From positions 65,035,449 through 65,099,448 of the forward strand of contig OX457037.1 in NCBI GenBank assembly GCA_949752735.1: a stretch of 64,000 nt of DNA, written 5' to 3'. This stretch comes from Lumbricus terrestris (Eukaryota; Annelida; Clitellata; Crassiclitellata; Lumbricidae). Of the stretch, positions 1-64,000 are shown piece after piece. Numbering within the stretch: position 1 is the first letter of the stretch; every line of letters begins with the position of its first letter. Position numbers and translations under genes: made by a program. The notes under the pieces are model-generated. The model was not told the origin of the DNA, did not search any database, and saw only the letters and a program-made list of their open reading frames with translations.

Positions 1-1605
1 GTTTGGTATTAGAATAATTATATTTACTTACCTGCGTACGAAAGCTACAAATCAGGTCACGCTATTTATAACTCGCTTTCCTATTGGGTCGTCGAAGTCT
101 TGGACCCGTATCAATGTATGTTCTACGAATTCGCAATAGAAGCCGGATTGATGAAATAACGCTTAGGTAATGGAAGCTGGAGGAGAGCATCTTTATTTCT
201 GAAGTAAAAGCTGGACTGAAGAAAATAACGAGCGAGAAATAGAAGATATTTTTAGATCTGAACTAGAAGCTGGATGCATGTTCAAATACATGAATGAAAA
301 TCACCAATCCAGCTTCCATTTGAGCTAGAAAACCATTTAATTTTTTCATGAATCCAGCTTCTATTTCATCAATACGATTCGTCTGTAGACCAGTTGTCGT
401 TAGACGAAATGTCAGGGGACCACTTGTCGTTAGACGAGTTGTCTGCAGACCAATAATTATTGTCGTGGAACCCTCAAACCCAAGGCAGCGCACGCTATTG
501 CACTTCGTCTGGCCGTCGAGTGTCGATTAAGCCTACAATGAACATTTGCAGTGCGTTTTGTTTATTTCGCGTTACTTGAATAATTATTAGAATGAATAAT
601 TACTCAAATTCGAATCCCGCTCCGTTCGTATCAATTTAATCAAAAATTTACGTCTCTGAAATATAATAATATTACTAAACCAATTGCATTTCATAAGGCT
701 GTATGTGAATACTACCTTGTGAAATACAATTATTGGTTTGGTATTAGAATAATTATATTTACTTACCTGCGTACGAAAGCTACAAATCAGGTCACGCTAT
801 TTATAACTCGCTTTCCTATTGGGTCGTCGAAGTCTTGGACCCGTATCAATGTATGTTCTACGAATTCGCAATAGAAGCCGGATTGATGAAATAACGCTTA
901 GGTAATGGAAGCTGGAGGAGAGCATCTTTATTTCTGAAGTAAAAGCTGGACTGAAGAAAATAACGAGCGAGAAATAGAAGATATTTTTAGATCTGAACTA
1001 GAAGCTGGATGCATGTTCAAATACATGAATGAAAATCACCAATCCAGCTTCCATTTGAGCTAGAAAACCATTTAATTTTTTCATGAATCCAGCTTCTATT
1101 TCATCAATACGATTCGTCTGTAGACCAGTTGTCGTTAGACGAAATGTCAGGGGACCACTTGTCGTTAGACGAGTTGTCTGCAGACCAATAATTATTGTCG
1201 TGGAACCCTCAGACCCAAGGCAGCGCACGCTATTGCACTTCGTCTGGCCGTCGAGTGTCGATTAAGCCTACAATGAACATTTGCAGTGCGTTTTGTTTAT
1301 TTCGCGTTACTTGAATAATTATTAGAATGAATAATTACTCAAATTCGAATCCCGCTCCGTTCGTATCAATTTAATCAAAAATTTACGTCTCTGAAATATA
1401 ATAATATTACTAAACCAATTGCATTTCATAAGGCTGTATGTGAATACTACCTTGTGAAATACAATTATTGGTTTGGTATTAGAATAATTATATTTACTTA
1501 CCTGCGTACGAAAGCTACAAATCAGGTCACGCTATTTATAACTCGCTTTCCTATTGGGTCGTCGAAGTCTTGGACCCGTATCAATGTATGTTCTACGAAT
1601 TCGCA
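1..1605. repeat. 735-bp tandem repeat, about 2.2 copies, running off the window edge
   Basis: Two full units (1-735 and 736-1470) and the first 135 bases of a third (1471-1605) follow head to tail. The copies are almost identical: the open frames at 263-493 and 998-1228 differ by one residue, from a single A/G change near 467/1202. The third copy breaks off after the shared gaattcgca and passes into a different minisatellite. Each unit holds GAAGCTGGA-type motifs, a run of TCGTTAGACGA near 395-445, and an imperfect hairpin near 676-741 that ends each unit. Copy 1 starts exactly at the window edge, so the array may extend upstream. The paired open frames on both strands are by-products of this repeat and I do not call them genes. 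Confidence 0.9.
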
Positions 1606-1910
1606 GGTGGACTGGGGCTTGGGGTGCAGAAATAGAAGCTGGAGTGGCGAAAACGCTTGAGAAAAATGAAAGCTGGATAAAGGCATTATATAGCTGAAAT
1701 GGAAGCTGGATAAAGGCAATTATATAGCTGAAATGGAAGCTGGATTAATTAAAAAAAAGCATGAGAAATGGAAGCTGGATAAAGCATTTATATCGCTTAA
1801 ATGAAAGCTGGATAAAGGCATTTATATAGCGGAAATGGAAGCTGGTTGATTAAAAAAGGCATGAGAAATGGAAGCTGGATAAAGGTATCTTAAGGCTGAA
1901 ATGGAACTAA
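1606..1910. repeat. GAAGCTGGATAAAGG minisatellite
   Basis: About eight degenerate copies of a roughly 33-bp unit, read as gaaatggaagctggat followed by an AT-rich spacer, lie directly against the broken third copy of the 735-bp unit. The same motif recurs inside that unit, inside the inverted-repeat element at 2523-3097 and inside the element at 30492-30966. Confidence 0.8.
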
Positions 1911-2159
1911 AATTTCAGGGGTATTGCGCTACAAAAGTTCATAAACACGTGAGTGCCCGTGACGTCATTGGAATGTGTGTACATATGGCGGAGGCGAGTG
2001 TTAAAGACCAAAAATCAATGGTATTTTGTAGATTTTCAAATATTTATATAAAAACACAGGAACGTTCTAGAACATTGGGAATAGGCGCGTTTGAATACTT
2101 ACTTTGCGGTCTATAAGCTGGTATTAAAATTTTAATTTTCGGAGCAAGTGAGTTAATCC

Positions 2160-2420
2160 GGCCAAATGCCAATTGGCATAGCTATAGTATCGGGGACCCA
2201 CGTTGCGTTCACGGTCAGGTATAGGCGTCGTGATGGTCGGTTCAGTTCAGGTTAGGCGTCATGACGGTCGGTTAGGATCAGGTTAATTAGATCGACGTCG
2301 TGGTCTGATCAGGCGTTGTGAGAGGGTCGGTTCGGCAGTGTTTAATCTAGTCCCTCTGCTTTTGGAGAGATTCGGGTTTTGGGCGGACGGCAATCGGCCG
2401 CTGAGCCACCGACGACGTAC
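2160..2420. repeat. Short GGTCGGTT/GGCGTCGTGA repeats and a stray hAT-type end
   Basis: Irregular repeats of the type aggcgtcgtgatggtcggtt fill 2215-2330. At 2337 the sequence cagtgtttaatctagtccc matches the terminal repeat of the element at 49683-51042, so this is probably a decayed end of the same family. The following ttttgggcggacgg resembles the inside of the element at 59795-60244. No gene is seen here. Confidence 0.5.
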
Positions 2421-2522
2421 ACCATATGCATGACTTAATTCTGATTGGCCATTTTTTCTGACGACGTTTTCAATCCAGTCTCAGCAGGTACACATGACTT
2501 TTTGGATTGATCCTTTGACTTG

Positions 2523-3097
2523 AGGCAAAACTCCGAACGGCGGTCCCAAATTAAAATTGCTGTTTTTTCGTGCTATTTTGTGTGCAGGCCCGCATTAATG
2601 TGGATGCTAAGGGTGCTGCAACACCCGGGCCCACAGTTTTACTTTTGAGGGTGTCACAACTGGTCTACACACAACTGGTCCAGCGCTTGAGAAATGGAAG
2701 CTGGATGAAAGTTTGTACAGGTGAAATGGAGGTGGGATTGCTGGAAAAAAAATTGGAGAAATGGAATCTGGATGAAGGTTCTTTTACAGCAGGAATAGAA
2801 GCTGTATTGACGAAAATAACACATGAGAAATAAAAGCTGGATGAAGGTATTTTTAGATCTGAACATTCGCACACAGACTATTGAGGCATTTTGGATGCAT
2901 GACAAGCGCAAGTTGTGTTACCAAAGTGGAACAAGTCGTGCATGGTCTTTTCTCAAGTTACTTGTCTGCTTTCCAGTGGCGCTTTAGCCACAAGTCGGAT
3001 GTTTTCGGAAAGTACCTCAAGTTGTTGTGTGACAATTACAACATTTGACGATATAGACTATGTATTTTAATTTGGGACTGCCGTTCGGAGTTTTGCC
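2523..3097. mobile_element. Non-autonomous inverted-repeat DNA element with internal GAAGCTGGA repeats
   Basis: The left end (2524-2557, ggcaaaactccgaacggc...) and right end (3063-3097) are inverted copies of about 34 bp with few mismatches. The hexamer gacttg flanks both ends (2517-2522 and 3098-3103), consistent with a target-site duplication. The interior holds several gaaatggaagctggat-like units between 2690 and 2850. There is no transposase frame, so it would depend on a partner element. Superfamily not assigned. Confidence 0.7.
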
Positions 3098-3322
3098 GAC
3101 TTGTGCACCAATCACTTGAAACTTTGAAAGTCACAGAGTTTATACTGATTACCGTTATTTTGTATTTGGTTGATGGCGGGTTGATGCTTTGTTAATAAGC
3201 AAATACTATTACTACCTTTTTTTGTATTTTTCTTAATTTGTTAGTGCCGTTTCAGTGCTTCTCTATTTGCATGTTTCTAGCTCAATTTAATTCAAGTTGT
3301 TTTTTTTTCTACTTAAATCCAG

Positions 3323-3397
3323 GAAAAAAGCACAAGGAATCAGTAGGTCCAGAGTACAAGTCTGGTGTCTACATATTTCCTAATGGTGACAAATATG
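3323..3397 (+). CDS. MORN2: MORN2 internal exon (start of first visible MORN motif)
   Basis: The acceptor ctacttaaatccag ends at 3322. The exon encodes a lysine-rich lead-in followed by [15 protein letters not shown]. It ends in phase 1 at a GC donor, and the split codon becomes GAA (Glu) when joined to 4398. Without this splice the frame meets a stop at 3418-3420. Confidence 0.75.
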
Positions 3398-5707
3398 GCA
3401 AGTATTTGAATGGGAAATAGCTTAAGCTTTGATCAGCAGTAGAATATCTTTACAACTTTTATTTTTAACAGGTCATTTATGTAGCACCTTTTTTCAGTAT
3501 TGCAAATGAAGGTTAGCAGAAGTGTAGCCAGGAAACAATTTTGGGGTTTTAGTTTTTGGGATTGGTTGTATGCTTCTGCATTTTTAGTTCTTAATAGAAA
3601 TAATACATTTATTTAGCGAGAAATTTGAATCTCAAACTATACCCATGACGACGGTTAGCACCAATTAATGCTAAAATAAATTGGAATATTCTTTCATATG
3701 AAGGTTGCTGCACAAAATTGATATTATTATTATTATTATCATAGTCTTGAGTCATGACTTTTCGGTGTCATCATAATCATGGCCATAATTATTATTAATT
3801 AGTATGATCATCATCATCATCATTATTAGATTTTTATTTCTATTGCCCCACACAAGTGATTGAACAGTAATGATAAACACTGTGCAAGAACAGGAGGTTT
3901 GTTAGGGTCTTTGTTAGGGTTGCATGGTTTTCTTTTTCTTTTTCCCAATTCATTACTGCCTGGATCATAGTCTGATACCCCAGTTATTTTTCTACAATTC
4001 TGATACTGGCCAATGACCATATATATATCTGCGGTTTAAAATGAGAGATGACTTGAATAATACTGGTATTGAAATTAAACAAATGAGAGAAAATCAGACT
4101 GCCACACAAACATACACAGACTGCAGGGTGTACTGTAGAACAGTGTAGATTGTAGAACCAAAAGACAAAGATTCTTTTGTGAATTGACAGAACTTTAAAC
4201 AGTGAACAGGTTTTTTATTTGTATTAATCTTTATGTGATAAATGTTAACTAATTACATGTTTCTAATTATTAACTATAATAATGCGGCCAACCCTCGCGG
4301 CGAGGACGGCTGAAGACAAGACAAATTATTACCATTTCCTTTGCATTTATTTTCATGTGGTATAATTTGTTGTAAGCTGAAATCATTATTTTTGCAGAAG
4401 GTGAGTACCTCCAGTTGGCTGACGGAGTACTGGAGCGCAACGGAATAGGAACTCACACATCGAGCGATGGAACGACGTACCAGGGACAGTGGAAGGATGA
4501 TAAAATGCACGGTGTTGGGAGGATTCAGTTTCCAGGTGGAACTTCATACGAAGGAAACTTCAAGGAAAACAAATTCCATGGAACTGGACATTATGCTTGG
4601 CCGAACGGATCTGTCTTTGATGGCAGTTTTGTTGACAACAAGTTAGTTTATTAGTCTTTTGAAGATGTATTCAAGTGATGTGTGCTTAGCATTGATGCAA
4701 TTACTTGCAATAATCATTGCAATGATTCCAACTCTTATGTACTAATACATTTCGTTCACTCATTCATTCATTTAAGAGATTTGTATAGCACACGTTTGAG
4801 ACGATCTACTCAGAAGTGCTATTGACTCAACCCCAGCTAACATATTACAAGTCTTGAGAGTAGAGTAGGCCTACTTAGAACGTGGTTGAAATGCATTAGG
4901 CATAATATTATTTCCACAGGAAGCCCATTTCAGATTGCAGGGCCACTCTTTAAGTACTGGTAATTAAACCATGTTATTTTGTAGTTGGTGACTATCATTG
5001 CTGTAATATGATACTTTGAACTACCCGTTACTCCTAATCTGAGCATCTAAATGTCAATGTTGCAGTAATTAAACATTTTTTGTTATGTATGTCACAAACT
5101 AAGTTAAATGCCATTGTAAATAATTAATGTTATTGTCGTGAGCATCTCTTTCCTTTGCTTTTGTTATTCAATTCCTTGGATGAATTGAAGTCACACACTC
5201 ACATCTCTTCAAGAACTCTCCCCCCGTCTCATCTGATCCGCCACCTTCCAATTCCGGACAAAACGACGCCCCCCCTTTAGTAGCTGCTCCACTCCTCAGA
5301 TCCTCTGGCAACCGAACTCGTTTCTTCTTTGGACTACTCTCTGGACATCCCTGCTCGCGAATAAGCTGGTAGCCAACGCTTTTCGTTCGAGTGGCACTGT
5401 AGAAGTTCGGAGATTACGATTTAGATGTGTATTCTTGCAGTGTCTTTTAATAGCAATGCACACATCGTGGATGATTATTAGGCATTGATTGTATTAAAAA
5501 AATTCTTAACTCTTTATGCTCTTTTTCTGCAGTTGTAGCTTTACCGTATTGGTGACTTTAAAATGTCTAAAGTGCAGACTGTCTGCTCTTATGATTTTGC
5601 ATAGGATGGAAGGCGAAGGTCTGTTTACTGACACAGAGGGACAAGTCTGGAGTGGAAATTTCTGGTACAAGGCAGCACCTGGACTACGATATAAGTTAAA
5701 TCTCTAA
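3323..5707 (+). CDS. MORN2: MORN repeat-containing protein 2, last three exons (partial gene model)
   Basis: Joined exons 3323-3397, 4398-4641 and 5605-5707 read in one frame and encode tandem MORN motifs: [55 protein letters not shown] and EGEG. They end in the LEWSGNF-like block typical of MORN2, here [14 protein letters not shown], then a stop. Intron phases agree (phase 1, then phase 2). Intron 1 uses a GC donor (G|GCAAGT at 3398). MORN2 is a small protein linked in other animals to membrane or cytoskeletal association, spermiogenesis and LC3-associated phagocytosis; MORN motifs form beta-hairpins. The first exon with the start codon is not visible: the acceptor at 3321-3322 is phase 1, and a transposon lies just upstream. 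Orthology rests on motif order and the C-terminal block. Confidence 0.85.
4398..4641 (+). CDS. MORN2: MORN2 central exon (three MORN motifs)
   Basis: The acceptor tatttttgcag ends at 4397. The exon carries the motifs around [16 protein letters not shown] and GSVFDGSF with the usual 22-24 residue spacing. The donor AA|GTTAGT is at 4642, phase 2. Confidence 0.9.
4745..4860 (-). repeat. LINE/SINE 3' tail remnant in MORN2 intron
   Basis: Reversed and decayed copy of the tail seen elsewhere in the window (gggagcgcctctgagtag ... ctatataaatg then ATGA repeats). Here it reads as a cattcattcattta run, then gtatagcac, then actcagaagtgct. Confidence 0.55.
5190..5425 (+). repeat. Dispersed repeat shared with 52670-52950
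   Basis: The stretch tctcatctgatccgccacc followed by ttccaattccgg is matched in reverse complement near 52855-52905 (gggaattggaaggtgg, atcagatgaga). The two copies extend over at least 100 bases with divergence. It lies in the last intron of MORN2. Element class not recognised. Confidence 0.55.
5605..5707 (+). CDS. MORN2: MORN2 terminal exon
   Basis: The acceptor attttgcatag ends at 5604. The phase-2 join gives [16 protein letters not shown], then [18 protein letters not shown] and a TAA stop at 5705-5707. This matches the conserved MORN2 C-terminus. A Met codon at 5606 opens the exon but is internal to the protein. Confidence 0.85.
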
Positions 5708-5746
5708 TGTAGCTAGCTTATTATGTTGATGACTTTAAAGACTCCG

Positions 5747-5752
5747 ATTAAA
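5747..5752 (+). terminator. Candidate MORN2 polyadenylation signal ATTAAA
   Basis: ATTAAA lies 40 bases after the MORN2 stop codon. It is the commonest variant of AATAAA. Position is the only support. Confidence 0.4.
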
Positions 5753-5759
5753 ATGCATT

Positions 5760-7050
5760 TAAGCTGGATTTGTTGGAATCCCAACAGTTTTTATATGCTT
5801 CTTTTGTTTTAGTTGTGTCCTTTCCAGACATGGTAGCCTGCAGATATTTCTGCATGAGGGCAAAACACAATGGTCATGGCTAAATTTTCTAACACGATCT
5901 TGAAAAATGCAAAGCAGGAAATTAAGAACATGGGTATTTTTTTCATAGAGGTTTCTACATGTAAATTTCTCTATCACTTTCTGTATCATTCGTATCATTA
6001 GTGCAAAATGTTTTTAAATACCAAAGAGTAGTCAAAATATAGTTGCCAATTTTCCAGGGGGCGGGGCTCACCCCTCATCTCTAAGTGCAGGCACCCTGTT
6101 TCCAGACAGAACAAATTCCAGCTTTGTATTGCTTCTTTAATCAACAGCTATTATGTTTCGTGCATTTAGTTATTGATTGCGTAAAAAATGCGCAAGTCTT
6201 TAGGGAAATACTTTTTCATCCCCCAAAATTAATGGTCTTCGAATTTCTTGTGCTACTACTGATAACAATGAATCATACGCGGACGACTTCAGCCGTGTCC
6301 ACAAACAATTGAATATTATCATTGTCATCATTCTTCCATGTTAGAGTCTGTCTAATTGAAAGTTAAGTGTCACAGGAAATGGCCAGCATGCATTCCTTAT
6401 TCATAAGCATGGGACTCACAGTGTTTCAAGTATATTTCTTGAATAGTTGCTATATAAATAATCTTTAGTCATAACTACAGTTAATATTATGGTTAAAATA
6501 ACATAGGATACACATACTTCTGTAAGCTTTGCTACCTTTGATGACAAGTTTGTCATGGACACTTCTGTGCGAATTCTGTGTTCCTTTCAGTCTTTACAAA
6601 AATTATTATTTTCATTTTCTAGTTTTTGTCCGGTCTTATTCATTCATTAGTAGTTAGTCTTGCTATCTTTGAGTCAATGAAGTAAAATCAATTGTGTTTT
6701 TAGACTTACGTATCACATACTGTTATTCTGTTAAAGGTGCTTTGTTACAGCTATTCTGAAAAAAAGGTGTTGGTTTGGTGACAATTTTAAAAAATAAAAC
6801 AAAAATTTATGTATTCATGGGGAGGTCTATTAGTAATAGCATTAATAATTAAAAATGCATTATTTTAAATGTCCTCTAAAAAAAGTTATTATACTGATGG
6901 CTCTACATAGAGTATCTGTGAGCATGGTCTCTCATTGGAAATACAAAATTACACATGTTACCTAGGGTTGACTCATCAGTGTTTTACAGGTTCCTTAATA
7001 CCTTTTTTGTATCACCTTGGTTGGACTTGGAGTGCCTCTGAGTGGGGATT
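5760..7050. other. Gene-free AT-rich stretch
   Basis: About 1.3 kb between the MORN2 3' end and the TIR element at 7060. Open frames here are short, lack codon bias and show no known motif. I see no RNA gene or repeat that I can name. Confidence 0.6.
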
Positions 7051-7059
7051 TTGAAGGGG

Positions 7060-7378
7060 CATGGGCGGAGACCTAGGGGGGACGGTCCCCCCCAATGAAA
7101 GTGTTGGGGGGGGACGGCCCATGCATTTGTCCCCCCCAATGTTTGAGCGTCAAGACTTTTTTGGGCGGCGAAAATTGACAATTTCGTCCAGATTTTTGCC
7201 GGACTAAAATAGAAAATTTTCGTCGAGATTTTGGCCGGACTAAAAAAAAAAAGGTCATCAACTTTTTTGGCGGCGAAAATAACTTTTTTTTCCGAGATTT
7301 CGCCGGTCGTCAGAAATTTTTCTGAAAATCTCGCGTCTTTCCGTCCCCCCCAATTCTTGGCCCAGGTCTCCGCCTATG
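7060..7378. mobile_element. TIR element, CATGGGCGGAGACC family, copy 1
   Basis: It begins catgggcggagacctagg and ends with the inverted form ccaggtctccgcctatg. Perfect 8-bp direct repeats tgaagggg flank it (7052-7059 and 7379-7386). The interior holds about three short repeats built on ggcggcgaaaat and gagattttggccgga. It is non-coding. An 8-bp duplication fits the hAT superfamily. Sister copies are at 26620-27347 and 59795-60244. Confidence 0.85.
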
Positions 7379-7554
7379 TGAAGGGGTATTATATAAATTC
7401 TTCAAATGAATGCATAAACAGCAGTAATCTATTTATACACATAGAGGCTACACGATTTATACATTTACCGCATCTCTGCCAGAATGCAAACATGGAACCA
7501 ATATACAACACATATTCCCATACGGGACATTTATAGAGTTCCCATTGGGTCTCG

Positions 7555-7560
7555 TTTATT
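7555..7560 (-). terminator. Candidate polyadenylation signal of the TRIM gene
   Basis: AATAAA on the minus strand about 215 bases beyond the TRIM stop codon. A second AATAAA overlaps the stop codon itself (7774-7779). Either is only a positional guess. Confidence 0.3.
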
Positions 7561-7774
7561 GCTTATGCAAGTGGTGGCAGAAATTTGGTAGAGATTACAA
7601 GAGTTGGAGCCATTTGTTGCTTTATGATATAAATTGTAAAACTTAATATTTACTAGAAAAATATAATTTTTTAGTTTATCTGCTAACTTGAGTATACTAG
7701 ACCTAAGGTTGCCTAAAATGCTGCAATCACTTGCGGAATGTTCAGAGTCGATCTTGTCTCAAATATTTCCTTGT

Positions 7775-9054
7775 TTATTTAAGCCGAAAAAACACTGCAC
7801 TTCCTCCGATTCGTTTACTCGTCTTCCGTGCGTTAGTCGCCACAAACAGTCGACCGGTTGATTCGTCCAGTTGTACTTTACGCAGATGTCGGAAACCCTG
7901 TTTTCTAGAAATCAATTCTCTTCTGAACTCGAGATCAGGACTCAATAGCAGCACGCGGCTGTTTTTATGGTCAGCAACAATAATTTGCCCTTCTCTGTCA
8001 ATCGTCAAACAGTTGGGACCCTTCAGTTGGCCAGCATCACCAAATGACTTTACAACATTTCCATTGTTGTCTACAATGCAAACTTGATCTTCGTTCTTTT
8101 TCGTGTTGGACTCTTTGTGTTCATGATCTGTGCTTTCGCTTGATTCATCGTCTGTGTCTTCATCCGTATCGCTGCCAATTTTGCCTTTGTCTTCTTCTTC
8201 CTCTTCTTCACTGCTTGTACTTTCTTCTGAACCTGTATCATCTTCCTCACTGCTTGTACTTGTGGTTTCATTTTCCACATCCTCATCATCTTGTTTCTCT
8301 TCCTCGTCCTCCTTTACTTTCTCCCCGTCCTCTTCGTCTTTATCCTCTTCATCTTTATCCTCCTCGTCCTCTTCTTCAGTCTCCTCTGCATCCTCCTCTA
8401 CTGTATCCCTTTTGTCGTTGTCCTCATCCTCCAGATTCCTTTCTTCATCATCACCGACTTCACTGTCTTCCTCAGAATCATCTTCACTTGTTGTACTCGA
8501 ATGTCTGATATCGTCATTACCCTCATAAAGATTAAAAGTGAAACTAACCACAAACTTATCATCAGCTAATTTTATGGCGTGACATGGATACCCTAAACCT
8601 GACGACAGTTTGATCTTGCGGATCTTCTGCCCATCCGGAGAGTATTCATTCAATCTGTTCTTCTTAAAGGCCGGTAGTAAGATGTTGGAATCTTCTGTGA
8701 TAGAAAGACGAATTCCCCAGTCTTCTCCTGGTGACCATTTGCTTATAAGCTTTCCCATTGAATCAACTCTCATAATTTCCATCGATTCAAGGTGACGTTT
8801 TGCATCCAAAATGTACAGACACTTGTTGTGGTTACAAGATGCTATGTCAATTGGATCATAGAGTTCCTTAAGTCTGCGGTGGCATTGAAAAATAAAGCTT
8901 GTCGAATCATAAACTTCAATTTCTGAGCTTACTGCATGAACAATAAAGATGTGTTTATCCAGAAGAGCGAATCCTCGGACTGCTGTGGTATCCTCTGTGA
9001 GCCCAGTGATGACTGTCTTAAATAGGATGGGATTTACTTCTTGATTGGCGTCTT
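7775..9054 (-). CDS. TRIM terminal exon: NHL-like propeller with acidic insert
   Basis: The exon opens after ttgttttgtag (9055-9056 is AG on the minus strand). The open frame continues upstream of 8809, so the true exon includes 8810-9054, which encodes IEVYDSTSF, DPIDIASCNHNKCLYI and other blade motifs. Blade signatures include YSPDGQKIRKI, GPNCLTIDREG and NSRVLLLSPDLEF. The tail is ESTGRLFV...VFFRLK and stop TAA at 7775. The highly acidic segment lies between FVVSF and VCIVDNNGNVV. Confidence 0.88.
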
Positions 9055-11816
9055 CTACAAAACAAATTTCATAAATAGCAACTACCGGCAGCTAGGTTCT
9101 ATACATTTAATACGGAATCTGCTTGACTAAATAAAAGTTACAAAACGTCATCAATCTTTCAAAATTTCTCAAAACCTTTTTCATCTCGTGGCCTTGCACA
9201 CTGGGAGTGCCTCTGAACTGTTCACCCTATTTGAGGCTCTTTATAAATGTTTTAATGCAATGCAATAAATACTAATGATACCGAAAACTAAGTAAAACTG
9301 TGCAAATGCACCATATGATCTTGAATCAAATGCAGATTTCATTAGAGCTTAACTTAACTTGATACATAGTAAGTCCAAGTTCTAATATTGAATAACAGTC
9401 TTCTGTGAAGCTGTACGCAACCTGCACTCACATAGAAATGACAGCTATAGGTGGGCTATTAGTGCATCTGTGGGACAAAAGAGCTCGAGAAATAACGCTA
9501 TACGTGAAAATATTGCTGATCAATACACATCCCGATTTGACAACATGGTAATAAATTGAAATAATTAATGAAACTAAAGATAAACAGTGAAATAAAGAGT
9601 TAACCAAATATTTCAATCTTAACAAGTCTTTACATAATGATGCTCTAAACAATTAAGCATACACAACCTATTCTGTATATAGTTTTTCAAAAATCACATG
9701 CTTTTTCTGCGATACAATAGCCTCCCTCTTGAACTCTCTCCGACACATTCCACTTCGGCACTTGAAAAGTATTCTTTTTGTGCTGGAGTCGAGAGCACCT
9801 CTGAGCAGTTTTCTTGAAGAGGTAGGCCTACTATAGAAATACTGGAATAAATACTTGAATGAATGAATAAAAGGCTGTCTGCATGTGTGTATGAGGATTG
9901 TAAAACACTGGCCAGTGGCCATCTTCATATCTATATCTATAAGAAAGGACTTGGCTATGTATGTATGTATATTTGTCCAGAATGCACGCTCACAGTTTTT
10001 GAGCTTTTCACTCCAAACCTTCACTACTATGTAGGTCTCGGCATGAGACGCAAAGTCGAGGGGTTGGCGATTCCCTACCACCATGGGGGCCAAGGTGGGG
10101 GCGAAACCCCCAATTTTTTTCCAAAAACGCAGCAATTGATATGATTTTTTAAAAATCTAGATAGAGGGTCATCAGAACCACCCGGATCAGTGGTTGGCGA
10201 ATCTCTACCACCATGGGGACCAGGGTGGGGAGCGGAAACACAAATTTTTGCTATAGGTTTCCATTCCCTTGCCATAGTTTCACAGTTAGACAAATTTTTA
10301 CACGGGTCACATCGCCTCCACCCAGCACACACCTCGACCCGCAGGGGCCGGGTGGGGTATTGGTGGGGGTGGGGGAGGGTGGGGAGGGGCGTGGGGAGAA
10401 AATTTTCACGAAAACTCAAATTTCACGGGTGTCGCACCGGTGGAGGTCGGAGTGTGGTGTGGTGGGTAGGGTGGGGTGGGGAGTGGGGGGGGGGTGAATT
10501 TTTGGGGGTAGGGGTGAATTTTTCCGAAAACCCAAATTTCACGGGTGGCGTACCGGTGGAGGTCGGAATGTGGTGGGGTGTTGTGGAGTGGGATGGGGTG
10601 TGGTGAGGTGGCCGGTAACCGGTCGAATCCTAAATTTCCCGGGCAACGCCGGGTATCCCAGCTAGTATTATATATCTTTAGAAGATCCCTTACCTTTAAG
10701 AGCTCCAACAACATTGTAAGTCTTCGAAAATCCCTCAAGATTGGTTGGCTCAAAGAAGATGTGCAATCGCTTCTGTCGACTTTGAGCGTCCTTTGTTGTT
10801 GTTACCACTTGTCGCAAGACGCCAGTTCTGTCATGTAACTCTTTGAAGATGCGACAGATGTCACCAGATGATCCCTTGCTTTTCATTTCCATACAGTACA
10901 TCTTAAAACTGTCAAAAATCGTTCGCCGTCTTTCCAATTCCTCCATCTTAACCTCAGTTTCTTTCAGCTTGCTTTGTTTAATTAGATCTAGCTCTTCCAG
11001 CAAATGACCTGTGTGCTTGTCTACAAGTTCCTTCAAAATCTGACCCCTCAAATTAATCGCACATTGTGTCTGTTCTATTTCTTTTGCTACCTCTGTTCTG
11101 CATTTCTCAAACTCTTGTTTTTCAGTCAAGCACCCATTCAGGAAAATGTCTATCTCATCAAGATTCTTTCCGATATCCTTCCGAAAGTCCTCGGCTACTT
11201 TTTCTATATCGGAACACTGGTGCGTTCCATGACCTTCGACATAACACATCATGCACAGGACGGTCTGGCAAGGTAGGCAGTATAACTTTAGCTGCTCCTT
11301 TACATGCTGCTCACATTTGCTTGGTCTGAATCTTCTGATGTCTTCCTCGTGCGTGGTTCCGCTTCCAAGTGCAGAAACATGGTGATCTCTGCTCAGCTTA
11401 TGTCTCTTATGATCGCGAAAGCAACGATCGCACAAGTAATCTCGACAGTCGGTGCAATACATCGTTGCTGTTGCTATATCGCAGACTGGTTCTTCGTCAG
11501 CGTTCTCTCTACATACATCACAAAGTGTTTCTCTTATCGACGGTTTCTGCAGCAAGGCCATCTCAACTAACTTCGCCATGAAGAAATTTTTCTTTAGACC
11601 TATGAATCCAGTCGTTGGAATGGTGAACTCTGTTCTGCAGACAGGACAAGGCATTTCTTCGCCTGGTTGCTTCTGTTTTCCAGTCAGTTGAATGCATTTG
11701 AGGCAGAAAGAGTGAATGCACGGCAGCACTCTTGGGTCGTCGTATACTTCGACACAAATGCAACATTCTGTGATTTCACTGAGCTTGTCTTCTATGCTGC
11801 TCTCTTTGGCAGTCAT
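7775..11816 (-). CDS. TRIM-type E3 ubiquitin ligase with NHL-like beta-propeller (RING, B-box 1, B-box 2, coiled coil, propeller)
   Basis: Two coding exons, 11816-10694 and 9054-7775, join in phase 1 (AAA G|GTAAGG to TTTTGTAG|AA) to give 800 residues. Residues 18-60 form a C3HC4 RING (C18, C21, C33, H35, C38, C41, C57, C60). Zinc-binding B-boxes follow at about 99-145 and 168-199. A coiled coil runs over about 205-310. A six-bladed propeller of the NHL type starts at 375. RING-TRIM proteins ligate ubiquitin and the propeller chooses the substrate or RNA; TRIM2/3/32/71 have this layout, but this propeller is divergent and I do not assign an orthologue. An acidic Ser/Glu/Asp insert of about 135 residues interrupts the propeller. 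The chosen start is the Met just before the RING; an acceptor 17 bases upstream of it implies a separate 5' non-coding exon. Confidence 0.88.
9055..10693 (-). repeat. TRIM intron filled with decayed repeats
   Basis: The intron holds two short LINE/SINE tails on the plus strand (about 9185-9270 and 9785-9875, gagcacctctgagcag then gaatgaatga). It also has a tandem pair of blocks with ctaccaccatggggg (10060-10140 and 10190-10260), and a strongly strand-biased G/T-rich block at 10340-10620 built on caaatttcacgggtg and accggtggaggtcgg. The block ends with cgggcaacgccgggtatccc, which resembles the repeat starts at 29383 and 41070 (tagctgtacccggc type). No exon is needed here for the TRIM frame. 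Confidence 0.65.
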
Positions 11817-11833
11817 TTTTTTTATTTCAATTC
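10694..11833 (-). CDS. TRIM exon 2: RING, B-boxes, coiled coil
   Basis: On the minus strand the acceptor tttcttggcag precedes gaattg at 11833. The start codon is at 11816-11814. The open frame upstream of it is intronic sequence that happens to stay open. The exon ends at 10694 before GTAAGG, phase 1. The few codons after that point up to 10668 are a read-through into the intron. Confidence 0.88.
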
Positions 11834-12289
11834 CTGCCAAGAAAAAGAAACAGAAAAATGTTATATATCTACACTCTACAGTCATGCAATTGAAATAAAG
11901 CATGTTTGTAGGTAAAAACTCCACATGCCATGTCCCTAAAATCATACAGTTGCATGGCCACACACTAGTTTAATCAGATTTAATAGTAGGGCTAAGTACT
12001 GCAAACGTTCACTGTATTCATCTTGCCTCATGGTGGACTGTGCTCTAACATACAAATGTTTTATCAACGACTGTTGAACCGTGTGAACCTTATTAGCCAC
12101 AACAATCTTCTCTCTGCCAACATATCCATGGCATTAGCTATGACCCATATGGACTCTACAGTCCCATGTGGGAATATGGATTATCCATAGGTTTTATATT
12201 TGGCAAAGCTCCTTCGTCTTTTGTCACGCTTCAAAGTCTGACAAAACGCAATAGTTACAAGTTGCTGAAATCTAATTTATAATGCCGTG

Positions 12290-12365
12290 ATTAGGTTGGA
12301 GCGCTTCTTAGTTGGTATCTGGAAGAGTGCTATACAAATTTTAGAGATGAATGAATTAATGTTGG
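12290..12365 (+). repeat. LINE/SINE 3' tail remnant
   Basis: ggttggagcgcttcttagt, then aagagtgctatacaaat and an imperfect ATGA run match the common tail of the window's LINE and SINE families. Confidence 0.55.
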
Positions 12366-12594
12366 AGTACACAGGTCGGCTTTCTGAAGAATTAAAGTAG
12401 GCCAAAGTTGGTACTTGCTGCAGCATCGTTTCCAAACGCGAAAACTTCAGCTACTTCTAAACATTTGCTGAATTCTGTTATCTCAGTCGTTCGTGTAGGC
12501 CAGATAAGCTATTCAATGAGTGAAATATTGTCCCAGAGGTTCAAATCACGACATGCTTCCTAAAAACATAAAACTGACCAAAAAATTGTCTAGG

Positions 12595-12800
12595 CCTAGC
12601 ACTGGGAGGCCTGGTTGATTGTCAATAGTCGAGAAGTCGGGGGTTCGAATGTCAACCCGATTTCTGCCCCACGTGCTCACTGCTCATCCAACCCAACTCA
12701 GCTGTTATGGGTGCGCTGTCGGCGGCAAGATGTCTAAGACTCTGGCAGCTGCACATGTACGCCAAAAGTTGAATATGGCGACGTTCGAATAGTAATAATA
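12595..12800 (+). repeat. Probable tRNA-derived SINE
   Basis: A tRNA-like box B (gggttcgaatgtcaaccc) lies at about 12640, preceded by a diverged box A-like stretch. A tRNA-unrelated body follows and the copy ends in a short AATAATAA-type tail. Its body differs from the SINE family at 33310 and 38268. Confidence 0.5.
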
Positions 12801-13310
12801 AGCCGCATAATAATTATAACAACACGAATTTATGGTAACGAATTGTTCGTAGAAATTGTAAGTTTAAAACCAACCTGTTGTTTTAAATGCTTCTCAGCAA
12901 ACCCTACTATAAGAAAAGCAGATTCAGAAGTGAAAGCGAGAGCATAGACAATGCATTCGTCAATTTTCAGAGGTCCGTAATATTATCGTATTGCGTCACA
13001 ACAATTTGTGATTTTCTGTCCTCTGTCGCCCGATTCTAATTAAAAGAATTCCGACCTTTCCAAGGTCTCCAAGTAGTCTTACTATTGTTTCTCAGGTAAC
13101 CATGCACAGATCTCATAGACATTCTTTAAGTTTAGGGCCTAAATGCTGTGTCTTGTCCTAATAATTATTGTGCAAGTGCGTTACTCTAATGCCGATCGAG
13201 ATGTGTCGCGAGAAAGTATGCGAACCGGGGTCTTCAGGTAATAACAGATAAACAGTAACTATTTAACTCCATTGAACTTTACCCCTTTGAAATTCTGCCA
13301 ATGCTTGCAG

Positions 13311-13648
13311 TTTGGCAGTGCCAGTCCCAAACCTGGATAAAGGAGATAATTAGATAGTGTCGTTATGCCCTTTGTTTCTTTATCTCGACCCTCTGAAAGT
13401 ATGAACAATTGAACATTCTCTTTAAAATCGTCTCTTACTAGCCTAATTCGTCTACTTGCAGATGTTTCATAAAAAGTTTATGTGTTAATGCTGATGGTCG
13501 TTTGAAGTGACAATATTAATTATGTTTATTAAAGTAGTTGAACCATATTTAGTGGACTTGGTTGTTGCCGTTTAATGACACCATTTCATATCAATTATGA
13601 TTATTGCTGCCCTCCTCATTTATCCAGGCTTGGACTGGCACTGCCAAA
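13311..13648. mobile_element. Small inverted-repeat element (MITE)
   Basis: Ends of about 35 bp are inverted copies: tttggcagtgccagtcc, then an (a)cctggataaa block on the left, and the reverse complement of nearly the same at 13614-13648. No convincing target duplication was found and there is no coding capacity. Confidence 0.65.
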
Positions 13649-15169
13649 GAACAAGTAGTGGTGGAGTTTGTCTTCACACTTCATATTTTGTTGCCACATG
13701 GTGTTATCTGTGAACTCTAAACAGAAGTCTACAGTATGTAGGCCTACTGGACCATGCCACTGGTGACTTTCCAAATAGGCCTATCTGAGCACAGATTAAA
13801 CAAACATTTACATAGCACTACTTTTAGGATAAACCTCAGCAGTACCAAACCAATATACACATAAATTATAATGGACTAAAAAATTACGGTCTCAGTCTTA
13901 GTGGTGTGTATACGCAGAAAAAAGGCTCAAGAGTTCTATTATCTCAAGTTGTATGGTTTTCCATTAAGCAATGGTCCAATCAGATGCCTATGCTATAATT
14001 ACCACAACTGCAAGAATGTCCGTATAGGATCCACATTTCCATAATGGGTCCATTATAATATTATGACCAGCACATGGTTCATATCAAGTGTTTGTGTATG
14101 CTGGGAGGGTGACCATGAGAAAAGAAATTAATTCAGTTCACTATGCATTTTCTTTTACGGTGAATCATCTATTACTGATGAATGAGTAGAATTTCTGCAA
14201 TCTTAAAAAGTTTTGCAGTGCATTGAGCATTTCAACATTCACTGCTACACTATTGGTGATCAAGAGATTAAACTTTATATAGCCTCAAAATAGAGACAAT
14301 AATTATTATAACTAGAACAGCTTCAGCATAATTGACACAATGCAGATAATTTTTGTGAACCTTGTGGCCTTATGTGTGTCTTTCACAACCTTTTTGAGAG
14401 CAATCTCTAGAGATATGAACATGGACCAACACAATAAGACTAATCATTATTCTCATTTCCAATACATGGACTATCATCATCAGCATCTGTTAAAAACATT
14501 AGAAAACGTAAAAAGATAAACAGCACTTCCATTAGCATACGTTTCGTTTGAAGATCATTTATCGAAATGCTTTATGAATGCAAATGATAGAGAGGATTTC
14601 AAGCTTGCATTGTCACGGTGGAAATTATATGTAAAAAAGTACTTTCTGTTTATCATCACTGGACAGATCAGCCACATCTGAGTTATACAAAACCATAATT
14701 ATAAGTAAACAAAGCAACAGAGTGTGCTGGTATTATTTTTAATGACATTTTCATAGCAAAGGTTGCAACAAAGCTAGTCAGAAATTCACACAGTTTTGCT
14801 TTGTCATTCCAGAATGGCCAAAAAAGAGCCATAAGCTTACAGTAGGCCAAGTTTCATAGCTTTTAGATTACTTCTGAGTAGATTACCTTGAAGGTGCGCT
14901 ATATGAAAATATCTTAATAACAATAATAATCAGTTTTGAGGTGTCATGCCTGGAATGGCCACCGAATCAACCCTTGAGCAATAAAACCTGATTACGAAAG
15001 CAGGCACATATTGTTCATACAGTATTATGTTTAAACTGTTCCTGGAAAAATATGATACAAAACTACACATTTTTTCACCAAAAATGTACTCATGTTGAAG
15101 AGGTTTCATATTATGTTCCATAATAATACTATTTGCTGCAATCTTTTATTCAATCATAAAATGCATTGT

Positions 15170-15390
15170 AAAGCACCTCTTCAAGGGGGCTACTCAGAGG
15201 TGCTCCCAACCTTAGCCCAGTCAAATAAAAAAAATTTAAATGAGAGGAAAGCCTGAGAAGGACTTTTAGAAAGGGAGCGGAGTGTCAGAGGAAGACCATT
15301 CAAGGTTGAGGATCCTACCACCAAGAGAGCATGGTTCCGCATAGGGGAAGTACCGAGCAAAATGGACTGAGAACAGACTTTGTTCAATCG
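15170..15390 (-). mobile_element. CR1/L2-like LINE, 3' end fragment
   Basis: On the minus strand a frame reads NHALLVVGSSTLNGLPLTL, a decayed form of the end of the reverse-transcriptase protein that is better kept at 29515-29965. It is followed by gggagcacctctgagtag and the shared tail. Confidence 0.75.
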
Positions 15391-17999
15391 ACTTTGTTCT
15401 TATAGGTTATAATTCTGCAATCATAATATTATTGTAATATGCCTGTAATACATATACTTCGGAGCCATACAGAATCTTTTAAAGATCTTTCCATAGTGCC
15501 CTGCCTCTTAAACAGTATGGCTGCTTATCAAGGTGCTCATCAAGGTGTAGAAATTGACAGCACTGCGTGTGTGTGCTTGTGTCTTAAAGCATGTTACAGG
15601 ATATGTGCAAATTGTAAAAACCAGCATTTAAGATAAACTATAATTTAAGAAACTGCTGACGATAAATTTTCAATTTATCATCACAGCGTATCATGCCAGC
15701 ATATCCAATGGCAATAACTGAGACTCGTAATTATTGGCTCCATACAGAACACAATTGGAATATGGGTTTTACATGAACTCCATGTAGGCATACTGTCAGC
15801 ATAGTGAACCAGTCAGTATGCTAAGGCTTTGAGAGTCTCCTCAAGGTGCAACACATTATCTAGTTAATAATACATTACAGATATCAACACCAACAACAAT
15901 GTAGAATAGCTGTAGAATATATTTTATCCTAAATTTCTCTTAAGGCTCAAGATTCAAATGCAAATTGAAAGCAGAAAACATTCCAAACCACCATATTCGC
16001 ATCCTTCCAAAACTCACTCTTATGTACAAAACCTATCAAAAGTCGAATCAAATTTACGACCGATTCTGTGCAGCTGCGGCGTCACAACCATTCCATAAAA
16101 AGTAGCCGAGTAAATGAACAATATTTTTGAAAAGTTATAAATCAACATTTTACAAGCATCTTACAAGTTAAATGACGTAAACATGCCTACACAAAGCTGA
16201 AAGAAAACCTTTAATAAACACTTTAATTATATTAATTATTTACCTTAATTATAGGGAGTGTTTCAAACACTTCTGCTGAGTAAACATTTTTCTGGTTAGA
16301 CATCCGACATTTTCGTAGAATGTTAAAACGGTCATTCTGACCTACATCCATACATGTTAAGTAGTCTCTCATAGTTAAGAAAATTACGTCTGGCTAATGA
16401 CCACAGGGATGCATTCTGTCAACAGAAACTTTAAAAGTTTTCTGCATAAACTAGTTAAATAAGAACACGGTCCAGCTACTGCGACCCTATTGTCCTGCCA
16501 GTCCAAAGTTTGATAATTATGAGGATGGCCATGCAATTCATCTTCATCGTCACAGAGAATTGTTAAACAGGAACCACTACTATTTCTCTTCACATACACA
16601 ATACAAGTATCAACTAGCCACCTCCATTAACATACACGCAAATATATTTTACAAAACATCTATGACCTAATACAAATCATCAAAATAGTACGGAATGCCA
16701 TGGACTAGTGATTTTTGGCAGCTGGCATTGCAGATACCATGGAATTAAACAATAATCATTAGAATCTGTTACTTTACTAAAGTGCATTGCCACGAAGTAT
16801 AATTATATCAATCTAGACAAACGCCAGACATACAGAAAATAAATAATTTGAAAATATTAACAATAGATGTCTTGGCATAAGCAGCAGAAAGAATCAAACA
16901 TGACTAGCCACAGCAGTAGCTACACAAATTATTAGATCTTAATATTCCTGCAAGACCAGGACAATGACATAATACAATTACAAATTCTTGTGCATAAATC
17001 TTTGCCACTAAACAACTTATTTAAAATAATCTTTAGACCACTGATATACTACAAAAATAGAAAACTGGAATAGAAATTCAAGTTACAACATAATCAGCAA
17101 CGAGAATTATAAAGTCAGTATAGTTCAACATTCTTATAGTCCTCTAAAGTTATATTGTTGTATCTATTAGAGAATTAGTCAGCATTTACTAGCGTTCTCT
17201 TGTAACGCAGAAAGTACGCATTTTAGAAAGTTACTACATAAGTATTTTCATCAAGTCCTGCACTCACAATTATCGCTCTGCACTGTTGCTTGATCATTAC
17301 AAAGTGGTGTCTAATAATGTATAATAACATGTATAATACTCAATGCCTAAATTCATTAAAATATTATTACGACAATGTACGTTTTAAGAAAGATCCTACG
17401 TAATGTCCCATGCAAAGATTAGAAATGAAATAAATGAATATACAAAAACACGTTAGAAGTGCAAAGATAAGACACAAAAAAACCTCGAGAATTTTCGATT
17501 ACAGTAATTTATCTTAAAGTAGCACCTATAGTAATAATACACCGCCTATTACGTAGAAAATTCACTGCAATTCTTGCGACAGAACTTTGCAATTTAAATG
17601 CAACATACAAAACTATCAGACAGAAACAGCTAGCATTCAAGTGAAGATTATCATAAAACAAGAACGGAAAATGGAAAAACACGAGAATATCAACTCCTAG
17701 AATTTAATATTCGTACTATTACCACAGAGTATGTGCTTTTCAAACTATTCTTGGAACTATGAATCTCAATTCCTAAAATAAAGCTGCAATACTTGAAACA
17801 AAATATACCCTTGTTCAAATAAGCCTAATTAAAGTGCAATAGAATATTTAAACAAGATAATAGCAAAATTGATCATAAAACGTAGGAATTGACGTAAAGC
17901 ATGTAATTTAAAACGCAACTATGAGATGAGTCATAGCCCACTGATTTCATATCTAATTAGGTCTTTCAACAACAGGTTGTACATTCCTTCGCTCTGCTA

Positions 18000-18245
18000 T
18001 GCAAGGTTGACTTGAATGTCTCTATGGCTCAAACTTCCCTACTGCTGCATAAAAGCTTCACTGTGGTTGGTCCATTTTTCTGGAATAATTTACCTAACAA
18101 TCTCCACAATGAACTTCTTGGTCTTTCTTTGCCCTATTTTTGCAAACGTTTGAAACCATTCCCCTTGATTGTGGTTTGGTGGTGTGAGGTCGAGAGCACC
18201 TCTGAGGAGTTCCTTTTGAGTGGTGCTATATAAATGCACGATAAT
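18000..18245 (+). mobile_element. CR1/L2-like LINE, 3' end fragment
   Basis: The frame reads FTVVGPFFWNNLPNNLHN, the typical last block of this LINE's ORF2 product. It runs on into gagcacctctgaggag and gtgctatataaatgca. It is 5'-truncated, as is usual for LINE copies. Confidence 0.8.
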
Positions 18246-19661
18246 TGATTACGAACAGAAACCCATCCAGCAGAGACTGCTTTCTTCTGACTAATATGAC
18301 ACAATGTGGATTTTAAGATGCATTCTCATTCCTCAAAGGCATCACTGACAAAAAGGCTTCCTTTATAAAACTACAACATACCAGATTCACATTGTAATAC
18401 AACATAGAGAAAATTCACAACACGAAGACACAGAAATCTCTGATACAAAATTGACTTCCATGTAAAAGAAAACATGAAATGCAATACATACATGAATACG
18501 AAGAAAAAATTATAAAAAAGCACTGATTGGTAACTGACTAAATTATTACCACTCTTACATTAAATTCTCATAATTTGGTATTGCATTGATCGAAATTAAA
18601 TGTTGCACTTATGGAGATTAAAATATTGCACAGCAACACTAATCACATGATCATAGTTGGCACAGGCAACGTGTACCAAGAGTAAAGAAGCATCTGTTAA
18701 AACTTGGGAGCACAGAACAGAGTGGATGCTCAAATTCAACCCAAATCCTCTTTCTGATTTTTTTGCCACAAATTCCTAGCCAACTTAACACTTTGGAATT
18801 ATTCAGCCTATTCTTTTCGTCCACTTTGTTCCTCAAATAGACTTGATCTTTTGGTTCTCCACACCAGAACAAGCATCCATGGCTTAGTTCCGATCTTTTG
18901 TCTCAATTGACCCGGATATGCTTGATCAATCTGTTGTGCTACCATTCTACCCAAGTCTTTCTTACTCTTTTCATAAAGCCTGCTTCTTTTCACAGAACCT
19001 TTCGTCAATTGGATCACTCCTGAATGGTTCACACTACTAGAGTCATTTCACAAATGCTTAGATACAAACAATACAATATTTTTACATACAATTAAATCGA
19101 ATAACCACTGCAAGCAACTGTCAAATATCTATAGGTTGTTGTTCTGATGGCAGCCTTTGCTGTAAATGAGTTTCCTGGATTTGCCCCATCTTCTCAGATT
19201 CCAAAGGCGATGGGTGAATCATTGAAGGGAGCACCAATGAAAATGTATTGACAGTTTATAATGAATTGATTTAGCATGGAAAGATGAGGACAATAAGTGA
19301 ATAATTATAGCAACACAGTAAATATTTGACATGTAAGTAACTACCAATACTTTTAAAACCAAAATAACAGGACGTAGTAGCATGGGTTACATTACAATTT
19401 CCTGTTCCACATTGCACTGTTCCCGTTAGCATTCAATCTTAAACTGCACAGCTTTACAAAAACCACAATAAAGTCATACATTCATACACCACGGTAATTA
19501 CATAAAGTAAGTAAGTACCCTTTACTCGAAATCTGTCAAGCACATATGCACTGCATTGTATACACTGATTACATATATTTCGACGTAAACAATAACAGAA
19601 CCATTGCGGAACTTATGGAACTTGACATCTGCATATAAAACACTGTTACAATACAAAACAA

Positions 19662-19667
19662 TTTATT
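19662..19667 (-). terminator. Candidate polyadenylation signal of the adaptor gene
   Basis: AATAAA on the minus strand, 292 bases past the stop codon at 19959. Placement is plausible but untested. Confidence 0.35.
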
Positions 19668-19958
19668 GCAACCAGAAAACAACATGACAGCAAAGGTAGA
19701 AAATATACATGCATTGGCTACAAAGGGGCCCTAAAGGGATGGACATCCCACTGGGGAGGGTCACCCAAGTAATAATTCCAAGAAAAAAATATACAAGATA
19801 GCCAAAATGAAACAAATGAAATCAAATTAGGTGATGACAGGTCGCAGAAAAGATTAAATTGACAACAGCATGTAGAGAAACAATGATTACATGTAGAGTG
19901 AACCTGTCAGGACTCTATCACAATGATTGAAGGCACATCTAAATCACAATGACAGCGT

Positions 19959-20695
19959 CTACAACCTCTCACTCGAGACGTCATCTGTTGCTGTTGCATC
20001 CACAAGTTCATAAATTGGTTCTTTTGGTGACCTGATTGGACCGGTGGAACTGCTGCCCCCACCAGTGGCGCTCGCAGCTGCTGCTGATCCGCCCTGTACC
20101 TCGTAAATTGACGAATAACCTGGGTCTGTGGTACCGCTAGGATCGGGGTTTGTGGTAGCGTTAACACGTTCGTCGTTGATTGTAGAGTACGGTGATTCTT
20201 CTGCTGTTGGCACCTCCAATGGTTGGGTTGAACTGTGACCGGAGGTTGTGTCAATAGGGTAGTTTCGAAGCATGGTGGATTCATAGCATGGATTCAAGAC
20301 CATATCTCCATTGGCCACTTTGGAATTCTCGCCATTCGCACTTTCACGAGAATTAGAAACAGGCGAGTCTTTATAATGCTCGTTAGAGACTACTGCAACA
20401 TTTCCTTTAGGCTTATGGACCTGAGTGTAGAGCTCAGTTACGTTATTGGTAGGTGCTGACGATCTAGACTCTCCATTGCAACTGGTATCGACCTCTTGCG
20501 ATTCGAGACCATCTTCAGGCAAATGGTTTGCCAGAGATGAATTAGACGAAGCGAGTTGACTCTTCCTTGATTTGTCGACTTTGGCATATTTAGGAATTTC
20601 ATTGGACGACTTGATTCCATTTGGAACGTCTGATTCAGACGTCTGCAAGGAAGACGAGTTTCTTTGAGGTCTCAAAATAGCGGATGACTTCTTAG
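19959..20695 (-). CDS. Adaptor terminal exon: nine tyrosines and stop
   Basis: The acceptor gttttcttctttag ends at 20696; the frame is open before the first listed codon at 20675. Tyrosine contexts in order are KYAKV, LYTQV, HYKDS, NPCYESTM, NYPID, PYSTI, GYSSI, IYEVQ and IYELV. A Gly/Ala/Ser-rich run precedes the last motif. The stop TAG is at 19961-19959. No domain apart from these linear motifs is seen. Confidence 0.78.
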
Positions 20696-23600
20696 CTAAA
20701 GAAGAAAACAGTCCTTAAGATAGATGCAAGTGGCAACCATGGGTACAAAACATTAGTGACTTCATTCAGTGTTGTAATATGCCAAACAAATTTCTGTCCA
20801 GGGTAACGGCCTCTGTTGTTATAGATCCTGGTCAAATCGGATCCATCTAACTCCTGGCCTTGTTATCTGAAGGTCACAAGTCCTCCCCTTCGCCCTCTGA
20901 TCTTTCCATTGACAGAGTATGGTCAGTGTACACTGTACCCATTAAAGCTGAGTTGGCTATCAGGAACAGGTGGAGCATAAATATCAAAAAAAATTCTTTC
21001 CTAATGACGTTTTGAACACATGACCATTCAGTTGAGACTCTAGTATGCTAATCATTGTACAACCATACATCACCATAGAGCTGAACAACCAAGGAATAAT
21101 CCAAATAACTGAATAACTGCACTGTATATTTTCTGTTAATTCGCCTTGAGCACTCTTGACCGTTTACCAAATAAATATTGATTTGATAAATAGAAATAAA
21201 TTATTTGATTTGCAGCAAGAACATAAAATAAAATACGAAAAATTAAAGATGTGCAACAAAAGTTATTATTTTATGCATCATAATATCTCACTTGGAAAGC
21301 TTGCAGAAATAGTGCTAAAATAGTAAAGAATAGTGTTAGGGAAGGTATAGACAACATTCCAATTTAAACGTAATTTTTAAGTTCCAATGCTAGAATCACG
21401 ACTGGCATTCTGTTTCATATATGAATTAATTATAACAATGGAACGATGATGACTAATAGAAAGAAAACAAGTTCAGAACTCACACTCTTCCTTAAATTCT
21501 GCATATGGTTCAATGCTGTCCGAGGTTTTTGCAGCTGCCTTTTGTGTGTTCGACTCCTGATTAAGCTGCATAAGAAAAATTCAAATTACTGTTTTTATAA
21601 CATGCTTTTACAAAATTTACACATTCTGAAATTTTGATTGAAAGAAAGCATTCATGAATCTCAGCATCCAATGAGAACTGAAAGTCATTCAGTTAAGGCA
21701 CAATTGTTATTTCAATAAAAGTCAAAATACACAGGTCTCATACAGTAGTTCATATTTGCAGTTCCGTGACATGAACATAATTAGAGGTTTCCACTAATTG
21801 GCGAGTTATAAGTACATGGAGAATTCATGATTGAGCTTGACGACAGCTGAAAAATGGCATGGAAATGTCAGCATACAAGGACTATATGAAAAAATAAAGT
21901 AGCATTTCTGAAATAAAATATACACTCTGAAATATAACCGTTTTACAACGCATAAAATTTAGAACAGTTTAAGAATATAGACGTCAATAAACAGTTATGA
22001 CATATTTATGTAGTACTTCCTCGCTGACACAAGCTAGATAATTTGGTGAACCTGAAAAATCGGTAACAATTTACACTTCAACTGCTCAGTTGCAACTACA
22101 TTTATGAGATTATAAGATTTCTCCAAGCCCATTTGCAACATTTTAAAGAAACAATGCCTACCCTCCATTCCACTGCCAGAGAGTGAAGACATGCTCTATT
22201 TATTCGTAATTATTTTATACAGTTCTTGATTAAATTCACAATTTACCAAGTATTAGACTTCAAAAAAGCTATATATACCTGGTAATGTTCAGATGCATAA
22301 TTTAAACACAATGTAGCTATTTTGTGATTTCCACTCATGATTAAGCACTAAGCAGCATAAGAAAAAGTTATATTAAGCCTCATTTCCATCTTCAGTGTCA
22401 ACTTGTGCTAGTATTTTTTAGGACCTATCAACACTTCAACAGCACATGACGAAACAAAAAAGAAGTGAACACAACAATAAATTAAACTAATGCATATGAT
22501 ATCTTATATAAGCTGCAGTGCAAATAAAAGAAAAGATGTAATAAATTGTAAACATGGCAGTAATTCCATCTCACTAATGTCTAATGCATTAAGCAATGGT
22601 ACACCAAAATCGAAAACTTGGATGTATGGAGAATGTGAAAGAGGACCTAAGAGCACAGGACATGGACATCAGAGATGCTGTGGATAAAATCAGAAACACA
22701 ACAGCCAGGAGGAGTCTAGTTAAAGTGTATTGCAGGCGGACATGCTTTGTAGGCTGCTATTAGCGCTGTGTATTGCAGGCTGCCTGTTCTGTTAGTAGTT
22801 CAGATTTATGTCATCTGTAATTTGCATTCTTGTGAATTGTTTAAATTGCATAAATGTACACTGTAACTGGCTGCAGGCTGTCAACCGAATTGTTTCAATA
22901 AAAAATATTATTATTATTATATTGAACACCAAAAGCCAGCCATAATCAGTCCAATATGCATAAGATCTCTACAAATTGATAAGAATGGTAAATACATCAA
23001 TGTCTTGGTAGATGTTAGTATCGTCACATTCGTCCACTTTGGCGTTCGCTGATGGCGTCTTGTCAGGCAAATCCATTTCTTCGTAGTCAGGCTGAACTGA
23101 AAAACACAGCGAAAAAACTAAAACAATGCACTAAAGTCATGACACAATTAATATCTGAAGTACCTGTGACGGTCTTAATCTTGCCACATAATACACTAGG
23201 TAACAATTATTTACAGTCATTCTCGTGTGAACCCGCTTGGATTCATCATTCATATGTGACATGAATTATCCTGTGCTCATACAGACTTACAGACTATGCA
23301 AGGAAAGTCATTTTACAACACACAATTCAAGCTTCAGCAAAAGTAAACATTTACTGGTTATACATCCGAAAGTAAAAATCATACTGCTTGCAAATAGTAA
23401 AAAAATAGACACATAACTTTGCACAATGATCAGACAATTTATGATTATATTCATGTGATACCATTTATACATAATAAATAATTACAAGTAAAATCACTCT
23501 GCCTACAGCTGGCAACTTACTAGGTTTTTGAATCCTTACGATGGGTAAAAAACAATAGCTCATTGCTTGAAAGTTCAGATATGCAAAAATTGACAAAAAT

Positions 23601-26600
23601 AAATAAATTTCTTATAAAATACAAAGCACTACATGGTAGTGACATGACAAATTTACAACATTAAAGCCTAAAAAATCAACTAATGCTGTGCTATGGTGAT
23701 GATAATACAAATGGTCTTCATATTTAGTAACAAATATATACTCTCCAGCAATCGTAATCAGAACATGACAATGCAATTACGTATTTTTATTGAAATTCCT
23801 TCCCTAGTCAGTACATCTACTGTATCTCCTGTGGGGAACAGGACTTAGTCCTGGCTAAATTTGAACCATTGAAGAGGGAGAGCCGATCTGTCACCTTTCA
23901 CACCATTCAATCATGATACTGAAATATAGCAGGTCACAGTTCAACACACAAAGCACAGGACAGAGAGAAGTGGAGAAAAATTCCATAAACGAGTGGCTGT
24001 TGCGTGTGAGAGTGCTCATCACCATAAGTAAAATTGAAATTAATCATCGCCTTTGCAGCAAAAAGTCATAAAGAGAAAGAAAAATTTAAACATAATAATA
24101 ATCTTAAAAAGTCATGCCTCCTCGGTGGTAGGACCTTTGACCTGAAGATTACCATTGACCTGGAATCTCCCCTTGACACTGCACTCCGTTTCCAAAACTC
24201 CTTCCCAGGCATTCCTCTCTCATCTGAAGACAATTTTATTTGGTGGTGCTGGGGTTGGGATAACCTCTGAGTAGTTCCTTGAAGATGCCCTATAGATACA
24301 AATTTCTTTAATAAACGAATGAAGAAAGAAAAAAACCCAACAAAACACCTCTACAAGGGATCCAGGAATGGTCCGGTGGTTGAGATTCCTTCGTTGCCAT
24401 AGCGCCTCCTGCGGCTGCCGTGGAAGAAGCAGCAGTTGTCCGACTTGAAGCATGGTCATCGTGACCCTTCTCCAAGGAAACGGGAGTCGAAGTTCTGGAG
24501 GACACCTGACTATTTGGATGAGTAGATGCGTGAAGGTTGTGAGGATTTCTGGGTGGTAGATGTGGAGATGGATGACTTGTGGGTCGCGTTTCTTCCTTCA
24601 GGTGAGTGACTGCCAGCTGGTTTGTGCTTGTCACAGGTACAATGCTCCCTTCTGGCAAAGATCTGAAGTGTAATGTATTGCATATATATAAATTTATATA
24701 GTGCCGCTCATAGTGCACACCAATTAGAGGTGCTCCCAGTGGGAGAGATGAAGGGAGAAAACAGTAGCCTTGAGATAACGAAAAGAGGCGCACTTGGGCC
24801 ACCAGTTATAGCCATGAAACTGAACATTTACCATTTTATTATAAGTCTTTAGCAAGTGATTTTAACAGCACTTCTTAGCACCCAATAAAAGCACTCCACA
24901 AGGCTATCTGACTTATGCAGGTAAAAGGATTCAAGAAAAAAAATCGCTGATCACACGTGGGCAGTCCTTCGTAATCTTATGGCTGGATCCAGAGCCTATG
25001 ACAATAAAGATCATTAGCAAAAAATAGTATTGCTCTATATACAGCTCAATTTGGTGCAAGTGACGTTTCCTGTTGAATTAGAAAGGTGTAGATCAAATCA
25101 TTTTAAAATAAAAGTCAGAAAGTTTTTCATAGTAAGGACATCATACAACAATGAGTATAATGTAATGTCATTTATAAGGGTCTTCAACATATTTTTTATT
25201 GGAGGCTTCCCTCAACCTGGAATGGTTTTCCTCTGACCCTCCAATTGCTTTGTAAAAATACTTCTCAGGCTTTCCTCTCTTATCTTAGGACAGTTTTATT
25301 TGGCCGCATGGAGGTTGGGAGCGCCTCTGAGTAGTCCCCTTGAAGAGGCACTATATAAATGCATCTAATGAATGAATGACAATATAGATGTATGATTATT
25401 CGTATATCTCCATATAAATTTATACACAGTATTACATACATGCATTAATCAATCAATCAATCAAATCAATCAAGTACTTGTTCACTGCTTCAATTGATTT
25501 CACATGTAAAGACAAACTACACAATTCAAGCGACAATGGGCAATATCCTAAGGAATCTCAAGTTCCGCTATCAGGACAGCGCTGGTGCGAGATAATTTCA
25601 GTCAGTCTAATCTACACAGTAGATTATTTAGCTATTCTGTTTCAGTGTTTTCATTGTTCAAACATTATTGTAATTAATGTACCAGTAATTCACATAGCTA
25701 TATACATGAATAGATAGATACACTAACAGACACATGCATGCAAGCATATCCACATATAATATGCAACAGTTATAAATGTATACACGCATATGCAAACTGC
25801 ATAGATACACACAGTATTTAAAAATTATGTATACACTATACAGTTACATTATGTTAATGGTATGGACCTGCTGACTGGACCGGTTGAAGCTGGGCAACAT
25901 GACGCGAGACAGACTCAGACAGAGAGTGGCGTCGGACACCTACGGGCATTCAGCCCAAGGATTTTGATGATGATGATGATACAGTTACACACACATGCAA
26001 ACTGCATAGATACACACACACAAAATTTACTGTGATATTGCATCAGGAAGTTAGGAAGATACACAAGTGACCCATATTACCAATTAACACATGCCCTCAA
26101 CAAACGCATACAGGATGTGTAACCAAATGACGCATCTCCCCGTTCTGTTTCAAGTGCTATCAGTGATACGACCAACGGCATAAAATGTCCGTCTATATTG
26201 TTTTATAGCTGTGCCCTACTTACGCTGCTGAATTGCCATCATCCATCTCTTCTGTTTTTGCCTCTGTCATCTAAATCAACAAACGATAAGGGCGTTTATT
26301 TACAGAAAGTAGACGGAACCAAATACAATAGCCAATTAGAGTAATTGTCACTTCAATCTGTAATTAATAATATTGTGTCAGTCATTGTCTAAAGGAGAAA
26401 GCACTAAGCCGTAATCAGGTCAATAATATTCAGAAGATCAGTCTGCTAAGACAGAAAAGAGAAGGATGGAGAGGAAGAGGGCAGGAGCAGTCCCTTGACC
26501 ATTTGACAACGACTTGCAATTGGTTTCACATGCATATTAGCACATGCTGGTCATTATAGGGTTAAGAAAACACAGAGACAGTCGTGGGCATGAAGTGCTA

Positions 26601-28954
26601 GCAACTTCAATGTCTTAGCCATGGGCGGAGACCTAGGGGGGGACGGTCCCCCCCAAACAAAGTGTTGGGGGGGACGGCCCATGCATTTGTCCGCCCCAAT
26701 GTTTGAGCGTCAAGACTGTTTTTGGCAGCGAAAATAGAAAATTTCGTCGAGGTTTTGGCCGGATGACTAAAAAAAAAAAAAAGTCATCAATTTTTTTTGG
26801 CGGCGAAAATAGAAAATTTCGTCGAGATTTTGGCCGGATGACTAAAAAAAAAAAAAAAAGTCATCAATTTTTTTTGGCGGCGAAAATAGAAAATTTCGTC
26901 GAGATTTTGTCGAGATTTTGGCCGGATGACTAAAAAAAAAAAAAAAAGTCATCAATTTTTTTTGGCGGCGAAAATAGAAAATTTCGTCGAGATTTTGGCC
27001 GGATGACTAAAAAAAAAGGTCATCAACTTTTTGGCGGCGAAAATAGAAAATTTCGTCGAGATTTTGGCCGGATGACTAAAAAAAAAAATCATCAACTTTT
27101 TTGGCGGCGAAAATAGAAAATTTCGTCGAGATTTTGGCCGGATGACTAAAAAAAAGTCATCAACTTTTTTGGCGGCGAAGATAGAAAATTTCGTCGAGAT
27201 TTTGGCCGGATGACTAAAAAAAAAAAGGTCATGAACTTTTTTGGCGGCGAAAATAATTTTTTTCCCAGATTTCGCCGGTCAGAAATTTTTCGGAAAATCT
27301 CGCGTCTTTCCGTCCCCCCCAATTCTCGGCCCAGGTCTCCGCCTATGGTCTTAGCCTCAGTAGATTTTCTTAACTCATTTGTTTATTAATATCTACATCT
27401 CCTTTTCTATAGCGCCTCCTCAAGTTCATCTACCAAGGTCATCCACACTTATTCTTTCCACCAACAGTGTATGCTCATTGCTCAAGGTACATATTATAGC
27501 CGAGCTGGCTTACAAAAGTGGGTGGAGCAGAAAGCCTGAACAAAAATTTTGCCCTGATGGGACCTGAACCCCGACCTCTCAATAGACAAACAGCTGTCGT
27601 TCTCTTGGCGCCGCATGTGGCTGCCTCTATAGAGTTCGTCAATCGCTTGTCTCTGAATGGGTGTTTGTCGTTGTCAAGGCGCCCTTGTAGCAGCATGGCC
27701 GCGTTACGGCGCCTTAGAAATTGTCGTCATTATTATTATTATTATTATTAATAGACAATCCAGCATGCTAACCAGTAACCATTACACAATCAAGCACTTC
27801 AGAAATGCAGTCCAAATGTAAATGTTTTTATGTAGCAGACATGCTCCTTGATCCTGCATATTTACCTGTGAATTTATTAGGTATGCCTAATGTTAATAAG
27901 GTCAGTCACAAGTAAAAAAAAACACAAAAGTAGCTGTACAGAAAGGATAGATACAGGGTGTCCAAAAATCTAGGTTCAGCAAAAGTTCATTCACCATGAA
28001 CTGTTTCAGCTTTAGGTATGACCAAAAACGATAAGAATGCATATCAGAAAAAGCACACAATCGGCAAATTTAAACGAGCAGCCTTAGATTGGCTTGAGGA
28101 AAGAAGCGTTTTGAAAAAATCTTATCTCGATGAACAGACGACAATAACACAAAAGTGCATTATAAATAATCACCGTAAGACATTTGCTCAAATGTGAAAT
28201 AAGATAAGACCATCTTTATTCACCTGATCCTCGACATCTTCAGTTTTTGACAGGTGCTTTAACTTAACCTGAATTTCAGCCGCAGGTGCAGAATCATTTT
28301 TAAATTTCCTGTTGAATTAGAAAGAAGCAAAATTAAAGCAAATGAGAAAGTTGTTCACGCTAAAGACATCACATAACAATGAGCAAATGCAATGCCATAC
28401 AGGCCTTAAAACATCGTTTATATTACTATATGTTGCTTCTAGCCCACCTCCCCCCACATCTTAAGGTGCTACATAAATACCTATCAAAATGCAAGACAAT
28501 GTTTAAATACTCAAATCAAATGGATGGAACATCGTACTAGAAGCAGGTTTGTGTTATTCAACTATTTGGGCAAATTCATTATTAATATAAATTATTTATT
28601 TGTGACACAGGCAAAGTCACATCAAAATGTAAATCTGAGATGATCAAGAGAAATTTTAGAACTTACAATGCTTAACTTACAAAATTTACAATGCAAAACT
28701 TCTCATACAGTTAATGCAAATCAATTCAACGTAAATTCCAAATACGAAATTTAAAAAAATTCTCTCAATTGTTGGCTGAGCAATGTTACTCACACTGATG
28801 CAGTTTTCTTGCTGCAAACGCACATCAATGTCAACACCACCATGGCAACTGTTACCATGATCACACATAGCCACGTAGTAACCGGCACAGCTGGCTCTGA
28901 AGAAGTGAGCAAAGAGCTTTCTTCCGGTCCAAGAGCAGCAAAGATGAAAAACAT
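19959..28954 (-). CDS. Tyrosine-rich single-pass transmembrane adaptor, PAG/LAT-like (seven-exon model, 508 residues)
   Basis: Minus-strand exons 28954-28794, 28308-28224, 26270-26224, 24662-24349, 23096-22996, 21565-21484 and 20695-19959 join with matching phases (2,0,2,1,0,1) and sum to 1527 bases. The model has a short ectodomain, one membrane helix (about W28-M44), a juxtamembrane CVCSKK motif (C45, C47, candidate palmitoylation), then a disordered tail. All twelve tyrosines lie in residues 207-492. Most are in YxxPhi form: YEEM, YQDI, YAEF, YAKV, YTQV, YSTI, YSSI, YELV. There is also an NPxY (NPCY, 398-401). In vertebrates such adaptors (PAG/Cbp, LAT, LAX) recruit SH2 proteins to rafts; YAKV, YTQV, YSTI and YSSI resemble Csk-SH2 sites. 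Alternative: the tail of a receptor whose ectodomain exons lie upstream, using the acceptor at 28897. No orthologue is proven. Confidence 0.72.
20780..20850 (+). repeat. Short dispersed repeat shared with 39095-39155
   Basis: tgtccagggtaacgg...ctctgttgt, ataga(t/c)cctggtcaaatc and ggatccatc recur at 39095-39155 with few changes, in the same orientation. Element class unknown. Confidence 0.6.
20930..21190 (-). repeat. tRNA-derived SINE, decayed (same family as 27410-27795)
   Basis: On the minus strand a box A-like tgattagcatactag is followed about 35 bases later by a box B-like gtgttcaaaac. The body shares gctgagttggc and ggtggagca with the copy at 27480. It lies in the adaptor intron. Confidence 0.5.
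21484..21565 (-). CDS. Adaptor exon 6: YAEF motif
   Basis: The acceptor tttttcttatgcag ends at 21566. The exon encodes LNQESNTQKAAAKTSDSIE then PYAEFKEE, with the donor GT|GTGAGT style at 21483, phase 1. Confidence 0.65.
22630..22920 (+). mobile_element. Retroelement 3' end with ATT tail
   Basis: The stretch gacatcagagatgctgtgg to gtttcaataaaaaatatt followed by (ATT)n has the shape of a LINE 3' end: a short decayed coding part, then a tail. The frame is too short for family assignment. Confidence 0.45.
22996..23096 (-). CDS. Adaptor exon 5: YEEM and YQDI motifs
   Basis: The acceptor ctgtgtttttcag ends at 23097. The exon encodes QPDYEEMDLPDK, then ECDDTNIYQDID, and the donor GAT|GTATTT is phase 0. 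YEEM fits the PI3-kinase p85 SH2 consensus YxxM. The two tyrosines are about 25 residues apart, too far for a standard ITAM (6-12 residues between motifs). Confidence 0.65.
24118..24320 (+). mobile_element. CR1/L2-like LINE, 3' end fragment
   Basis: catgcctcctcggtggtagg...cattcctctctcatctgaag matches the LINE end at 29770-29965, followed by ggataacctctgagtagttc and an ATGA-type tail. It lies in intron 4 of the adaptor gene. Confidence 0.75.
24349..24662 (-). CDS. Adaptor exon 4: Ser/Thr/Pro-rich, tyrosine-free
   Basis: The acceptor cattacacttcag ends at 24663. The exon encodes a low-complexity segment rich in Ser, Thr, Pro and His, without tyrosine. Two donors six bases apart (GTAGAG at 24354 and GTGTTT at 24348) both leave phase 1, so proteins of 508 or 506 residues could arise. 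The open frame upstream of 24662 is LINE-tail sequence. Confidence 0.6.
24680..24800 (-). repeat. Reversed LINE/SINE tail
   Basis: Reads atataaatttatatagtgcc then ttagaggtgctcccag on the plus strand, the reverse of the common 3' tail. Confidence 0.55.
25200..25380 (+). mobile_element. CR1/L2-like LINE, 3' end fragment
   Basis: cctggaatggttttcctctg, then ctctcttatcttaggacag and gggagcgcctctgagtagtc, closing in gaatgaatga. It is close to the copy at 29790-29965. Confidence 0.8.
26224..26270 (-). CDS. Adaptor exon 3 (47-base microexon)
   Basis: Flanked by gtttgttgatttag and a perfect GTAAGT donor. Encodes MTEAKTEEMDDGNSA and a split Ala codon. It enters in phase 0 and leaves in phase 2, matching both neighbours. 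Confidence 0.65.
26620..27347. mobile_element. TIR element, CATGGGCGGAGACC family, copy 2 with expanded internal array
   Basis: It starts catgggcggagacctagg and ends ccaggtctccgcctatg. Perfect 8-bp direct repeats gtcttagc flank it (26612-26619 and 27348-27355). Inside, about eight units of 65-85 bp built on ggcggcgaaaatagaaaa, ttcgtcgagattttggccgg and atgacta plus an A-run follow each other from about 26716 to 27270. Copy 1 at 7060 has only about three, so the internal array has expanded here. There is no transposase. Confidence 0.9.
27410..27795 (-). repeat. tRNA-derived SINE, split by a second insertion at 27590-27749
   Basis: Read on the minus strand and skipping the insertion, it gives gtaatggttactggttagca, tgctggattgtctattg and ggggttcaggtccc: clear tRNA box A and box B at normal spacing. 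The tRNA-unrelated body continues to about 27410. Confidence 0.75.
27590..27749 (+). mobile_element. Short retroposon with (ATT)n tail nested in the SINE
   Basis: The direct repeat aatagacaa (27581-27589 and 27750-27758) flanks a 160-bp insert that starts acagctgtcgttctcttgg and ends in ATT repeats. This is the signature of target-primed retroposition. Confidence 0.75.
27955..28165 (+). mobile_element. Mariner/Tc1-like end fragment
   Basis: tacagggtgtccaaaaatct is the typical end of mariner-like elements. The following 200 bases hold a short decayed frame. No matching right end was found. Confidence 0.4.
28224..28308 (-). CDS. Adaptor exon 2
   Basis: 85 bases between ctaattcaacag and the donor CAG|GTGAAT. 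It encodes KFKNDSAPAAEIQVKLKHL and SKTEDVEDQ, a charged juxtamembrane segment. It takes one base from the preceding phase-2 codon and ends in phase 0. Confidence 0.65.
28794..28954 (-). CDS. Adaptor exon 1: start and membrane helix
   Basis: ATG at 28954-28952 opens MFFIFAALGPEES; the helix reads WLCVIMVTVAMVVLTLM, then CVCSKKTAS. The donor GT|GTGAGT is at 28793, phase 2. A strong acceptor (gctcacttcttcag) also ends at 28897, so the exon may instead begin at 28896 in phase 1, with the ectodomain encoded further upstream. The ORF listed in another frame here is a shadow. Confidence 0.65.
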
Positions 28955-29369
28955 GCTTCACAGGTTCTCACTAGAATGAGTCAACTACAAAATAACATAT
29001 ACATCAAGCTGTGATCACTAGGAATAAGCAACTGTGTCTAAAACCAGTGCCTGCTCAAAGTTGCCAGTCTGCTGAGCTCTTTATTCAGAAACTTACATTG
29101 TATAATAAAAAAAACATCAAAATTAACGATGTTTCAACTCATTCAAGAACATAAAGAGCTCCTTAACATAAAATGTTATTCAGCAGCAAAAACCTGCTGA
29201 AAATTCCATATTTTATTCCTGGCAAGTCCGCACTCTGCCTTTCATTTAATGATCTGCAAAGAAAAATACATAGTCAAGTGACAGTCTATGCATTAATTAG
29301 AATGTTTACCAACCACTGGCATAGATTAGTTTTGAAACAAACTTTTTATAAAAATTAATTTTTTGTTTG

Positions 29370-29465
29370 TTTACTAGCTGTACCCGGCCACGCGTTGCTG
29401 TGGTTGAAAAGACTCTCCCTCCCTACCTCCCTTCCCCTCCCTCCCTAAATCATGGGGTTCTTCAC
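29370..29465 (+). repeat. Dispersed repeat starting CTAGCTGTACCCGGC
   Basis: ctagctgtacccggccacg, then gttgctgtggttgaaaag opens like the repeat at 41070 (ctagctcggtacccggcgttg) and the end at 10620-10665 reversed. This core is common at one end of some retroelements; family not assigned. Confidence 0.45.
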
Positions 29466-29514
29466 AATCATGAAAAGCTCCAGCAGTTTCTTTGCTAACC
29501 TGTGATTAACCGCC

Positions 29515-29970
29515 TTATTGGCCGTGTACCAATATTTCAGCCACATCTCCAGCTATATGCATGATGTTCTCCACTGGCTCCCACTCAAGCAGCGAATTGA
29601 GTATAGGATATCTACTCTAGTCTGGTGCTGCATGCTAGGCCTTGCTCCTGCCTACCTTTGTGAGCTCTGTAGCCCTACTCTTAGTTCTCGCCATTTCCAC
29701 TCTCTTCGTTCGACTTTAAAGAAAGTCTGCTCTCAGTCCCTTAAAATTGCTCGGACTTCCACTATGTAGAACCATGCTTTCTCGGTGGTAGGACACTCTA
29801 CCTGGAATGGTCTTCCTCTGACCCTCCACTCTCTTTGTAAAAATCCTTCTCAGGTTTCCTCTCTTATCTTAAGACAGTTTTATTTGGCTGTGCTGAGGCT
29901 GGGAGCGCCTTTGAGTAGTCCCCTTGAAGAGGTACTATATAAATGCATATAATGAATTAATGAATGAATA
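29515..29970 (+). mobile_element. CR1/L2-like LINE, best preserved 3' end
   Basis: The frame reads LHDVLHWLPLKQRIEYRI, then ARTSTM, a stop, and NHAFSVVG...WNGLPLTLH. These are the standard last blocks of the reverse-transcriptase protein of CR1/L2-clade LINEs. The 3' tail is gggagcgcctttgagtagtc, tactatataaatgca and ATGA repeats. The 5' part is missing. Confidence 0.85.
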
Positions 29971-30491
29971 ACAAATGCGCCTGATAAATGAAGGGTGAAT
30001 ACTGATTTCCAGCCTGTTTTGCTATAGTTTAGCCACTTCTGAATCAGCTGCCTCCATTGCTAGATAATCACTAAAACTATATCCCCATTCATAGTCTCTA
30101 TTCTTCAACAGAAAGCTTGTCGGATGAGACAAATGATGCTGGGTGGGTGGATGGCGGTGTTTGTAAAGGAACCAAGAATATGTCAAATTCAGCGGGAACT
30201 TCGTATCAGAGTTGAGAAGCAATGTCAGATTTAGACAGGTTGGAGAACTTGAGGTGAGTAGTAAGTGGAAGATGGGAGAGACTGAGATGTGAAGATGATC
30301 GGAAAGATCAAATACTTCGGCTGGGAGACATATAGTTAGTTGCAGGTTTGTAACAGGGCTCTGAAGTGGATGCAGGCCATTCCATCATCTAAAAATCATG
30401 CTATCCAGCATGCGACTGAACGCTAAATTTAAATGCCCCATCCGAGTTTGCATAATTGTGTAAAAAATAAAGCAATTTTAAACAAAGTTGC

Positions 30492-30966
30492 GGTAATCTA
30501 TCGTTTTAACGGAATTAATTATTTGCCATTTTGTCCACTATCGTTTTAGCGGAATTAATTATTCGCCATTGCATGGATATAGCGATGATGGCATACAAGT
30601 TGGATTGACGAAAAGAATTCTTGCTAAATAGAAGTCGGATTGATGAAATAATTTTTCACGCAATAGAAGTGGGATTTGCGAAAACATTATTGCTGAAATT
30701 GGAGCTGGATTGATGAAAAAAATTGTTATTTAAATAGAAATTGAATTGATAAAAAACTTTTATTGTTGAAATAGAAGCTGGATTGGTTACATGAAACCTT
30801 GACTAAATGGAAACCTGATCGATGGTAATGATTTATGCCAAATTAGAAGCCCGAATATTGAAAAACAATGATGCTGCGACTGCCCAAAAATCTCGTATAA
30901 TTTATTCCGCTATTCCGTTTTCCGAAATAAGAAAAATAATTAATTCCGTTAAAACGATAGATTACC
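30492..30966. mobile_element. TIR element GGTAATCTATCG with 8-bp TSD and internal GAAGCTGGA repeats
   Basis: The left end ggtaatctatcgttttaacg and the inverted right end cgttaaaacgatagattacc bound a 475-bp element. Perfect 8-bp repeats aaagttgc flank it (30484-30491, 30967-30974). The interior is a minisatellite of aaatagaagctggattgatg units, the same motif as at 160-260, 1650-1900 and 2690-2850. It is non-coding. Confidence 0.88.
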
Positions 30967-31679
30967 AAAGTTGCTGTTCTACCTGCATAGTTAAACATTC
31001 GTTCACCACTTGGCTTTCAGTTATGTGAATACAAAATCCAGTCTCACAATGCACCAAATTGCACTATTATCAGTAAACCTTTACCGAAAATTCGTATTAT
31101 CATTACACTATCCATCCACTATCTTCTCAGCTGGTTTTCTCAGCTAGTCTTTAACTCAAATTAGGTTTTGCATAATGTATGTCATAGCTTATTAAGATAA
31201 TTTGAAAAAGAAAGATAAATTCGTGCGACTTACCAATAACTACTGTCCAGGAGATTTAAAGCAGTTAAAGTCATTTAAATTCATGCCCATAAGACAAATT
31301 AAAATCCAAATTAACTGAATACGGCTAAATTTCTAAATTTCATTGTTGCGTTCACTAGAAAAAGTATTTAGATCGCAATATAATAGTAAAGAACGAATCA
31401 TTCATACATTTTTATAATTATTTTGACTTCGACTTCCGTGTTTGAAAACACAGCAGATGTATGCGCCATAAGTTATGGTATGACGCAGCCATAGACATCA
31501 TATAATATTATTAATGTAAGATGTCTATGTCCCCAGCCCTCTAGTGATTCACTGACCAAGCAAGAATATTGGTAAGTAGCCTAGGCCCACAGTATAAATA
31601 ACAAACAGTAGGCCTACGTCGACTTGCTTTCCTGCCTGTTAACTATTTTTTCTGGTCAGCGCCATTTTGACAGAGGTAT

Positions 31680-31896
31680 ATTTTCACACTTCACGCTCAA
31701 AGAGGAGCTGATGACGGCTTGCGGTGAGAGAAGGAGAAGACGTGGAAGACCGAGGAAGAGATTAATTTGTTGGATGAAATACAGGAAAAGTCTGGCATGA
31801 GCCTGGAGGAGCTAAGAGAGGCGACAAGAGAGAGGAGACACTGGAGAAGATACATCATGACTGTCGCCAGAGCTCCAGGAGCTGACGGCACCAGGT
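31680..31896 (+). pseudogene. LINE ORF2 C-terminal remnant (RRGRPRKR / LEELREATRERRHWR block)
   Basis: On the plus strand the frames read RRRGRPRKR and, after a frameshift near 31760, GMSLEELREATRERRHWRRY ending about GADGTR. This matches the basic C-terminal block found in many non-LTR retrotransposon proteins. Broken by the frameshift and interrupted at 31899 by the element at 31900-33234. Confidence 0.7.
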
Positions 31897-31899
31897 AAC

Positions 31900-33234
31900 T
31901 AGACCTGGGAGTGACTTTGGTCAGCTAATCTGACCCCACTTGACCCTAAAGTGACTTGAGGTCGACTTGAAGTCGACTTCACGGCGTCAAAACGACTTGA
32001 CCCGACTTGGCAAAAAAACAACCGACTTCCGACTTGAAGTCGACTTCTGACATGGTACTAGCGACTAGCCATTAGCCTAGGTCTATACGTACGGCTACTA
32101 ATGCAAGAAGTCAAGCCAATTTTCCTGCAAGCATTAATTTCATTTAGGCCTACAAATGAGTAATGGGGCCTCAACACTTTGTTGAAGTGTTATTAAGCCA
32201 ATTTCATGATGTTTGCGTTTCAGTTTGGATAGTTTTGTGATGCTTTGGGCCATCTAGTAACCTATAGACAATGCAACGGCAGATTATTATAGGCCTGTGA
32301 ATTTTAGCTTGTCCATTGTCTGTGATTATTCAGATTACACTCATCATTAATATTTTTTAATATTAATATTAAATAAATTTGTAAAAAGCGCAAGGTTTAA
32401 GATAAAATAGCGGACCGCGGACCGCGGACTGCATGGTTGCACTGAATGGCGTGTTATGATAAGCCTAATTTGTAATTCTGTTTTCATAATTATTTGGCCA
32501 CTAACATCATTTCGCAACTTAGCATACAGCATTGCAAGCGCATCATCCTACAGTAGGCTACTACAGCTACTAGGCCTACTCACTGACAGTAAAGTCTTTC
32601 ATTGTCCAATTGGCCCTAGGCTACAATAGTTTTTCCATCTGCAGACAACTGCATGCAGATGCAGCGCACCAAAGTAGCCTAGTGCCAATTAACCATCGAT
32701 TTATTATAGGCCTAGACCTTGTAGAGTCAGCTTTCTTTGCGCCGAATTCACTGACCAAGTGCTAGAAGTTCACTGATTTGCTTGATAAGCACACGTGCTA
32801 ATATTTTAGTAACGTACATTTGGTTTCATCATTGTAATTAAGCGCATGCCTAAGCGTGACGTTTAAGCATAAAATTTCAAATTATAAGCTTATGAATAGA
32901 TCGGCAGACGTCAGTTTGCACGATAGCCTAGCTAGGCCTACGGGCAAAATAATAGCCTAAGTCACTGTTTAGCAAAAGCCTCATTGATTCTTGTAAACAC
33001 AATAGGCAGCAAAAGCGGCTTAAATGTTGTCACAATCATTGGTTTGAAGTGACAAATTTAATTATGTTTGTGTCTCAAGTCGGTTTAAGTCGACTTGAGG
33101 TAAAAACAACTTCAAGTGACTTCTATCTACAAAATTCGACTTGGGGTCAGTTGCGGTGAGCAGAAACGACCCGACCCGACTTGGGATGACCAAGTCGACT
33201 GGGGTCGACTTATTGGGGCCGACTCCCAGGTCTA
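31900..33234. mobile_element. hAT-like TIR element with AAGTCGACTT subterminal repeats
   Basis: It starts tagacctgggagt and ends with the inverted actcccaggtcta. Perfect 8-bp repeats caggtaac flank it (31892-31899 and 33235-33242). Both ends carry many palindromic aagtcgactt/gacttgacccgac motifs, like the transposase-binding subterminal repeats of hAT elements. The 1.1-kb centre has no long frame. Confidence 0.88.
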
Positions 33235-33309
33235 CAGGTAACTTCACACTTAAAATTAATGCAGTGAAATGATCGTCTTTACAACGTTGCTATGATGTAT
33301 GTAGGCCTA

Positions 33310-33545
33310 CATATATGTATGTGCACTTGTTATAGCGCCCCTTCAAGCTCTCTCTACTCAGAGGCGCTCCCGAATGCAGAGCGGACACTGCATCGGAGTT
33401 TCACGCCGAAGCGCTGAGCAATTGTGAGTGAAGGACTTGCCCAAGGTCCTTACGCGACGAGATGGATTCGAACATCGAAGGGGCGCTATAACAAGCCGGA
33501 AGGGCTTCAAGGCAACGACGCCACCACTACACCACCGCGCCCCAC
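33310..33545 (-). repeat. tRNA-derived SINE sharing the LINE 3' tail
   Basis: On the minus strand it reads gcgcggtggtgtagtggtgg (box A), then gatgttcgaatccatc (box B), a central body ggaccttgggcaagtcc, and the tail gggagcgcctctgagtag followed by ggggcgctataacaag. The tail matches the 3' end of the CR1/L2-like LINE in this window. Confidence 0.85.
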
Positions 33546-33590
33546 AAGATAAGATAAGATAAGATAAGATAAGATAAGATAATAATATTC
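33545..33590. repeat. (GATAA)n microsatellite
   Basis: About seven copies of gataa beside the SINE. Confidence 0.9.
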
Positions 33591-33859
33591 TTTAATATAC
33601 CAATTGCTATCCGCATTTTGGCGTACGGTACATACAAAGTAAAATAAACAAACGTACATCATTTCTATATCCAATCAATGTCAAAGTGTTTTAGAATAGC
33701 ATAAAATCCTAAGTCCAAATCCAATATAATATTTAAATTTAAAAAAGTTCTTTTAATGACCAACAATTTATGCTGCACTTTGGTTTATATGGTAGGCCTA
33801 TTACATTTAAATATGATAAAGCATCCTCGTTAAAAATGATTTCCTCGTTATAGGTTGTC

Positions 33860-34262
33860 CGCCCTAGGAATGATTCGGTCATGTATACAGTCTTGGCCTC
33901 ATGGAATAAGGCTGGGGCCTCAATGGTGGGAGGAGTGGGTTTAATACATGTCCTGGATTAAGTAGGAGGGCAGCGAAGAGCCTCCCGTCCGCCGTGCTAC
34001 ACAGAGCCTCGAATGTAGGATTGTCCTCAGGAAGGTAGTACAGTCGGATCAAACGGTCCAATATGGCTTGCAGTCTGCCGCGTTCTTGCTGCCCTGCAAA
34101 TCCCCACCATGCCGGGGCCGTATATAACATGCGGGCCACTGTGGTCATCCTAACAACGTCATGCCGGCTTGGTCCCTTGAGGCCGTGTGCAGTCATGATT
34201 CGCAAGGTATAAAGCGACTGTCTTGCCTGGATGCATATTCGCCTGATATGCATGGGCTTCAA
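33860..34262 (-). pseudogene. Non-LTR retrotransposon reverse-transcriptase C-terminal fragment
   Basis: A 127-residue minus-strand frame reads ARQSLYTLRIMTAHGL, TTVARMLYTAPAWWGFAG, then DNPTFEALCSTADGRLFAAL and YSMRPRLYT. This is the familiar C-terminal region of non-LTR reverse-transcriptase proteins. Only this end is present. Confidence 0.82.
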
Positions 34263-34269
34263 ACCCTAG

Positions 34270-35665
34270 GTTTGGCAACATAGGCCTATGCATTGTGACG
34301 TCGTAAACGCCTCTCTACAAAATGGTGGACTACTCTAAAATTGGTTCCACATTCTGACTGCAGAAGAAGCTAGGAGCCGAAGTAACCTACTGTTTGTTAT
34401 TTATACTGAGGCCTAAGCATAATTCTTTATTACTCCACAATCCACATGAAAACGCACAATTATTGGACATAGGTCTAACAATACGCCTAATTGTGGCTCT
34501 GTTTTATAGAGAAGGACTTATAATGAACTTGAAGAAGGCCTAACTCAACAGTCAACACCTACAACTTTCTAGAACACAACCTACGAAAGGTGCCTTAGTT
34601 GTAAATTTTTGCTACTATAACAATAAAAGATCGTGTATTGAATTCGGCATAGATCGAGTACCGTATTCCATCAATTAATTATTTTAACGAAGACCGTCGA
34701 AGCTAGATCGTGTTGAGCTACTCAGAAAAAGCATTTTAATTGCGTAGGCCTACGTACGTGTCAGTCGATCGTGGCCAAAGCTTTGACCAGCAGCAAACGA
34801 TCGCGGTTATGCCTACTCCCTATAGGCCTAGGCTGGCTATGGTTCGCTTCGGTGTTGTCATCTAGTCACACTCCTTGTTAAGCTCGAGTCAGCTAGAGGC
34901 CCTCTCGACCTGACAGCACGAAACCAGAGTGAATGAGATAAACTTTCAGACGCTTACAGAACAGTGGAAACGAAAGACAAGAAGTTCATTATTGAGACTA
35001 CTATAGGTAGGCTTACAGTAACGTACCGTATTCGAGAAAGATGGACCGATCATAATGAATTAATGAATTGGCCTACACAGCACCAGCTCAGCTGTGCAAT
35101 GCAGTTCATGCTAAACGGACCGGAGGAGGTCTGACTTAATATACTGCAGCTGCTGGTAGCAATTGAAAGTGCGATAGTGTGATATAATTTTATACAGGCT
35201 GGCCATGGCTAAACTGTCGAAGAAGAATGCTAGCAAATTGGGTGTAGACCTATACCGTATAGCAGTTCTGTGAAGTGAAGTGTGCAAGAAAACTGTTTGT
35301 AGGGAGCAATCGCGCAAGAAAAGTTACTGGAGTTTATTCTGAGCACTTCCGGTTGTCAAAAGACAATCAGTTAGCATGGAAATGTAGGCCCACATTCCCT
35401 CTATAGAATTGCATAATTTGTGTATCTTCATGCTAAATGACGGATAAGATATAATCGACAAGCTAAGGGGGGGGCGGTGGTATCCACCCTGGTACCTCGG
35501 GTATACTGAGCATAACTTTTGAACGGCATGGGGTAACATCAGACATTTTAGCTCAAAATGTGTGAAAATAAACCCTCGATCTACAGTAACAGGTACAGGT
35601 AAGTTTACATAAAATATCAAAATTTGATTCCAAACGAAACACGTTTAATTTTGGAAAACCTAGGG
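34270..35665. other. Gene-free stretch
   Basis: Frames at 35111-35317 and 35324-35620 (minus) have no domain, signal peptide or splice support. Several aggcct palindromes occur. I searched here for ectodomain exons of the adaptor gene and saw none. Confidence 0.5.
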
Positions 35666-36160
35666 GTGGATACCACCAGTGGCGGCGCCAGGGGGGAGCT
35701 GGAGGGGGCTAAGCCCCCCCTAAATGCGGCTCAGCCCCCCCAAAGCAAAATGCGGAAAATGTCTATAACGGCTAATTTCGTAATAAGAAAACTAGACAAT
35801 CATCAACGGCATCGAAATCTATTTGAGAATGAAGTTAGCGACTTCATTTCTTGTCCTCAGTCTATGAAAACGGGTGACAAGTCTGCACCCTTACCTTTTG
35901 ACCATACAACCGGACAGGGTTGTCGGAATTGTCGAAGATACATCATGGCTCTTAGACACCTCGTTTCAGATTGAAACCGTTTTATAAGTATTAGACGTAT
36001 AGACTTATCGAATTTGCCTAATCCTTCAAAAAGAGGTGCAAAGCTGTATTTTCTCTTGATTTTTCGCATATTTCACAAAATTAATCATCGTCACAAAAGA
36101 ATGTTCAGGATTTTCTCCCTCCTGCAATCAACTATATAATCACAGCGCAGATGCTTGCGC

Positions 36161-36295
36161 CAGTGGCGTCGTCAGAGGGCTAGGGGTTATAACCTCTAAA
36201 TGCGGTTCAGCCCCCCAAAGCAAAAAGCAGAAAATATCCATTACGGCTTATTTCGTAATAAGAAAGCTAGACAATGGTCAATGGCATCGAAATCA
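36161..36295 (+). mobile_element. Second copy of the hAT left end, nested
   Basis: cagtggcgtcgtcagagggc followed by aaatgcggttcagcccccc, acggcttatttcgtaataag and caatggcatcgaaatc repeats the sequence at 35677-35820 with moderate divergence. Its right end was not identified. Confidence 0.65.
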
Positions 36296-36344
36296 ACTAT
36301 ATATATATACAATATTATATATATATATATATATATATTAAGTT

Positions 36345-36633
36345 GTTTAGGTCTTTTAATTCGTTGCATAGCAAATGCTACAAATTTAGTGAACCAGTTT
36401 TGATGCATTTAGTAGCTGCCTACTGTAAACCGTTTCTTCTTTATGGAATGGAAGCTGTCAACCTTCCCAAAAGTGAGCTGAACTATTCAGAGTACACTTA
36501 CAGCTCTGCAGTATGTAAAATTTTTAAAGTCTCCCATAGTAGTTGTGCATCTGTACTGCACATCATGCATGAAAATAATATTACAGACTGCTGGTTATCC
36601 AGAATATTGCGTTTTATACAGAAATACCTTTGA
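36345..36633 (+). pseudogene. LINE reverse-transcriptase C-terminal fragment
   Basis: The frame reads LVAAYCKPFLLYGMEAV then KIFKVSHSSCASVLHIM, the block after the catalytic domain of non-LTR reverse transcriptases. It follows a TA microsatellite and has no 5' part. Confidence 0.7.
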
Positions 36634-37189
36634 CACAACAATGTAGTTGTCAGATTTGCGTCATGTTTCTCTTACACACCTCAAATGTGCGCGCTCTTGT
36701 TATTTTCGGTATAATAACACTGGTCAACACATAAAATGTATCCTAGATGAAAATAGGAAATTTTAACTAATTTTGAGGTGCTGAACACGAATATGATGGT
36801 AAAATTTGTCGATTAGCTCTCGTTCGGGAGAGACAGAGATGGTTACGTACAAATGTCTCAATACGCATTGAGTCGGCCTACATATGTGGGTCATGACCAT
36901 TAATTTTCTCAACGCTGTATTTCAAACTACATATTGCAACACAATAATGTGTCGTAATGCATTAACCTGCCATGCAACCCCTCCCCAGTGAGCAATAAAA
37001 TTTCCATAGTAGTTAAAAGACGAGAAATTGGCCGGTGACCTTTGCTGTTCGAATGGTTTGGAGAGAACCAAGCAATCATGCATATGACTACTACTTTTGA
37101 ATGGTTCCACGTACTTCTGCATTCATGACAAGGAAATGGAAGTGGTCAATAGCGCACCACCAATATACCATATGCAATCCGACCCACTC

Positions 37190-38250
37190 TGCATGGCGAA
37201 GGACTTCCCGTTCCGGATCCACCGAAAGAATTTTTAATTGATTCAGACGATGAGGAGGGAAACGAAGCGACTTCGGGTTCTCCGCAGCCTTCGACGTCTA
37301 GGGATGATCCTTACGTCTGCCAAGGTGTATCATCTGTGCCACACATTCTCACCCAGGGTAAACTGAACGATCTTGTTCGCCTCCTGGACCTATCCAACGC
37401 CAAGACGGAGTTACTTGGATCAAGATTTAAATGAATAGAATCTTCTCCTAGAAAATGCCCGAGTGACATTGTTTCACACTGGTCATGGGCAGTTTGAGGA
37501 CAATTTCACCAAGGAAGATGACCCTGTCTTCTGCTTCAATGTAGATTGTCTGATGAATGCCCTCGGAATCAAACATGACCCTCAAGAATGGCGACTATTC
37601 ATAGACTCTACGAAATTGAGTCTCGATGCGGAGCTGCTGCATATTGGAAACCAGCTTTCATCCATTCCCGTCCACATGAAGGAAACCTACGACAACATAA
37701 AATACCTGTTGAATTCTGTTCAGTGCAGCAGGTATGGATGACATCTGTATTGTGACTTGAAAGTATATTGGCTTTCTTGACGAGTCCACAGATTTCTATG
37801 TGAATTGGACAGTCGAGCAAGGACCTTGCACTAAGTGAGGAGAAACTGGCTTGAGAGGAAATCTCTGGGGTCGGAGAGAAGTAGGCTATGTGCAACGCCT
37901 AGCAATGGTCGAAACCCAGACAGTCTTGCTAATGTAATACTTGGCTGCCAAATTCCCTGGCGAAACAGAAATTAAAGAAGGAAGTTTTGTTGGTCCTCAG
38001 GTCAGTCAGATAGCTAGTCAGAGATGAGATTTTGACAACCTGCTTCAGGGCGATAAGAAACAAGCTTAGGATTCATTTTGTCTGGTGTTAACAAACTTCC
38101 ACTGGAATGTCAGGGCAGAAAACTACAAGGATTTGGTTACGGACATGTTGTCTATGACCCTATGTAGCCTATCACACGAACGTTTTGAAGAAGACTTTGC
38201 AGACATGGAAAACGATACCAGGAAAGCTTCCATGTTGGCTGACTATATAT
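37190..38250 (+). pseudogene. Decayed copy of a multicopy transposon-like protein
   Basis: Pieces in shifting frames read LNDLVRLLDLSNAKTELLGS, then FEDNFTKEDDPVFCFNVD, LMNALGIKHDPQEWRLFID, VHMKETYDNIKYLL and RAENYKDLVTDML, ending with ASMLADYIYGP. I recognise these blocks, in this order, from a family of repeated, uncharacterised proteins found in many copies in arthropod and other invertebrate genomes and thought to be transposon-borne. Stops at 37432 and elsewhere and several frameshifts break it. It lies inside the composite hAT element. The family's enzymatic activity is not known to me. Confidence 0.72.
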
Positions 38251-38267
38251 ATGGGCCTACTATGTGG

Positions 38268-38515
38268 TGCACGGTGGTGGTGTAGGGGTATGTTCAGTGC
38301 CTTGGAGCCGGAAGGTTATGACTTATGGGTTTGAATCCACCTCAGGCCACCGCGTAGGGACCCTTTAGAAGCACTGTGAGCAGTCCTTCACTCGCAATTG
38401 CATATGCGCTTCATGAAACTCCTATTCAGTGTCCGTGCTGTAGTCGGGAGCGCTTCGGATTAGGGTCTTGAAGAGGCAGTGTAGCAAGTGCTCTTACATA
38501 CATAGACCTACTTGT
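38268..38515 (+). repeat. tRNA-derived SINE, forward copy
   Basis: gcacggtggtggtgtagggg (box A), then atgggtttgaatccacc (box B), a body with gcagtccttcactcgcaa, and the tail gtcgggagcgcttcgg. Same family as 33310-33545. Confidence 0.82.
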
Positions 38516-38883
38516 ACGCTCACCAGACATAATCCTGAGCAGTTATACAAGAGATAGTGGGATGTAGAAGTGAATATTTACTGGTACAAATGTCATATGT
38601 ACGCATTGTTCTATTTATAGAAACTCTTGATGATATCAGAGAAACTGGAGCTAAGTATTGAATTTCATTGTCATATTCGTGTTCAGCACCTTAAAATCTG
38701 TAGGAAAGTGCAAATTTCATGTAGGATACAAAAATTTCATGAAAATTTGTTGCCCAGTGTAATTATTATATTCTTGTTGCGTATATCACCACTGTCTGGG
38801 AATGTAGGCCTACGTTTGATATAATGGTCAACTAAAAAGTCCTAGTGATATTAGCATATACATGTAAAACATTTGTGTTCAGA

Positions 38884-38885
<2 letters not shown>

Positions 38886-38925
<40 letters not shown>

Positions 38926-38932
38926 AACTAAT
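38886..38932. repeat. (AT)n microsatellite
   Basis: Pure TA run. A similar run lies at 36298-36340. Confidence 0.9.
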
Positions 38933-39094
38933 TGTGTGCATATATATAAAAGCATGCATATTTTTTTACTAAGGAAACTTAGTCTGTTTTCTGTCATTAG
39001 TAATATGCAGGCAGATAATTATAATAGTGTTCTGTGAATGCTGTTGGACACCTTTACTGTGATTTATTTTTATTTGTGATTATTTTAATTGAAT

Positions 39095-39155
39095 GTCCAG
39101 GGTAACGGTCTCTGTTGTCATAGACCCTGGTCAAATCGGATCCATCCATTATTGT
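39095..39155 (+). repeat. Short dispersed repeat shared with 20780-20850
   Basis: Second copy of tgtccagggtaacgg ... ctggtcaaatcggatcc; see the first copy for details. Confidence 0.6.
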
Positions 39156-39184
39156 GATTACTTTTTTATTGCAAAATTTCTGAG

Positions 39185-39715
39185 TATTAATACTGTGTTG
39201 GACACCTTTATTGTGATAACTTGGAACTGGAGTCCGTGTCCATGATCGACCTTTTATACGATATTACTGAATTGCACACGATTTTATTGTAAAATATTTG
39301 AATATTAATTCTGTGTTGGACACCTTTATTGTGATTACTTGGAACTGGAGTACGTGTCCATGGCCGACTTTTTATACGATAATACTGAATTACACACCAT
39401 TTTATTCTAAAATATATGAATATTAATACTGTGTTGGACACCTCTTATTGTGATAACTTGGAACTCGAGTCCGTGTCCGTGGTCGACTTGTCATACGATA
39501 ATACTTAATTGCACACCATTTTATTGTGGAATTTCTGAATATTAATGCTGTGTTGGACACCTTTTATTGTGACCACTTGGATCTCGAGTCTGTGTCCATG
39601 GTTGACTTGTCATACGATTATACTGAATTGCACACCATTGTATTGTGGAATTTCTGAATATTAATTCGGTGTTGTACACCTCTTATTGCGATAACTTAGA
39701 ACTCTAGTCAACGTG
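39185..39715. repeat. 118-bp tandem repeat, about five copies
   Basis: Units open with ctgtgttggacacctttatt and continue to aattgcacaccattttattg. Starts fall near 39196, 39314, 39432, 39551 and 39669, so the period is 118-119 bp. It sits inside the composite hAT element. Confidence 0.85.
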
Positions 39716-41059
39716 GTTTTTGAGTGCTTGCATATCGGTATGTCAAAGACAATAGGGACTTTACATTGCCTCACCGTCTGCACCACATAGCTACTCGGGC
39801 TGCTGTGTGCACACGCACTGTATACACTGTATCGCCCTTGCTCAGCTCGGTCACCAACTCAGCTCAGATGACTGAAATTTCGGGGTATGGTACAGTGCGG
39901 GCACGGCATAGACTTTACGCGGACGCGTTTGAGGACTTCCCATTCTCTTTTGCCACCTCAATTGGACACCTTTGTTTAGGATAATTCGGAACTTAATCTA
40001 GGATTGCGGCCGTATACACCAAAAATCAAAAACCTCAACAATTATTGCTGACTTCGTTTAAATAACCCACTCAATCTCCAACTACATCTTGCAATGTGGA
40101 GCGCGTTTGTGCCAGTGCTCAATTTCTTGTAAAACCCTTGGTCGGTATGTGCTTCGTTCATGCATTCGGCACTCGCAGCTTCGCGCGATTGCAATATGAC
40201 CACCCTGGGGGAAGAAAATGTTCTAGTTGCGTCTCTGGGAGGGAGGAAGGCTTGGGGCTTCAGCCCCCCCAAACCTGAAATCCTGGCGCCGCCACTGGAT
40301 ACCACCCTTTGGTAACCGAGGGTTAAAGCTAAACATAGCCTACCATCTTGTGCAGAAATGAATGCTGAATTCATTAGGTACCGGTATTACAAAACATGAT
40401 ATCTAAAATCAAACCCCAAATCCATGGGCGGTAACCACCCCTTACATGGTGGTCCATGTCACACAAAACTTGGTAGCGTGAGGTTAATAATGAAAATTAA
40501 TTATTACCAAAGTTAGCAATCAATTGATGCACAGTATATAAGCTGTAGGAGTCAACGCTGCAAACACAGCTGCCAACCAACGGATTCAGTCAAAAGTTGA
40601 CAGATGGCAAGGATGGATGTTTGTCCATTGCGTAGGCCTACATGTATAGCGCTGAGCAGGGCAAGGGGTTTCGAGAGGGTTGTGTCCCTTCCGAACATAA
40701 GTTGACATCATGAAGTTGCAGTTGAGATTGCTGTTGGGTATAAAACTGCAAACCCTGCAGGCCCTAAAACCAAGTACCGCACAAATAAATAGTAATCATT
40801 ACTTTCTATTTATGGCTGAGTAGGCCTAGTGGCCTACTTAAATCACAATTTCACTTTCAACTTCGAGCTAGTGGCCTACTAGTACATTGGCCGAATTTGT
40901 TTCCTTCATTTTGATCCTGTTTGCTGCTGTTTACACGATTTCTACTTGAATGACCTATAATTATCATGCTATTCGTACAGCTTTCATACATTTAGGCCCT
41001 AGAGCTATATAATTATAGCCTGTAGGCATATATATATACATGTATATAATCTATATATA

Positions 41060-41420
41060 TATATAGATTACTAGCTCGGTACCCGGCGTTGTCGGGAAAT
41101 TCGGGTTTTTCGTCACCCAACCCACCCGACCGTGTAAGGCGGGCCGCCAACCCTCTGGGGTTCTCGGTGTTGCTCAGGGAATCTCTGGGTTTTGCCCAAT
41201 CCCAACTTTACCTCCAACACTCCGCTCCGTACCGCGTAACCCCACCCCGTTCCTCCAAGCACCCATCCCTCTGTGGTAGACCTACCAGACGTTCCTTTCC
41301 ATCCCTCTCCACCACTATCTCCCTCCTCCTACACTCCTTTCCCACTCCGATCTCTTCCATTCCTTCCAACCCGTTCTTTTCTCTCCACTTTCGTTCCGAC
41401 CTTTGCACAACAATAACGAT
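41060..41420 (+). repeat. Pyrimidine-rich repeat starting CTAGCTCGGTACCCGGC
   Basis: The start matches the repeat at 29370. The body is strongly C/T-biased (ttccatccctctccaccac and similar), the mirror of the G-rich block at 10340-10620, so these are probably the same family in opposite orientation. Open frames on both strands come from this bias. Confidence 0.55.
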
Positions 41421-41978
41421 GAGTTATGCTTGGCTGCATGGAATTGTCTTCCCCACCTCTGCGGCTTAAGCCCATGTCTATAGGCTCCACTTCGTATAGG
41501 CCTACTCCTTACCTTTGCAGAAGGCATTTATCTTTTCTCAAGGTGTTTGCACTGAGAGCGCCTGATTTTTGTGCTAAGCTTTGGCTAAGAATAACGTAAA
41601 AATGAAGTTAAAAGCAACGGGTCGTTACTGCACAACGATGAAACTTGGTGGCGTCTTTTTAGCAGCGATAGCGTATACAGCACTGCGTTAAAATTTATAA
41701 TGTTTATATCTCGGGATTTAAAGTGAATTGTGAGGTGAAAATATCTCTACTGGATGGCCCTGCTGAACGTCTGTTTATGCGCTGTGTTTCAAGTCAATAG
41801 CTGTAAAACTGAGGGCGTGCATTCTGGACAAATAGACACACATATTCTCCTTTACACATAATTATAGATATAATTTATAAGCCGAAATAGCAGCACATGA
41901 CGACGTCTTTCATTGAAGGTAAGCGTGTGTTCAAACAAATCTATTTATTTCTATCATATTGGTTTTAATCAATCGATA

Positions 41979-43328
41979 GGGGAGAACGGGCACCTTTGAT
42001 CCTCTTTTTAGATTTTTGTTTATTTCAGTGAATATATAAGCTTCAGTAAATATGTTAAGGTGTCATTTTATAGAGAATTATGTTGCGCATCATTCAAGAT
42101 ATTGTATCTTCTGAACAAATTTCATTTGCAAAAGATATTACAGATTTTGTCAAGGTACCCAAAAGAGATCAAGGGTGCCCACAGGTTGGCACCCTTGATC
42201 CCCTATATTGGCACCCTTGATCCCATGTAGGCACACTTGATCCTCTATACTGAAATATGCTTTTATACAAGCTATTTTCATCAAAATAAGAAAAGTTAGG
42301 GTAGAATTGACAAACAGAACACAAATCTTGCTTTAACTGAAGTTTTTTGGGGAAAATTTAAACAATTTTTGGTTCAACTAAGAAAACTTAAAACTGGCTC
42401 GAAGCTAGAAATCTGAATAAAACCCTGGTATGGGCTATTGGGCTAAAATAGCAATTTTTCGGTTAAACATTATGCAGTTTTGCAAGGAACAGAATGGCGT
42501 AAGCAGATGTAGGGGCCTCAAAATGTAAAATATGACACGAGCCTCGAGCTATACTTTAGATCCACCAAGAATTATATAAGAATCAACCGTAGGAGAACAT
42601 TTTTTTTATTTCTTATAATTAAAAAAACAAATAATATTGCTTCATTAAATTAACAAACTCACACGCAGACAGAACAAATTTACTGATTGCAGTCAACTGT
42701 GAGTCTACGGTTATCCTGTAGATCAGGGTCCTCGATAGAGCATAGGAAAGATTGACCAGTAAATGAATATATCTGAACACTGCTCTCAGCAGATTGCAAA
42801 TTGTTTATAACATATTCAACTGCGATGCAATGAATTATTTTGAGAAATGAAGTTAATGGCGCACACAATCAATTATATTTACATAGGGCACATAATTCTT
42901 CACGTGCGTACCGTTGAGCTGGGGATCATGGGTGCATACGAGTGCGAGGATCAAGGGTGCAACCCCATAGTCTTTTCACAAAAATATTAAAACTTCATCA
43001 TCGCTTCAAATATATCGCTGAAAAATATCTGTATGGTTAGAAAGATATTTTCTGTCCTAATATATGTAACGCAGATGGCGAGACTTGAAGAAAGTTTCAT
43101 TTTATGAGGTTCGTTAGATGACGAAACAATTTACTTTTTCGGCACCAAAACCATGTGATGGCAATAACATGTAAACAAAGGAATAATTAAAACCCAGAAC
43201 GAGGCTAAATGCAAATGACCACTATTTCACATAGTCTGGTGCCCTGCAACAGTCAAGTAAGTAAGTAATTCCAGAGAAAACGACAAGGGATCAAGGGTGC
43301 ATCGGGATCAAGGGTGCCTGTTCTCCCC
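41979..43328. mobile_element. TIR element GGGGAGAACGGGCACC with TA target site
   Basis: The left ggggagaacgggcacc and the inverted right end ggtgcctgttctcccc bound 1350 bp, flanked by TA on both sides. The phrase gcacccttgatc occurs repeatedly near both ends in either orientation (for example 42167-42245 and 42945-43315), as subterminal repeats. No transposase was found. Confidence 0.8.
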
Positions 43329-43589
43329 TACTAACGAGTATTTTGGAAACATTGGAGAAATCTAATGGACTAGTGTAGGTAGCCTCGACCTATAAGGAAG
43401 TTGAGACAGATGAATTTTAATCTTCGTGCTGCAAATTCATTTGAACAATGTAGCCTTGCCCCTCGGCAACTCAACTCTAAACATCACCCTTCTTATAGCC
43501 GTTCGTCGTCTGTCTGTCTAGCTGCTTGACGCTCCGGATATATCTTGACCCGCTGTCTATCGATTTTGTTTTGATTCAGCGCCTGTGAA

Positions 43590-43800
43590 TTAACTGGTTC
43601 TCGCTTTTGTGAGCGCTGCAGAAATTTCGAGATTACGATTACGATCAATAACCAAAGACCCTATGAGGCGGCTTGAGTTGGAATCGAAACTGCAGCCCTC
43701 CGGTTGCAAGGCAACGAACATGCCCACTGGGCATCTTTGTTGCCTTGCAATTGTAATTTCATTGCCCACTACACCACGCGCCTCACAATTATTATAACTT
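43590..43800 (-). repeat. SINE-like copy, diverged
   Basis: The minus strand opens with gaggcgcgtggtgtagtggg, resembling box A of the 33310 family, with accggagggctgcagtttcg further in. The phrase ccttgcaa appears twice, suggesting an internal rearrangement. Confidence 0.5.
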
Positions 43801-44704
43801 ATTGCATCCAGGGTAGGCCTACGCCTATTTAATTACAGAAATAGACCTGGTCCTGTGGTTTTGATTATTTTCGCGTTATATATCTAGGCCTGCTTATAAC
43901 ATCCGGCAGGCTCACAATGAATAGAAGGAAGACACAATATATAATTATTGTCCCTTTGTTTTAAAGCCACAACATGCAAAGGATGTTTAGATTGAATTAC
44001 GGCCTAGTTATAAATGGCCAGAGTGTACGGTATAACCCTATATAGGACCTAAGCCAATGAAACAACACGGTGCTAAAGTGAAAATCATTTGCTATGGTGT
44101 CATGGGAGGACGCAGGAAAAGGACTAATAATCATAATTAGGACAACTTGAATCACAACTACTTATGAGGATGATTATTGATTACAGATCAGAACCCTAAA
44201 GAGTTCGCATGATTTACGCGTGATTGATAACTATACCGTAGAATTCTCTAAGTAAGAGATCTTCTGGGTAAGCCGTTCAGCACATTGATCCAGTAATTAG
44301 GCGAAGGAAAAGTTTTGATGAGTGGCGCGACCGTATTCACACTCCCGAATCCACCGGATACGACAACTTGTTGCATCGTGGACGCACAGATAGAGGCGTT
44401 TGGCGATCATGGTTATAGGTTGCAGATTTGCGTGAATTAGAGCTTTGCTATTATCGAGCTAGGCTATGTGAAATGCAAGATGTTTGTCTTGAATAAACAA
44501 AATAGGTTCAGATGATTGTTTTAAGGAATGGTTTCTTTAATCGCAAAGAGCATTTCATTTTATTTGTTGTTAAACAGTAGGCCTAGGTCTGTGTCTATTT
44601 TAGAATTAATTGAAATGCGATAATTATAGCCTTTTGTTCTCTAGCGGTAGGTCTAGGTTACGCTGCGTGACTTCTTTTTTGAAATAATTGTAATGTATTA
44701 TAAT

Positions 44705-44935
44705 GTAGGCCTATGCTTGTATGTGCACTTGTTATAGCGCCTCTTCAAGATACTACTCAGAAGCGCTCCCGCCTAACGCGCGGATACTGAATGACAGTTT
44801 CACGCCAAAGCGATAAGCATTTGCGTGTGAAGGACTTGCCCAAGGTCCCTACAAAGCAACTTGAGGTGGATTCGAACCCCTGACCGTTGCAATTCAACGA
44901 ACATACCCACTACACCACAGGGCCCAACGGCTGTC
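44705..44935 (-). repeat. tRNA-derived SINE, reversed copy
   Basis: The minus strand reads ccctgtggtgtagtgggtat (box A), then ggggttcgaatccacc (box B), ggaccttgggcaagtcc and gggagcgcttctgagtag. Same family as 33310 and 38268. Confidence 0.85.
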
Positions 44936-45356
44936 AATAGTCTTGAGCGTCTTGGTTATAATAATTGAGTGGAACTATTCGCTATTTCCAGATTTTATGC
45001 TTAGGCCTATTAAATAACAGAATCATCGTAGCATCCCTGAAGCTCCAGACGAGTTGATACATAGGCAAGCCTAATAAACACCCATAGGCCTACACTGAAT
45101 ATGTCATATTAAAGATTTTAATTGAAGGACTACAAATAATAGGCTACTATTGTATTTTAGTTCAAGCAATAATTTTGAATAAATTTTGCAAAATATCACG
45201 AAATCTTATCCTACAATTTTGTTATATTTTTCAAACGCTTTGAACTTTATTGAAGCATGTCTTGAGAAGTTTGGTGCCTCATTGGCCATCGTAATATTAT
45301 TTTTAACTGTTGCAGTTTTTCATGCTGAAGAAAAACACTCGAGATCGCCTCTAGCA

Positions 45357-45414
45357 ATGGGTTACGGATCTGTGGTACTTCTATCCATAGTAATCAATAT
45401 CTGTCGTGAAATTG
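45357..45414 (+). CDS. Receptor exon 1: signal peptide
   Basis: ATG at 45357 is the first Met in a frame that encodes MGYGSVVLLSIVINICREI. This is a short but plausible signal peptide, followed by the donor TTG|GTACGT in phase 1. The open frame extends upstream to 45186 without Met. Chosen because it joins in frame to the Ig exon. Confidence 0.55.
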
Positions 45415-48400
45415 GTACGTCTTGTAAAATACGCAGATAGTAGGCTACTGTTACAGAGCTCGCTCATATACCGACGAATGTTGAAAATAATTCTCAGCTT
45501 TTCATAATGCGCTTAAACCTTGCTAAATTTGTAACGAATTTGATGTTGCATTTAGAAAAATTATTAATGTCATAATTAAGGTACTTTATATCATTACTTC
45601 ACCCTCGAGTATCTTATGCAGAAACCATCAGTTAACACACCCTAATCAAATCAAAATCAAATCAAATCAAATCAAATGGCATCAAATGAATCCGTTAACT
45701 GATAAAACATGACAAATAAAACTTGAAACTATAATAATAATAACAGTAATAATAATGATAGACCCTAATGATAATAATAATAATAATGATGATAATAATA
45801 ATAATAATAATAATAATAGGCCTAAATAATAATAGGCACATTTGTGGACTTCAGTGTTGACGAAGCTCGGTAGTTCCAGAATTTTAATCTTAGGATAGCT
45901 TTTAACAACCTGAGAGATCATAAGCATACGCACCTCGGGTAATAAATTCTAAAAAATTAATAAAAAATTAAAATGATTAATAATAATGATAGTCAACATC
46001 ATCGTCACGTTTGATACTGACACATCGCGGTATGATTGCAACAGCATAAATGGATGATCTCAAGTTAGTACAGGAGTTAGGACCTAAGGAGTAGAATTTA
46101 ACTGCTGGGCAGCCAAGCAACACGTCCATCATTTCCTGTTGTTCAATTATCTGGTACCATAATCAGTCGAATAGACCTATTAGATTGCGTGCATTTCAGA
46201 TTCAAAGCTTATTGTGATGCCTCGCGACACTGAAGTGAAGATAAACGATTCGACTTATATGAACTGTTCTACGTCGCTTCAAGCAGACAAAGTTCAATGG
46301 CGTCATGGCAGCAATTATGTTTACACCGGAATAAGTTTGCTAGAACCTTATAACCGTGGCAGGTTCTCGGTTGAAATCAACACCTCGACTGGAGCCAGCG
46401 ACTTAGTTATTCGCTCAGTTCAACCTTCAGATGCCGGAACATACGAATGCACAGAGGATGAAGGGTCTGGAGAAAAGCGCTCGGCTCAGCTCATAGTTTT
46501 ATGTATGTCCATGCCACGATTTTATTCTCTTTAAAATCTTAGATTAACGTCAATTTAGAATAAGGTCAATCGTTACAGCCTAGACCTACATAAAATTAGT
46601 CATTAGGCCTATTCATTCTGAGAATTTGCCTAGCGCCTCTTCAGTCTTCAACCTCTATGCACACAAGTAAAATTCTCCTAAGATATTAGAGAGAGGAGTG
46701 CCTGATAGGGAGTTCTAGAGATGGAACGAAACGTCAAGAGGGAACTAGTGGCGGCGCCAGGATTTAATTTTGGGGAAGGCTGAATCTTCGCGGAGGAAAA
46801 TTTCATTTTCATCGCCAAAATTTCTGACAATTTTTTTGGTCATCGATCGAAATCTCATGGAAAATGTCCTTTTCCATCGGCCGAATTTCTGACCACTTTT
46901 TAAAGCCATTGGCCGAAATCTCACGGAAATGTTCCATTTTCATCCGGCGAAACTTCAATTTTACATGTAAAAAATACCGACTGGCCTTTTTTAGGGGGGC
47001 TTAGCCCAGGATGTTCTTGTTTAGGGGGCTTAGCTCCCTGTCACCGCCACTGGGGGGGGCTGGCACTTCCACCGAGAAGGCACGGTTCTGCCAAGTGAAA
47101 GTGCGAGCAAAATGGACAAAGAGCAGACTTTGAATGAAGGGAGCACATGTGTCATGTGACGTGCACAAACAGTAGGGTAACAGAGCTCGCTCATAATTTT
47201 TATGCTGATCATCCCAAAAGTGTTTGCATTAGCCGTTGTATGGACGCTATAGGACCTAGGCCTACTTATGTATTCGACACCTCAAACTATTAATATCAGA
47301 GAGCCGAACTACGTAGTAAAAGTGCATGCTACGAATTCTACGATGATAGGCTACATTACAGTGGTGTGCAAAAGTCTGGCACCACCTAGAAATATCGTGT
47401 TTTTTCGACTTTCCAGCCTGTTACTCGCATATTTTCATATGCCCAATACAAACTTTTGTGTGTAACATCATGGGGGATATATTTGGCTATTAGAAACAAC
47501 TTTTTATTCTAGGTTGAACAAAATTTTACCATTTTTTCTTGGAAGTTGCCATGGTAATGGTTTTTTGTGTGTAAATCTCGTAATTTGTACTTCTTTGGCC
47601 ATTGGTGTAAAAATATATTAGTATGGTTAAAACAGGTCATGTGTGGCATAAATTCGTTTATAATCATTCATTTATTCATTCATTCATTTAGAAAATTTAT
47701 ATAGCGCCCCGGTATTCAAGGAAACTACTCAGAGGCGCTCCCAGTCCAACCACGGCTAAAAAGATAGGTTTTCGAGCAACTGATAGAAAGCAGGCAAATT
47801 ATTCCGAGGTATACAGTAAGTGTAGCTCTAATCCTTTAGTTGGCATTGAAAAGGAAGTTTTGTGGACAGTTATGCCTCAACATTTGGTGAGCCACCCCTT
47901 ATTCTTGATCACCTGTCGGCATCGTGTATGCATTGAGTGCACCATCTTAACGAGGTAGTCATGGGTAATGACATGGTGCCTGGTAGCGATGAGCTACTCA
48001 CTCAGCTCGCAATTACTGGTGGGATTTCTCTTTGATATCTTTAAGGCTATTTTGTGCCAGGAATTCTCAACCGGATTCCAATACGGGGACTGGACAGACC
48101 AGTCCAGCGTCCTGATGTTGATCTGACACTCCCAGTGAGTTTGGCGCGATGGCATGTTGTATTGTCATCACAAGAGAAGAACTGATCCTGGAATAGCTGT
48201 TGTGCTGAGGGTGCGCTGCAATTCTACAGTAGTCCCACTGTTCTTGGTTGCGTTAACCATTCCATCGATGACGTGAAGGCATCCTACTCCAATGGCAGCC
48301 AAGCAGCCCAGACCACGATCTTCAGAGGATGTTGCCACATCAGGACGCTGGACTGGTCTGTCCAGTCCCCGTATTGGAATCCGGTTGAGAATTCCTGGCA

Positions 48401-51400
48401 CAAAATAGCCTTAAAGATATCAAAGAGAAATCCCACCAGTAATTGCGAGCTGAGTGAGTAGCTCATCGCTACCAGGCACCATGTCATTACCCATGACTAC
48501 CTCGTTAAGATGGTGCACTCAATGCATACACGGTGCCGACAGGTGATCAAGAATAAGGGGTGGCTCACCAAATGTTGAGGCATAACTGTCCACAAAACTT
48601 CCTTTTCAATGCCAACTAAAGGATTAGAGCTACACTTACTGTATACCTCGGAATAATTTGCCTGCTTTCTATCAGTTGCTCGAAAACCTATCTTTTTAGC
48701 CGTGGTTGGACTGGGAGCGCCTCTGAGTAGTTTCCTTGAATACCGGGGCGCTATATAAATTTTCTAAATGAATGAATGAATAAATGAATGATTATAAACG
48801 AATTTATGCCACACATGACCTGTTTTAACCATACTAATATATTTTTACACCAATGGCCAAAGAAGTACAAATTACGAGATTTACACACAAAAAACCATTA
48901 CCATGGCAACTTCCAAGAAAAAATGGTAAAATTTTGTTCAGCCTAGAATAAAAAGTTGTTTCTAATAGCCAAATATATCCCCCATGATGTTACACACGAA
49001 AGTTTGTATTGGGCATATGAAAATATGCGAGTAACAGGCTGGAAAGTCGAAAAACACGATATTTCTAGGTGGTGCCAGACTTTTGCACACCACTGTAAAT
49101 AAAGACTGAATGCAATGAGAAATTCGAAAACGAAGAAGTCGAGTTTCATGCGCAGGTTCTTCAAGCTATTGATTGAACTCATTGAAAGGAAAGTCTTTAG
49201 AATCAGTTCTATTATTTTTAGATGACGATCCTGTTTGCAAATCCAATATGCATTCTGATGGGGTTACTGGACCGAATAGCTGCAATATCGAACCAGAGGA
49301 AGTTGAACTTTCATGCAGCATAAAATACTACGGCAACATTCCTCCTGTCCTTCAATGGAGAATGAGCGGAGATAATCAGTCAGTTGCAGATGGCCTGTTG
49401 AATGTTACATACAGCACTAAGGAAGTAACAAACACACTGACGCTGAAAAGCACAGTCGGTCTGAATAACTCTACGTTTGTTTGCCAAACAACGAGAACCT
49501 CAGGAAATTGCTACAGCTGCTCTTCTGACACCATAAACATCCTATGTAAGGGCTTCTCTGCATGCGTGTAATTTTGGAATACTTAGCAATTTCAATTTAT
49601 TATTAAAACCATACGAAACTAATCATTATTGGCTAGTTGACTTCGTTGCAGAAATTGGTAGGCTATAGGCCTAATTGTGGACCAGTGTTTAATCTAGACG
49701 TCTCTGGGGGGGGAAAGTTCCCCCCCTCCAGGATTGACATTTCCCCCCCCAGAAAAATTTGACGAAATGGTATTGGTTTTTAGTTACTGTTTTCATCATT
49801 GTTTTACATGAAGTGTTATAATACACCATGATATTATTTATAATTAAATGATTATAATGACATTATTTACTACTATAATATATGATACTATCTTGTTAAG
49901 ATGACACCTTAAAATGCAGCCATTGCAATGTGGAAATTCAAAAAGTTTCTAATGTGTCACTGAAAAAGTACAGCTATTTTGTTAAGACGACACCTTAAAA
50001 TGCTGCCATTGCAATGTGGAAATTCAAAAAGTTTCTAATGGGTCACAGAAAAAGTACAGCTATTTTGTTAAGACGACACCTTAAAATGCTGCCATTGCAA
50101 TGTGGAAATTCAAAAAGTTTCTAATGGGTCACTGAAAAGGTAGAGCTATTTTGTTAAGACGACACCTTAAAATGCTGCCATTGCAATGTAGAAATTCAAA
50201 AATTTTCTAATATGTTACTGAAAAAGTACAGCTATTTTGTTAAGACGACACCTTAAAATGCTGCCATTGCAATGTGGAAATTCAAAAATTTTCTAATGTG
50301 TCACTGAAAAAGTGCACCTATTTTGTAAAGATGACCCCTTAAAATGCTGCCATTTAAATGTGGAAATTCAAAAAGTTTCTAATGGGTCAATGAAAAAGTA
50401 CTCCTATTTTGTAAAGATGACCCCTTAAAAGGCTGCCATTGCAATGTGGAAATTCAAAAAAGTTCTAATGGGTTGCTGAAAAGGTAGAGCTATTTTGTTA
50501 AGATGACCCCTTAAAATGCTGCCATTGTAATGTGGAAATTCAAAAAGTTTCTAATGTGTCACTGAAAAAGTACAGCTATTTTGTTAAGATGACACCTTAA
50601 AATGCTGCCATTGCAAGGTGGAAATTCAAAAAGTTTCTAATGGGACACTGAAAAAGTACACCTATTTTGAAAAGATGGCCCCTTAAAATGCTGCCATTTT
50701 AATGTGGAAATTCAAAAATTTTCTAATGGGTCACTGGAAAAGTAGAGCTATTTTGTTAAGATGACCCCTTAAAATGTTGCCATTGCAATGTGGAAATTCA
50801 AAAATTTTCTAATGGGTCACTGAAAAAGTACACCTATTTTGTAAAGATGACCCCTGAAAATGCTGCCATTGCAATGTGGAAATTCAAAAAGTTTCTGGTG
50901 GGGAGGAGCGCACCCCCTCCCCATATTCCTCCCCTCCCAGTCTAGGTGTTACGCGCATCACGAGCGTCCTTCGGACGCTCAATTGTCTCCCCCCCCAGAA
51001 ACCTCAATTCCCCCCCAGAGGAGGGGACTAGATTAAACACTGATTGTGGACGAAAGCGCATTACGAAATTTCATGTTGAGCCTAGCCGCCTATATCAAAT
51101 AAGTAGGCTGCATGTAGGCCTATAGGTCTACATGAAAAACATAAACAAGGACTAGACAACACTGATAGGCCTATTCTCGAAAATAAAGCTAAATACAACA
51201 ACCGGATATTTCATTAGCCGGCTTTTCATGATATCTGGGCCCACATTACAGTGGCTTGCGGCGTGTTCGCCAAAAATCCAATGAACAACATTTGCACGTC
51301 CTAAAAACTTGAACATGCAACATGGTCATTGGTCAATGGTTGCAACCAATTCATAAAAAAAATAGTCATGTTCTACGCAGGAAGACCTACAACTGCGGTA

Positions 51401-53679
51401 GACATAAGCATACACTTTGAAATCACTAATCGAACGGTTATAATTTATTAGAATATTACCGAACTCACATTATTCTTTTCATAATATCAACAGATTATAA
51501 TTTTAGCAGTTTGAAGCGGTATTGCGTTTGATTCAATTTGTTCAGACGTGCTTAGCAGCGAAGTGACAGTAAACATGACTGTGGATGATGATGTCAGTTG
51601 TGTCGCGAACACCAGCCAATCATGCAGTTACAAATGGAAATGGTTCAGTGGTGATGACTCCATCACAGAGTCTGATGATCAGAATTTGACACCAAAGAAA
51701 GTCGGATGGCATCGATGCGAAGCAACTTGTTTAGTTGGGAACAGATCATCATGCACGGTGGAGGTCATGAAGGCTGAAGTTAATCCAAGAGGCAATAAGC
51801 AAATACATGCTCAAGTAGATTCAGATTCTGTCAATGAAGGGAACCCAGGTACAGGTGAGAGTGATTCACTACTATTTTATGGTCTATTTATCCTTACTAT
51901 TTATGGTCTATTTATCTTTACTATTTATGCTCTATTTATCTTTACTATAAATTTTATGGTATATTTATCTTTACTATTTATGGTATATTTATCTTTACTA
52001 TTTATGGTATATTTATCTTTACTATTTATGGTCTATTTATCTTTACTATTTATGGTCTATTTATCTTTACTATTTATGGTCTATTTATCTTTACTATTTA
52101 TGGTCCATTTATCTTCACTATTTATGGTCTATTTATCTTTACTATTTATGGTCCATTTATCTTTACTATTTATGGTCTATTTATCTTTACTATTTATGGT
52201 CCATTTATCTTTACTATTTATGGTCTATTTATCTTTACTATTTATGGTCCATTTATCTTTACTATTTATAATGGTCTATTTATCTTCACTATTTATGGTC
52301 TATTTATCTTTACTATTTATGGTCTATTTATCTTTACTATTTATGCTCTATTTATTAGTTATCTTTACGGTCCAACGAATATTAGGTTTAGTACTCGAAT
52401 GTATCGTGCATAGGCGCAAGCTAAGTTGTTGAATCTGACTTGATTTTACTTTTCGGCCGATATGTGCTTAATTTAGTTTGCATCCGTTGCTTACCCGGTA
52501 CCAGTACTGTAGTAGTTTACAAACTACTGTTTCTCTTATGGAATAGCCTACATGTACCTTTTATTTAATCTTAGGATAGCTTTTAACAACCTGTTACTAT
52601 TTTTGTGAATGCAATCTAAAAACTTTTTCCTTTCTAAACATAGCTTACGTGTATTATTTGCACGTCTTTCATAACAATCGCAATCTTAGTCTCCAAATTT
52701 CTAATCGAAAGCCAAGCGCGGGGAACCAGCTTATTCACGAGCACTGCGTTGCGCCAAAAGGGTTGTCCGTAAGAGTACCGTAGTCCAAAGGTGGTCCGGG
52801 TCGAGTTACCATAGAATCAGAGGGGGAGGAACAGTTACCAAGGCGGGTGTCGTCTGGGTCGGGAATTGGAAGGTGGAGGATCAGATGAGACCGGGTTAGA
52901 GTTCTTGAAATGGAGTGTCTTCAGTTTCGAATGAAAAGTCCGAGGTGTGATAGATAGAGGAGCCTGAGGAGGGTGATGGTGTGTGATCAGTAGGCCCTAA
53001 TGTTGGCGGGGGAACTAAAAATGATCCGAATTCAGACGGCAGATCATTCCAAAGGCTTGGTGCTGTGTTGGATATAGCTCGGTTGGAGAACTTGAGATGA
53101 CTTGTGTTAATTAGACTAGACAGGCACTAGGCTAGGCGAAATAGGCCTAAAATAACTTTTTCTTAAAACAATAGAATGCGGTTATAGTCGAGGTATCTTT
53201 AGCAGTTGCATAGACTAAATGAAATGTCACGGTTTATTTTTAATACACGATTAATCTTTTCTTATTTTATGCAACGAGATAAAAAAAAAGCACGTGACTA
53301 TAGTACTCCAATCTCTTTCATTTTAGTTGCCAGCAGCAGGAATAATGTTGATCTTGTTGTTGGTGCTGCTTGTTGTGCCCGCGGCTGTGGTTATCGGTGT
53401 AGTCAAACACAGATTCTGTGGACCAAGTACGTAAACCCGTGTCTAATAGACGCTTCAATTATTGTTAGTCGTATGAACAACATTGGCGTATTATATCTAC
53501 ATGTCTCGTCCTGGGCACGAGCCGCACGACGTTAAACTGCATCCATCTTCCGCCACAGATTATGTCGATTCATATAAATATAATGAGAGCAGATTATGAC
53601 CTATAGTACTGCATTGAAGCCATTTTGGACTTACTTATTGTCATAAATACTACTACTACTAGGCTACTACTACTGATGC

Positions 53680-53749
<70 letters not shown>

Positions 53750-56700
53750 TAACGTAGTCATTGAGGTTTTTCACATTTGATTGCTAGGCCAACCAGAACT
53801 CGGAGGAACGCGGCGTGATGCAGAAGATCTGGAACTACAACGACATAGTCCACTTGGTATTGGTTGCACCTTAAACTCAGTTATAGGCTATAGCCTATAT
53901 GTTTTAAAATTAGACTCAGTCTCATAAGCTTATTCATCCAATGCTCTCACAAGGTAGGCCTACATCAGTGGTTCCCAACCCGTGACCCGCGGGCCAAACG
54001 TGGCCCGCCAGGTCTAAAAAATGTCCCTCGTCCCTCAAATAATTAATAAAAAATATATAACAAAAATGGCCATTTGGACTGGATAGAACACCTAATTATA
54101 TTCCATTACACATTATTTTATTTTGACGTCTATAAATAGGCCTAACACCAAACATTCTATTTTGATTCAATTATAACAATTTTATATATACTTTTAGTTA
54201 ATTAAATTCAAGCCTTGTGGCCCGCTAATGTCCTTCAACTAAGAAAAAGTGGCCCTCGTGTCCTCCAACTTAGAAAAAGTGGCCCTAAAGTGAAAAAGGT
54301 TGGGAACCACTGGCCTACAATCATGTATTAGGCTATATTCAGTACCTGTTGTCTTGTGGTTATCGGCTTCATGCATTCTAATACCATTACGTTATCCAAT
54401 GCAAGCATATTATGTAACGTCCCTGTTCGGAACTGCTCCATTCCGACAACTCAATGGAAACATTTCAGTAGCTACTAACATGCCAATTGCCAAAGCGCAT
54501 ATTTTGCAAGACGGAGCGTGCCGTACTCCTATCACTGATGCACGTTAACATAGCAAGCGTCTACTACATAGGCCTAACTCTGCAAAGGCTTCCAGCACCA
54601 CGTAGGCCTAGAGCTATCTTTGTTTACTCTTCACCGTCCCTGGTCTACCTGACTCTGGTTTATTATAGTCTGGAACGTCTTTGCAGACGGCCAGGACTGT
54701 TAAAAATAATTTCTTCCTTGCGTCATCGACCTTTGCTGCCATGCGATGTTTACAGGGTGGGCAAAAAGACTCCCATAAGTTTTTGTGTGAATATCTTGGC
54801 CAGAAGTATGAATCTAGAAATGAAATTTTACTGTCTTGAAAACAATTCATATTATACGCATGATGGCCAGATTTCATCAAACTATTGCAAACAGAAAAAA
54901 GTTATACTTTTAAAAAGGATACTACTACTACTTAAAAAGTTACCACTTTTAGTGAGGCCACCCACCGTTTTTGACGATTTAAAAACGTAACAAAACAAAA
55001 AGTAAAAAAACACGTTTTTGTTAAGTCTCATCCATTGACTAAGGTGGCCTAGAACGATTTGAAGGAGTAACAGCTCTAGCTTCTTCATGTCGCTAGCCTA
55101 TATACAGGGTGGTCCAGCATAAATGTCCCAAATTTGCATGCATGTAACTCCGCCAATTTTTGGAATTTATTTATACTTTATAAGTCAAATGAAAGGTAGT
55201 TCACTCTAGTATTTGCACTTAAAAATGGAACCGATAGGCCTACTGGTTTAGGTTTTAATTATATGCTCGGAACAGCTCTAGCTACCATATTTTGCTGCAA
55301 TTTGTGACGCAATCTGACGACGTTGACAGACGATGGTCGCGTTTTGATCTTAATTTTACGAACTGATTAGGGATTTAATTCGTTTGAAATGATTAACGAA
55401 TTTTCTAACAGAAGATGGAATAAACAATATCTTGAACTATCTGCTACAGAAAATTGATAAAACAGGACTTTCTACTCGCAAACCATGGGAATCGGTGAGC
55501 ACGGCGCGCACATCCGCTAACATTGTCTTGTGTCCGAGTAAATTTGAAGTCAATACAAAGAGCCGGGCAGGCCCTACAAGCAAATTTTACGGGTCATTCA
55601 GCGCGAAACAGGTAGTCCTAGAAGCACCGTATAACGCATTCTAAAAGATGATCTAAACTTTTAAAGTCATTCGTCGGCGTGATGTCCAACAGCCCTACAA
55701 CGCTGACGCAAAGAAACGGCTTCTTTGCGTCTTAAGCGGCGCGTGGCAGCGCGCACGGCCGTTGATAAAACTGAAAGGACACGGTTTAGCGAAGAGAGGA
55801 TATTCATGGTAGAGACTACTACAAACACCCAAAATGATCATGTCTATGCGCGTGTTAGCAAAAAGCAATCTGTGAATGTCCCGAGGAAACGACGACATAC
55901 TGCGTCAACAATGACTACAAAATATGGTAGCAAGCGCTGTTCCGAGCATATAATTAAAACCTAAACTTGCATCAGTTCCATTTTTAAGTGCAAATATTAA
56001 CTAGAGTGAAATCTCTTTTATTTGACCCATAAAGTATAAATAAATTCCAATAATTGGCGAAGTTATACGTATGCAAAGTCGGGACATTTATGCTGGACCA
56101 CCCTGTAAATTTCACATGTAAAGCTATTCAATTCTTATTAGAATGAAAACTTTTCTTACAAACCGATTGTCATTCTCACAAAATCATAAATTTAATAGTT
56201 TTGAGGTTTTGTTGCAATGTTTCCGTTTTCAGATGGGCTTCCAGAGAAATATAAATTGGCGCTAGTTTTTGTTACGACGATAAAAACAGAACCAGCAGAA
56301 GATGCAAAGAAATCGATCTTTGGATTGTCGATTCTAGACAACGAATTGTTTGTTTTGAGTGAAAGAAGTTCAAAAGTTGAAGTTTACGATTCGATTAAAT
56401 TCAATTTCAGTCGTCAGATGGATTTGAAGGAATTGATTGATCCGTGGGACATAGCATCCTGCAACGGAAACAAATGTCTCTACATCTTCGATTTCAAAGG
56501 TTATCAGAAGGTGAATGAGATCTTAAGGGTTGATCGAAATGGAAATTTAATCAAGAAATGGTTAACAGGATACGATCAAGGATGGGGTTTGTCTGTAACA
56601 GATGAATTGAATGTCATTTTAACTATTTCTGACAGAAATATATTTACTGAATATTCACCAGACGGAAACTTGATCCGTGAAATAAATCTATCAGCCGAAG

Positions 56701-57227
56701 GTATTCATTGTCCAAAGCATGTTATAAAACTGACCAATGGTCATTTCGTGGTCAGTCATAGCGATGATATTGATGATCTGCATAGAGTGTGCGTGGTGAG
56801 TGCAGATGGAAAACTAAATATCTCGTTCGGTGGAAAACGTGGATCCAACATGGAACAAATGAATGAACCATTCCATTTCTTCGTTGATGAGGATGAATTT
56901 GTGCTCGTCGTTGATCGAAAAAATAGCCGAGTTTTGTTATTGGGATCAGATTTGGAATTTAAGAGAGTAATTCTCTCAAAAGAAAAACACGGATTGCGAC
57001 GTCCAATGAGGATTCTTCTGGATGAGTCAACTGGTCGACTGTTTGTGGTTGACAACGAATGGGGCTGTGAAGGAAGGATTTTGATATTTAAATTTTGTGT
57101 AAGTCTTATGCGACAAACGACCAGATTTTATTTTAAGCTTTTAACTGATTGCAAAAATAGCATAGATGTAAAAAAAACAATGAAAATAAAATTAAAAACC
57201 GAAAAAAACGTCTTTTTTCCAAAATAA
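45357..57227 (+). CDS. Single-pass Ig-superfamily receptor with intracellular NHL-like beta-propeller (seven-exon model, 716 residues)
   Basis: Exons 45357-45414, 46200-46502, 49222-49545, 51546-51854, 53334-53426, 53788-53856 and 56233-57227 join cleanly: all six introns are phase 1 and the sum is 2151 bases. The product is a signal peptide (1-19), an Ig domain (C42, W53, DAGTYEC at C103), a second Ig (about 122-228), a third Cys-rich Ig-like domain (230-331), a membrane helix (335-355) with KHR stop-transfer, a 23-residue linker, and a propeller from about 386. The propeller matches that of the TRIM gene at 7.8 kb (DPWDIASCNGNKCLYI against DPIDIASCNHNKCLYI). Ectodomain N-glycosylation sequons are frequent. 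The propeller would face the cytoplasm. I know of no named protein with this order; a ligand-sensing or immune role is inference. The first exon and the 3' end are the least sure parts. Confidence 0.78.
45645..45835. repeat. (ATCAA)n and (AAT)n microsatellites
   Basis: tcaaatcaaatcaaatcaaa at 45650-45675 and ataataata runs at 45725-45830, in intron 1 of the receptor gene. Confidence 0.9.
46200..46502 (+). CDS. Receptor exon 2: Ig domain 1
   Basis: The acceptor gcgtgcatttcag ends at 46199. The exon encodes YMNCSTS, KVQWRHGS, GRFSVEI and SDAGTYECTED, the B, C, D/E and F strand hallmarks of a V/I-set Ig fold. The donor T|GTATGT is at 46503. Phase 1 on both sides, as for shuffled Ig exons. Confidence 0.85.
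46625..47135 (-). mobile_element. Reversed LINE 3' end interrupted by a TIR element
   Basis: Minus-strand LINE tail sequence (compare 15170-15390) occurs at 46625-46740 and resumes at about 47055 with ccgagaaggcacggttctgc and cagactttgaatgaagg. Between them sits the AGTGGCGGCGCC element. Confidence 0.65.
46745..47052. mobile_element. TIR element AGTGGCGGCGCCAGG, short copy
   Basis: The left end agtggcggcgccaggatt and the right end tcaccgccactg are imperfect inverted repeats of the type found at 35677-40297. The interior carries ggccgaaatctcacgg and aaatttctgacaat repeats. No clear duplication flanks it. Confidence 0.6.
47359..49095. mobile_element. Tc1/mariner foldback element with ~760-bp inverted arms
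   Basis: Ends cagtggtgtgcaaaagtctg are inverted and flanked by TA (47357-47358, 49096-49097). The arms 47359-48118 and 48337-49095 are inverted copies, about 99 percent alike in the parts compared. Each carries the 3' half of a Tc1 transposase gene; the right arm reads SPYWNPVENSWHKIALK, the DDE-domain block with the last acidic residue in the usual PxxNPxE context. The 218-bp centre continues the transposase on the minus strand only. Both arms contain the same LINE tail insertion. The 5' half of the transposase is missing, so the element is not autonomous. Confidence 0.88.
49222..49545 (+). CDS. Receptor exon 3: Ig domain 2
   Basis: The acceptor tctattatttttag ends at 49221. The exon encodes VELSCSIKYYG, LQWRMSGD, LTLKSTVGLNNSTFVCQT and an extra Cys pair (CYSCSS). 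Several NxS/T sequons. The donor T|GTAAGG is at 49546, phase 1. Confidence 0.82.
49683..51042. mobile_element. hAT-like TIR element holding a 12-copy 86-bp array
   Basis: The left end cagtgtttaatctag and right end ctagattaaacactg are inverted. 9-bp repeats attgtggac flank the element (49674-49682, 51043-51051). From about 49890 to 50900 the interior is a tandem array of 86-bp units. G- and C-runs lie just inside both ends. No coding frame. It lies in intron 3 of the receptor gene. Confidence 0.88.
49890..50905. repeat. 86-bp tandem repeat, twelve copies with exact spacing
   Basis: The anchor ccatt of gctgccattgcaatgtgg falls at 49920, 50006, 50092 and every 86 bases to 50866. Units differ by substitutions (for example ttaagacgacacc against taaagatgacccc) but the period never changes. 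Confidence 0.93.
51546..51854 (+). CDS. Receptor exon 4: Cys-rich Ig-like domain 3 and stalk
   Basis: The acceptor caatttgttcag ends at 51545. The exon encodes VSCVANTSQSC, YKWKWFSGDDS and GWHRCEATCLVGNRSSC, then a hydrophilic stalk. The donor ACAG|GTGAGA is at 51855, phase 1. The long open frame beyond this donor is a 24-bp minisatellite. Confidence 0.8.
51880..52350 (+). repeat. 24-bp minisatellite in receptor intron 4
   Basis: About nineteen copies of tttatggtctatttatcttt plus actat-type units. Because 24 is a multiple of three, the frame entering from exon 4 stays open and would read as an LFMVYLSL octapeptide repeat. It begins a few bases after the donor at 51855. Confidence 0.9.
52670..53110 (-). 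repeat. Dispersed repeat shared with 5190-5425
   Basis: Reverse-complement match to the MORN2 intron repeat. It also shares ggttggagaacttgagatga with 30238-30255. Probably a LINE or long SINE remnant; class not determined. Confidence 0.5.
53334..53426 (+). CDS. Receptor exon 5: membrane helix
   Basis: In phase 1 the exon reads AAGIMLILLLVLLVVPAAVV then IGVVKHRFCGP, an unambiguous single membrane helix with a basic cytoplasmic flank. The acceptor region contains cagcagcag (53331-53339), giving alternative sites three bases apart. The donor A|GTACGT is at 53427. The longer open frame in another register here is a shadow. Confidence 0.82.
53675..53752. repeat. (ATT)n microsatellite
   Basis: About 25 ATT units in intron 5 of the receptor gene. 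Confidence 0.95.
53788..53856 (+). CDS. Receptor exon 6: cytoplasmic linker
   Basis: 69 bases between gattgctag and the donor TTG|GTATTG. Encodes SQPELGGTRRDAEDLELQRH then SPL. Phase 1 at both ends, so skipping it would keep the frame and bring the propeller 23 residues nearer the membrane. Confidence 0.7.
53966..54312. mobile_element. hAT MITE CAGTGGTTCCCAACC
   Basis: The left end cagtggttcccaacc and right end ggttgggaaccactg are inverted. The flanks gcctacat and gcctacaa agree at seven of eight bases. Interior phrases such as gtggcccgc are typical of this hAT group. It is non-coding. Confidence 0.85.
54755..54960 (+). mobile_element. Mariner-type end fragment
   Basis: tacagggtgggcaaaaagac resembles a mariner-like terminal repeat. 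No partner end found; about 200 bases of decayed sequence follow. Confidence 0.35.
55104..56105. mobile_element. Mariner/IS630-like element with decayed transposase
   Basis: The left acagggtggtccagcataaa and the inverted right end gctggaccaccctgt bound about 1 kb, with TA beside both ends. Plus-strand frames read RKPWESVSTARTSANI then FKVIRRRDVQQPYNAD and KKRLLCVL. These resemble the helix-turn-helix part of IS630/mariner transposases, but stops at 55642 and 55653 break the frame. It lies in intron 6 of the receptor gene. Confidence 0.72.
56233..57227 (+). CDS. Receptor exon 7: NHL-like propeller
   Basis: The acceptor atgtttccgttttcag ends at 56232. Blades show SKVEVYDSIKFNF, GWGLSVTDELNVIL, FTEYSPDGNLIREINL, PKHVIKLTNGHFVVSH, LHRVCVVSADGK and NSRVLLLGSDLEFK, ending in STGRLFVVDN and RILIFKF. 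The last 40 or so residues after RILIFKFC run into A-rich repeat sequence and are probably not original. A perfect donor (TGT|GTAAGT, 57099) lies there too, so a further exon cannot be excluded. Confidence 0.85.
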
Positions 57228-57940
57228 TAAAAAACGGAAAAAAACGATAAAAACGGAAACGGAAAATAGGCTAATTTGCCTTTTTTACATCTGAAACTTC
57301 ATTTTAAGCAAAAAACTTTGCTTATGCAATTTTATCTTAATCTGCAAATAACACAACTTTATTATTAGGCCAAAATTAATTGGTATAAGTAACATTAATC
57401 TACGACAGTTATTTTTTTCTTATAACTTTGATTTGATAGGAAATTCAGAAAATTAAAGGTACTGAATTTTTTCAAATTTAAATTGTGAACATAAGTCCAC
57501 ATAAGTTCATGCTGATCGACATAACGCAATTAAACTCTAATCAGAAGCAAAGACAATAGATGTGTACTAAATTGTATAATGTACATTTTTACTTGAAATT
57601 GTTACTTATAAATATTAATTATAGGTCCAAGAATTTTATATCAAAATAACTCTTACAAATTTCATTTCTTGTAGGGACCTACTATTATTGTATTCCTCAA
57701 ATGAGGACTTAAACAATTACATAATGACACTATAATTAGCTGAATCCTTGAGAGTATGGCGAAAACGTATGGAATATCAGACAAAAATTAAATTAAGGAA
57801 AATAATAATAGACAGTAAATAAATAAATAAAGTAGCATAAAAAATAAAAACCAATAAAAACGATGCGAAAAATAAAAAAAATAAAAAACGACGTTTTTTG
57901 GAAGAGAATTAAAAAACGAAAAAACGCTTTTTACAACTAT
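57165..57940. repeat. A-rich AAAAACG repeats after the receptor gene
   Basis: Blocks of cggaaaaaaacgataaaaac type occur at 57165-57260 and again at 57840-57930. The first block is bounded by tagatgtaaaaa and the inverted ttttttacatct (57285-57296). The final codons of the receptor frame lie in this block. Confidence 0.6.
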
Positions 57941-58417
57941 GAAAAATTACGTTTTCTTAAGTCAAACTAACTTGACCTCATAAGTTATCACTCGAAAGTC
58001 TTACTAAGAAAATTCGAAGGTAGGCTGTTTCTTTTCACTTTTGACTCTCATTTCCTCTTTCAACTTCTAATAACTGTTGCTGCACGGCATCCTTGGTTTT
58101 AAAACTGAGACCAACAAGCAGTTCTGCATTTGGTGTGGTTTAGCATGGGTAGCATGCGACCCACCTAACAGTCCTAACTGAAATGTAGCCTATTTGTAAA
58201 AATTTATTTGATATTGTCAGCAATATTTTTACTGTATTGCATTTGGGTGAGATTTTCTGCGATGATTTTCAGATATTGACCCAATTGGATGTAATTGGTT
58301 GACCATTCGAGAGAAAAAAATAAGCTCTCGGATTTTCTGATTATCTGTCATACTGGATTACTGGTGCATGGTGTAAGGCTACTGCCTACTACTGCTAGGC
58401 CTACTTTACTACTACTG

Positions 58418-58530
58418 TTAGGCCTCTAATGCTCCTTCTGCTATAAATCCTATAATTGCCGCTGCGGTTGCTAATACTAAGTTTGCTAGTAAACAAATGA
58501 ACGCTGTTGTTGTTATTGCCAGGAACGTCA
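58418..58530 (-). other. Small hydrophobic frame of unknown status
   Basis: From the ATG at 58530 the minus strand encodes MTFLAITTTAFICLLANLVL followed by ATAAAIIGFIAEGALEA and a stop. One membrane-type helix could form. There is no splice, promoter or homology support, so I record it only as a possible small frame. Confidence 0.15.
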
Positions 58531-58639
58531 TCTCAGCAAAACTTAGAGTGTGATGGCAATATCCCGAGAGGCAGATGACGTTTTTACTCAGACCATTAAT
58601 CGAGATCCGCTGGAACAAAAATTACATTTCTGGTCAATC

Positions 58640-59200
58640 ATGGATTGTGTCCGTCGTTCGCCTTAGAAATTGACTCCGGTCCTGCTCTTGTCCCTGCACA
58701 GCTTGTCTCCAAGGCGACCACCCCAGAGGCTTCAGTGATGGTAGAACACTTCATCCTCTTCGATGCAGCTACGGGAATCTAAGCTTCGCCAACTCTCAGC
58801 AACATGAGAAGTAGTGTCGAGTGTCGGACACTGTCATACACAGGTCAGGTATCGTCTTAAACTGGATGAGGGCAACATCGTCTGCCCGCTTTGCATCTTC
58901 ACTTTAGATGCTGAGAGCTTTCTGCCCAGGGATTTCGGCTCTTCCCATCGCTCCCTAGTCGTTTTTGCTTTGGCATTCCGTGCCACCGTTGTTTCCCCCC
59001 ATCCCTCTTTAATAAGTCCGGTGAATCCCTTTGCGTCAAATTTAAGCAACGGCATTCTAAAAACCTACTCTTGTGCTCAAAAGAGTTGGGCGTTCTATAC
59101 TTTCATGTTCATATAGCCTGTCTCAACAATATACTTGTTTATGACGAATTCGATGTATTCTGGTCGGAGACTAATAAATAAATGACTAACGAACGGCGTT
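58640..59200 (+). repeat. Possible retroelement remnant
   Basis: The segment is less AT-rich than its surroundings and ends in gagactaataaataaatgac, like a retroelement tail. No frame could be assigned. Confidence 0.3.
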
Positions 59201-59221
59201 TAGGGGCGACTGCCTGTTACA

Positions 59222-59692
59222 TATGAATCGAATGTCATTTTAGCTGTTTCTGTTAAAATAAATTGAACAAATATACGTCAGATGGTTAAATAAATCGTGG
59301 AGAGTTTACCTTGGTCATTACATGCTATCCAACTGCTTAATAGTCACTTCGTGGTCAGTGAAGGCTCTTCCGCTGAGAATGTTTATTGTAAGATGGAACA
59401 CTTTTGAAGTCATACGGTGGACTAGCTGGATCGACTATCCGACAAACGAATGTTCCAACCTATTATTGGCCGTCGATGGAAATGGCTTCGTGATGGTCGT
59501 TGATGAATGAAGCCGCCGAGTTTTGTTATTTGATTTAGATTTGGAATTTAAGAGAGAAATTCTTTCAAAAGAACACGGAGTAGGCCTATACGAAATCCAA
59601 CGAAGATTCTATTAGATCATATGATCTTGAATTTGTGGCTTAGGCTTACAATGTAGCGAACAATAATCGGATTCTGATTTTCAAAATGTGAA
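59222..59692 (+). pseudogene. Broken NHL-like propeller copy, paralogue of receptor exon 7
   Basis: Nucleotide similarity to 56600-57095 is clear and collinear: gaatgtcatttta, gtcacttcgtggtcagt, gccgagttttgttatt, gatttggaatttaagagag, aaagaacacgga and tctgattttcaaaatgtga. Stops and frameshifts occur throughout (for example TGA after GATGAA near 59508), and the first blades are missing. It ends RILIFKM then TGA, which shows where the family normally stops. It supports local duplication of the propeller exon. Confidence 0.8.
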
Positions 59693-59794
59693 TACAAGCT
59701 AACAATTTTTACTAAAGACTTTAAGTTTGCACAAAAGCAGCATTTCTTGAAATCAAATCTTATAGAGTTTTCTATCAAAATCCTTAGGTAGTTC

Positions 59795-60244
59795 CATGGG
59801 CGGAGACTTGGGCGGATACTTGCGGGGAACTAACGAGTGACCGAAGGAAGGGCGCGAGATTTTGGGCGGACGAATGGCTGAGTCGCCGACGAAATTTTCC
59901 ATGTTTTTGCCGGCAAAAATTTCTGACAACCTTTTTTAGTCATCTGGCCGACGATGTCTAGGGAAAACCCAATTTTCTCTGTCCAAAAAAGTTGATGACC
60001 ATTTTAGCCGTTTGGTCGGAATTTCTTTAAAAAAATGCCAATTTTTTCCCGGGCAAAATAGCTGGTGACCTTTTTTAAAAGTCATTATGTTATTTGTTCG
60101 AAGATCTCTTTATCTTAGATCTTATATCCTCGCCAGTGTGGCAGTGTGTTCGTGAAGTGTACATATCCTAACACTTAACGATTGGGGGGGTGCATGAGCC
60201 CACCACACCCATTGAGGCTCTGTACCCCTAAATCTCCGCCCATG
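59795..60244. mobile_element. TIR element, CATGGGCGGAGAC family, copy 3 (diverged)
   Basis: It begins catgggcggagacttggg and ends aaatctccgcccatg. The flanks ggtagttc and ggtaggtc agree at seven of eight bases. The interior has ggcaaaatagctggtgacc and ttggccgacgatg motifs, distantly like copies 1 and 2. Confidence 0.78.
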
Positions 60245-61150
60245 GGTAGGTCCTTCATATCTGGCATATAATGGCTATGCAGTGTTCTTTTTGTGGAGTC
60301 TGGCAAATAACATTTTTGATCTCATGTAGGCTATTTTCAACAGAGTCGATGTTAGGTTCAAACACAAGTTTGTCACGCGATATTAATTTTACTTCTTTCC
60401 AATGTTGTTTTTAATGAAGAACTTACAAGTAGGCTAGGCCTAACCAAGTTTTATATAAACTCAGTATGAAAAGATGTGACTTTAAAATATTGGTCTTGCT
60501 TGTGTAGCCTATTAGATTTTGTTGATATTCCGGAAATAAAAATCGTGACTTGAACATTATAGGATTGGTTGCTAATGCTACATGAGATTTCAAAAGACAT
60601 TAGTGACTTTCTGGGGAATTGTTCAAGTTGTCATGATCATTGTATCGTGACACATTGGTAATAGACCTATACAGTAATTTTTGAAGTTTTTGGTATCCTG
60701 CAATTGTTGATGATTCCGGATTGACAATGTCTTGATTTCATCAAAAGTAGGTCACTTCCAGCAATGGCAAAAACCTGGCCAGTGGCCGAGGATGATAGTC
60801 TATTATAATTTGCCGTCAATGATTGATCGAAGAATGAATATTAGAGATTTTGTTCAGGTTATAAGAATTTAAACATTTATGTGATGCGACTTGATTTACA
60901 TTCCTAATCTTAGCCTAATTGTGGAAAATATATCTTGACTTCTCATCATAGATTATGAAAACACAATGTCCCTTATAAGTATCTTGAATCTTGATATGCT
61001 GCTGATCAAGCAATTTTCTTAGGTGGTCAATCAAATAAAAACGAGCTTGTTTTGCAGCAAATGCAATTTTGGATGAACGATCCAAGGAAGTCAGCGGCCA
61101 AGGTTCAAATCCCTCCAATGTATCGAAATGGTCTTCTATACCATCTATTG

Positions 61151-62441
61151 CAGCGGTTCTCAACCTTTTTTGTGCGGCGACCTCTTGGAAGCATTTCGAA
61201 CGTTGTGACGACCCCCAATATCAAAATTGATTGAGTAACCTCCCCCACTGTTTTTTCCGTTCTTCATTTTTTGCATTTTCATTTCACATTTCGAAAAACT
61301 GCTTTTGTCAATTGTATGAGGTTACCTGGCACCTGTGAGTCAGAGAACTACCTATTCAATAGTTTGAAGTTCAAGTTTCACAAGTCTATTCAGCAAGAGG
61401 GAGGGTTGTAGCCTAAGTTTTTTTCCCCATTTGCGAAATGTTTAGATTTTCACACTGCAATGGTATCATTTAAAGCTGACATTCTAACGAAATTGCTCAC
61501 CATTTGAGTGCTGATAGTTGCTGTTTAAGGCTTCAAAAGTGCCCCTCGCATTATTTAAATTATTTTTAATTTCCACACCGCAATGGTAACATTTTATGCT
61601 GCCACCTCAAAAACATTTCTCATGATTACATTGCGGAAAGACATGGTTGAGGACGTTAGTAAATAAATAGCCTACTGTAAATTCCTCTCTCTCCATTGTT
61701 TAGGCTAACGTTTTTGAATCTCCACGTTGCAGTGGTAGCAATTTAAGCTGTCAGCTTCTCAAAATTAGGCTATTCACTTTTCAATACTAATAGTCAGGGC
61801 TTAAGACTTCAAAGTGTCGCCTCCGAATTGTTTGCGATATTTTGGATTTGCATAATGTAACTGTGTCATTTTAAGCTGTCATCTTAACAAAGTTTCTCAT
61901 GATTTCAGTGCTCAGATAGGCGTACCGGTACATGATTTCAGACTTCAATAAATGTTCCCGACACATTGTTTGAATATGTTTTCATTTGCAAACGGTAGGC
62001 CTAATAATGACATTTTAAGCTGGTATCCTAATAAAATTGCTTGTAATGGATACGCAGTGGATAATACAATAAATTTATAATGATCTTTATGAAATAAAAT
62101 TAATATGAAATATTGAAAGATAGAAGAAGCTTGGTCTTCGCCACTAATTTCGATGGGACCATTCACTGTCACCCCAAGTCTCCGCCCCTATAAGGATTCT
62201 CACTACAGCTGACAGCATTGATTCTTTGAGCAAACCGAATATTGTTTAATTTTTTAGATGTAGGCCTATGGTAAAAGTGGAAATTATATTTGAAAACTAG
62301 AACAGAAAATATTAAATTCACTGCCGCAATCTATAACGATTGACTCACATATTTTAAAAATTTCTGACAGGCCCAGGCGACCCCTGGCAAATCGTCAGGC
62401 GACCCCCGCGGGGGTCGCGACCCACAGGTTGAGAACCGCTG
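61151..62441. mobile_element. hAT element CAGCGGTTCTCAACC, 1.3 kb, non-autonomous
   Basis: The left end cagcggttctcaacc and right end ggttgagaaccgctg are inverted. Perfect 8-bp repeats atctattg flank them (61143-61150, 62442-62449). The right subterminal part gcgggggtcgcgacccac is typical of this widespread hAT group. The centre has repeated phrases around cattttaagctgtcatctta but no long frame. Confidence 0.92.
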
Positions 62442-62449
62442 ATCTATTG

Positions 62450-63740
62450 TGTCAGCAAGTCTAATAGGCTACGCGTTGAGAGAACTGTGACAAAGTTCAC
62501 ACTACAGAGAATATAGTGGAGAGGAGGGTCTCGGAAGTTACATGTACAAAGGCCACAAAGTCATAAAACGAGTTGTCATTATTAAAACAGAATGCGCGAT
62601 ACTGAAATCTGTGTTTGACAGAGCGAACACTGAGTGTAGGCCTATTGTTGCCTCTGCCCTTTGTCCAAAGACTCAACATTTTTCACGGGCGCTTCGCGCT
62701 GAGAGCAACTGTGACAGGGGGCACATTGAGAGAAGCTTTAGATAAATACAATGAATCATAAAGTTAGGTGAGATTACGTGAATTCGCGCGAATTTAATGG
62801 TCTGATCTACTGTTAGGTGAACCATTCCCAGACACCAATAAATGACAGGGAACGTGAACTGGTCGATAAAAAAATTAATAAACTTGTTCAACGGCGTGTG
62901 ACTTCAGCCGAAATATATTTAGAAACATCCTCTCGTTAGAAGTTCGCCTAGCGCCACTTCATGCCTGCAAGTCATGTGTGTGTGTGCGTGTGGGTGCGTG
63001 GGCGTGTGTGTGTTGTCTTCAGCCGCATTTTTATGTCGTCAGCAGCACTTCGCATACAAAAGACTCTTCAATTTGAAATGGAGTCGTTTGCTATATTTAC
63101 ACTTGCATAACATTACGCAAGTCTTTAGGCATATATACCTATTTAAATTCAGATAGGCCTATACATGTAGACCTGACTTCTGTATTATGTCTTTGCACGG
63201 ATGATAAACAGAAGCTATAATCCGATGCAATTCAAGGAAGCAACTGGTGGTAAAGAGTCTAACCTGATCAATTCGTTTAAAACTGATCAAGGCCGAGGTC
63301 CTATAAAGCGGCCCCTAGAGAAAAATCGTCTGCACTTTTATTTTATAAGTCTTCAACCAGGAGACGGTCGAGGTGGCCTCCACTTCAAGAGCAACTCACA
63401 CAACACTTGTTGAAGTTTTGCTTGCCATAGGCGTTCGTTAAAACTTGATGGACATGCTTAGTAAATACTAACTGTTGTATTAAGGATAAGCCAGGATTAA
63501 GCATGATCACACTTGAAGTTCCGTTTAGACATGGTTGAGCAATAGTAGACTAGACTACGATAGATCTACACAACGGTACGCATCAGCTACTGTCAAAAGA
63601 ATATTAGTGAAGGTTAAAATGATCCAGTCAACATAATTATTGCATACTTTAGATTAGCATAACAGCAACGATCTAGATCAGTTCCGAGGTGGTCCTTGTA
63701 TGCGATCTGCCTTAGAGCCAATGCAATTTCACAATGGATG
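62450..63740. other. Gene-free stretch
   Basis: Contains a short TG-rich run (62974-63012). The phrase ctcacacaacacttgttgaag and small frames show nothing recognisable. Confidence 0.5.
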
Positions 63741-63754
63741 CAATTATCATATCC

Positions 63755-64000
63755 ATAGGCGTAGGGGACATTTCAGCAGTGGGGGGCCAAAATTTTACCT
63801 CTGCCCGAAAAAATAAATTGACCATAATAATTGACTCGTGCACTTATAGGCATACAGTGCGTGTGTCTCTGTACAAGAGCACCGTTTCTGTTCTTGCGCC
63901 CACACTCGGGGAGAAGAGGCAGAGGGGCAAATGCCCTGAATGGGCCCGGCTACTTTTAGGGACCCAGGCTGAAGAGATTTCAGACCTATATTAAGTGCAG
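63755..64000 (+). mobile_element. Possible transposon end cut by the window edge
   Basis: ccataggcgtaggggacat followed by gtggggggccaaaatttt looks like the terminus of a hAT-type element. The partner end would lie outside the window. Confidence 0.35.

Follow-up and report, generated by a model that had tools for sequence, protein, structure and literature searches.

The plus-strand interval 45357–57227 is probably one gene, encoding a type-I receptor with three Ig-like domains outside the cell, one membrane helix and a cytosolic β-propeller of the NHL type. It lies within a 64,000-nucleotide stretch of Lumbricus terrestris DNA, referred to here as the window, which contains exon/intron genes together with transposon-like repeats.

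Gene structure

Seven segments of the plus strand (Table 1) join into a product of 716 amino acids, and translation with a frame check placed each internal junction in phase 1. An earlier note, made from the letters of the same DNA, had described seven exons with matching phases. The segments, the reading frame and the phase-1 junctions stand as described, whereas the acceptor of exon 5 had to be corrected and the linker exon is doubtful.

Splice sites were scored with generic consensus matrices, and the cut-offs were set at ≥ 0 for acceptors and ≥ 2 for donors. On this generic score, the propeller acceptor at 56233 belongs to the top 1.3% of the 671 AG dinucleotides of 45.0–57.5 kb. The donor of exon 2 ranks in the top 11%, and good scores are thus not universal among the accepted exons. 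To be in the hydrophobic frame, exon 5 must begin at 53334 or at the next acceptor, 3 nt downstream; the AG located 7 nt upstream gives another frame. A scan of 51.9–56.2 kb for internal phase-1/phase-1 exons returned exon 5 as the sole exon above the cut-offs; its three matches are the acceptor variants of this exon. The linker exon (53788–53856) fails the cut-offs, with an acceptor in the top 10% of the 671 AGs and a donor in the top 35% of 654 GTs. Judged by splice score it is indistinguishable from chance and may not exist. Because its length is 69 nt, skipping it preserves the frame.

The signal-like start in exon 1 is a short hydrophobic stretch with a peak hydropathy of 1.5, as assessed by eye and by hydropathy. 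The single membrane helix that had been proposed to follow the Ig domains was recovered by the same hydropathy measure, with a mean value of 3.3 in 53334–53426. Together with the basic residues after the helix, the signal-like start and the helix point to a type-I topology, in which the Ig domains would be extracellular and the propeller cytosolic.

Several introns of the gene carry repeats, which are also listed in Table 1. The inverted repeat of intron 2 is either a foldback element of recent origin or a palindrome created by the assembly, and the 24-nt array in intron 4 reads as a long artificial open reading frame (ORF). Elsewhere in the window, the ORF with repeated tyrosine motifs and the membrane-helix-like ORF upstream of it possibly belong to another receptor gene facing away from the Ig-propeller gene. 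The ORFs near the beginning of the window contain putative MORN-like repeats, judged by their pattern.

Table 1 Positions of the exons of the Ig-propeller gene, of the other propeller copies and of further features in the window.
Feature	Position	Strand	Evidence or remark
Exon 1, signal-peptide-like start, ends in phase 1	45357..45414	+	Aligned to the start of P0002, which is more hydrophobic
Exon 2, Ig domain 1 (V/I-set)	46200..46502	+	Pfam Ig_2 1.1e-8
Exon 3, Ig-like domain 2	49222..49545	+	Below the Pfam cut-off (Ig_2 0.0057); homology to the second domain of P0002
Exon 4, third Ig-like domain with stalk	51546..51854	+	Homologous to P0002 domain 3, 34%
Exon 5, membrane helix	53334..53426 (or starting 3 nt later)	+	Hydropathy, splice scores
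Possible exon 6, 23-aa linker, may be skipped	53788..53856	+	Weak splice sites
Exon 7, NHL-type six-bladed propeller plus extension of about 40–45 aa	56233..57227	+	Family profile, AF2, Foldseek
Inverted repeat, 718 nt, perfect (intron 2)	47401..48118 and 48337..49054		Arms 100% complementary, 218 nt between them
Tandem array, 86-nt units (intron 3)	49802..50961
Tandem array, 24-nt units (intron 4)	about 51804..52440
1-kb element, inverted ends of about 225 nt (intron before exon 7)	55100..56110	.	Repeat search
RING/B-box exon of TRIM gene, donor phase 1	10694..11816	-	zf-B_box 1.5e-7, zf-RING_UBOX 2.7e-7; coiled coil by eye
Paralogous NHL propeller exon of TRIM gene, acceptor phase 1	7775..9054	-	Pfam NHL 4.6e-6
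Third propeller-exon copy, broken by stops and frame changes	59171..59582	+	DNA 65% over 406 alignment columns
ORFs with presumed MORN-like repeats	3199..5704	+	By pattern
ORF resembling a receptor tail, with repeated tyrosine motifs	19959..20714	-	No Pfam match
Membrane-helix-like ORF, upstream of the tyrosine-motif ORF	28793..28957	-	By eye

Ig ectodomain

Exon 2 matched the V-set model of Pfam (9.6e-8) as well as Ig_2 (Table 1), both past the cut-offs, and with at least one Pfam Ig domain the product is a member of the Ig superfamily. The profile of this domain also matched Ig structures, among them 8qpx and 8ovq, which are presumably sponge chains. A filamin-type Ig behind the "Ig" label was considered and rejected; exon 2 fits V-set and I-set families, and no filamin model was among its matches. 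In TRIM71-type proteins the filamin domain is Ig-like as well, but it is cytosolic and of a different kind; such a domain is listed for P0061.

The second and third domains are weaker by Pfam. Exon 4 had no Pfam match, and a profile-profile comparison of Ig3 with Ig1 gave no match either; its Cys/Trp spacing is Ig-like by eye. Both domains are related to those of P0002, a protein of 561 amino acids that has an ectodomain of the same three domains and the membrane helix as one unit, with 35% identity over 300 residues. Ig1 is 44% identical to the first domain of P0002, and a search over 934 window ORFs connected Ig2 and Ig3 with its second and third domains (3.7e-17 and 4.8e-11, respectively). 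The three Ig-like domains of the earlier note are therefore of unequal standing: Ig1 passes Pfam, while Ig2 and Ig3 are weaker and backed by homology to P0002.

The tail of P0002 is an AMP-binding_C_3 domain (9.3e-14), unlike the propeller of exon 7. P0002 (two member sequences, one contig) could be a case of a second odd tail on this ectodomain, or a chimaeric assembly. Its structure model is poor (mean pLDDT 42.7), with residues 31–120, corresponding to the first Ig domain, alone reaching block means of 66–76, and it is no evidence on Ig2 and Ig3.

Propeller domain

Exon 7 scanned alone remained below the Pfam cut-offs (DUF3598_N 0.023, NHL 0.27), and its assignment comes from the family profile and the predicted fold. 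The family alignment, A1, has 50 rows, made up of 49 of the 58 relatives (P0051–P0059 omitted) and the window exon 7. Compared with PDB profiles, it matched Thin (4e-30), TRIM71 (1.1e-29), TRIM3 (8.9e-21), TRIM2 (4.8e-20) and Brat (1.5e-11). Some relatives exceed the Pfam NHL cut-off themselves, for example P0003 (5e-9) and the propeller of the window TRIM gene (Table 1). Identity of exon 7 to 48 of the 49 other A1 rows is 41–67% (47 of them over at least 240 columns), the remaining row, P0048, being 34% identical.

The AF2 model of exon 7 has a mean pLDDT of 89.8, with block means of 89–98 over residues 11–290 and low confidence for the last 40 residues. Its 24 strands were counted as six four-stranded blades. 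In a Foldseek search against the PDB, the 24 best of 1870 matches are NHL domains, including those of TRIM2, TRIM3, TRIM71/Lin41, Thin, Brat, Mei-P26 and NHL-2, and other propellers come after them. The A1 profile and the AF2 model thus agree on a six-bladed NHL fold, in agreement with the NHL-like propeller proposed earlier. The label "TRIM-type" was likewise appropriate, as profile and fold fit the NHL domains of TRIM proteins and Brat and a paralogous exon stands behind a RING/B-box exon in the window.

The propeller ORF overruns the usual end of the family by about 40–45 residues, and P0003 and P0017 stop just past the last blade. The extension looks like the result of a displaced stop codon, which may mean decay. 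The exon 7 propeller has a net charge of −6 and a pI of 5.7; the median pI of the family is 7.1. Pfam detected no RING or B-box domain in exons 2–7 or in the four longest plus-strand ORFs of 53.9–56.2 kb. TRIM (RBCC) proteins are defined by a RING and a B-box in one protein, and by its predicted domains the Ig-propeller gene would fall outside this group.

The propeller exon as a phase-1 cassette

Two further copies of the propeller exon are present in the window. One belongs to a TRIM gene, modelled on the minus strand by joining 11816–10694 to 9054–7775 through a predicted splice (800 amino acids), and its propeller aligns with exon 7 in two blocks, at 47% and 42% identity. It contains a very acidic insert of 137 residues (8518–8107), which by our strand assignment falls between strands B and C of blade 4. 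The other, downstream of exon 7, is broken (Table 1).

The N-terminal modules of the relatives are diverse. P0001 (401 amino acids from a 1707-nt contig, one member) has a signal-like start, a short ectodomain, a membrane helix (hydropathy 3.8), a charged linker and a propeller with 53% identity to exon 7 over 284 columns. P0033 combines coiled coils, recognised by eye, with a membrane helix and a same-family propeller, and in P0060 a CARD (1e-14) is joined to such a propeller. P0004 also has a CARD, which is detected at 2.5e-6 when the first 138 residues are scanned alone and is invisible in whole-protein scans. These four and the window TRIM are the five proteins in which an N-terminal module can be recognised, and all of them have the propeller at the C-terminus. 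The exon behaves like a phase-1 cassette placed behind RING/B-box, CARD or membrane modules. The N-terminus of P0047 looked by eye like an Ig end fused to the propeller; Pfam gave no Ig match and the protein was not used. Pattern searches for further loci yielded 19 and 23 stretches in viral contigs and 35 in genome contigs, none of which was confirmed.

A propeller tree was built from 57 rows, with P0002, P0056–P0059 and P0061 omitted and the acidic insert of the window TRIM cut out. The three membrane-type propellers are ungrouped in this tree, which is open at 35 of its 54 inner forks and has an unsettled bootstrap. Given this scatter, P0001 is evidence for this kind of architecture rather than for the ancestry of the present gene; the membrane-type propellers may nevertheless have a single origin.

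Probable connection between the Ig exons and the propeller

We infer the splice to 56233 from the phase, order and strand of the exons, the strong acceptor, the absence of a competing exon in the scan described above and, as the strongest independent evidence, the layout of P0001. A matching phase would by chance alone occur in one of three cases. Between the possible linker exon and the propeller ORF, a 2.4-kb interval, there are 15 plus-strand ORFs of at least 35 residues (beginning at 53857–56232). A Pfam scan of the four longest of these and of the linker ORF found no N-terminal domain for the propeller (best E 0.018). Since no RING or B-box was found before the propeller, its being part of an ordinary TRIM is disfavoured. 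Against the joined model, the 1-kb element with inverted ends just before exon 7 points to disturbance of the region. The Ig-membrane-NHL order put forward in the earlier note is supported by the exon phases, by the layout of P0001 and by the finding of no other N-terminal module before the propeller. A single record combining Ig, membrane helix and NHL propeller, for which that note had suggested searching, was not found in the protein collection, neither among two matches from 7999 candidates nor among four from 3156. Both searches are leaky, as they missed P0004 despite its length being in range, and they test absence and presence weakly.

It is unlikely, in our estimation, that the interval holds two neighbours, an Ig-membrane gene whose tail is short or of another kind and, at 56233, an orphan exon or independent propeller gene. 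Another tail on this ectodomain is seen in P0002, and the broken copy at 59171 shows that stray propeller copies occur. An in-frame ATG at 56217 could also start a stand-alone propeller, as could an upstream exon that escaped detection, but the ATG sits inside the polypyrimidine tract of the strong acceptor. A separate Ig gene is further opposed by the membrane exon, which ends in phase 1 with no other phase-1/phase-1 exon above the cut-offs before 56233, and a separate propeller by the C-terminal position of this domain in all five relatives described above.

Far less probable still is an origin of exon 7 from a TRIM gene whose RING exon has disappeared, the leftover propeller now being read, if at all, along with the Ig gene as a passenger. 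A paralogous RING gene is indeed present in the window, and both the displaced stop and the broken copy 2 kb downstream are in line with decay. However, the exon 7 propeller is free of internal stops, retains the family-wide identity and the high-confidence fold described above, and has as its nearest relative in the tree a sequence other than the window TRIM propeller. A single gene, in which exon 7 is the cytosolic end of an Ig receptor, accounts for the interval better than either reading.

Comparison with known systems

NHL propellers are known mainly from cytosolic TRIM proteins, where they form the end that binds clients or RNA. By profile and fold, the propeller is common to this gene and the TRIM-NHL proteins, including Thin, whose propeller is like exon 7, and a RING/B-box version of the family is present in the window. 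TRIM-NHL proteins have a RING and a B-box, where this gene has a signal-like start, Ig domains and a membrane helix instead. TRIM2, TRIM3, TRIM71, Mei-P26 and Brat are included in TRIM subfamily C in PMC3503706.

Among the relatives, P0001 and P0033 share the membrane helix and the same-family propeller with this gene, but have a short ectodomain or coiled coils, respectively, in which Pfam found no Ig domain. Mycobacterial PknD (match 1rwi) is a membrane protein with an NHL propeller, as here. The propeller of PknD is an outside sensor with the kinase inside, whereas the propeller of this gene would be inside. Alr1 and Alr2 of Hydractinia are type-I proteins with a small number of Ig-like domains and a single helix. 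They are Ig-type membrane receptors like the present one, but no propeller tail is described for them in the accessible part of the review PMC11999971, and the words NHL, TRIM and propeller are absent from its main text. The TLR-like receptors of sponges share an Ig ectodomain and a cytosolic signalling module with this gene and have a TIR domain where the propeller sits here (PMC8242945). A figure legend on sponge pattern-recognition receptors in that paper names NHL, CARD and IG, and a similar protein could be there.

No Ig-membrane-NHL receptor was found described in the literature searched, from which subscription journals were mostly absent; the earlier note, too, had named no receptor with this order. 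The domain combination is accordingly one that we did not find described, and the gene model is well supported but unproven.

Possible function of the propeller

By convention, the B-C and D-A loops form the face of the NHL domain that binds RNA or proteins. In this family, the BC and DA loops are more variable than the AB and CD loops (2.23 versus 1.43 bits per loop, 11 loops each), as counted in 49 family rows (P0048 omitted) over columns with at least 30 letters, with the blades assigned by us from the DSSP list. None of 20000 loop-level permutations gave a contrast as large, and the Mann-Whitney p value is 2e-4. This variable face fits a family whose members would bind different clients. 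The conserved AB and CD loops may be tight turns kept for folding, which weakens the argument from the variable face, the comparison being internal to this family.

In the proposed mechanism, binding of a ligand by the Ig part would cluster the receptor, and the propellers, once clustered, would bind a cytosolic client through their variable face and concentrate it at the membrane. In this role the receptor would be a recruiter that binds clients in the manner of the related TRIM and CARD proteins and has no ligase activity of its own; because it is without a RING, ubiquitination would need a partner protein. A protein client is favoured, since the exon 7 propeller is acidic. The direct link to ubiquitin or RNA machinery suggested in the earlier note was not supported: there is no RING, and the slightly acidic propeller disfavours RNA binding, although it leaves it possible.

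More speculatively, the diversified phase-1 NHL cassette may be part of a lineage-specific immune toolkit, as the shared interior recognition module of RING ligases, CARD adaptors and Ig receptors. We regard this wider proposal as tentative and doubtful. According to it, the propellers would let receptor, ligase and adaptor meet on the same client, as TIR or CARD tails do elsewhere.

If the gene model is correct, the NHL propeller, in addition to its place in cytosolic proteins, would also be the inner end of a surface receptor. Extracellular recognition could then be wired straight to a substrate-recognition module of the ligase type, with no kinase or adaptor motifs in between. RING, CARD and membrane modules would share one interior recognition domain by exon shuffling, across three immune-like classes of protein.
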